Positions 1-36,305 of a DNA stretch of 36,305 nucleotides are shown here, piece by piece; the first letter of the stretch is position 1; each line of letters starts with the position of its first letter. The position numbers were made by a program, and so were the translations under genes. The DNA lies in assembly GCA_030540075.1 (NCBI GenBank), contig JAUNWX010000004.1:75902-112206 (forward strand), given 5' to 3'. Below the pieces are notes generated by a model. That model did not search any database, had not been told where the DNA came from, and saw only the letters and a list, made by a program, of their open reading frames with translations. The stretch is from Lachnospiraceae bacterium (GTDB taxonomy: Bacteria > Bacillota > Clostridia > Lachnospirales > Lachnospiraceae).

Positions 1-368
1 GTGGGGGATGCGCTTCCTCAGCTTCCGGGAGAAAGTTAAAAGAAAAGCCTCCGCCCCCACAAAGTCCATAGACCCTGTAAGAGACGAAAGCTGTTACAAT
101 TTACCTTCCGCGGTACCACTCTTTTTGCTGTCTCTGATAGACAACCCCTTCGTGCAGACCCAACAGTCCACTGGCCCTGATAACGGTGCCTGCCGTCCGC
201 ACCTACTCTACTTTCCAACGGCACCTGATCGGGCCCTTTTCGGCACGGCTGCTCGCAAGGAGATAAACATCCGGCACACCGCACTGCCTCGCACCAGCCG
301 GCAGCTCTCTGAGCGGGTAGACCGAAGGCCGATTGGCCTTGCTACAACGCATTTTTTTAATAAATTCA
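1..368 (-). promoter_or_regulatory. T-box riboswitch leader (downstream gene off the left edge)
   Basis: On the minus strand the conserved T-box sequence AGAGTGGTACCGCGG lies at 122-108. Upstream of it are the long stem regions, including a GAGTAGG element followed by an ACGGC...CACCGTTATCAG stretch of the kind seen in Firmicutes T-box leaders. T-boxes sense uncharged tRNA and control aminoacyl-tRNA synthetase or amino-acid genes. The UGGU in the T-box would pair with a tRNA ending in ACCA (discriminator A). I could not assign the specifier codon safely. The last 60 nt (60-1) begin and end with GTGGGGG and CCCCCAC and can form a long hairpin, perhaps the terminator. The regulated gene lies beyond position 1 and cannot be named. 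Confidence 0.85.
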
Positions 369-374
369 CTAGAT

Positions 375-404
375 ATGATAAGGGAAAAACGTCAGGTTTG
401 TAAA
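375..404 (-). promoter_or_regulatory. Promoter for the T-box leader
   Basis: Minus-strand -35 TTTACA (404-399), an 18-nt spacer and -10 TATCAT (380-375). It would start transcription near 368, just ahead of the first leader stems. This is a consensus match only. Confidence 0.5.
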
Positions 405-576
405 GAATAACATGCCCGCTGAAGTATCGCAAAAATTCATAGGACATATTCACGAAGGGGCGGTTTCCGGCGCTGGATTTCCAACTGCAGGCATGGTAAG
501 CGCTTTATAATTGAAATGTGCCTGCCGATGCTGCATGGATTTTACGAGTGCAGGTATGTTTCTCTATCTGACGAGT

Positions 577-1380
577 TCACTTCCCCTGCGAAATCAGTTC
601 ATCGGCCATCGAGAACATCTCGTCCGCGCCGAGGTCAGATTTCGTGATGAGGTCATAGCTGATGCCGTTCTGCATGAAGGTAATCTGCTTATAGAAGACC
701 GTTTCTGCCTGGCTGCTGCCGTAGCTGACGAAGAAGTGCGCATCGCTTTCTTTTCGCGCAGCGATATCCGGATCGAGATGATCTTCATCGGACGGTGGCA
801 GGAAGAGGTACTCGTCTTCGTTGTAGTCGACAGCTACATCCTGAAGTACCCGCCGCTCGCTTGCCGTGCGACCTCCATCGTCGATCGGGTGAAAGGACAT
901 GGTAAGGTTGATTTCACGCCCTGAAGCATCCTGATAACGGCCGCAGATGTCCTGCCAGCTGTCGACGGTGCCGCCGTCTGCATCCTCACCGCTCATATCG
1001 ACGAGATTTCCTCCTTTCAGTGTGTAGATGCCACCCAGTGTTTCCGGGAATGCCGGCATCGCCATCGTGCGCGTGCCCTGAATTTTCTTCTGCGCTACAC
1101 TCATCTCATCGACGGTATGAAGTTCGATGAAAGCAGCCGAACGTCCACGATAAGATGTGATGACGGTCGAAGCGACCGCTGTCACTCCGGTGATCATCAG
1201 ACAGGCCGCTGCTACGATCAGTGCTTTTCTATATGTTTTATGCATCGTTTTTACCTCTCTTTTCTTACTTTCCGAAAGCTGCTGCACGAGACGTGCACGT
1301 AGCTGTTCTTTCGCTTCTCTGGAAAAATGAAGCGCATCCATAGACTTCTGAAACTCTGAATCAAACATCTGTGACATCAT
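577..1380 (-). CDS. Membrane anti-sigma-factor-like protein (DUF4367/DUF4179-like)
   Basis: A 267-residue protein with a cytoplasmic N-terminus of about 50 charged residues, one membrane segment (about 52-76, rich in A, V, I) and a roughly 190-residue outer domain. The outer domain ends in a pattern (QNGISYDLITK...MADELI) typical of the C-terminal domains of Firmicutes anti-sigma or sigma-regulatory proteins. It overlaps the 3' end of the sigma-factor gene by about 20 nt, so the two are very probably co-transcribed and this protein probably holds that sigma factor at the membrane. AAAGGAG lies just upstream of two adjacent ATGs at 1380 and 1377, so the exact start is ambiguous by one codon. 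The family name is from memory of the pattern. The topology and the pairing with a sigma factor are what the sequence shows. Confidence 0.7.
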   Translation of the reverse strand: MMSQMFDSEFQKSMDALHFSREAKEQLRARLVQQLSESKKREVKTMHKTYRKALIVAAACLMITGVTAVASTVITSYRGRSAAFIELHTVDEMSVAQKKIQGTRTMAMPAFPETLGGIYTLKGGNLVDMSGEDADGGTVDSWQDICGRYQDASGREINLTMSFHPIDDGGRTASERRVLQDVAVDYNEDEYLFLPPSDEDHLDPDIAARKESDAHFFVSYGSSQAETVFYKQITFMQNGISYDLITKSDLGADEMFSMADELISQGK

Positions 1381-1873
1381 CTGATCTCCTTTCAGCTCCT
1401 GACGGGAGCAGCTGCAGTTTTAATTTCTTTCGTCCGCGCGACAGATACGCCGAGATTGCATTCTCTGATTTTCCAAGCATCGCTGCGATTTCCTTCACCG
1501 TGTAGCCTTCATAATAATAAAGGTAGATGCTGGCGCGGTAGTTTTTCGGAAGCTTCATCACTTCGTCAAGCAGCGCAGACTCCGGCACCGCCGGGGCTTC
1601 CAGCTCTGCAGATGCGTCGAGATCGACGGCACGTTTCCAGAAGTTCGTGCGGAGAAGATCTTTGCAGGCATTGATCGTCGCCCGGATGATCCAGGATTTT
1701 TCATGCTCGAATGAATCAAACACGATTTCATTTTTCAGGAGTTTCAGAAAGACATCCTGACATATATCTTCGGCATCCGCGGTGTTCTTCAGATAGATAT
1801 AGCTGATGCGAAGAATCATATCGGCATAGGTATCCACCAGACGCTCCGCGTTCTGACTATCCATATACGGCAT
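1361..1873 (-). CDS. RNA polymerase sigma factor, ECF type (sigma-70 family)
   Basis: A 170-residue protein with sigma region 2 at about 8-80 (ADMILRISYIYLKNTADAED, then ICQDVFLKLL) and region 4 at about 100-155 (LPKNYRASIYLYYYEGYTVK, then an EIAAMLGKSENAISAYLSRG helix-turn-helix). There is no region 1 or 3, as in ECF sigma factors of usual length. It would direct RNA polymerase to a small regulon, probably an envelope or peptide stress response, and be restrained by the membrane protein encoded just downstream. The start at 1873 has GAGGAAAA about 8 nt upstream. The regulon cannot be inferred from this window. Confidence 0.9.
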   Translation of the reverse strand: MPYMDSQNAERLVDTYADMILRISYIYLKNTADAEDICQDVFLKLLKNEIVFDSFEHEKSWIIRATINACKDLLRTNFWKRAVDLDASAELEAPAVPESALLDEVMKLPKNYRASIYLYYYEGYTVKEIAAMLGKSENAISAYLSRGRKKLKLQLLPSGAERRSDDVTDV

Positions 1874-1918
1874 TAAGTTTTCCTCATTTCGTTACATTAC
1901 TTTGAAAGGCCTTCACCT

Positions 1919-1924
1919 ATTATA
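1919..1924 (-). promoter_or_regulatory. Candidate -10 element of the sigma/anti-sigma operon
   Basis: Minus-strand TATAAT about 45 nt upstream of the sigma start codon. No good TTGACA-like box lies 16-18 nt upstream. A TGAAAC element further up (about 1970) resembles an ECF -35, so autoregulation is possible but not shown. Confidence 0.3.
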
Positions 1925-2023
1925 CGAACAGGTGTCCGAATATCTGACACATAAAATAAAAACTTTCAGTTTCATGTTTTTACGCCATAATCTTCGTTAT
2001 AAAGAGTCGACTATTCTTGCAAG

Positions 2024-2058
2024 CATCTACTTGATGTACATCAAGTAGATGATATAAT
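2024..2058 (+). promoter_or_regulatory. Promoter with perfect 28-bp palindromic operator
   Basis: The -35 TTGATG (2031-2036), a 16-nt spacer and -10 TATAAT (2053-2058) drive the kinase/HTH pair. Positions 2024-2051 are a perfect palindrome (half-site CATCTACTTGATGT) that covers the -35 and the whole spacer. This is the classic position for a repressor operator. The likely repressor is the HTH protein encoded second in the operon (inference). Confidence 0.75.
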
Positions 2059-2111
2059 TAAAGAAATAAAGATATCCAACTTGATTCTATAGAGAGGAGC
2101 AGAGAGAAAAA

Positions 2112-2936
2112 ATGAGTACAACGATTATCCACGAAAAGCAGGACCTGCGTTATCTATCCTGGTCGCTGATTCGCTCATCCTCCGGTACCGCCGGTTCATT
2201 CCTGAAGGCGACCGATGATCTTCAGCAGCCGAAGCTGTATTATAAATTGTCAAACTATGATGGTATGCGTGGAATTATCGGTCACGAGTGTGTAAATGAA
2301 CTGATCGTAGACCGACTTCTGAATATTTTAGGCATCGAGCATCTCCACTATGATCTGGTTCACGCAGAGATCGATGTCGATGGTAAAGCGATGGATACGT
2401 ACCTGTGTGCCTCCAGAGACTTTAAAGAGCGCGGGGAACATAAAATCGCACTTGACGCATATTATCAGGCTGAGAGAGCAAATAATGAAACACCACTTGC
2501 ATTCTGTATCCGCAACGGATGGTCAGCATATATCTATAAAATGCTGGTGGTGGATTTCCTGATTTTAAACCGCGATCGCCACGGAGCAAATATCGAAGTG
2601 CTTCGTAATGCACAGAAAAAATCTCTTCGACTGGCACCCATTTTCGATCATGGCCTATCATTCCTTTTCAACTGCTATACGGAAGAGGATATCGAAAAAT
2701 TTGATGTGATGAAGGATCGAATGGTTCAGTGTTTCGTGGGCTCCCGTTCCGTACAAGAAAACCTGCTCCTGATTCCGAAAGAGGAACTTCCATCATTAAA
2801 TCCGTTAAAAGAAAGTGACCGCAGTACATTACTTGCGGGATTAGAGAATATCATACCGGTATCTTTACAAGATAAAATCTGGAGTATGATCTGGCAGAGG
2901 TGGCTCTATTATGAAGATTTTTGCAATCAGAGATGA
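2112..2936 (+). CDS. HipA-like protein kinase
   Basis: A 274-residue protein with the HipA/CtkA-type kinase core and no attached N-terminal HipA_N domain. Visible elements are a Ser/Gly-rich nucleotide loop (SSSGTAGSFLK, about 22-32), a likely ATP-binding lysine in YYKLS (Lys45), the catalytic loop LNRDRHGAN (Asp155, His157, Asn160) and the metal-binding motif PIFDHG (Asp179). HipA kinases phosphorylate targets such as aminoacyl-tRNA synthetases and act as toxins in toxin-antitoxin pairs; the target here is unknown. The start at 2112 follows a purine-rich GAGGAGCAGAGAG tract. Its 3' end overlaps the next gene by 26 nt, implying translational coupling. It could also be a non-toxic regulatory kinase. 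Confidence 0.8.
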   Translation: MSTTIIHEKQDLRYLSWSLIRSSSGTAGSFLKATDDLQQPKLYYKLSNYDGMRGIIGHECVNELIVDRLLNILGIEHLHYDLVHAEIDVDGKAMDTYLCASRDFKERGEHKIALDAYYQAERANNETPLAFCIRNGWSAYIYKMLVVDFLILNRDRHGANIEVLRNAQKKSLRLAPIFDHGLSFLFNCYTEEDIEKFDVMKDRMVQCFVGSRSVQENLLLIPKEELPSLNPLKESDRSTLLAGLENIIPVSLQDKIWSMIWQRWLYYEDFCNQR

Positions 2937-3726
2937 AGAAAATACAGCGGTGAAGAATGTAGCCTATCTTTTTTACTACGAAAAAGAAAAGCGTTTTTAT
3001 ATCGAACTCCCGGATGATGCAGACCCGTGGGAAACGCCACTTCTCCTGTCTTCTTTCTTAAAGAGAGGACAGAAAACGGTCAATGCCTACTGGAGCAGGC
3101 TATGGGTGCAGCAGCGCATCGTGCCGACGGATCGTCAGAACCTCGGCATGATTTTACGAGACAATGGACTCGACGAGTATGATGAGTATAAGCTCCTGAC
3201 GATGACGGATGGCCGCTGTGCGCAGGACAGCTACTATCTGGTTCCGATTTCTGAAAAAGACCTTCCGAAGGAGTTTATCAAGCGAAACCAGCAGAAGGTG
3301 GAAGATGTCATCCCCCTGCCGGATACACAACTGCTTGTTTTCTTCCGGGACGGACGTGTGCGGAAGCACGATGTGGCGAATTTAGTCTCTGATGATAAGC
3401 GTTTTTACCCGATTCTCCATAATGATCAGATCTTTCGCACTGTGAATGTCGAAACCGATGGACATGGCATATGCTGGGGAGAAAATCTATGTATCGACTG
3501 CGCCCGGCTCTACGCAATGGGACGGGAAGTACCGCTGGAGCTCGATGAGTTCCGGTCTTTTGTGAAAGAACGAGTGATTGATTCTGCCGAAGCCGCTGAG
3601 GAACTCTCCTGCTCGATGCAGAACATCGACGATCTCGTCCGAAGAGGCAAGCTTCATCCGATAAAAGAAGGCACGAAATATCGGCTGTTTCTAAAGAGTG
3701 AAGTACTGCAGCGTAAGTGGAAATAA
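2911..3726 (+). CDS. HipA_N-like / DUF2442 / helix-turn-helix partner protein
   Basis: A 271-residue protein in three parts. Residues 1-125 are a HipA N-terminal-like segment (YLFYYEKEKRFYIELP...). Residues about 130-210 match DUF2442 (LLVFFRDGRVRKHDV, then the ICWGENLCIDCARLYAMG ending). Residues about 225-271 are an excisionase/MerR-type helix-turn-helix (SAEAAEELSCSMQNIDDLVR followed by an RLFLKSEVL wing). It starts inside the kinase gene with AGAGGTGG 7 nt upstream. I infer that it is the antitoxin-like repressor that neutralises the kinase and binds the 28-bp palindrome at 2024. Having the HipA_N-like part on the DNA-binding partner rather than on the kinase is an unusual split. Confidence 0.65.
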   Translation: MKIFAIRDEENTAVKNVAYLFYYEKEKRFYIELPDDADPWETPLLLSSFLKRGQKTVNAYWSRLWVQQRIVPTDRQNLGMILRDNGLDEYDEYKLLTMTDGRCAQDSYYLVPISEKDLPKEFIKRNQQKVEDVIPLPDTQLLVFFRDGRVRKHDVANLVSDDKRFYPILHNDQIFRTVNVETDGHGICWGENLCIDCARLYAMGREVPLELDEFRSFVKERVIDSAEAAEELSCSMQNIDDLVRRGKLHPIKEGTKYRLFLKSEVLQRKWK

Positions 3727-3733
3727 TACCCCC

Positions 3734-3761
3734 TCGACCTTTTCATATTTTCGTGTATACT
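3734..3761 (+). promoter_or_regulatory. Candidate promoter for the MATE gene
   Basis: TCGACC (3734-3739), a 16-nt spacer and TATACT (3756-3761), 33 nt before the start codon. The -35 is a weak match. Confidence 0.4.
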
Positions 3762-3793
3762 AGCTCAGAGTACATATATAAGGAATAAACACT

Positions 3794-5134
3794 ATGAATG
3801 GTAATTTAACGAAGGGCCCGATCATGAAAACGCTGGTGAAGCTCGCGCTTCCGATCATGGCGTCGTCGTTCATCGGCACCCTGTACAACATCACGGATAT
3901 GGCCTGGATCGGTATGCTCGGCTCGAAGGCGGTCGCCGGCGTCGGTGTCGGCGGCATGTTCACCTGGCTCTCACAGGGCCTCGCCTCCATGGCACGCATG
4001 GGCGGTCAGGTGCATGTGGCTCAATGCTTAGGGCGCGGCGATCATGACCGCGCGCATCGTTACGCGCAGACCGCCATACAGCTGTCCACGCTGATGGGCC
4101 TCCTCTACGCGCTCATCTGCGTCGCCTTCGTGCACCCGCTCGTGAACTTCTTCCAGCTGAGTGACGCCGAGTCCTACGCCGCCGCGATCTCCTACACCCG
4201 CATCGCCTGCGGCCTCGTGGTCTTCTCCTTCCTGAGCCTGACCCTCACCGGCCTCTATACCGCCCAGGGCGACTCGAAGACCCCGTTCATCGCGAACCTC
4301 ATCGGCCTCGTCATCAACATGGTGCTCGATCCGGTGCTGATCCTCGGCCCGGGCCCGTTCCCTCGCCTCGGCGTCACCGGCGCCGCCATCGCGACCGTCA
4401 CCGCCCAGGCCATCGTCATGCTGATCATGGTCCTCGGCGTCCTCCGCGGCCATAAGGACAACATCCTGAAGGGCACCCGCCTCCTCGCCCGGATGCCGCT
4501 CAGCATCCTCGAGGGCATCTTCCAGATCGGCGTCCCGACCGCCCTCCAGAGCATGGCCTACTGCGCGATCTCCATGGTCCTCACCCGCATGGTCTCCGGC
4601 TACGGTGCGGAAGCCGTCGCCACCCAGCGTGTCGGCGGACAGATCGAGTCCATCTCCTGGAACACAGCAGACGGCTTCGCCGCCGCGCTCAATGCCTTCG
4701 TCGCCCAGAACTATGGCGCTGCGAAGCATGACCGGATCCGGAAGGGCTACCTCATCTCCCTCCTCACCGTCGGACTCTGGGGCCTGCTCGTCACCGCGAT
4801 CTTCATCTGCTTCCCGGGACCGCTCGCCGGCGTCTTCTTCCACGAGCCACAGGCCATCGCCACCGCGGTCAGCTACCTCGTCATCATCGGCTTCAGTGAA
4901 GCCTTCATGTGCGTCGAGCTCACCACCGTCGGTGCCCTCTCCGGCCTCGGAAAGACACGCCTGTGCAGCATCCTGAGCATCGCCTTCACCAGCGCCCGCA
5001 TCCCGCTCGCGATCATCCTGAGCCGCCCGCTCGGCCTCGACGGCATCTGGTGGGCCCTCACCAGCACCTCCATCGTGAAAGGCATCCTCTTCACAGGCAC
5101 CTTCCTGTGGATCACACGAAATAATAACTACTAA
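3794..5134 (+). CDS. MATE family multidrug/metabolite efflux protein
   Basis: A 446-residue polytopic membrane protein with about 12 hydrophobic segments and the MATE N-terminal pattern (LALPIMASSFIGTLYNITDM, then WIGMLG). The internally repeated second half begins around residue 230 (FQIGVPTALQSMAYC) and a YTAQGDSKTP loop is present. MATE proteins export drugs or metabolites using a Na+ or H+ gradient; the substrate is unknown. AAGGA lies 9 nt upstream of the ATG. Codon use is strikingly rich in C at third positions compared with the preceding HipA-like pair, so the two have different histories. A strong terminator follows, so this is a single-gene unit. Confidence 0.92.
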   Translation: MNGNLTKGPIMKTLVKLALPIMASSFIGTLYNITDMAWIGMLGSKAVAGVGVGGMFTWLSQGLASMARMGGQVHVAQCLGRGDHDRAHRYAQTAIQLSTLMGLLYALICVAFVHPLVNFFQLSDAESYAAAISYTRIACGLVVFSFLSLTLTGLYTAQGDSKTPFIANLIGLVINMVLDPVLILGPGPFPRLGVTGAAIATVTAQAIVMLIMVLGVLRGHKDNILKGTRLLARMPLSILEGIFQIGVPTALQSMAYCAISMVLTRMVSGYGAEAVATQRVGGQIESISWNTADGFAAALNAFVAQNYGAAKHDRIRKGYLISLLTVGLWGLLVTAIFICFPGPLAGVFFHEPQAIATAVSYLVIIGFSEAFMCVELTTVGALSGLGKTRLCSILSIAFTSARIPLAIILSRPLGLDGIWWALTSTSIVKGILFTGTFLWITRNNNY

Positions 5135-5141
5135 ACACAGC

Positions 5142-5185
5142 ATCCCCTCCGGACCGTGCCACCGCACGAACCGGAGGGGATTTTT
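5142..5185 (+). terminator. Rho-independent terminator of the MATE gene
   Basis: A perfect 11-bp stem ATCCCCTCCGG (5142-5152) / CCGGAGGGGAT (5171-5181) closes on a TTTTT tract, 7 nt after the stop codon. Confidence 0.9.
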
Positions 5186-5269
5186 ATCGCTCTCAATATA
5201 AGGCAGATGCACAGAAAATGCACTAAACTTCTGGTTTAAATATCGTGGGCCAATGTCTCCGCCACCGCC

Positions 5270-5363
5270 CTAAACTCGAGCTTAGGAGGCTCGAGTTTAG
5301 CCCTTCGGGAGCAGAGCATAGCTCTGCTGGATATCGTTCCGGAGTCTGCTTTATGCAGACTCC
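5270..5363. repeat. Cluster of three consecutive inverted repeats
   Basis: Arms: 5270-5281 with 5289-5300 (CTAAACTCGAGC, perfect 12 bp); 5311-5317 with 5321-5327 (GCAGAGC); and 5341-5349 with 5355-5363 (GGAGTCTGC). The last overlaps the stop codon of the minus-strand ATPase gene. None has a clear U-tract on either strand. Together they could terminate or stabilise the convergent transcripts that meet here. Confidence 0.6.
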
Positions 5364-7054
5364 TCCACTACGCGGCACCGCTTCCTGCAGAACGCGATCC
5401 CGTAAAGCATGATGTCGCTTCGTCCGTCATTCAGCAGATACTCCTGATAACGACGGTCCCGGATCTGCGTAAGTGCACGTTGACACGCCTGCTCCATCGC
5501 GCTGAAATCCTTCACATATTTCAGTTCCATGATGATGCCGGCGTCCGGATTTTCTGTCTCCACGATGATATCCGCGAAGCCATCACCAGCCTCCCGATTT
5601 GACTTCACCAGCCAGTCCGCATTCCCGGCGAGTATCCCCACCAGCAGATTGTGGTACGCACTCTCCTTCTCGCCATCCACCGCCTTCGTGTCAAATACAC
5701 TGATGGAATTACTCAGCAGACGATTCAAGTAAGCTTCCATCTCGCTCGTGTCACCGCCCTCGATGGCTTTCCAGAATGCCGTCAGCTGCTCTGTGTTGCT
5801 GAACACCGCATTTTTAAACCACTCCTGAATCTGGAAACGGAACACCTCACGAATCTCATGATTCGGAATCACAAGCTTATAGTTTCCATCTTCCGTCCTG
5901 CCCGCCTGCGTCAGATATCCGGTCGTAAAAAGCACACTCCACAGATTTTCGATGCTGCGATCGATCTCATCATAGGTCAGATCCAGACGCAGCTGCTTCT
6001 CGATGGCTTCTCCGGCGATCAGACGCTCGATCTCGTCCCGCGTGGTTTTATTGGCCTTCGCAACGAAACGTTTTACGAGATCATTGCCACTGGTATTGGT
6101 CCAGTATGCCTCCGGACGCGCATCGATGTCATCCAGGACGCGGTCCACATGATTGATCACATCCCACGGGCAGTACACATCCACATTACCGAAGCGATAG
6201 CCGTCATACCACTCCTTCGTCTCCGCATATTTCGATTCCAGATGATAATCCGCAAGCAGCTTCCGCACTTCCGTATCCGTGAAACCAAACTGCTCATCGA
6301 AACGCGTATCCGTAATCGACAGAATCTTAAAATTATTTAATCCGGTAAAAATGCTCTCCTTCGAAACACGAAGACAGCCCGTCAGCACCGCGAAATCCAG
6401 CGCATCATTCGTTTTCAATGCTTTTCCGAACAGCGTGCGCATCAGCGCCACCATCTCCCGATAGTAGCCATGCTGAAATGCCTTATCGAGTGGCACATCG
6501 TACTCATCGATTAAGATGAGTACTCTCTGCCGATAATGTTTATACAGCAGCTCCGAAAGCGCCTGCAGCGAACCATACAGCACATCCTCCGCCATGACAT
6601 ACATACCGTCCTGCACCTGCGTCAATGCTGCATAAATTTTCTGATCATCCTCATCGAGCTTCGGGCTGTTCTCCAGCGCACGGTGTCTCCGCGCCTCCTT
6701 CGCAATCAGCTCTACCAGCTGATATCTCGCGCTCTCAAAGCTGAGACCCTCCACATTTTTCAGGGATAAAAAGATCACCGGATACTTCCCGAGGTGCGCC
6801 GAAACCAGCGCCTGATTTCCCGAGATATACAGCCCATCGAAAAGGGATGCATCCGTCCCGATCTCAAAGAAGTACCGCAGCATACTCATGTTCAGCGTCT
6901 TACCGAATCTCCGCGGACGCATAAAAACACGCACTTCCCCGGAATCATTCAGAAGCTGCTCTATGAATCTGGTCTTATCAATGTAGTAATAATCTTTCGT
7001 ACGGATTTCTTCAAAGTTCTCGATTCCGATCGGTAGCTTTAAAACCTCGTTCAT
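5351..7054 (-). CDS. AAA-ATPase_like / PD-(D/E)XK nuclease superfamily 9 protein
   Basis: A 567-residue protein of the pfam09820 (AAA-ATPase_like) plus PDDEXK_9 (formerly DUF1703) architecture. The N-terminus carries the family opening LPIGIENFEEIRTKDYYYID, a Walker A of the type RPRRFGKT (46-53) and a Walker B-like VLILIDEYDVPLDKA. The C-terminus has the nuclease-like pattern DGFADIIVE...GIIMELKY (D...E-x-K). These proteins are abundant, multicopy and of unknown function in gut anaerobes. An upstream in-frame ATG at 7069 exists, but the AAGGGGG ribosome site lies between it and the ATG at 7054, so I use 7054. No partner gene is evident. Confidence 0.88.
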   Translation of the reverse strand: MNEVLKLPIGIENFEEIRTKDYYYIDKTRFIEQLLNDSGEVRVFMRPRRFGKTLNMSMLRYFFEIGTDASLFDGLYISGNQALVSAHLGKYPVIFLSLKNVEGLSFESARYQLVELIAKEARRHRALENSPKLDEDDQKIYAALTQVQDGMYVMAEDVLYGSLQALSELLYKHYRQRVLILIDEYDVPLDKAFQHGYYREMVALMRTLFGKALKTNDALDFAVLTGCLRVSKESIFTGLNNFKILSITDTRFDEQFGFTDTEVRKLLADYHLESKYAETKEWYDGYRFGNVDVYCPWDVINHVDRVLDDIDARPEAYWTNTSGNDLVKRFVAKANKTTRDEIERLIAGEAIEKQLRLDLTYDEIDRSIENLWSVLFTTGYLTQAGRTEDGNYKLVIPNHEIREVFRFQIQEWFKNAVFSNTEQLTAFWKAIEGGDTSEMEAYLNRLLSNSISVFDTKAVDGEKESAYHNLLVGILAGNADWLVKSNREAGDGFADIIVETENPDAGIIMELKYVKDFSAMEQACQRALTQIRDRRYQEYLLNDGRSDIMLYGIAFCRKRCRVVEESA

Positions 7055-7134
7055 GTCATCCCCCTTCATACATAACGTCTTTAGAACTATCCGGCTTTTC
7101 TTCGTATATTTCTTTTCACTTGTCTTTTCCGTCG

Positions 7135-7923
7135 TTACTCCACCTGCATAATCGAATAATACATCGCCGTCTCCCTGTCATTTATTCTCCGATCCTCATG
7201 ATGGTGTCCGAAGAACCACTCCCGGTACGTCACCGTCTGTCTGAGCTCTTCAAAATATTTATTTAAAGGGTCTGCGGTGATTCCGCCTCCCAGCAGGACG
7301 AGATCCGAAATCGGTCCATCGTGCGATACGATAAAATCCACCTGCATGTTATGCTTCTTAAGGTTCTCAAGACCGGCATCCATTTCGGCCTGCGTCGGCA
7401 TCTCCGCCCGCCACCAGTCCTGATTCTCGATTCTCGCGGATGAGTAGTAATTCCGTACTAATTTCAGCTTTCCATAAAGGTGCGGATCATCCTTCTGTAG
7501 AATTCCGGCAGTGTAATCCCTTGCTAACTCCTCTTCACTCGCGAGACCGGCGATATCATGTGATCGTGCACCACCGAACGCGAACACTGAAATACCATTA
7601 AGATTGAAAATCTCTCCTCTCATCAGATGGATAATGTGTTCTCTTACGAAGTGCACATTTCCCCCATGCCAGGAACGGACCGGCAGCGCATTTAAGCGAT
7701 CGAAATTTTCGTGGTTTCCATCAATGAATAAGGTTGTAAATCCCCTATCATTCAACCAGTCAAGCTGATCGTTTTCCTCTTTGTTTTCTTTCTGCGACCA
7801 GAGCATTCCGAAATCTCCACAGATGATCACATAGTCCTCTCTTGTCATTTCGTTCTGTACTGGAAATTCATCTACTGAAAATCGGGCGGGATCTCCATGG
7901 ATATCCCCGGTAATAAAAATCAT
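7135..7923 (-). CDS. Calcineurin-like metallophosphoesterase
   Basis: A 262-residue soluble enzyme with all metallophosphoesterase metal-binding blocks in order: GDIHGD (Asp7, His9), CGDFG, GNHENF, FIVSHDGP and FGHHHED. The family hydrolyses phosphomono- or diesters with a dinuclear metal centre; the substrate is unknown. It is the last gene on the strand of the BREX operon, 28 nt after a small unknown gene and about 400 nt after brxL. Co-transcription is therefore possible, and a nucleic-acid or signal-nucleotide substrate would suit a defence role, but nothing in the sequence proves membership. GGGTGAG precedes the ATG. No clear terminator follows. Confidence 0.88.
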   Translation of the reverse strand: MIFITGDIHGDPARFSVDEFPVQNEMTREDYVIICGDFGMLWSQKENKEENDQLDWLNDRGFTTLFIDGNHENFDRLNALPVRSWHGGNVHFVREHIIHLMRGEIFNLNGISVFAFGGARSHDIAGLASEEELARDYTAGILQKDDPHLYGKLKLVRNYYSSARIENQDWWRAEMPTQAEMDAGLENLKKHNMQVDFIVSHDGPISDLVLLGGGITADPLNKYFEELRQTVTYREWFFGHHHEDRRINDRETAMYYSIMQVE

Positions 7924-7951
7924 AAACTCACCCTATTAAATTTCTGAAACA

Positions 7952-8209
7952 TTAAGAGTCATTGCCATTTGGCACAGTCTTCTCCGTATATTCCTGCCCC
8001 AGTTCCTCTGCCAGATACACATCGCTCATGCAATGCATAACAGAAACGCCGTCATTAATCAGCTGATAAACCTGAGAATGATAAAAGAAATCTAATGCCA
8101 CTTCCGGGAATTCGACATCCTGGCCCGTAACTTCGGAAAACGTGGCCACGACACCAGCTGACGCGACGAGCTCGGCGCCCTCGAGAAGAGCCCCTACTAC
8201 TGAAAGCAC
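7952..8209 (-). CDS. Small protein related to the DUF3791-partner at 26411-26635
   Basis: An 85-residue frame whose second half (VEFPEVALDFFYHSQVYQLI, then a short SDVYLAEEL tail) aligns by eye with the 74-residue protein at 26411-26635 (LTLEQAMDIYYNSHLAQKIH...LDYKVLVQIL). The two look like paralogues. The first 30 residues (VVGALLEGAELVASAGVV) have no counterpart there. The longest frame uses a GTG start without an obvious ribosome site, and no DUF3791 gene precedes it. It may be a truncated remnant or start internally. The function is unknown. Confidence 0.5.
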   Translation of the reverse strand: MLSVVGALLEGAELVASAGVVATFSEVTGQDVEFPEVALDFFYHSQVYQLINDGVSVMHCMSDVYLAEELGQEYTEKTVPNGNDS

Positions 8210-8320
8210 ATCGGAAACATAGCCTGCTACCTCATGCTGTTTGAAAGGCTGAATGCAAGAACTGGAAATTGATCATACTCATGTCAGCATAATGTGATTC
8301 TACTACCTTCATAAGTCTCC

Positions 8321-10441
8321 TTACTCAACCCCCAACGCCTTAAACACTGCGTCCTCGGCACTCTGGTACGGTATCAATTGAAACGAACTCATTAGCTCTG
8401 GCGGCACCGTAACAAAATCTGTGAACGATGTCTGCGGAAGCAGCACCTTTTTCGCACCAGAATCCAGGCACACCTGCAACGTGTCAGCAAGATTCTCCAC
8501 CTTCATCAGCGTGCCGCTGATACTAATCTCACCAAGAATTGCTGTTGAACTCTGTACTGGCCTTCCTAAAGCGATAGAACACAGCGCTACAAGCGTCGGC
8601 AGCGCGAGTGTCTTTGTCATCCCCAGTCCCTGCAGATCCTGATAGTTGATGATATAGTCCTTGTTCGTCGTGCTGATGGAACCGCTGATCCGCTTTCCAT
8701 TTGCCTTCAGGAAGTTATATGCGGTATCCGCAGCTTCCTTACACTCACGGTCGGAGCCGATACCGGTTCTATCGAACTTACCGGATCCCGGCAGCATCTG
8801 GGATTCCAGACGGAATACACCGATCATGCCGTTCTTGCCACGAGACACAGTATAAATCTGCCCAGGGTTGCACAGGCCTTCCGGAATCAGCTTACCACCT
8901 CCCTGCTCCGGCACGGAGACATACTTCTCTTCGAAGGTTTCGTTGTCGATATAACTGAAGTTGACGTCATAGAACTCCATGCCGCCCAGCTTCTTCAGCT
9001 GCTCTTTTACGCGACGACGCATCTCCAGAGAAATCTGGAGAACTTCTTCTACCTCTTCCTTTGTAAATTCTCCGTCCGGATATAAGAGCTTCAGATAACC
9101 ATCGGCCATTCTGCGAACCGCAATGGTATCTCTCTGATTCAAATTCTTGCCGAGGCGGAAGTAATGATCGATGGCATCCCCGTACTGTTCCTTCCGAAGC
9201 TCACGGATGAACTCCGCGAGATAGTCGCTGATGAAGCCATAATCATTTGTAAAATGCTCTGGACGAAACTTCGGAATCTCCCAGCCTGGAAGATAGCAAT
9301 GTATACGGTCCAGAAATGCCGTGTCCGTCCCCATCTCTGGTGGAAACGGATCAAACAGCGACGAGGTCTTCAGCAGCACATCCACACTCTGGTTAATGTT
9401 TCCGACAAAAACCATCGATGCAGAAGCCGCCTTTTCTTCCTTCCCGCGCGCAAAGGAACCGGACGCCATGTAGTCCTTCATGATCTGCACGCCGTCCTTA
9501 TCCTTAAATTTGATACCGGCGACCTCATCGAAGGCAACACAATCCCAGAGGCCGACCAGACCGACGGTTCGGCGTCCCATGTTATAGAACAGGTTCGCCA
9601 CCGTCGTCTGTCCGCCCGATACCAGAATGCTGTTCGGAGAGATTTCCTTATACAGATGTGATTTACCGGTGCTTCTCGGTCCAAGCTCGCAGAGGTTAAA
9701 GTTATTCTCTACCAGCGGAATCATACGTGTTAGGAGCAGCCACTTTTCACGATATGTGAGCTCATCCGGTTCCATACCGATCGAACGCATCATGACATCC
9801 AGCCATTCGTCCTTTGTAAACGCCTTCCGCCCCTGTTTTAAATCGTCCATGTCGATGTGTGGCATCTGGATCGGCGTCAGCTTTCGAATACTGATCGGTG
9901 AGATGTCTTTCTGTTTTTTCTGTTTAGAGCGAAGCGGATTTCCATCGATATCCTCCAGACCGAACGTATTATCGCCTTCCGCATCATAATCGAGCTGCAC
10001 GATACACCAGATTCCGCCGCAGAGCAGGCGATCAAACTTCTCCGGATATTCATCTGCTATTGGCACATCGTCAACGCCCAGATTAGAAAACGCTGCAAAG
10101 AAGCAGTCTTTTTTCATATCCAGACGGACGGTTACCATGTCAATAATCGTATGGCTTCCTTTTTTACGAAGCTGAGACAGGATCTTCTGTGCCTCATCCG
10201 GTCTTACGAAGTTATCTGCAAGGATGCGCTTTACATTCTGCACACCCTTTTCAATCACTGCTTCATCGTCGGAACAGCAATACTGACCCAGCAGAAACTC
10301 CAGGACATAGACCGGTACATTGGCACCTTCCTTGATTTTCTTCGTCAGGTCTTTCCGGACGATCTTTCCTTCAAAATGCTGGCGCAGTTTGTCTTTTATG
10401 ATTTCACGGGGGCTTTCACCCATTCCAAATAAATCCTCCAT
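8321..10441 (-). CDS. brxL: BrxL, BREX AAA+ / Lon-like protein
   Basis: A 706-residue protein with the BrxL layout: an N-terminal domain starting MEDLFGMG, an AAA+ core with Walker A GPRSTGKS (254-261) and an acidic VAFDEVAG Walker B, and a C-terminal Lon-like domain (about 580-706; TKTLALPTLVALCSIALGRP then AILGEISISG). BrxL is the hallmark ATPase of type I BREX; published structures show DNA-bound hexamers. By eye the Lon Ser and Lys catalytic positions are Thr here, so proteolysis is doubtful. An ATG lies at 10465, but GGGAGGGG sits just before the ATG at 10441, so I start there, 20 nt after the pglZ stop. It acts downstream of phage recognition. Confidence 0.95.
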   Translation of the reverse strand: MEDLFGMGESPREIIKDKLRQHFEGKIVRKDLTKKIKEGANVPVYVLEFLLGQYCCSDDEAVIEKGVQNVKRILADNFVRPDEAQKILSQLRKKGSHTIIDMVTVRLDMKKDCFFAAFSNLGVDDVPIADEYPEKFDRLLCGGIWCIVQLDYDAEGDNTFGLEDIDGNPLRSKQKKQKDISPISIRKLTPIQMPHIDMDDLKQGRKAFTKDEWLDVMMRSIGMEPDELTYREKWLLLTRMIPLVENNFNLCELGPRSTGKSHLYKEISPNSILVSGGQTTVANLFYNMGRRTVGLVGLWDCVAFDEVAGIKFKDKDGVQIMKDYMASGSFARGKEEKAASASMVFVGNINQSVDVLLKTSSLFDPFPPEMGTDTAFLDRIHCYLPGWEIPKFRPEHFTNDYGFISDYLAEFIRELRKEQYGDAIDHYFRLGKNLNQRDTIAVRRMADGYLKLLYPDGEFTKEEVEEVLQISLEMRRRVKEQLKKLGGMEFYDVNFSYIDNETFEEKYVSVPEQGGGKLIPEGLCNPGQIYTVSRGKNGMIGVFRLESQMLPGSGKFDRTGIGSDRECKEAADTAYNFLKANGKRISGSISTTNKDYIINYQDLQGLGMTKTLALPTLVALCSIALGRPVQSSTAILGEISISGTLMKVENLADTLQVCLDSGAKKVLLPQTSFTDFVTVPPELMSSFQLIPYQSAEDAVFKALGVE

Positions 10442-10461
10442 GTGCACCCCTCCCGGTGACA

Positions 10462-13056
10462 TCAACTGAAGAAGTCAAATTCATCCACCGCAAATGCGAT
10501 GTCGATCTGGAACTCCTCCTTTTGCGGTATCTGCAGACCGCTTTCATCTGCGATGACCAGATAATAACTTGCGCGGTTATCATATTTCAGCGACTTCAGG
10601 TTAAAGCTGCAGCGGAAGGTGCGCTCCTGCCCATTTTCGCTTGTCTTATCTGCGATGATCTTTGCGGTATCACTGATCTGTTTTCCATTGGAATCGACAA
10701 AATACAGCAGATAGTTTTCTGCACTTCGGTTGTCGCCCACCGCCTCCTTCTGATAGAAGTTCAGCGAGAAGATCATATTACTGATCTTCCGGCTTGCAGA
10801 AAGAAGACCGACTTCAACCGGCCTGGTATCATACTTCGCCTTGTTGCGCTGATAAGCCTTAGAATCGTTCCGCAGATAATGGTACTCGATAATCGGAACC
10901 ACCATCTCCTGAAGGCTGATACCACCATGCACGAAATTCAGGCCGCCACCCTTTTTCTTGATACGTACACTCGCGCGTGGCGCAAATGCATCATACCGGT
11001 CATCCATAAACTTCACCGGAAGCAGATAATCCGGCGTTGCGCCCTTTCGGGTGATCAGATAGCGACGATCGATCTCCACATCCTGCTCACTCGGTGTGGT
11101 CTTATCCACCTTGGCATCCTCCGACAGCGGACTGTAGGTATAAAGGAATCCGTGATCCGCCGTAATATAAACACGCGTACCACTGAACTCATTTCGGATG
11201 ATCCGTACGATGTTTTTGATCTCCTCGATCGCATCATCGCATGCCGGGAATACCATGCTGTCCGAAGTATGGCTGGCTTCATCCACCTTATCATGATAGA
11301 TACAGACCACATCCATCCCCTTTACGAGGGCACTTCTCTCTGCACGCTTCATCGGCGCGATATCCGTATATTTCAGCGCAACGCTGTTTCTGTTCGCCGT
11401 TTTCAGAACCTTATCCCGATTTCCGGCTTCCGTGGACATGCCGTCTGCAAGGATCTGCAGTCCACCATTGCTTCGCTCTTCCACCGTCAATTCTTTATGT
11501 GGAAGCAATGCCGCCATTCCAAACTTTGTGACCGTCGGGAAAATGCCGGCACATGCACGAAGCGCCACCTTACTCTGCGTTTCCCGGCGCAGCTGTTCTG
11601 CCAGCGACGCGGCCACTTCATAGCGGAAGGCATCGGAAATGATAACAAATATACGGTTATCCTCGTCCTTGATCTGTCCATAGAAATCCACCTGCTGCGG
11701 TACTTCCAGAATGCGTCCGTACTGCGCAAGTTCATCTGCACAGGCATCCGACCAGTTGTTGCCAAGCTCGCCCAGGAACCAGTGGGTATATAGTCCCTCG
11801 ACCTTATCCGTCACCTGCTTAAAAAGGTCATCCAGATGGTCATTGCCCACCGTAAGGCTCTTTCCAAACGCCAGGTGGTACTGGCGGTAATAGGTATCCA
11901 TGTGATAGTAATCTTCGGTATATTCCTTCCAGACCTTTCTCGCCTCTACGGTATGGAATCCGGCAGAATGCTCCAGGAAGAACGCCTGCATCTTCGCCAC
12001 CTGAAGGATGCCTTCGTAATAGCACTTCACCTCGTCATACCAGGCTAAGGTTCTGCGCTTTTCTACCGTACTCGTAATCACATCCACGTTGATAATGTGA
12101 TTACTGATTTCCGTCATCAACTGCGACAGGATGCACTCATTGACGCAAGGAAATACTTCCGTGCGCACTAAATCTTCCATCGGAATCTGCTGGAAACGTT
12201 TTCTCAGGTTCAGCTCCTCTTCTACGTTTCGCAGGATTTCGGTGAGTTCCGGCTTCTCCTCTTCCGCGATCCACTCCGACACGAAGTCGTAGCACCATGC
12301 CTGATGTGGCGTGGAGATAAAGCTGTCCAGCCCTGCCAGGTATTCTATACGAAGCGTTCTGGTGGTCGCGGTGAGCAGAATATGGGTGATCATCCGCTCG
12401 ATCGAAGCATCCTCGCCCTCGCTATATCCGCTCGCCTGCTTTACCAGTGCCCAGAACGGTTCCTCGGCACCATAGCTTCGGAGGCTCTGAAACACTTCGT
12501 TTGATGCCATATCGGTGCCACCGCGGATGACCGCCTGGACAATGCTGCCGGGCTGCATGTCGGTGGTTCCGCAGATCGCCGCCATGACCGCAAGATGCAT
12601 CTGAGACGCTGTCGTGATGCCTTTATTCAGCTTCGTAAATGTAGCTCTTCTCGGCTGCGCTCCGAAGAACTTCTTATAGACCTTCATGAGTCTTCGGAAG
12701 TCCGGCGTCGCCGGAAGCTCCATCTCATTCATCCAGATCGAAATCAGATCCGCTCGGAACTCCTCGCTGTACAACTCGATATTTAAAAGCCAATCATCTT
12801 CCAGCGACTCGTACGTGATCGGACTGTAGACCAGATAGTTGCTGGTGGTGTCATCCACATTCAGCAGCTTCTTGGCTGCAAAGTTGTTGGTACCCGTAAG
12901 TACCAGCAGCTTTGCATTTGCAATCTCAATATCCTCCAGCTTATCTTCGAACTCTCGATCCTCGTCATACCAGAAGATGATACGGCGCTTATAAAACTCC
13001 GGCAGCGGTGCAGCAAATCTCCGGTTTAAATCCTGTACTACTTTGTCTGTATCCAT
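10462..13056 (-). CDS. pglZ: PglZ, BREX alkaline-phosphatase-superfamily protein
   Basis: An 864-residue protein opening MDTDKVVQDLNRRF with the conserved RRIIFWYDEDREFED block of type I PglZ. The alkaline-phosphatase-fold domain shows IFVIISDAFRYE (metal/nucleophile region, Asp475) and YITADHGFLY (Asp634, His635), followed by a C-terminal beta-rich domain. PglZ is essential for BREX defence and usually for BREX methylation, and is thought to act with PglX. The length is normal for type A PglZ. The gene follows the AlbA_2 gene by 38 nt and has AAGGGAAG about 10 nt before the ATG. Confidence 0.95.
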   Translation of the reverse strand: MDTDKVVQDLNRRFAAPLPEFYKRRIIFWYDEDREFEDKLEDIEIANAKLLVLTGTNNFAAKKLLNVDDTTSNYLVYSPITYESLEDDWLLNIELYSEEFRADLISIWMNEMELPATPDFRRLMKVYKKFFGAQPRRATFTKLNKGITTASQMHLAVMAAICGTTDMQPGSIVQAVIRGGTDMASNEVFQSLRSYGAEEPFWALVKQASGYSEGEDASIERMITHILLTATTRTLRIEYLAGLDSFISTPHQAWCYDFVSEWIAEEEKPELTEILRNVEEELNLRKRFQQIPMEDLVRTEVFPCVNECILSQLMTEISNHIINVDVITSTVEKRRTLAWYDEVKCYYEGILQVAKMQAFFLEHSAGFHTVEARKVWKEYTEDYYHMDTYYRQYHLAFGKSLTVGNDHLDDLFKQVTDKVEGLYTHWFLGELGNNWSDACADELAQYGRILEVPQQVDFYGQIKDEDNRIFVIISDAFRYEVAASLAEQLRRETQSKVALRACAGIFPTVTKFGMAALLPHKELTVEERSNGGLQILADGMSTEAGNRDKVLKTANRNSVALKYTDIAPMKRAERSALVKGMDVVCIYHDKVDEASHTSDSMVFPACDDAIEEIKNIVRIIRNEFSGTRVYITADHGFLYTYSPLSEDAKVDKTTPSEQDVEIDRRYLITRKGATPDYLLPVKFMDDRYDAFAPRASVRIKKKGGGLNFVHGGISLQEMVVPIIEYHYLRNDSKAYQRNKAKYDTRPVEVGLLSASRKISNMIFSLNFYQKEAVGDNRSAENYLLYFVDSNGKQISDTAKIIADKTSENGQERTFRCSFNLKSLKYDNRASYYLVIADESGLQIPQKEEFQIDIAFAVDEFDFFS

Positions 13057-13094
13057 GTTTTATGCTTCCCTTCCGCTTCCTGATAATTTTGCGG

Positions 13095-14450
13095 TCATTG
13101 CTTTTCGATAATTTCCCAATAACCAAATCGTTTACCGCCGTTCCTGCGAATACGACCGGTTTCTTTTAAATGATTGATTGCCCTCTGAACTGTCTTGTAT
13201 GAAATTCCCATTTGGTCAGCCATAACAGACATAGAAATGTCCTTTTGGGAAGCAATCATGTCCAATATGCGTTGTTCGGTCTCGTTTTCCTTTCGGCCAT
13301 CCTTTTGGACATTCTTTTGGTCATTGTGTCCGTTTGGAATGGCGGCATTTGCTAAGGCAGTAAACTTAACCGTCAGATCATCGCCCAGAACTGTGTATTC
13401 CGGTGCGGAGGAACCCAGCTCCTTGCAGGATTCCAGCACTTTCTGAATACCGCGTCCCCATGCCTCATTATAACCAGCACGATAAAACGCATTGGCAATC
13501 GAGGGATTGAATGGAATGGACTTATGCGTTCCCATCAAGGTCTCTACGGTCCATCCACGTGGCAATATGCAGTTGTTACTGATATACATAGCATCGTCTT
13601 CAATTCGTATTTGAATCGGAACGCTTGCCGCATAATTGTTGTGTCCGAGTGCATTGTAAATTACCTCACGAACGCCTTCACGTGGGAATGGGTAGGTTTC
13701 CACACGCACATCGTGTTCATAGGTGATGGCAGCCTTAAGGTATTTCGTATAGATAAGGTCGATGACTTGATCTGCTATACGGAATAGTGAGCCTTCCACG
13801 GTATCCTGATATTGCAAGTCGGAACCTTTTCCAAACTTTCCAATCTTCACGTAACAGCCCGAAATGATGCGTCCGGGCTTTTTATAAAAGAGCATAACCG
13901 CGGCACGTTTGAGTTTGCCGTCCACTAAAAGGTCAAGATGATCAAGCAGCTCCTCATTGGAGATATTTAAGTCCTTCCTGGTCATGCGCCCTGTTCGGAT
14001 TGCCTCTCTTCTGAAAATCTCAAAACTTTCGCTGTCAAGATCATCCACGCCAATATTATCTACTGGAACAGCATCCCAACGATAGCCGGTCTTTTCAACG
14101 AGAAATTCCGTCAGGGTAGCACCGCGAAGCTGCTGCTTCGTGCTACCGCTTCGGTAATGGTACTCACCCTTGTAACTGACCGGATAAGAGCTGGAGTTGA
14201 CCTTGATTTCAATATAGTCCTTGCCATCCTTGGAAAGCAGATTAACATCCGCGATGATACCCATCGTATCCTTAATCTTGTTCGGAATATCCTCAAGGAG
14301 CTTCTTGCTGTCAGAGATGCCGACAACTTCTCCATCGTCACGGACGCCGATATAGATTTTGCCTCCGCGGGCATTGGCAAATCCGCATACCCATTTCAGG
14401 TATTCGTCTCGCCATGATTCCTTATATTCTCTGTTTTGGCTCTCTGCCAT
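13095..14450 (-). CDS. AlbA_2 (Schlafen-type) putative transcriptional regulator / ATP-binding protein
   Basis: A 451-residue protein with an N-terminal AlbA_2 domain (NREYKESW, then FANARGGKIYIGVRDDGEVV; about 4-125), a middle GHKL-like ATPase region of the RecG-C/HATPase_c_4 type (REVIYNALGHNNY, about 258-275), and a C-terminal winged HTH (ISMSVMADQMGISYKTVQRA). It sits between pglX and pglZ, a place where such ATP-binding proteins often occur in BREX loci. Its role there is not established; regulation or a second defence activity is possible. A GTG at 14486 overlaps the pglX stop, but GGGGAGG precedes the ATG at 14450, so I prefer 14450. Confidence 0.85.
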   Translation of the reverse strand: MAESQNREYKESWRDEYLKWVCGFANARGGKIYIGVRDDGEVVGISDSKKLLEDIPNKIKDTMGIIADVNLLSKDGKDYIEIKVNSSSYPVSYKGEYHYRSGSTKQQLRGATLTEFLVEKTGYRWDAVPVDNIGVDDLDSESFEIFRREAIRTGRMTRKDLNISNEELLDHLDLLVDGKLKRAAVMLFYKKPGRIISGCYVKIGKFGKGSDLQYQDTVEGSLFRIADQVIDLIYTKYLKAAITYEHDVRVETYPFPREGVREVIYNALGHNNYAASVPIQIRIEDDAMYISNNCILPRGWTVETLMGTHKSIPFNPSIANAFYRAGYNEAWGRGIQKVLESCKELGSSAPEYTVLGDDLTVKFTALANAAIPNGHNDQKNVQKDGRKENETEQRILDMIASQKDISMSVMADQMGISYKTVQRAINHLKETGRIRRNGGKRFGYWEIIEKQ

Positions 14451-14482
14451 GGTCAAAGCCTCCCCTCTTATATATGGTTTCG

Positions 14483-17400
14483 TCACTTTATCTTCGCCAG
14501 CACGTCCTGGAACTTGGCATAGTTCACCTTCACTCCGTCATCGAGATCGATGGAAATCATCTGATCGGCGAGGTGATGGATCTTTTCCTCGTACGCATGA
14601 ATTTCCGTTGCCTGGTCGTTCAGCGTCTTCAGCTGCTTATTCAGCTTCACGCGTTCACTCGTCGATGCGTTTGCAGCGCGTGCCTCCAGGTCCGCAATCG
14701 CGGTACGGTAACGCGCCTGCTGCTCATGCACATAATCGGTGCGGATACGGGCGATGGTGTCCGGCTGATAACGATGCATATAGATCAGCGCCTTAAATCC
14801 GTTCTTCTTGCCGCTGTCAAACAGCCAGTAGATCGGGCGCTTCTGATACATCCTGCAATGATCCGCATAGAAGTCATTCAGGAAGTAATTCCGAATCACA
14901 TCCTTCGGCTGCCCCTTGCCGTCCAGTGCATCCGCGATGAATTTCAGATTTTCGTCCAATGTCTCTGCCCCGTACACCGTCTTTACGAATTCTATGAAAC
15001 GATCGACGATATCATCCGCGAAGTACTCATCATCGCAGATCGGGATAATGTTGTCCTTATCCGCCGCAAACGAAACATACTTGCTGCTATCCCATTCGCC
15101 GCCCGCATAGGCAAGTCCGTCCATATCCAGGGAGTAACGACCGAACATACAGCCAACGGCATAGGAAATGAAGGAACGAATATCTCTGCCAAGATCCGCC
15201 TTGCGGACCGTAACATCCTTTTCCTCCACCTCCGGGGTCAGCTCATCCTGTAAACCATAAATGTCGATGAAGATGCGGTTTAGCTCTTCTTCGTTCGCTT
15301 TCAGCTGATTGAAGCGCTCATCGCATTCAGCCTGCCACTGGTCAAAGGCTTCGACAATGGTCGGAACGTTGCGAAGCAGCGGATGATGCTGGAAATCCCA
15401 TGAGGTTTCAAAGGAATCCCAGTCTTGTTTTGATAACTGAATACACTCATTTGAAAGTCTTTGTATAATGACTGAATCTGTCGAATTTAATACAGGAAGC
15501 TTTTCAAAGTCGCCAGCTTGTAAGGATATTGACGGGTTCAAAATATTCAGTATTCTTTGAGTGACTTTAGAATTAAATAATCCCAATAAGAATAAACTTT
15601 TTTCGTAAGACTCTGGAAATACCATCGGCCCTTTGTTGCTATCGAACAATGTTCCCGCTGGCGAAAATCTGAACGTATTTCGGTTGCTTGCCAGACCGTT
15701 CCATGTAATACCCTCTTTAAAAAAAACATCTTGTGCCCCTAAAAAATAGAAGCATCCCGTTATTTGGGCATTTTCAACAATGTCTTTTCCGCCCTTGGCG
15801 AACCACACAACGAGCTCTCTATTTCCATACCAACACCGAGCACTTCCCCCTTTATTGTATGGATACCATTTTACTGTGGATGTTACTGATTCTTCATAAT
15901 TATGAATGTCAAATTTTATATCTTTAATTGAAATTTCCCACCAATTTTTTATGAATCTCTCATTGTTTCCAGTAATGGCTCCGACTCTCGGTGTTGCTAT
16001 ATTTTTAAGTGGTGTCCCCTTTTCAAAAGCATCTAATTCACTTTGAGTGACCCAGTATGCTATCGGACTACCAGGAATATTCATAAATCGACTTTGTTTA
16101 GAATCAAAGGTATTTTTATTTTCGAAAAAGGATTTAGCTTTTTCTGCTTCTCCAGGATAGTCTACAAGTCTTAGGTATTTTCCGATATAATTATTAATAT
16201 ATCGAGATGCCATAACAAAAGATACAGTCTGAACGACTTCGCCACTTATTTCGTCAAAGGCTCTTGCTCCGAGATGGGCCATAGTTATAAACATCATATT
16301 AAATGTACTACGCATTTTTTCATATCTAGATAAGAACATCCATGTGTGTTGCGTTATCATAGAACAAAGTCCTATATCGTTTACCATCTTTGAGCATTTG
16401 GCAATAAACACCGCATACAAATCCGATTTACTATCTGCAAAGTTTTTCTTAACAAAAGATTGAAGTTTTACATTCATCCCCCCTGTGCTCATATACGGTG
16501 GGTTCGTCACTACCGCATCATATTTCTGTGCCAGTGCTTCTGCCACCTGGACCAGTGGCAGCAACTCTCTGAGTGCCGTTTCGCGTGACATATGGATATC
16601 TTCCGTGATCTCTGCGAAGCGGTCATACAGCATCGTCCAGTCCTGTGGTGTAACGGTCAGAATCGAACCATATTCCTTTGCGTCATGCAGCTCGCGGATG
16701 ATGGTATCCATAGCCTCTGAGAGCTCTTCATCGCCCTTGCAGAAATACTCCAGTGCAAAGGAATCCACATGGTTGCTTTCTGCAATGGCATACACATGCG
16801 GCTGAATGTCACGGCTGAAGAAGCGACGGTCATACTGACGTGCTTTCATCATGACAGCGAAGTATGCGAGCTGTGCTGCACGGTCATCGATGTCGAGGCC
16901 GTACAGATTATTCGCAACGATGCTGGCGACCGCGTCACGAGTGGTGTATCCATAGGATTCATAAATCTGCATCAGCACGTCGAACATATACGCGAGGATA
17001 TGACCGGAGCCGGCGCATGGATCGATAACCTTCAGCTGCTCTGGTGTCAGGGCAGCATAGTCCTTCCGAATCTCGGCGAGCTGCTGCTCAACCTCTGGCT
17101 CCTGCTTTGCTTCTTCCAGATAGTAGTGCCATTTCCGGTCTTCCGGATCACGATTTCCAGCCGCATAGGCAGACTGCTCTTCCGCTGTCGGCAGAAGCTG
17201 TTCCTTTACATCCGGGTGTCCTTCCATCCATAAACGCCCCAGACTGTTTTCCACCATGTAGCGGACAATCCAGTCCGGTGTGAACAGCTGCGTTGCCGCC
17301 GGGATGTTTTCCTTCGTGATTTTGACATTCTTTTTAAGGGCGGCGAAAACGTCGTCCTTTTTCTCGCTGTTATAGTATTGATACAGCCAGCCGATGATCT

Positions 17401-18001
17401 GCACCTGATCCTTCCAGTCCTCCTCCGGGATCAGCTCAATCATCTGCTGAATCACACTGCCCTCACGAAGCAGGTTATCCGGGAACAGCAGCTCGGTGTA
17501 ATCCGCGATTTTCTGGAACATGCCCGGCAGCACGCTGTTCAGCGCATTGCACTGCGTGATCAGAAGGTACTTGTAGAGCTCGTCATTGTCGTTTGCTTCC
17601 TTATAGGCATAGACCTTCTCCATATCGAGGCCATCCAGCTCGAGATGAATCGCTTCTGTCAGGATCTGCGGTTTGAAAGCATTGTCCTCATCCGTGAATA
17701 CGCGCACTCTGGTAGGAAGGTAGCTATTGACCTCCATGAAGCGAAGCGCGGAGAAGCGGTTAAACCATGTATAGGCGACCTCCTCCATCACCTGCTCGTA
17801 TCCTTTTTCCTGGATCTGTTCGATCAGGGCTGCGCGCTGCTTCTTCTCTGTAGAAGACAGCAGATGGCCGTTCACACTGTCATCACTCGGGTTTCCGACT
17901 TCTTTCTCGGAGATCCCATATTTGAGCGCCCGCTGGCTTACACGAGCGATCAGCTCCCGCCGCGCTTCTGTGGCGAATTTTTTAATCGCGTTTTTATTCA
18001 T
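14483..18001 (-). CDS. pglX: PglX, BREX adenine-specific DNA methyltransferase
   Basis: An 1172-residue N6-adenine methyltransferase. The SAM motif I is DPCAGSGH (Asp327) and the catalytic motif is NPPY (500-503). The N-terminal part carries the BrxX opening (FATEARRELIARVSQRALKY) and the C-terminal part a helical region (about 870-1172). PglX methylates an asymmetric host motif so that BREX can tell self from phage, and it is also needed for restriction. From about residue 505 to 865 (15410-16490), the target-recognition part, the DNA turns AT-rich while both flanks are GC-rich, which suggests exchange of the specificity domain. AGGAG lies 5 nt before the ATG. The frame is intact. Confidence 0.96.
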   Translation of the reverse strand: MNKNAIKKFATEARRELIARVSQRALKYGISEKEVGNPSDDSVNGHLLSSTEKKQRAALIEQIQEKGYEQVMEEVAYTWFNRFSALRFMEVNSYLPTRVRVFTDEDNAFKPQILTEAIHLELDGLDMEKVYAYKEANDNDELYKYLLITQCNALNSVLPGMFQKIADYTELLFPDNLLREGSVIQQMIELIPEEDWKDQVQIIGWLYQYYNSEKKDDVFAALKKNVKITKENIPAATQLFTPDWIVRYMVENSLGRLWMEGHPDVKEQLLPTAEEQSAYAAGNRDPEDRKWHYYLEEAKQEPEVEQQLAEIRKDYAALTPEQLKVIDPCAGSGHILAYMFDVLMQIYESYGYTTRDAVASIVANNLYGLDIDDRAAQLAYFAVMMKARQYDRRFFSRDIQPHVYAIAESNHVDSFALEYFCKGDEELSEAMDTIIRELHDAKEYGSILTVTPQDWTMLYDRFAEITEDIHMSRETALRELLPLVQVAEALAQKYDAVVTNPPYMSTGGMNVKLQSFVKKNFADSKSDLYAVFIAKCSKMVNDIGLCSMITQHTWMFLSRYEKMRSTFNMMFITMAHLGARAFDEISGEVVQTVSFVMASRYINNYIGKYLRLVDYPGEAEKAKSFFENKNTFDSKQSRFMNIPGSPIAYWVTQSELDAFEKGTPLKNIATPRVGAITGNNERFIKNWWEISIKDIKFDIHNYEESVTSTVKWYPYNKGGSARCWYGNRELVVWFAKGGKDIVENAQITGCFYFLGAQDVFFKEGITWNGLASNRNTFRFSPAGTLFDSNKGPMVFPESYEKSLFLLGLFNSKVTQRILNILNPSISLQAGDFEKLPVLNSTDSVIIQRLSNECIQLSKQDWDSFETSWDFQHHPLLRNVPTIVEAFDQWQAECDERFNQLKANEEELNRIFIDIYGLQDELTPEVEEKDVTVRKADLGRDIRSFISYAVGCMFGRYSLDMDGLAYAGGEWDSSKYVSFAADKDNIIPICDDEYFADDIVDRFIEFVKTVYGAETLDENLKFIADALDGKGQPKDVIRNYFLNDFYADHCRMYQKRPIYWLFDSGKKNGFKALIYMHRYQPDTIARIRTDYVHEQQARYRTAIADLEARAANASTSERVKLNKQLKTLNDQATEIHAYEEKIHHLADQMISIDLDDGVKVNYAKFQDVLAKIK

Positions 18002-18028
18002 TGTGTCTCCTAATTTGTCTCAAGTTCT

Positions 18029-18751
18029 CTATCCATTGACAAATTCTATGATCGGATAAGCTTTAATATTCTGATAACCTGCCGCATTGTATCTTTCTAT
18101 TGCATCGTTTGTGATTTCGAGAAGTTCTTTATGTACCGCCCAGAGCTTTTCCATATCATTTTCCAAATTCCAGAAGAGCTTATATGCACTTCGATAGGAC
18201 TCTGATTTATCCTTTAACTTCATTTTTTTACAGTCTGTAGCACATATACAGTCGTCTGTGAAAAAGGTATCTTCAGGATATATGCAGTGCCCACCATTTT
18301 TTCTAAGATATAGTTTGCAGAATTTCTCAAACGTTTTTGAAAAGGCCTTGTCTTCTTCCGTTTCAATCAATGATGATTCCTTATAGGGACGTATTCCGGA
18401 AATCATTTCATAATCCTGGTCGCTCTTAAACACCTCTATATTCTTATCCCTGCCAAAAGCGGTTATGAAATAGTATTCAGCGCATAAAATATTCCAGACA
18501 ATTAAATGATGGTCATATTGTCTGGATAATCTTCTCAACGCAATATAAATATCACGGATGGATTTGTTTGCAGGTACGGTGTCCAGAATCACCACCACAG
18601 TTTCGTGCTGATTCAGCAGCTCCTCTGCACGCTTTACCAGATTCCCATTACCATCAGAGTATTCTATACTGGCCTTCACTCTATCCGGTAAAGAATATCG
18701 AAAAAGCCTTGATATGTCATCTTCCAGCTTATCTTCAAACAGATAGATCAC
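18029..18751 (-). CDS. Unknown 240-residue protein, third gene of the embedded cassette
   Basis: I do not recognise this family with certainty. The N-terminal half has an alternating strand/helix pattern with VVVILDTVPANKSIRDIYIA, followed by HHLIVWNILCAEYYFITAFG. This is reminiscent of a Rossmann or Toprim-like sheet, but no DxD motif is visible. The second half has a cluster of cysteines (DDCICATDCKK, about 168-178), possibly metal-binding. It starts with GTG in a 4-nt GTGA overlap with the upstream mini-ATPase gene, with GGAGG 7 nt before it, so the two products are made together. The AT-rich DNA differs from the BREX core genes. A nuclease-like effector is a guess only. Confidence 0.75.
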   Translation of the reverse strand: MIYLFEDKLEDDISRLFRYSLPDRVKASIEYSDGNGNLVKRAEELLNQHETVVVILDTVPANKSIRDIYIALRRLSRQYDHHLIVWNILCAEYYFITAFGRDKNIEVFKSDQDYEMISGIRPYKESSLIETEEDKAFSKTFEKFCKLYLRKNGGHCIYPEDTFFTDDCICATDCKKMKLKDKSESYRSAYKLFWNLENDMEKLWAVHKELLEITNDAIERYNAAGYQNIKAYPIIEFVNG

Positions 18752-19125
18752 AGGGATACCTCCAGTTTATTCTTTTGAAGGGTCACAAAGCAGGTATCAT
18801 CGAAATCACAAAAGCTTCTTTCCGTCTTATAATCTACGAGCGTAACACACTCACTATGCTTTAATACTTCTAATTTTTCTGCTTCATGATCATATAAATC
18901 AAAGCGATCTAAAATTAAGAGCTGCGGCTTGCCTGCGATGATCTTTTCGAGGTCCAGCCCCATCAGCATATCATGGTATGTAATCGCGATTTTATCCTTT
19001 TCTCCGATGGATTTCACCATTTTTACAAGCAGGGTTTTTCCTGTGGCAGAATCCGGATGAAAATTATAAAGCCCTGGTTCCAAATCGATATTCACTTTGC
19101 GATTCATCGCCACAAACTCAATCAT
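18748..19125 (-). CDS. Mini P-loop ATPase-like protein (125 residues)
   Basis: A very small protein that looks like a stripped-down ABC/AAA-type nucleotide-binding unit. It shows a strand and turn (IDLEPGLYNF), a Walker A-like HPDSATGKTLL in which Pro replaces the usual first Gly, a Walker B-like PQLLILDRFDLY, and closing strands (CVTLVDYKTE; CFVTLQKNKLEVS). No ABC signature, Q-loop or coiled-coil is present. I infer that it binds ATP and serves as the switch or assembly factor for its neighbours. It is joined to both neighbours by 4-nt overlaps (ATGA upstream, GTGA downstream), strong evidence for a single functional unit. GAGG precedes the ATG. Confidence 0.75.
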   Translation of the reverse strand: MIEFVAMNRKVNIDLEPGLYNFHPDSATGKTLLVKMVKSIGEKDKIAITYHDMLMGLDLEKIIAGKPQLLILDRFDLYDHEAEKLEVLKHSECVTLVDYKTERSFCDFDDTCFVTLQKNKLEVSL

Positions 19126-19541
19126 AGTACGTCCTCGTTAAAACGGTCTAATGTAAACAGCTTCCCTGCGTATTGAATCGGAGTTTTTCGTGTATGCTGG
19201 TCTACAACGGTTACGCCGAAGTCATGAAGCAGTACCTTCCCGTCTTCGCAGTAATTAAAAATCGCATCCCGCGCATTTAATCCACATTCCTGTAAATCGA
19301 TCATCTGATCTGGCATGAGTGCCACACAAATCGCAGCCTTGCAGCCGGTACTCAATTCTGAAAGATACAAACGCACGCCGAAGCGGTCTTCAAACGTAGA
19401 TTCATCAATCATATTTCCGGTATCCACTGCCTTAATGATATTTTTTACAGCATCGTTCACCACGATTTCGAGCTTCGAGAACGCCGCATCGATATCAACG
19501 ATGTCAGCACGACAATTCTCAGCATCAAATACTTGTAGCAT
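19122..19541 (-). CDS. DUF4869-like protein, first gene of the embedded cassette
   Basis: A 139-residue protein whose central block, YLSELSTGCKAAICVALMPD, together with the following ECGLNARD, resembles the DUF4869 pattern (LSTG-K-ali ... cG-Na). It has no signal peptide, membrane segment or catalytic motif that I can identify. It begins a three-gene unit behind its own candidate promoter (19597-19625). AAGGGG lies 5 nt before the ATG, and its stop overlaps the next start (ATGA). The function of DUF4869 is unknown. In this context it may be a sensor or antitoxin-like partner of the two following proteins (inference). Confidence 0.75.
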   Translation of the reverse strand: MLQVFDAENCRADIVDIDAAFSKLEIVVNDAVKNIIKAVDTGNMIDESTFEDRFGVRLYLSELSTGCKAAICVALMPDQMIDLQECGLNARDAIFNYCEDGKVLLHDFGVTVVDQHTRKTPIQYAGKLFTLDRFNEDVL

Positions 19542-19574
19542 ACAAACCCCTTTTTGATTCTTATCTCCATCCTT

Positions 19575-19625
19575 ATAGACGCGTCTATGGTATCACATTA
19601 TATTAATTTATCCTGATTTTCTAAA
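19575..19625 (-). promoter_or_regulatory. Internal promoter with a palindromic operator-like site
   Basis: On the minus strand, -35 TTTAGA (19625-19620), a 17-nt spacer and -10 TATAAT (19602-19597). A perfect 14-bp palindrome ATAGACGCGTCTAT follows at 19588-19575, where transcription would start. This would let the three-gene cassette be controlled separately from the BREX operon. The -35 matches 4 of 6. Confidence 0.55.
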
Positions 19626-20103
19626 CCACTATCGTATCTCTGATATTTGCCCGTAATGCAAACAATGGAACTGGTAGTATTCCTTTTACCTTTTTTTGAT
19701 CAACACTATACGCTGTCACTTTACATTTATCAAAGTGCTCCTTTTGGCAATGCCATTCCAAAGCATTTGCTTCCTGTTCTGATAAAGTATATATGATATT
19801 ATGAAAAGGTAATATAATTCTGTCACTTTCAGCTATATGGCAATCTACTAATAGTTTCTTCTTGTGGCAAATCACAAAGTTCTCCAAAATAAAAGGTTTC
19901 TCTCCCACATTAAAGATTTCTACTCCATATTCAGATGCACTTTCTTTTACACGGTATTTCTTTTCTGTCAGTTCATCATCTGGTGTAGACACCATTTGAA
20001 AGCAGAGCTTCGGTCTTTCCCTAAAAGTAGTAGTCAGTTCATTCAGTACCCAGCCAATGACAACTCCGATAACGCCAATCCCTGCACTAATTAGTTCTAT
20101 CAT
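19621..20103 (-). CDS. Membrane-anchored protein of unknown function within the BREX locus
   Basis: A 160-residue protein with an N-terminal hydrophobic segment (LISAGIGVIGVVIGWVLNEL, residues about 4-23) followed by a basic stretch and a roughly 130-residue mostly beta domain (YGVEIFNVGEKPFILENFVI...). This is a type III/N-in-like small anchored protein; I do not recognise the family. It begins 15 nt after brxC with AGGAG 9 nt before the ATG, so it is probably co-transcribed with brxC. The DNA is AT-rich. Possible roles are tethering BREX parts to the membrane or sensing injection, but these are guesses. Confidence 0.75.
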   Translation of the reverse strand: MIELISAGIGVIGVVIGWVLNELTTTFRERPKLCFQMVSTPDDELTEKKYRVKESASEYGVEIFNVGEKPFILENFVICHKKKLLVDCHIAESDRIILPFHNIIYTLSEQEANALEWHCQKEHFDKCKVTAYSVDQKKVKGILPVPLFALRANIRDTIVV

Positions 20104-20118
20104 GGTTTGTCTCTCCTG

Positions 20119-23100
20119 TTAATTTAGCTTGATTCCGTCGCAATCCTTCATCATCGCGCTGAGGTAGGACCGCATGCGCTCGACATAGGCGTCGATGTCC
20201 GCCTGGCTTTCCAGGATCTTCGACGGGAACTGCTGCCGATAGACGGTCTTGATGACCTTCTTCGGCTTCGCAGGTGCTGCCGGAGCGCCGCTTGCCGGCG
20301 TCACCACAGGCTTCACAGGCTCTACCGGCTTCTTCAGCGCCTCCATGCAATTCACAGTCTCATCCTTGTATGCCCACAGCTGCGGTACCAGACCATCCAG
20401 GAGCTGCAGACTTTCAAGCTCTGCCACTCTGCCCTTCTGCTGGCTGAAATAGGTGTCCGCTTTCCCCAGTAGATTGCTGCACTCGGCATTGTCAACTCCT
20501 GTGACATGAATCTCTTCCAGGCACTGACGGATGATTTCTGAAATTTCCGCACGCTTCGCGTCCAGCAGTCGTCCATGTCCTTCACGTACCGTATCCATCA
20601 GACCGTTAAGCTCCGGAATACGCTTGTATACGCTGCTCTTCTCTGCGTCAACAACGGTGATGAGACGAATCTGATTCAGTGCATTGTTTGCCGCCTCTTC
20701 CTTCTGCAGATATGACAGGTCGTTCTTCAGATTTCTCTCCATACGGACAGCCTCATCAAATACCTGTACCTGGTTCTTGAAGAAGCCTTCGACGTCCAGG
20801 AGGTCATCCATACTATCGAGAAGTGCACCCTCCTCCTTCAGAAGCCGGTCGATGAGCGCGATATTATCTTTCCGCTGCGAAAGCACGCTGTCCATGAGTC
20901 GGAGTGCTTCCCGTACCAGCGCATGATCCGGGTATTTATGCCCCTCATAGCGTTTATTCAGCTCCTCATAGTGCGCTTTCTGCACTTCAAATTTCTGAAC
21001 GATGAAGCTTACCAGTCCGTCTTCATCATCCGGTACATCCATGACATCGAAGTACTCACGAAGCATTTCCTTGACCGAGCGCATCTTCGTCGCGGTGATC
21101 ACCTGGCGCTTCGAAATGATGTTCTTTCCGATCTCGCTCTTCTTACGGAGCATATCCGGAAGTTTCGGATTGCCCGGCTGGATCGTTTCTCCGGCATACT
21201 TGATGGTCACCTTCTGGTCATAGATCAGCATCGCTGCCACGACAGCGATGTCGATTTCTTTCCATCCATACGGGATTGCCTGATAGCGGCTCTGCACATC
21301 GGCCATCGAGGTCGGAAGCTTCTTCGTATCCTGCATCTCCAGGTACTCTTCCATCCGGACGGCAGCATCATGGTTTTCTTCCATGCCCTCGATGACACCA
21401 TTCAGGTGTTCACCACGAAGCACCGCCAGCACATCTGCATCGGTTTCAGCATTCTTCGTGATCAGTGAAAGCTCACTGTACACATGCGTAACCAGGTACT
21501 CGAGCGCCTGATCCAGCTTGTTCTTGGCATCGCCGCCCTTGATCTCGATATGCTCACCATCCACATAGAACTCCGCATCAATGATGGCCTTCTTCAGATC
21601 CTCCTCAGCAGATGCCTCATACTTGGTCGCTTCATCCTGATGATTACGAATGATGTCCTGTACGGACTTCGGGAGCTGTGACACATTGCGCTGCTTCACA
21701 TACTTTCGTACCTTCATCGCCTTTTCCAGAGACTCATAGTACGGCGTCTCCGACAGCACCACGATGGCCTGATTCTTCGACTCGGTCATCAGGCGAAGCT
21801 CGCTCTTCTCTGCCACGTCCGCTGCGACGGTCAGGATATGAAGCCGCATACCGCCGGTGACGGCACCGATATTGGTTGTGTCTACCATCTGGTCAAACGG
21901 AAAGTCGTATTTCCCGTGACGATACTTCTTTGTGGTATAGATATCCGCAAAAATCATCTGGCCGATACGCTCCACGATGGCAGAGGTATCTACCTGTGTA
22001 TTCTTATAAATATCCCGCTGAATATCCTGTTCCTCATCGGTCAGGAAATTATATGTATCACCGGTTCTTCCGATATAGTTCTGACTCAACAGACGGTCGA
22101 GGCTTGCGCCCACCGTCTTTCGCATCGTGATCTTATCGATGCGGATATCATCTGCCATGAGGATGACGATGTTGTCGAGGTTCCCCGGTATATCATCCAC
22201 ATAACGGATGAGGTACAGGAGTTTTAATACATTTACATCCTGCTGCTCGATGCCATCGCCGTTATCCGCCGCCTTCTGGCAGCGCTCGATCACGCGACGA
22301 ATCGCACTGTCGAGGAAGCTGTGTACGGTATCATAGAAAAGATAGAACGGTGCCAGTGCATACTCGTCCTTCTCCTGAATCTTCTGTGCCGCCTCCTGGA
22401 ATCCGGACAGCATGGAACGCTCTCCTCCGGAGAGATGCTTACCAGCATTTCCATGCTTTCGGATTTCTGCAAATACCTTCTGCATGATGATGAACTGGTA
22501 CGGCACAAACGGGAAGTTCCGCACGAAGTCCTGCGGACCGGTATATCCCTTGATATCCAGCATTGCCCCTGTAAAACTGAAGAGGTTACGAAGAACAGAA
22601 TCGTTCGCTGTATAGACCTCTTCCAGTGCCGGCTCTACCTCCGGCTTCTTCTTCAGAATACGCTTCTGAATGACTTCATCTGCGGAAGAAGAGGTCAGAG
22701 AAAGCCGGGTCTTGAAGCGGGCCTGAATACGAGAGAACTCATTCTCACGCGCTTTGATGATCTCATCGATGGCTTCCTGTCCGGTACATACGACCCAGAT
22801 CTTACCGCCACACTCACTGCCGATTTTCTCGACCAGAGACTGCAGATTGATCAGCAGATCAGTATCACCGCCTACATATTGGCCGACTTCATCCACCATG
22901 AAGAGTAAACGGAAGTCATCCGGCTGCGTATCTACATACTCTTTCATCTCGGATACAAGCTGCGCGATGCTGGTTTCAACCGTCTCTGTTCCGTTAAACC
23001 AGTTACGCGCTGCATCCTCACTCATGCCGAGAACTTCTTTTAACGTTTCAACGATGTCATCCTCAAAGAAGGCAAACGCATCTCTGGATTCGGTCCAGGC

Positions 23101-23670
23101 ACCACCGTTCTTTTCTTCAAATACACGACGAAATTCTTCGGTCTTCCCACGCTTCTCGATGAACTGCTCCAGCTTCGCAACCTTCAGATTCTCCCCATAG
23201 AATCCGAGGTAGTTGTAAAACATCTTGGCAAATACACGAAGTACGGCTGTCTTATCCTTGTTGATGGAGCCTTCGATATCGATATTAAAAAGAATCGTAT
23301 CCGTATGGCCCTTCGTCACCGAATCGATCAGCATAAAGGTGGCCGGATCATCCGCGAACTTCTTACGGAACCGCTCTACGGTACGAATGTCTTTTACCTC
23401 TCGATTCGCGAGCAGGTAAGACAGCATCTTCAGGAAGTGTGATTTACCACTTCCGAAGAAACCGGAAATCCAGACACCGATGTCCGCAGTTTCTTCATGA
23501 AATGACTCTCCGTAATTATTGAAGAAGGTGATGAAATGCTTCTTCAGATCTCTCGTGATGACATATTCATCCAGTTCCTGTACGAGAACGTCGGTCGCAT
23601 CCTGATCAACTTTTACGACACCGTTGATTTTACGATTTATATCTTCCTGGAATAACTGCTCAATAATCAT
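20119..23670 (-). CDS. brxC: BrxC, BREX P-loop ATPase
   Basis: An 1183-residue ATPase with the BrxC N-terminus (MIIEQLFQEDINRKINGVVK) and Walker A GFFGSGKS (70-77). Further along are a Walker B-like LLFMVDEVGQYVG region and long helical/coiled stretches. Near the C-terminus a Pro/Ala/Lys linker (EPVKPVVTPASGAPAAPAKP) leads to a short terminal helical domain. BrxC is required for BREX defence and is thought to be the large motor or scaffold that works with BrxB and PglZ. The length is normal (about 1200). AAGGGGG precedes the ATG. It follows brxB after a 90-nt gap with a small imperfect hairpin. Confidence 0.96.
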   Translation of the reverse strand: MIIEQLFQEDINRKINGVVKVDQDATDVLVQELDEYVITRDLKKHFITFFNNYGESFHEETADIGVWISGFFGSGKSHFLKMLSYLLANREVKDIRTVERFRKKFADDPATFMLIDSVTKGHTDTILFNIDIEGSINKDKTAVLRVFAKMFYNYLGFYGENLKVAKLEQFIEKRGKTEEFRRVFEEKNGGAWTESRDAFAFFEDDIVETLKEVLGMSEDAARNWFNGTETVETSIAQLVSEMKEYVDTQPDDFRLLFMVDEVGQYVGGDTDLLINLQSLVEKIGSECGGKIWVVCTGQEAIDEIIKARENEFSRIQARFKTRLSLTSSSADEVIQKRILKKKPEVEPALEEVYTANDSVLRNLFSFTGAMLDIKGYTGPQDFVRNFPFVPYQFIIMQKVFAEIRKHGNAGKHLSGGERSMLSGFQEAAQKIQEKDEYALAPFYLFYDTVHSFLDSAIRRVIERCQKAADNGDGIEQQDVNVLKLLYLIRYVDDIPGNLDNIVILMADDIRIDKITMRKTVGASLDRLLSQNYIGRTGDTYNFLTDEEQDIQRDIYKNTQVDTSAIVERIGQMIFADIYTTKKYRHGKYDFPFDQMVDTTNIGAVTGGMRLHILTVAADVAEKSELRLMTESKNQAIVVLSETPYYESLEKAMKVRKYVKQRNVSQLPKSVQDIIRNHQDEATKYEASAEEDLKKAIIDAEFYVDGEHIEIKGGDAKNKLDQALEYLVTHVYSELSLITKNAETDADVLAVLRGEHLNGVIEGMEENHDAAVRMEEYLEMQDTKKLPTSMADVQSRYQAIPYGWKEIDIAVVAAMLIYDQKVTIKYAGETIQPGNPKLPDMLRKKSEIGKNIISKRQVITATKMRSVKEMLREYFDVMDVPDDEDGLVSFIVQKFEVQKAHYEELNKRYEGHKYPDHALVREALRLMDSVLSQRKDNIALIDRLLKEEGALLDSMDDLLDVEGFFKNQVQVFDEAVRMERNLKNDLSYLQKEEAANNALNQIRLITVVDAEKSSVYKRIPELNGLMDTVREGHGRLLDAKRAEISEIIRQCLEEIHVTGVDNAECSNLLGKADTYFSQQKGRVAELESLQLLDGLVPQLWAYKDETVNCMEALKKPVEPVKPVVTPASGAPAAPAKPKKVIKTVYRQQFPSKILESQADIDAYVERMRSYLSAMMKDCDGIKLN

Positions 23671-23722
23671 AACTGCCCCCTTATCTTACGAGCTATGCTC
23701 CTAAGCACGCTCGTCGTTCGTC

Positions 23723-23744
23723 AAGAGTGAGCAAGCTCCCTCTT
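23723..23744 (-). other. Imperfect hairpin in the brxB-brxC gap
   Basis: Arms of 10 nt with one mismatch (AAGAGTGAGC / GCTCCCTCTT) and a very short loop. There is no U-tract, so it is not a convincing terminator. It may tune the brxB:brxC ratio. The rest of the 90-nt gap shows nothing else. Confidence 0.3.
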
Positions 23745-23760
23745 TTCTCTCTTGCACTCG

Positions 23761-24318
23761 CTAAATCACATTGAAAGCCCGGTAGTACGGATTCTTCTTC
23801 AGGCGATTAAACAGCTGCACATCGCGCCCATCATAATTGCCCGGATAGAACACGAGGATCGGAACATCCGGGAATTCCGGCTGCATCGCATTCAGCAGGT
23901 CATGTACCCGGATGAATGGAAATGCATCGCCTACCCCTGTGATGACGATGACGTCTCCAGCCTCATGTGGTTCGTATTTCATTTTATTTACAAAAGCCAT
24001 ATTGTTGGCCATACGGCTCATTTGTTCTCGGATGAAGTCCTTCCCCTTTTTATCTTCCATCGCCGGGATCGTTTTCGCGATGCGCTTATCTTCGCAGATG
24101 GAAAGGAACACCTTATACAGGTTGTACTCGATCAGGTGACAGCTCATGGACTGGTCCGTCATAATCTGCTCTATAAAATGCCGGACCATCATTTCTTCTG
24201 ACGGGTCGTAGCAGAAGATCCGGATATTTACCTCGTTACTAAGGCCCTTCCCTTCAAGGAATTCCGGCTCCTGCATCAGGGCTCTTAGATTATCTAATCT
24301 TTCTTTTAATTCACTCAT
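23761..24318 (-). CDS. brxB: BrxB (DUF1788)
   Basis: A 185-residue protein with the DUF1788 pattern: an N-terminal helix (MSELKERLDNLRALMQEPEF), then VNIRIFCYDPSEEMMVRHFI, then VIVITGVGDAFPFIRVHDLL and the terminal PILVFYPGNYDGRDVQLFNR with LKKNPYYRAFNVI. BrxB is an essential core BREX protein of unclear biochemical activity. It is encoded 15 nt after brxA with AAAGGAG upstream. The length is normal for the family. Confidence 0.95.
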   Translation of the reverse strand: MSELKERLDNLRALMQEPEFLEGKGLSNEVNIRIFCYDPSEEMMVRHFIEQIMTDQSMSCHLIEYNLYKVFLSICEDKRIAKTIPAMEDKKGKDFIREQMSRMANNMAFVNKMKYEPHEAGDVIVITGVGDAFPFIRVHDLLNAMQPEFPDVPILVFYPGNYDGRDVQLFNRLKKNPYYRAFNVI

Positions 24319-24333
24319 GTAGGCCTGTCTCCT

Positions 24334-24936
24334 TTACGAAAAGCAGTTAAAGGCTGGAAGAATCACTTCATCGTGATTACTTCGTATCACATTTTCAAGC
24401 AGCGGATTCAGCCATACGGGATTAAGATGATCCACTTTGAAATCATCGATATACTCTGTCTCTACGAGCAGTCGTCCGATTACCGATTTCAATTTTGAAA
24501 TCGTAGAATCGCTCCAGGAAGCAATCACATCATTTTGCTCCTGCAGCCTCAAAAAGTAGTTATTTAAAACACTTCTTCCATACGAAAAATCCTGAACCCG
24601 ATACTTTTCGCCGATGACGGTTGCCATGAATTCCCACACAAGCAGGTTATCCTTCATGATCGCATATAAAACGATCTGCTTTGCCGTTTCAAATGATTGA
24701 TTCGCAATCGCCTCGATCAATGAACGATCTCCCAGAAGTGACAGACGTCGATAACACGCAGAAGCATTGTTCTTAATGGTTCTTTCTGTTGGATATTGGA
24801 AAAGATTGTCGCAGACTACTTCTTCTATGATTTCTATTTCGGATTTGCCCTGGAGCATCAGTCTGGCAACGGTTCTTGTCTCATAAAACAAAAACTGTTC
24901 CCGGGTAAGCGATGCCTTATATTTCAGTTCACCCAT
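24334..24936 (-). CDS. brxA: BrxA (DUF1819)
   Basis: A 200-residue helical protein matching DUF1819: KASLTREQFLFYETRTVARL near the start, then the NLFQYPTERTIKNNASACYR block and a C-terminal DHLNPVWLNPLLENV region. BrxA has a NusB-like DNA-binding fold in published work and is part of the type I BREX core. The ATG is 1 nt after the stop of the small HTH gene and its own ribosome site is weak, so translation is probably coupled to that gene. Confidence 0.94.
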   Translation of the reverse strand: MGELKYKASLTREQFLFYETRTVARLMLQGKSEIEIIEEVVCDNLFQYPTERTIKNNASACYRRLSLLGDRSLIEAIANQSFETAKQIVLYAIMKDNLLVWEFMATVIGEKYRVQDFSYGRSVLNNYFLRLQEQNDVIASWSDSTISKLKSVIGRLLVETEYIDDFKVDHLNPVWLNPLLENVIRSNHDEVILPAFNCFS

Positions 24937-24937
24937 G

Positions 24938-25135
24938 TCAAATCTCGCTTTCGTCCTTTATATATTTTCCACTCTTAATACGCGCGTCTTTCGGCTTCTC
25001 CGCCTCTTCCGGAATTGCCCAGGTGTTGCCAATTCGAAAAACGCCCGGAATACGTCCTTCCGAGCATAAAATCTGAATTCTACGTGGAGATATCCCCCAT
25101 TTTTTAGAAGCTTGTGTAGTTGATAAAAAGCCCAT
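24938..25135 (-). CDS. Small helix-turn-helix DNA-binding protein, first gene of the BREX operon
   Basis: A 65-residue excisionase/MerR-like HTH protein: STTQASKKWGISPRRIQILC, then an EGRIPGVFRIGNTWAIP wing, then a short basic tail. It lies 1 nt ahead of brxA and is the first gene after the promoter at 25183-25211, with GAGGTGAGG before its ATG. It is a plausible autoregulator of the BREX operon, and the 16-bp inverted repeat at 25227-25262 is a candidate target (inference). It is not the WYL-domain regulator BrxR known from other BREX loci. Confidence 0.85.
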   Translation of the reverse strand: MGFLSTTQASKKWGISPRRIQILCSEGRIPGVFRIGNTWAIPEEAEKPKDARIKSGKYIKDESEI

Positions 25136-25182
25136 ATCCTCACCTCTTCAAAAGGAAGTTCGTACCAAATTCTAACCTCCTT

Positions 25183-25211
25183 ATTATAATCCGTTAGGCG
25201 AACAAAATCAA
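25183..25211 (-). promoter_or_regulatory. Main BREX operon promoter
   Basis: Minus-strand -35 TTGATT (25211-25206), a 17-nt spacer and -10 TATAAT (25188-25183), about 48 nt before the HTH start codon. This is the best promoter match in the region. Confidence 0.7.
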
Positions 25212-25226
25212 TTTCAACAAGCTTAC

Positions 25227-25262
25227 CAAGCAGAGCTTTCCGACACCGAAAAGCTCTACTTG
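25227..25262 (-). promoter_or_regulatory. 36-nt inverted repeat upstream of the BREX promoter
   Basis: Arms CAAGTAGAGCTTTTCG and CGGAAAGCTCTGCTTG (minus strand) around GTGT pair over 16 bp, with two G-U pairs as RNA. It begins about 16 nt upstream of the -35 and about 28 nt after the CpXC stop. It may be an operator or the CpXC transcript end; no U-tract follows it. Confidence 0.55.
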
Positions 25263-25289
25263 TTGTGGGGTTTGTTTGATGCCTTATCT

Positions 25290-25961
25290 CTATACCCTGG
25301 TCTCTGTTTTCATCAAGTTCAACGCCCACGAGCGGTCGATGTACGGCCCGTCCTTTCGGATATCCGGTAACCTGTCTCTATACTCCTTATAGAGCTCGTC
25401 ATAGACGCTCTTCTTCAGTTCTACGACGCCGTATGTTTTGCCGTCCGCGATGATCTGGATGAAGTCTTTTCCTTCTGTCGGCTCTTTGTAATACAGCATT
25501 TCGATATCCTTGCAATCCGGATCCTTCTCCTGGACGGTATGGAGGATAAATATCTTGTAGATCTCGATGATCCGGTCATCCATCCCCGCGTCGAAGATCG
25601 CGATTTTCTCACGAAGCTGATTCTGCGAGCGGACGATTCGGATCAGATAGTGATTCCTAAGCATGTCCTGCACCATATCCTCAGGGTCATCCTTCGTAAG
25701 CATCTGGTAGATTTCTGCCGCGCTCTCGTCCAGACGGGCATAGTGGATCATGATCCGGTCCTCCATCTGATGATACAGTAAATCATAATCGACATAGGTC
25801 TCCGCACCACAGTCCGGACACACAAAACGGAACGCAGAGCGGTCTTTCACAGCCTCTTTCATTTCCGGATCCAACGTGGTATTTATGCTGTTCCATATGA
25901 TGAACGGATGCTCTCTTCCACACTTCGGACAGGTTAACGATATTTCTCTTCTTTGCGACAT
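25290..25961 (-). CDS. CpXC domain zinc-ribbon protein
   Basis: A 223-residue protein with an N-terminal CpXC zinc-ribbon: CPKCG (about 10-14) and a second CPDCG (about 48-52). A long helical/mixed C-terminal region follows, without known catalytic motifs. CpXC proteins are common in gut Firmicutes and of unknown function. GAGGAGGAG is just before the ATG. It is upstream of, and on the same strand as, the BREX operon, but separated by 154 nt containing a promoter, so it is probably an independent unit. Confidence 0.85.
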   Translation of the reverse strand: MSQRREISLTCPKCGREHPFIIWNSINTTLDPEMKEAVKDRSAFRFVCPDCGAETYVDYDLLYHQMEDRIMIHYARLDESAAEIYQMLTKDDPEDMVQDMLRNHYLIRIVRSQNQLREKIAIFDAGMDDRIIEIYKIFILHTVQEKDPDCKDIEMLYYKEPTEGKDFIQIIADGKTYGVVELKKSVYDELYKEYRDRLPDIRKDGPYIDRSWALNLMKTETRV

Positions 25962-26046
25962 ATACGGCTCCTCCTCTCGATGTTCGGCGATATACGCTCA
26001 TGGCAGATATCAGGATGCGTCTACATAACGCGCGTATTCGCCTCCC

Positions 26047-26080
26047 GACAATTATGTTGTAACAGGGGCATCACGCAAAA
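26047..26080. repeat. 34-nt direct repeat, copy 1 (relic of an ATPase gene end)
   Basis: Matches 28244-28277 at 31 of 34 positions. In copy 2 this sequence is the last codons, stop and downstream flank of the DUF4143 ATPase gene. Here the same bases would read ...PTIML-stop with no gene upstream, so this is probably the leftover 3' end of a deleted relative. Confidence 0.7.
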
Positions 26081-26198
26081 TATTGTACATGACTCGCAAA
26101 TCGTGGTCGAAGCATGTTAAAATATGGAAAGCAATGATATTAAATCCAGTCCCCGACAAGAGGGTCGATGGAGTAAAGCTGTTTTAAGGAGAGTCAGG

Positions 26199-26414
26199 AT
26201 GGATGAGAATAGTTTTTCCTTCGCGGTTTACATGATACACGCCTGTGCTAATCGCTGGAATATCGCGCCTTCACGGGTGTATCAGGCACTGAAAAAAAGC
26301 GGCTGTCTGGACCGGTACCTGATTCCATGCTATGACATCCTTCATACACAGAGTACAGATTATGTGGTGCAGGATATCGAGGAGTATCTGCATGAACGGG
26401 AAGTGGCTATATGA
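26199..26414 (+). CDS. DUF3791 family protein
   Basis: A 71-residue protein starting MDENSFSFAVYMIHACANRW and continuing to YLIPCYDILHTQSTDYVVQD, the DUF3791 signature. DUF3791 proteins typically sit in small two- or three-gene modules with DUF3990 (ADP-ribosyl-like) or similar partners and are suspected toxin-antitoxin parts; no DUF3990 gene is present here. A longer frame begins at 26124, but AAGGAG lies 7 nt before the ATG at 26199 and the homology begins there. The stop overlaps the next start (ATGA). Confidence 0.85.
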   Translation: MDENSFSFAVYMIHACANRWNIAPSRVYQALKKSGCLDRYLIPCYDILHTQSTDYVVQDIEEYLHEREVAI

Positions 26415-26635
26415 ATGGAGATGTGCTCGAAAAATACTACAAAGAGGCACTGGAGGAGCGAATCATTTCGCATCTGACCAAAGTAAAAAATCTTACGCTG
26501 GAACAGGCGATGGATATTTATTACAACAGTCATCTCGCACAGAAGATCCATGAGGGAGCGAATGATGTGCAATATCTGGATTATAAGGTACTGGTACAGA
26601 TTCTTCTGGATACGGAACCGGAACTGCTTGCATAA
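26411..26635 (+). CDS. Small DUF3791-partner protein
   Basis: A 74-residue protein, ERIISHLTKVKNLTLEQAMD followed by IYYNSHLAQKIHEG and YLDYKVLVQILL. Such short proteins recur next to DUF3791 genes in Firmicutes (from memory). The function is unknown; it may be an antitoxin-like or assembly partner. It overlaps the DUF3791 gene by 4 nt. A relative lies at 7952-8209 at the other end of the BREX region. Confidence 0.8.
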   Translation: MNGDVLEKYYKEALEERIISHLTKVKNLTLEQAMDIYYNSHLAQKIHEGANDVQYLDYKVLVQILLDTEPELLA

Positions 26636-26685
26636 GTTGATTGCACTGGAGTTTAAAACCCAAAAAACCTGGCTTGAGATGAAGC

Positions 26686-26787
26686 TATGAAAGATTTTTG
26701 CGTATAACCGCAATAATCTTTCATAGGCGGCGCTATACATGAATGAAACCCGACCGGCAGAGAATTCCTGCCGGTCGGGTTTCATTC
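26686..26787 (+). terminator. Two consecutive hairpins after the DUF3791 pair
   Basis: First hairpin: ATGAAAGATT (26686-26695) with AATCTTTCAT (26714-26723) plus an inner TGCG/CGCA. Second: a perfect 20-bp stem 26741-26760 / 26768-26787 (GAATGAAACCCGACCGGCAG) with loop AGAATTC. Only a weak ATATTTTCTT tract follows. Probably a strong transcription stop or RNA end for the module. Confidence 0.65.
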
Positions 26788-26807
26788 GATATTTTCTTAT
26801 ACATCTG

Positions 26808-26910
26808 ATAGTCGTTTGAATAAAATACCACTTCGCGTAAAAAGTCCCTTGAAAAAGTTTATACTTTCACATCAAACTCCATTGGAAAAGTTGCACATTC
26901 AACTTATAAT
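26808..26910 (+). repeat. Iterated upstream repeat, copy 1 (promoter of the DUF4143 ATPase)
   Basis: About three degenerate units of 30-33 nt built on TTGAAAAAGTT. The last 70 nt match 32271-32340 without gaps at about 55 of 70 positions. The copy ends in the promoter TTGGAA (26882-26887), 17 nt, TATAAT (26905-26910) for the ATPase gene at 26937. Confidence 0.7.
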
Positions 26911-26936
26911 ATAATTAACACGGAGGTGAAGTCATT

Positions 26937-28256
26937 ATGTTAAAGCGAAAAATGGAGCAAAAACTGACGGACTGGAAAAACACGAAAAATCATAAACCAT
27001 TAATAATTAAGGGCTGCCGGCAATGTGGGAAAACATTTTCTGTCCTTGATTTTGCAAAGAAAAATTATAAGCATGTCGTATACCTGAACTTTTTTGAAAA
27101 TCCGGACTATGCTTCCGTTTTTTCCGGTTCCCTGGAAGTGGATACGATCGTGATGATGTTGTCCGCGCTGTTAGGCAGCGAAGCGGTGTTTGAAAGTGGC
27201 CATACGGTGCTGATTCTGGACGAGATCCAGGAGTGTCCGGAAGCTCGGACTGCGCTTAAATTCTTCCGGATGGACGGACGTTATGATGTCATCGGAACGG
27301 GTTCCTTATTGGGTGTAAAGGGGTATGGAAAAGAACCGAAATCTATTCCAGTCGGTTCCGAAACCGTCATTGATATGTATCCTCTGGATTTTGAAGAATT
27401 TTTGTGGGCCAATGGCGTTGCTGCCCCTGTCATCGATATGCTGCGACACTGCCTGCAGAAAGAAATACCGGTACCGGAAGCCCTGCATAACCGTATGAAG
27501 CAGCTGCTTTTGCAATATGCAGTTGTTGGCGGTATGCCGGATGCAGTACAGACATTTGTAGATACAAAGCAAATGGATGCAGTACTCCAGATTCAGCGCG
27601 ACATCGTCCGTTCTTATGAAGATGATATGGTAAAGTACGCAGAAAGGAAAGATAAATCAAAGATCAGGGAATGCTTTCAGTCCATTCCAAAACAGCTCAG
27701 TAAGGAAAACAAGAAATTTCAGTATTCCGTTGTGAAAAAAGGATCCACCTCATCAAAATATGCTGGAAGCCTGCAATGGATTGAAGATGCCGGAATCATT
27801 GTTCGCGCTTACAATCTGTCCATTACGGAACTGCCTTTGGATGGGAATGCTGAAGAAGACGTATTTAAGGTGTATATGCGTGACTGTGGCTTATTTGTCA
27901 GCATGTTGGAGGACGGCACACAGTTTGATATTTTGAGCGGAAATCTCCATGGCTACAAAGGGGCGATCTTCGAGAACCTGATTGCAGACATTTTCGGAAA
28001 AATGGGACGCAGCTTATATTATTTCCATAAGGACACTGGGCTGGAGGTCGATTTCGTGATTCGATACCAGGGGGAATGCACCCTGGTCGAAGTCAAGGCA
28101 GCAACCGGTAATACGAAAAGCACAAAAACCATTTTACGCCATCCGGAAAAGTATCACGTCTACCATGCGATTAAACTGGGGGACTACAATGTCGGGCGTA
28201 CCGAACAGATTCTTACATTGCCACTGTATATGGCATTCCTGCTGACAATTATGTAG
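26937..28256 (+). CDS. AAA family ATPase with DUF4143 domain
   Basis: A 439-residue protein of the AAA_14/DUF4143 family. Walker A is KGCRQCGKTFS (about 25-35), Walker B TVLILDEIQECP (about 88-99), and a sensor-like IGTGSLLGV follows. The C-terminal DUF4143 part has a PD-(D/E)XK-like core (GLEVDFVIRY...CTLVEVKAAT). These proteins occur in many near-identical copies in anaerobic Firmicutes and archaea, with unknown function; a toxin- or nuclease-like role has been suggested. GGAGGTGAAG precedes the ATG. AT-rich upstream repeats and relics of both ends elsewhere in the window (26047, 32239) indicate a mobile or duplicating history. Confidence 0.9.
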   Translation: MLKRKMEQKLTDWKNTKNHKPLIIKGCRQCGKTFSVLDFAKKNYKHVVYLNFFENPDYASVFSGSLEVDTIVMMLSALLGSEAVFESGHTVLILDEIQECPEARTALKFFRMDGRYDVIGTGSLLGVKGYGKEPKSIPVGSETVIDMYPLDFEEFLWANGVAAPVIDMLRHCLQKEIPVPEALHNRMKQLLLQYAVVGGMPDAVQTFVDTKQMDAVLQIQRDIVRSYEDDMVKYAERKDKSKIRECFQSIPKQLSKENKKFQYSVVKKGSTSSKYAGSLQWIEDAGIIVRAYNLSITELPLDGNAEEDVFKVYMRDCGLFVSMLEDGTQFDILSGNLHGYKGAIFENLIADIFGKMGRSLYYFHKDTGLEVDFVIRYQGECTLVEVKAATGNTKSTKTILRHPEKYHVYHAIKLGDYNVGRTEQILTLPLYMAFLLTIM

Positions 28257-28277
28257 TAGCAGGAGCATCACGCAAAA
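28244..28277. repeat. 34-nt direct repeat, copy 2 (3' end of the ATPase gene)
   Basis: Covers the last codons and stop of the ATPase and the flank GCAGGAGCATCACGCAAAA. 31 of 34 positions equal 26047-26080. A weak AGCATCA/TGATGCT hairpin begins in its end. Confidence 0.7.
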
Positions 28278-28302
28278 CGCTGATGCTTAAACCACCCGTC
28301 GA

Positions 28303-28331
28303 ATGACAAACCCTGTCCGCTGCCTTATAAT
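28303..28331 (+). promoter_or_regulatory. Promoter for the gene at 28446
   Basis: ATGACA (28303-28308), a 17-nt spacer and TATAAT (28326-28331). A 115-nt untranslated leader would follow; I see no gene in it. Confidence 0.6.
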
Positions 28332-28445
28332 GACGACAGAATCAAGCGAGGTGATGAATACTGTTTCAGCCTCTGCTTTCAGGAAAAATCACTCAACTAT
28401 ATGCGAAAGAAATCATAATCTGACGAAGGAAATGGAGGGATCGAC

Positions 28446-28958
28446 ATGCAGAAAATGACATCCGCAATCGCGAATAAGATGCTGAGAAGTCTGGAGGATG
28501 AGAAGTCCTACTGGCTCGGTAAGGAAGAGAATTCGAAGACCTATGTGGCGGCGACGAACGAGGAGCCGGTGATTCCGGAGTACGACTACGCAGAGGTTTC
28601 CGCGACCATCGCGGCACTCGACGAGAAGATCGCCACCATCAAACACGCGCTGAATCTCACGAACGCCACCGCGAAGATCATGGTCGGCGATACAGAGATG
28701 AGCGTCGACACCATCCTCATCCGGATGTCCCAGCTCAACAAGCGCCGCTTCATACTGGACATGATGCGGAAGGAGCTTCCGAAGACACGACAGCTCACCG
28801 GCTATGCCGGTCGAAACGCCGCGCCGGAGTACAAGTATGTGAACTACGATCTTGCGCAGGTGAAGCAAGACTACGAGAAGATCTCGAAGATGGTCATGGA
28901 GATGCAGCTCGCCCTCGACCGCTACAACCAGACGGTGCTCTTCGACGTCGACATCTGA
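28446..28958 (+). CDS. Predicted helical protein, DIP1984/septicolysin-like
   Basis: A 170-residue, almost entirely helical protein with no signal peptide or membrane segment. The stretch around residues 57-105 (ALDEKIATIKHALNLTNATA, then MSVDTILIRMSQLNKRRFIL) resembles the IN-TNa ... l-RD-L core of DIP1984/septicolysin-type proteins, whose role is unknown. GGAGGG lies 6 nt before the ATG. It is GC-rich like the chromosomal core and stands alone. The family assignment is tentative. Confidence 0.65.
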   Translation: MQKMTSAIANKMLRSLEDEKSYWLGKEENSKTYVAATNEEPVIPEYDYAEVSATIAALDEKIATIKHALNLTNATAKIMVGDTEMSVDTILIRMSQLNKRRFILDMMRKELPKTRQLTGYAGRNAAPEYKYVNYDLAQVKQDYEKISKMVMEMQLALDRYNQTVLFDVDI

Positions 28959-28960
28959 CA

Positions 28961-29080
28961 CATCCTGTCCGTTGCCGACGCGCGCAACCTCGTGACTGCG
29001 CCCCGGCGTAAACATTGGGCAAAGCATCTGTCCGCCGCCGATGCGCGCAGCCTCGTGACTGCGCCACGGCGTAAACATTG
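28961..29080. repeat. Tandem repeat, two copies of about 57 nt
   Basis: 28961-29017 and 29025-29080 share CGCGCA(A/G)CCTCGTGACTGCG and a common GGCGTAAACATTG end, with only a few differences. It lies directly after the stop of the helical-protein gene. It is non-coding as far as I can see. The remaining stretch to 29302 holds no gene that I can support, only short TTATCGG iterations near 29155. Confidence 0.75.
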
Positions 29081-29302
29081 ACAATCAAATACCGTACGAG
29101 ACTTTACTATTCATGCTTGTGCATGGCTTCGGTTAAGGTTTATCGTAAATGCTTATCGGTTATCGGTTACTTCTTATCTGTGAAGGTGAAATGTTTCTAA
29201 ATATTCAGGTCTGGGAACCATATCTGTTTACATTCTGTAAACGCTGTCTCGTAGAAAACCTGCAGGAAACTGCGTGCGGAGGTTCGGTTTCAAGCACAGA
29301 CG

Positions 29303-29332
29303 GAGGGGTGTCACAGGACACCCCTCTTCTTC
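29303..29332 (+). terminator. Hairpin terminator between convergent genes
   Basis: A 10-bp stem GAGGGGTGTC / GACACCCCTC with an ACAG loop (29303-29326), then TTCTTCT on the plus strand. It sits 12 nt beyond the end of the minus-strand kinase gene, so it may serve both directions. Confidence 0.6.
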
Positions 29333-29337
29333 TGCTG

Positions 29338-32067
29338 TCACAACCAGGTTTTAAGAATTTCGTTCAGTTTATGCATATCGAGTGGTTTCGCCATGTGTTC
29401 GTTCATGCCGGTGTTCTTCGCGAGCTGTACGTCCTCGGCGAAGGCGTTTGCGGTCATCGCGATGATGGGCACATGCCCCCGCGCACCGGATAAGGAGCGG
29501 ATCGCGGCGGTCGCTTCATAGCCGTTCATGATCGGCATCTGGATATCCATGAAGACGAGGTCGTACCAGTTCTCCGGCGCGTCTGCGATCTTGTCGACCG
29601 CGATCTTCCCGTTTTCGGCGACATCGATCTCAACGCCGGTCATACCGATGATTTCGATTGCGATCTCACGGTTGAGTTCATTGTCCTCCACGAGGAGTAT
29701 GCGCTTTCCGCTGTAGTCCGCGTTTGCGAAATCCTCGAGACAGTCCCGGGCATCTTCTCCGTTCTTTTTCAGAATAGACTGCCGGCACGTTGCGACTGTA
29801 CTTTCGCAGCAGGTTCGGTCGTCATCCACCACGAGTACCGGCAGATCCACCAGCTCCTTTTCCTGCTCCTTTTCGCTTTCCTGGAGCTTCAGATAGACGG
29901 TGACCGTGATCTTCGTGCCCTTATTCGGCGCGCTGTCGACCTGGATATCACCATTCATGAGATGCACGATGTTTCTCGTGATGGCCATGCCGAGGCCGGT
30001 GCCCTGCACCTTGGTCGTGCGGTGATCGTCCGCACGGCTGAACGGATCAAACATGATCTTCTGAAATTCAGGCGTCATACCGATGCCATCGTCTTCGATC
30101 GTGAACTCATAGCAGCCGAGCTCGGAAAACCCATTCGGTTTCTCCCTGATGGAGAAGATGATGTGACCGCCATCCGGAGTATACTTGATGGCGTTACTCA
30201 TGAGGTTCACGAAGACCTGCTGGATCCGCAGACTGTCACCACAGACGGCTTCATGCTCGATATGATCGATATGCACCTCGAAGCTGTGATGATGCTCGTC
30301 GATGCTCGTCTTCGTCATGGTGATCAGGTTGTCCACCAGCTCCGGCAGGTTAAAATCTTCTTCCGTGAGCGACATCTTTCCACTTTCGATGCGTGCCATA
30401 TCGAAGACTTCGTTGATGAGGCCCAGCAGATGACGGCTCGACTTCGTGATTTTCCCGAGGCACTCGACCACCTTTTCCTGGTTTTCGATATTGGCTCCTG
30501 CGATGGCGGTCAGACCGACGATGGCATTCATCGGCGTCCGGATATCGTGGGACATGTTCGAAAGAAACTGCGTCTTCGCACGGCTTGCATTTTCCGCAGA
30601 GCGGTATGCTTCCTTCAGCGCCTTCCGCGATTCGATCTCCGCCTTTTTCTCCGGAGACACATCCATCGATACCAGCAGCGCCTTGATCAGCTTGTCGCCC
30701 TCCCACTCCAGTGGGAGGAAGGACGCGATTTTATAGATATTTTCGTCCAGTGAGCAGTATTCATACTTGTAGATGCTCTTCTCATCCGGCAGATTCTTCC
30801 GGACATTCTCCGGAGAAATCAGTGTCTCCAGCGCGTCCAGCGGTTCCAGGGTCTTATACTTCGTGATCACCTGCGCCACGAAGTCATGGTAGCTGCCCGA
30901 TGGCTCGTAGATCATTTCTCCCTGCAGACTGTAGAAATCATACCGGTCTTCTGCGAGATCACAGACGACGAAGCGGTCGACGAGACGCACCATGCTCTGG
31001 ATCAGAAGCTCCATGGAAGCATTGTCCGACGCCAGCTGCTGACGCCTCTCACTGTCCGCCCGGGACTCCGTGATGTCACGCAGGAAGATCATCGCATATT
31101 CAGAATCCTCGATTTCACCACGCATGATGACGTTACGCACCCAGCGTTCCTCGCCATCCAGGATGATACGGCATTCCTGACTCAGCTCCGTCTCGAGTCC
31201 CTTTAATTTCGCTGCGATCTCCGAGCGATCGTAGAAATCACGGACGGCCTTTCTATCCTGTTCGATGACATAGTTCTTCACAAAGAAGCTGACCAGTTCA
31301 TCCCAGGTCTCGCTGCTTTCAAACGCCGTCATCAGGGAGTCCTCCACCTTGAACGTATCGAAGGTATTCTGCTCCAGATTCACATAGTACTCGCAGAGAT
31401 TGGCGCTGGTAAACGCACGGTGAAACGCGGCTGCACGCTGCGCCTGCATCAGGCTTCTTTTTTCTGCGTCAATATCCTCCGGATGCAGAAGATCAGACCA
31501 GGACGTCAGTCGATTCGGAAAATCAATGCTGTCATGATACCCCAGTATCCGCCGGAACGCATGACTCCAGCTCACACGGATGATCTCACTGTTCTCGTCA
31601 CAGTCAAAATACCATAACGCGGAGCGGATGGATTCATTCACCAGGGAGAGGTTCTCGTACGCGAGGTTCATCTGCACAGACATGACCCAGATCGGATTTC
31701 CCTCTGTATCGATCGCATCCTTCTTATAGAGACGCACAAAAACAGGCGCCCCATCTGCCGTGAGCACCTGTCCCTCGCCCTCGCCCTCGATCCGGCGGAA
31801 ACGCTCCGCCTCCAGAAAGCTGCTGTTTTCTCCATAAAAGAAATTCTTCAGCGACCCTTTCGTTTTCTTCATCAGCGCTTCATAGCTGTATCCCAGATTA
31901 TGCAACAGTAAATCACTGACTGACAGAATCGTCAGTTCGGCATCATAGTATCCGCTCATGACACCGACACCGCCATTAAACCGAATCGTATGCTGCATCA
32001 CCTGCAGCGCATTCTCCCCCAGCTTGACACGATCAGAAGAATATATCTCATCTATATTTCTATCCAT
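29338..32067 (-). CDS. Hybrid sensor histidine kinase / response regulator (PAS-containing, soluble)
   Basis: A 909-residue multidomain signalling protein without membrane segments. It has PAS-like regions at about 30-140 and 145-330, HisKA with the phospho-acceptor in NMSHDIRTP (His507), HATPase_c with DDGIGM and GTGLGMAI, and a C-terminal receiver (about 780-909) with LVFMDIQMP (Asp841). Between kinase and receiver, residues about 740-785 hold VLVVDDDRTCCES, the opening of a second receiver that then stops short. The domain appears internally deleted. The output is unknown: no DNA-binding domain is attached and no partner gene is adjacent. The start at 32067 has AAGGG about 12 nt upstream. 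Confidence 0.92.
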   Translation of the reverse strand: MDRNIDEIYSSDRVKLGENALQVMQHTIRFNGGVGVMSGYYDAELTILSVSDLLLHNLGYSYEALMKKTKGSLKNFFYGENSSFLEAERFRRIEGEGEGQVLTADGAPVFVRLYKKDAIDTEGNPIWVMSVQMNLAYENLSLVNESIRSALWYFDCDENSEIIRVSWSHAFRRILGYHDSIDFPNRLTSWSDLLHPEDIDAEKRSLMQAQRAAAFHRAFTSANLCEYYVNLEQNTFDTFKVEDSLMTAFESSETWDELVSFFVKNYVIEQDRKAVRDFYDRSEIAAKLKGLETELSQECRIILDGEERWVRNVIMRGEIEDSEYAMIFLRDITESRADSERRQQLASDNASMELLIQSMVRLVDRFVVCDLAEDRYDFYSLQGEMIYEPSGSYHDFVAQVITKYKTLEPLDALETLISPENVRKNLPDEKSIYKYEYCSLDENIYKIASFLPLEWEGDKLIKALLVSMDVSPEKKAEIESRKALKEAYRSAENASRAKTQFLSNMSHDIRTPMNAIVGLTAIAGANIENQEKVVECLGKITKSSRHLLGLINEVFDMARIESGKMSLTEEDFNLPELVDNLITMTKTSIDEHHHSFEVHIDHIEHEAVCGDSLRIQQVFVNLMSNAIKYTPDGGHIIFSIREKPNGFSELGCYEFTIEDDGIGMTPEFQKIMFDPFSRADDHRTTKVQGTGLGMAITRNIVHLMNGDIQVDSAPNKGTKITVTVYLKLQESEKEQEKELVDLPVLVVDDDRTCCESTVATCRQSILKKNGEDARDCLEDFANADYSGKRILLVEDNELNREIAIEIIGMTGVEIDVAENGKIAVDKIADAPENWYDLVFMDIQMPIMNGYEATAAIRSLSGARGHVPIIAMTANAFAEDVQLAKNTGMNEHMAKPLDMHKLNEILKTWL

Positions 32068-32158
32068 AACTAAACTTCACCCTTGCAGCTTCTCTGTTCT
32101 TTTTCACACTGCCATCACATTCTTTTCCAGACTTAAAAATCAAGAAAAAAGTGGAATC

Positions 32159-32187
32159 AGTATACAGAAATTTCACTTTAATTTCAA
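32159..32187 (-). promoter_or_regulatory. Promoter of the hybrid kinase gene
   Basis: Minus-strand TTGAAA (32187-32182), a 17-nt spacer and TATACT (32164-32159), about 90 nt upstream of the start codon. Confidence 0.65.
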
Positions 32188-32238
32188 GCCTCGGCACTGC
32201 ATGTCCGGCTTTCATACAAAAAATTCCGTTTATATGTA

Positions 32239-32340
32239 ATAGTCATTTTGGAAAAATGTCATTTGCCGAAAAAGTCGTTTGAAAAAGTTTATATTTTTCC
32301 GAAAAACTCCATTGAAAAAGTTGCATATTCAAATTTAATG
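32239..32340. repeat. Iterated upstream repeat, copy 2 (orphan, no ATPase gene)
   Basis: The same three-unit array as 26808-26910 (ungapped about 55 of 70 over 32271-32340), but followed by the GGGGTC palindrome and cobC instead of a DUF4143 ATPase gene. Its -10 equivalent is degraded (TTAATG). Probably the 5' remnant of a lost or moved ATPase gene. Confidence 0.65.
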
Positions 32341-32357
32341 GGGGTCTGACCCCATTA
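32336..32357. repeat. GGGGTC-T-GACCCC palindrome
   Basis: TAATG-GGGGTC-T-GACCCC-ATTA, perfect except for one extra G on the left arm. It lies 15 nt beyond the stop of the cobC-like gene on the minus strand. GGGGTC/GACCCC palindromes are frequent dispersed elements in bacteria. It may act as a REP-like element or transcript end. Confidence 0.6.
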
Positions 32358-32371
32358 CGAAATTCTTAAGA

Positions 32372-33058
32372 TCAGCATGTAAAGTCGAGGTGGTAGCCTT
32401 CTCCGGGTTTTACGTTCCACTCGAAGTAGGGTTTGTGCGGTTCGGCATAGCGTTCCATCAGGGCCATGATCGTGCCGCCGTGCGCGACGATGACGATGTC
32501 CTGGTGTTCCTGGAGCCTCGGCAGTACGGCGCGTTCGAAGCCGTCACACACGCGTTTCGTGAACTCGGCTTTGCTTTCACCGCCGGGGAAGGCGGTCTCA
32601 CCGCCAGAGTCGATGTAGCGCTGGTACGCGGCGCGGTGCGCGGGGTCCGGGTCCTGGTTGATTTCCTGCCAGCTCATGTATTCGAACGCGCCGAAGTTCA
32701 TTTCCATGAATTCCGGGACGACGATAAGCTCAGGCGCAGCGCTCTCTGCGTTTTCGGTCACACTTTCCGGCTGTCGTGAAGGCCTCATCGCCGTGGCCGC
32801 GCTGCTCGTTTCTTCCTCCGGACCCTCGCCACTTGCGCAGAGCTGCGCTGCCTGAAGTCCAGGAAAGAGGCATGCCGCCGTTTCTCTGCAGCGGCGTGCA
32901 GGGCTCACGAAGACGACAGCCGGATGCAGATCCATGTCCGCCGCCCGCGCCTGCAGTCGTTCTTTTTCCTCCGGCAGGATGCCTTCGTCGGTCGCGCCGA
33001 CGTAGCGGTGCTCCTGGTTTCCCTTCGTCATACCATGACGGATCAGCCACAGTTTCAT
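32372..33058 (-). CDS. cobC: Histidine phosphatase, probable alpha-ribazole phosphatase (CobC-like)
   Basis: A 228-residue phosphoglycerate-mutase-fold phosphatase with the catalytic LIRHGMTKGN (His8), SPARRCRET, EMNFGAFE and VAHGG motifs. CobC removes the phosphate from alpha-ribazole-5-phosphate in assembly of the lower ligand of cobalamin; the assignment rests on its place at the end of the cob operon. Residues about 69-109 are an Ala/Ser/Glu/Thr-rich insertion, where relatives run directly from the FPGL-type segment to the E-FG motif. GTGAGG precedes the ATG, and it lies 9 nt after the short CobU-like gene. Confidence 0.82.
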   Translation of the reverse strand: MKLWLIRHGMTKGNQEHRYVGATDEGILPEEKERLQARAADMDLHPAVVFVSPARRCRETAACLFPGLQAAQLCASGEGPEEETSSAATAMRPSRQPESVTENAESAAPELIVVPEFMEMNFGAFEYMSWQEINQDPDPAHRAAYQRYIDSGGETAFPGGESKAEFTKRVCDGFERAVLPRLQEHQDIVIVAHGGTIMALMERYAEPHKPYFEWNVKPGEGYHLDFTC

Positions 33059-33067
33059 GATATTACC

Positions 33068-33409
33068 TCACTTGATTCTCTGCGCGATGCCGGCAACCAC
33101 GCGATACACTTCGTCGGCTTCGGCGGCGATACGGCATCCGGCGCGGCCCACGGCTTCCCGCCACGCGCGTTCCTCCGGGTCCAGCGGGACGACGCCGCTG
33201 CCGACCTCCGGGTAGATCAGGACGATATCCTCCCGCCCCGTGACGAGCGCGCGGACAGAGGCATTGGCCTCCGACAGGGGATCGCGTCCTGCCCGTACCG
33301 CGTCGCGGATCTGCGCGGCGAGCCCGTCGATACAGCGGGCATGCGTGAACTGTGCGGCGAACGCGTGCTTGCCCTGCGCCATGCCGCCGATGATCATGAT
33401 CAGTTTCAT
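33068..33409 (-). CDS. Short CobU-like protein (adenosylcobinamide kinase family)
   Basis: A 113-residue protein with a Walker A-like IIGGMAQGKHAF and the CobU C-terminal signature EVGSGVVPLDPEERAWREAV followed by GRAGCRIAAEADEVYRVVAG. It is about 60% of normal CobU length and lacks the guanylylation middle region. A full CobU is encoded at 34451-35101, so this is a second, short paralogue of a kind I recall between cobS and cobC in clostridia. Its activity is unknown. GGAGGTAAG immediately precedes the ATG at 33409, so the frame upstream of it is not used. Confidence 0.8.
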   Translation of the reverse strand: MKLIMIIGGMAQGKHAFAAQFTHARCIDGLAAQIRDAVRAGRDPLSEANASVRALVTGREDIVLIYPEVGSGVVPLDPEERAWREAVGRAGCRIAAEADEVYRVVAGIAQRIK

Positions 33410-33525
33410 CTTACCTCCGATTCCGGCCTTTTTTCGGCCAATGTCTTCGTCCTTTGTGTACATACCCGCTCTCGTCTTCGACGGCTACGGGGCCGCGTGG
33501 GCCAGCTGGGTATCCGGCGTCCAGA

Positions 33526-34326
33526 TCAGTGCGCAAACGCGCTGACGAAAATCAGGCACAGCAGGTTGCCGGCCAGGATGGCGCGCTCGCAGTTGCACAG
33601 GAAGTAGCCGCAGAGGTCGCCGGTCGTGCCGCCGAAGATTGGGAGGGTGCGGCGGCGGTACCACTGGAAGCTGAGGCTGGCCATCAGGAGGGTCACGAGC
33701 GGGTACAGGAGCGGGGTGCCGCCGAAGAGGGTCGGCACGAAGAGGAGCACGCCGGCGGCGATGAGCTCCACCGTGAGGATGTTGGCCACGTGGTGGTCGG
33801 CTGCATCCGCCATCGCACGGACCATGCCGTCCTTCCGCGCCTTTGGGAAGGTCACGACGCTGAGTCCGGAGAGGATGCGGGACAGCACGAAGCCCCAGCA
33901 GATGCACGGGAGGGCCTGTGCCGCAGTGGTCATGGTGGCGGTCTCGGTCCAGCAGGCGAGGACGCTCAGGATATAGAGGAGACCGTAGATCGCGGCGAAT
34001 GCACCGATGTGCGGGTCTTTCAGGATTTCAAGCTTCCGCTCCTGCGGGGCGTAGCTGTGGAGCGCGTCCTGGGTGTCGAAGTAGCCGTCGAGGTGGATGC
34101 CGCCGGTGAGCAGGATCGGGAGCGCGGTGAGGCAGCTCGCGATAAAGAAGGCGTGCAGCCCGAGGCGCGTCAGGAGCAGCAAGCTGAGGTAGCTCAGCAG
34201 CGCGAGGACGACGCCGACCAGCGGGAAGAAGCACATCGCGTATTTCATGCTGTGCTCGTTCCAGTCGGCCTGCGGGGTCGGGATCCGCGAGTAGGTCGCG
34301 AAGGCGATTTTCAGTGAATCGAACAT
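33526..34326 (-). CDS. cobS: CobS, adenosylcobinamide-GDP ribazoletransferase
   Basis: A 266-residue polytopic membrane enzyme. It starts MFDSLKIAFATYSRIPTPQA, carries the CobS signature TGGIHLDGYFDTQDAL with the acidic metal site, and continues through KLEILKDPHIGAFAAIYGLL with hydrophobic segments to the end. It joins alpha-ribazole to adenosylcobinamide-GDP, the last step of adenosylcobalamin assembly, at the membrane. A longer frame reaches 34446, but AAGGAG lies 4 nt before the ATG at 34326 and homology starts there. Flanking gaps of about 115-125 nt contain no gene. Confidence 0.93.
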   Translation of the reverse strand: MFDSLKIAFATYSRIPTPQADWNEHSMKYAMCFFPLVGVVLALLSYLSLLLLTRLGLHAFFIASCLTALPILLTGGIHLDGYFDTQDALHSYAPQERKLEILKDPHIGAFAAIYGLLYILSVLACWTETATMTTAAQALPCICWGFVLSRILSGLSVVTFPKARKDGMVRAMADAADHHVANILTVELIAAGVLLFVPTLFGGTPLLYPLVTLLMASLSFQWYRRRTLPIFGGTTGDLCGYFLCNCERAILAGNLLCLIFVSAFAH

Positions 34327-34450
34327 AAAACTCCTTCTGAGCGCCGCCCGCAGTGGGCGACGTGGTATCGGGTGTGGTTTGTGGTGAGGCGTTCTGCGCG
34401 CCCCGGGAAGCGGCGCGGCAGGACGCCGGCACATGGCGTACGCCAATGTC

Positions 34451-35101
34451 TCAGGCTTTCAGCTGTACCGGGATGCCATATACGACTTCGGTCACCTGGT
34501 CAGCCGCGGCACTGAGCTCCGCGGCGAGACCGGCGAGATCCCGCAGAAAGCGGTCGGTCTCCGGCGCATAGGTGATCCCGTCGCTGTAAAGCTCGTTGGC
34601 GACGATGATGACCGCGCCGGCCTGCTGCGCGAGCTCAAGCAGCGGGGCCACGATTTCGTGGGGATGGCCCGCAGTGCCGTAGACTTCATTGGCATACAGA
34701 TTCGTGAGGTCCTCGAGGAGGAAGACGGCGCGCGATGCGTCGGCGGGAGCGTCGCCCGGATGGCGGGTGTCTTCTGCTTGCGTTGTCTGGGCGGGTGCCG
34801 GCGTTTCCGGCATGTGCAGCGCGTCGACGGCGATATCTGGCTGGTTTGAACCCTTCGTCAGGAGCGCGCGGAGCTGCGCGATGTTCGTCGGGCACTCGAT
34901 TGTCGTGTAGCCGCGGCCTGCGCGGCGCTTCTGATGCTTCGCGATGCGTGCGGCGGCGTCGGAATCCCGCGGCGCAGGGTTCATCGTCGCGACGTAGTAA
35001 AGCGGGCCCGCGAGCTCCGCATGCAGTCGCTCCGCGAGCTGCTCTGCATATTCTGATTTTCCGGAACCGGCCCCGCCGGTGATGTAGTAAAGTCTGCCCA
35101 T
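34451..35101 (-). CDS. cobU: CobU, adenosylcobinamide kinase / guanylyltransferase
   Basis: A 216-residue enzyme with the P-loop ITGGAGSGKSEYAE (Gly9-Ser16), the YYVATMNP segment, RIAKHQKRR (with the histidine that is guanylylated in the family) and VANELYSDGITYAPETDRFL. It phosphorylates adenosylcobinamide and transfers GMP to it, making the substrate of CobS. Residues about 82-124 are a Pro/Ala/Thr/Asp-rich insertion ahead of the AVFLLEDLTNLYANE strand. AGGAG is 4 nt from the ATG and the gene follows cobT by 14 nt. Confidence 0.92.
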   Translation of the reverse strand: MGRLYYITGGAGSGKSEYAEQLAERLHAELAGPLYYVATMNPAPRDSDAAARIAKHQKRRAGRGYTTIECPTNIAQLRALLTKGSNQPDIAVDALHMPETPAPAQTTQAEDTRHPGDAPADASRAVFLLEDLTNLYANEVYGTAGHPHEIVAPLLELAQQAGAVIIVANELYSDGITYAPETDRFLRDLAGLAAELSAAADQVTEVVYGIPVQLKA

Positions 35102-35115
35102 GATGCTCCTGTTTT

Positions 35116-36305
35116 TTACTTAAATCGATGATACGCTTCGACGTGAATGTCCTCGAAGCTGCCCATGCCGCGGTAGACCGCGAGTGCGGCATCGAGCATC
35201 GGCATGAGCAGCACTGCGCCGGAGCCCTCGCCGAGCGACATATCCGCGTCGATGATGGCGCGCAGTCCGAGTGCTTCGAGCGCCTTCCGCGCGGCACCAT
35301 CCTTCGACACATGCGAAGCCAGCGTGACATCGGCTACGGAACCATGGATTTCACGGTCTGGCAGCGAGTCTGCAGCACTTTCTGCAATTCGCTTTGCCTC
35401 TGACGAGCTTACACCGGCGTCCGACTTCTGTGCTTGCTCCGCTGCGCTCACCGTGTCCTCAGTTGCAGAGTTTGTGGCATCCGAAGTGTTCGACTCCGCC
35501 AGGATCCGGCTCGCGGCGAGCGCCGCGGCGGTCGAAATCGCGCCATCGATCACAATCGGCATCTGCTCTTCGACCGCGCCGAGAAACATCCCGGCCATCG
35601 TCGCGATTTCCAGACCGCCCAGCTCGAACAGAAGCTGCTTCGCATTTTTATGTCCGACCCGGCGGAGCGCCCGACGGACGCAGTCGCGTTTCCGCTCGAG
35701 ACCTTCGTCGCTGAGGCCGGCGCCGCGGCCGACCGTTTCTTCCACCGGAAGCCCGAGGTACGCCGAAAACAGCGCACTCGTCGGCGTCGTATTGCCGATG
35801 CCCATCTCACCGGTCAGGAGGATGTCGTAGCCCTGCGCTTTCAGCTCCCGGACGAGGCGGCGGCCCAGCGTCAGTGCCCGCTCCCCCACTTCCTCCGACA
35901 TCGCCGGCTCGACCGCGATATCACCGCTCCCATGCTGGAGGCAGCGTTCGTTGACAAGATCTGTGCGAAGCGCCGCACATCCTTGCTTTTCTTCCTCGTG
36001 CTGGCATCTACTGGATGAAATCAATTCAGAAAGAGATGGGCCGGCGGCATCGCTCTCGCGGCTCGCAATCCCTGCCAAAGCGAGCGCTGATGGAGGCATT
36101 GGCCTCGATGAACGGGGACGGGTGCCTGAATCGGTCGCGGCGAGCATGCCGACGTCGATTGGGAAGAGGTCCACGGCGAACTGCTGCGCCAGCACGCTCG
36201 TCGTGGTCATGCCGCGCGCGAAGTTTTCAGCGACGATGCGCGTCACCGAACTGTCGGTCTGCGTCACGCCCTCGCGCACGCAGCCGTGGTCCGCGCAGAG
36301 CACCG
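35116..36305 (-). CDS. cobT: CobT, nicotinate-nucleotide-dimethylbenzimidazole phosphoribosyltransferase (partial)
   Basis: The frame is open to the right edge, so the N-terminal 60-80 residues lie outside. The visible part starts at the family block LCADHGCVREGVTQ and includes SGDIAVEPAM, GEMGIGNTTPTSAL, FELGGLEIATMAGMF, VIDGAISTAAALAA, LASHVSKDGAARKA and LGEGSGAVLLMP (catalytic Glu). It makes alpha-ribazole-5-phosphate. Two unusual low-complexity insertions are present: 35959-36132 (Ser/Ala/Arg/Glu-rich, about 58 residues) and 35338-35496 (Ser/Ala/Glu/Asp-rich, about 53 residues). It is the first visible gene of the operon; any cobalamin riboswitch would lie off the edge. Confidence 0.92.
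   Translation of the reverse strand, partial: VLCADHGCVREGVTQTDSSVTRIVAENFARGMTTTSVLAQQFAVDLFPIDVGMLAATDSGTRPRSSRPMPPSALALAGIASRESDAAGPSLSELISSSRCQHEEEKQGCAALRTDLVNERCLQHGSGDIAVEPAMSEEVGERALTLGRRLVRELKAQGYDILLTGEMGIGNTTPTSALFSAYLGLPVEETVGRGAGLSDEGLERKRDCVRRALRRVGHKNAKQLLFELGGLEIATMAGMFLGAVEEQMPIVIDGAISTAAALAASRILAESNTSDATNSATEDTVSAAEQAQKSDAGVSSSEAKRIAESAADSLPDREIHGSVADVTLASHVSKDGAARKALEALGLRAIIDADMSLGEGSGAVLLMPMLDAALAVYRGMGSFEDIHVEAYHRFK

Follow-up and report, generated by a model that had tools for sequence, protein, structure and literature searches.

The window, a 36,305-nt stretch of a Lachnospiraceae genome, contains a type-1 BREX locus in which three small genes, here called g1, g2 and g3 (the trio), are located between brxC and pglX. 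ORF analysis and the PADLOC matches of the flanking genes confirmed this arrangement, which had been described in a first-pass annotation of the sequence, together with the 4-nt overlaps (ATGA and GTGA) between the trio genes. A fourth gene, g0, absent from that description, lies between brxC and the trio. The genes and leader elements are as follows:

20119-23670: brxC (PADLOC BrxC, E=0), flanking g0 and the trio
19621-20103, minus strand: g0, 160 aa, N-terminus hydrophobic by eye; BREX-junction accessory gene outside the trio
19597-19625, minus strand: promoter-like TTTAGA-17-TATAAT (sequence match)
19575-19588: perfect 14-bp palindrome ATAGACGCGTCTAT (from the sequence)
19122-19541, minus strand: g1, DUF4869-like protein of 139 aa (ORF and PF16163 match); proposed carrier of an ABC-signature-like motif
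18748-19125, minus strand: g2, predicted minimal P-loop NTPase of 125 aa (ORF and family profile against ABC transporters)
18029-18751, minus strand: g3, putative TOPRIM-like protein of 240 aa with a GTG start and a C-terminal cysteine cluster
14483-18001: pglX (PADLOC PglX, E=0), flanking the trio, 27 bases from g3
13095-14486: Schlafen-type gene in the same window

The trio is AT-rich, as had been noted, with 36-44% GC in 500-base bins; brxC and the initial 1.5 kb of pglX have 47-54%, and inside pglX the value also falls, to 35-38%. Selection at the protein level appears to act on all three genes: compared with the closest trio found elsewhere (locus L066), they differ at 22/11/57% (g1), 18/6/54% (g2) and 27/20/52% (g3) of first/second/third codon positions.

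The leader of the trio had been credited with a private promoter and with a palindrome at the expected start site. The promoter-like sequence is present, but it is weak evidence for a promoter: 12 such sites were observed in 2.5 kb against 6.8 (sd 2.4) expected from shuffles, not far above chance, and TTTAGA-17-TATAAT is one of four sites there with 10/12 matches. The palindrome is likewise real, being one of three perfect palindromes of at least 14 bp in the window, but the nearest relative does not share it: in the 300 bases examined upstream of L066, no perfect palindrome reaches 10 bp. Its role as a conserved operator is thus unsupported, and with a promoter match little above chance a separate start site at 19588 is putative.

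Occurrence of the trio within and outside BREX loci

To place the trio among related BREX operons, we fetched 20 related loci from among 28 other genomes in which pglX had a match. The brxC-pglX junction was empty in 13 of the 20 and carried cargo in seven. The cargo consisted of a g0-like gene alone (L202 and L203), g0 with a SEFIR/TIR gene (L186), a SEFIR/TIR gene (L189), an AAA_21 ABC ATPase (L201), a 206-aa gene whose N-terminus is hydrophobic by eye (L187), or, next to the end of a contig, a 175-aa fragment in which an RxxxxH motif was seen by eye (L190). The junctions of L187 and L202 were deduced, since antisense ORF overlap masked pglX in the former and both pglX and brxC in the latter. 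Homologues of g0 occur in junctions that lack the trio (L186, 75%; L203, 54%; L202, 38%). A core BREX gene would be expected in related BREX loci; the trio was not found upstream of pglX in any of the 20 relatives, three of which were represented by short stretches.

The genome carries a second, decayed copy of the trio on another contig (C59), which is 94-95% identical to the window over 18716-19145 and 19369-19609. The middle of g1 is deleted in this copy, g3 is absent except for its first bases, and the palindrome has one mismatch. As the shared block ends within the leader at 19609, the −10 element and the palindrome region travel with the genes and the −35 element does not.

We searched for the trio in other genomes. 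A g3 search of 299 Lachnospiraceae genomes gave matches in seven, including the own genome and a spurious one (G065, locus L014), in which the match falls within a 1172-aa ORF with neither g1 nor g2 there. Within the order, 42 of the 392 genomes searched had a DUF4869 match. A scan of genome contigs yielded seven loci, three of which (L068, L070 and L071) duplicate L013, L010 and L011. Nine full sets have the order g1-g2-g3 (L010, L011, L012, L050, the second set of L051, L052, L066, L067 and L069), and two more of this order are cut off by contig ends (L009 and L015). Five sets have the order g3-g1-g2 (L048, the first set of L051, in which g3 is short, L053, L054 and L055). Incomplete sets were not counted as full trios (L013, with a g3 fragment; L049; L056, where g3 was not found; L072), nor were L046 and L047, in which a 280-aa third gene looks g3-like by eye and was missed by the g3 profile.

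None of the 21 trio-type stretches (10.7-20.4 kb each, some ending near the trio) contained a homologue at E 1e-5 of the BrxA, BrxB, BrxC, BrxL, PglX, PglZ, Schlafen-type or g0 proteins of the window, and among all trios seen the window alone has one inside a BREX locus. Across the phylum, a trio-type g1 profile matched one of 398 genomes, the own genome. Viral contigs yielded no relative of either g3 or the g1 set A3, and plasmids no g3 match; a fused g2-g3 protein occurs in three plasmid records.

Such fusions characterize the main DUF4869 branch, in which g1 lies beside a protein of ~320 aa comprising g2 and, after it, a g3-like domain in 19 of the 30 loci examined. A shorter g2 homologue adjoins g1 in eight of the remaining loci and none does in three, so that 27/30 have a g2 homologue. 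The C-terminal half of the fused proteins is homologous to g3 (hhalign 94.3%, E 1.1e-7). In one genome, g1 and g2 are also fused (L073:5251-6357). The two kinds of fusion and the two gene orders indicate that the three domains are tied into one function, and their recurrence in loci without BREX genes argues that the trio is not a part of BREX. The proposal that the trio is a self-contained module, conserved as a unit elsewhere, was therefore borne out by its recurrence without BREX, the two gene orders, the two kinds of fusion and the decayed second copy. The empty junctions, the decayed copy and the copies without BREX genes are the marks of mobile cargo, and the best reading is that the trio is cargo carried in the brxC-pglX junction. 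This junction would be a place where Lachnospiraceae BREX loci acquire interchangeable effectors.

Motifs and remote similarities of the three products

The sequence motifs ascribed earlier to g2 (PDSATGKT and LLILDRFD) and g3 (ILDTVPANKS, CAEYYF and four cysteines) were all recovered. Searches of Pfam, NCBIfam, PADLOC and PHROGs with g2 and g3 gave weak, chance-level matches and no credible family, and PDB sequence searches, for which a fused protein and three alignments served as queries, returned nothing meaningful. The residues considered below are the following:

19338-19355, minus strand: LSTGCK of g1 (LSxGxK), residues 63-68
19033-19056, minus strand: Walker A of g2, PDSATGKT, residues 24-31, aligned to the ABC Walker A
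18907-18921, minus strand: Walker B of g2, LLILD followed by Arg, residues 69-73, aligned to the OLD/PARIS-like Walker B
18734-18736, minus strand: E6 of g3, proposed first TOPRIM acid (31/32 aligned sequences, a gap in the other)
18581-18583, minus strand: D57 of g3, proposed second TOPRIM acid (32/32 aligned sequences)
18476-18478, minus strand: E92 of g3 within CAEYYF, aligned to the RloB FElW motif (32/32)
18230-18286, minus strand: cysteine cluster of g3 (C156, C168, C170 and C174)

In the g2 of the window, Pro replaces the first Gly of Walker A, and Arg follows the Walker B Asp at the position where the catalytic Glu is usual. The g2 family profile matched ABC transporters (hhalign 91.4%, E 8.9e-7), AAA_21 (75.3%) and OLD (80.7%, E 1.3e-5), the last over 131 columns spanning Walker B, the H-loop and the start of TOPRIM; the g2 family consensus has no His at the H-loop position. 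The collinearity from Walker B to TOPRIM recurs between the fused g2-g3 proteins and a pair of ABC-DUF4435 chains along 116 columns (11%, score 31.8; 20 shuffles ≤20.4); the best match of the fused proteins to the OLD set covers Walker A only (42.5%). Walker A and Walker B are 41 aa apart in the window and 27-64 aa apart in all 55 g2 sequences, as set by an automatic motif rule that may have misplaced some of the shortest; an ISxG match lies between them in two of the 55. The corresponding distance is 110-117 aa in the seven of eight ABC transporters that could be scored, 232-288 aa in the four of 13 AAA_21 proteins scored, and 175-290 aa in 7/7 OLD-type proteins. This short span leaves g2 without the helical and signature region. 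From these profile matches and motifs, g2 appears to be an ABC-type nucleotide-binding core with no room for a signature domain. The Walker A and B motifs of g2 align to those of ABC ATPases, and a signature-like motif is found in g1 alone.

The earlier description of g1 as DUF4869-like holds: the protein matches PF16163 with E 4.7e-6 and 26.9 bits, just below the 28.9-bit Pfam gathering cut-off, which several other trio-type g1 proteins pass. It is homologous to DUF4869 through profile and intermediate sequences, but its score is below the cut-off and it comes from a divergent branch in which g2 and g3 are separate genes. LSxGxK is the best conserved element of the g1/DUF4869 family. Its S64, G66 and K68 are invariant in 18/18 trio-type g1, and the pattern [LIM][SA]x[GSN]x[KQ] is present in 61 of 62 DUF4869 sequences (48 of 62 for the strict LSxGx[KQ]). 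The best match of the g1 profile fell on the ABC signature both in AAA_21 (score 22.2, 24 shuffles ≤12.9; hhalign 2.6%) and in ABC transporters (21.2, 25 shuffles ≤18.4; 2.4%), and no signature match was obtained with the OLD and PARIS-like profiles, the other two of the four tested. Single-sequence alignments of g1 covered an LSxG-type site in seven of eight ABC transporters, although perhaps not the signature in two of them, and in three of 13 AAA_21 proteins. The scores were mostly in the range of 118 unrelated proteins; one of the eight ABC transporters and none of the 13 AAA_21 proteins exceeded the best of these. From the LSxGxK motif and what g2 lacks, we read g1 as the likely donor of the signature element missing from g2.

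We regard g3 as probably TOPRIM-like, a remote relative of the RloB/DUF4435 type whose catalytic activity is putative. In addition to the residues above, E142 is conserved in at least 31 of the 32 sequences, and C168 is invariant in 15/15; the cysteine cluster is possibly a metal site. The TOPRIM DxD lacks its second Asp in g3, which may therefore be inactive as a nuclease. None of the 32 sequences aligned for g3 matched a TOPRIM family. Against an RloB profile of 11 sequences, from which L148 (an ATPase ORF) was left out, g3 scored 25.3 (5.4%; 30 shuffles ≤16.1), with ILDTVPAN aligned on the Asp strand of RloB and CAEYYF on FElW; with L148 included, the same motifs were aligned and the score was 35.8 (46%). 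The C-terminal half of the fused proteins matched DUF4435 (35.7, 55.9%; 29 shuffles ≤21.5), and the combination of g3 and this half matched both RloB (26.8, 9.1%; shuffles ≤14.7) and DUF4435 (29.8, 17.1%; shuffles ≤15.9). The comparisons of g3 with the DUF4435 profile (29 shuffles ≤20.1), of the fused C-terminal half with RloB, and of g3, this half and the combined set with the OLD-TOPRIM profile were at the level of noise. In single-sequence alignments, g3 exceeded the best of the 118 unrelated proteins with two of the 12 members of the RloB set, which still includes L148, one of the two being aligned in the wrong region; two of 13 AAA_21 proteins also gave scores above that level.

Defence context, proposed mechanism and alternatives

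Genes of known defence systems lie close to some trios: SngABC, the Shango system, is two genes away from the L011 trio, and GmrSD is four genes away from the g3 of L009. We compared 134 neighbouring proteins from 20 trio loci, incomplete sets included and proteins of at least 1500 aa left out, with 134 controls (of 141 chosen proteins, one very long and the last six were left out). Among the matches listed, 25 of 57 families on the trio side included GmrSD/Orf5, AbiEi, SngB, SngC and SoFic, and 25 of 38 on the control side included mad2/mad3, HamB, PbeA and PDC-M23. The SngB and SngC genes also account for matches to BrxHI and BrxD; the test gives families rather than gene counts, and AbiEi and SoFic are untraced to any locus. 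Among the best 25 of 120 families, the neighbours of the trio are mostly ordinary or metabolic. The earlier suggestion of a defence role gains indirectly from the likeness to ABC-TOPRIM systems, the other cargo of the same BREX junction and the few defence neighbours. We infer that the trio may serve in defence; the guarding of BREX, also suggested earlier, would be a hypothetical role.

With moderate confidence, we favour the reading that the trio is a miniaturised, trans-split ABC ATPase-TOPRIM defence module carried as BREX cargo and working like PARIS, OLD and RloAB, its TOPRIM and split-ABC assignments being drawn from weak profile matches and motifs. It would combine an ATPase sensor, cut in two, with a nuclease-like effector, on the same principle as in PARIS, OLD/Gabija and RloAB. 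g1 would probably pack on g2 to form a composite ATP site and sensor, and these two proteins would keep the TOPRIM-like g3 inactive. Detection of a phage protein, or of an assault on BREX, might then free or activate g3 for an attack on tRNA or DNA, and the resulting shutdown of the cell would stop the infection, making the trio a back-up layer behind BREX. The ATP dependence, nuclease activity, trigger and anti-phage effect of the trio are all predictions from sequence comparison. Within this reading, the specific idea that DUF4869 supplies the signature lobe in trans to a split defence ABC ATPase gating a TOPRIM-like effector is tentative, and we would sooner doubt it than accept it. If true, it would add a new trans-split architecture to the ABC-TOPRIM immune modules and a function for a domain found in 42/392 genomes of the order, about a tenth; a split ABC would moreover represent the ABC-TOPRIM immune design in a very small form, in which the contribution of the signature domain could naturally be tested. 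The name DUF4869 was absent from the literature searched, and no description of the trio was found in titles and abstract openings of the literature on TOPRIM, ABC, RloAB and BREX.

The main competitor keeps an ABC-TOPRIM-like module but makes DUF4869 an independent, antitoxin-like regulator or inhibitor of g2-g3, with LSxGxK a coincidental loop. We consider this possible, if somewhat on the improbable side. It would explain why the scores of g1 against ABC proteins are mostly within the range of the unrelated proteins, why the profile probabilities are 2.4-2.6% and why the OLD and PARIS-like profiles gave no signature match, but it leaves to coincidence that the most conserved element of the family (61/62) is exactly what g2 lacks, and the existence of a g1-g2 fusion speaks against it. 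The trio might also be a toxin-antitoxin-like addiction module, in which g3 is the toxin restrained by g1-g2 and the genes maintain the BREX cargo or a mobile element without sensing phage. The small overlapping genes would fit, as would the C59 copy, which has an internal deletion in g1 and lacks most of g3 as if the toxic part had been lost first, and the other incomplete sets (the g3 fragment of L013 and L056, where g3 was not found). Three genes with an ATPase core would be unusual in a plain toxin-antitoxin system, however, and collinearity with ATP-driven phage-defence families makes addiction an unlikely explanation.

A module for DNA repair or regulation that is incidentally in BREX is in our view also unlikely. 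The mostly metabolic neighbours (best 25 of 120 families), the modest defence signal and the weak TOPRIM link are what such a module would predict; set against them are the patchy spread (DUF4869 in 42/392 genomes of the order and trio-type g1 in 1/398 across the phylum, the own genome), the SEFIR/TIR or ABC genes that occupy the same junction elsewhere, and the multiple and decayed copies. Finally, the same strand and the 27 bases between g3 and pglX could point to a true lineage-specific set of BREX subunits. The comparative data largely contradict this, with no trio upstream of pglX in 20/20 relatives (three stretches short) and trios at other loci without BREX genes, and we regard it as very improbable.

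Relation to known ABC-TOPRIM and BREX-associated systems

The trio occupies the same kind of place in the operon as the auxiliary effectors of BREX (Schlafen, ABC-nuclease pairs and others). A study of the Salmonella BREX locus StySA describes a two-gene ATPase-DUF4435 region between pglX and pglZ that the corresponding E. coli HS locus lacks and that methylation does not require (PMC9009780). The accessible portion of a 2026 survey describes TOPRIM-linked OLD-ABC modules and Schlafen-type effectors within BREX loci; that portion does not name the trio, save for a broad kinship to TOPRIM-ABC modules (PMC12839542).

The closest parallels in composition are PARIS, RloAB and OLD/Gabija. RloA, an AAA_21 ATPase, is paired with RloB (PF13707). 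The Asp strand and FElW motif of RloB align weakly with the g3 profile, but RloA is a full-length ABC ATPase, and g3 is below any RloB threshold, with no PF13707 match. The own genome also has a separate AAA_21-RloB pair (G000:C12). PARIS consists of the ABC ATPase AriA and the TOPRIM tRNase AriB, and the trio likewise combines a predicted ABC-type ATPase with a TOPRIM-like protein. In PARIS, the ATPase sensor holds and then activates the TOPRIM tRNase (PMC12409363). The PARIS ATPase is one chain, with Walker A, signature and Walker B together in AriA, whereas the trio ATPase would be cut into a small P-loop core of 125 aa, which does not carry all three, and a separate DUF4869 protein. The PADLOC models, including AriA, did not match the trio at E up to 1. 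AriB is a TOPRIM protein of the DUF4435 kind, and no DUF4435 match was found in 32 g3-type sequences; remote profile similarity to DUF4435 is confined to the fused forms and the combined set, and g3 keeps one Asp of the DxD.

With OLD and Gabija GajA, the fused g2-g3 relatives share the domain order Walker B, H-loop and TOPRIM. The OLD/Gabija proteins are single chains of >500 aa with a helical/signature insertion, whereas the fused proteins are ~320 aa without it and pair with DUF4869. The one-chain order of ABC then TOPRIM is thus split in the window and partly present in the fused relatives. The signature of Class 1 OLD is itself reported to be degenerate (PMC7049728). By the features tested a member of neither family, the trio would on this reading work like PARIS and OLD.

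The brxC-pglX junction and other features of the window

The brxC-pglX junction (window 18002-20118) behaves as a cargo slot in the BREX loci of this family. Comparison of 20 related loci (L185-L204) showed that the junction is empty in 13 and holds varied genes in 7, including SEFIR/TIR genes and one for an ABC ATPase. In the window, g0 lies between brxC and the trio, which comprises g1 (DUF4869-like), g2 (minimal P-loop NTPase) and g3 (putative TOPRIM-like). No family was assigned to g0; three relatives that lack the trio have a homologue of it at this position between brxC and pglX.

Features of the window
2024-2051: perfect 28-bp palindrome, CATCTACTTGATGTACATCAAGTAGATG
13095-14486: Schlafen AlbA_2 + HATPase_c_4 + wHTH gene, between pglX and pglZ
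19621-20103, minus strand: g0, small protein (160 aa) with a hydrophobic N-terminus

Genes of this Schlafen type are reported as BREX auxiliary effectors (PMC12839542).

DUF4869 genes outside the BREX locus

The genome containing the window harbors a second, decayed g1-g2 copy on another contig, C59 (L234:3617-4281), with an internal deletion in g1 and only the first bases of g3 retained. Ten DUF4869 matches were found in a single other genome, G532 (L061, L065, L073-L079), one of which is fused to a P-loop domain while several have no full-length partner. Five phage records of human faecal origin that lack annotation (MT836825, MT836187, MT835722, MT835885 and MT839573) also carry DUF4869 genes.

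An RloAB-type pair in the same genome

An AAA_21-RloB pair is also present in the window's genome on contig C12 (stretch L236, coordinates 5665-7667). Beyond this pair, at 10433-14662, is encoded a 1409-aa protein whose start, judged by eye, resembles an SMC-like component of Wadjet.
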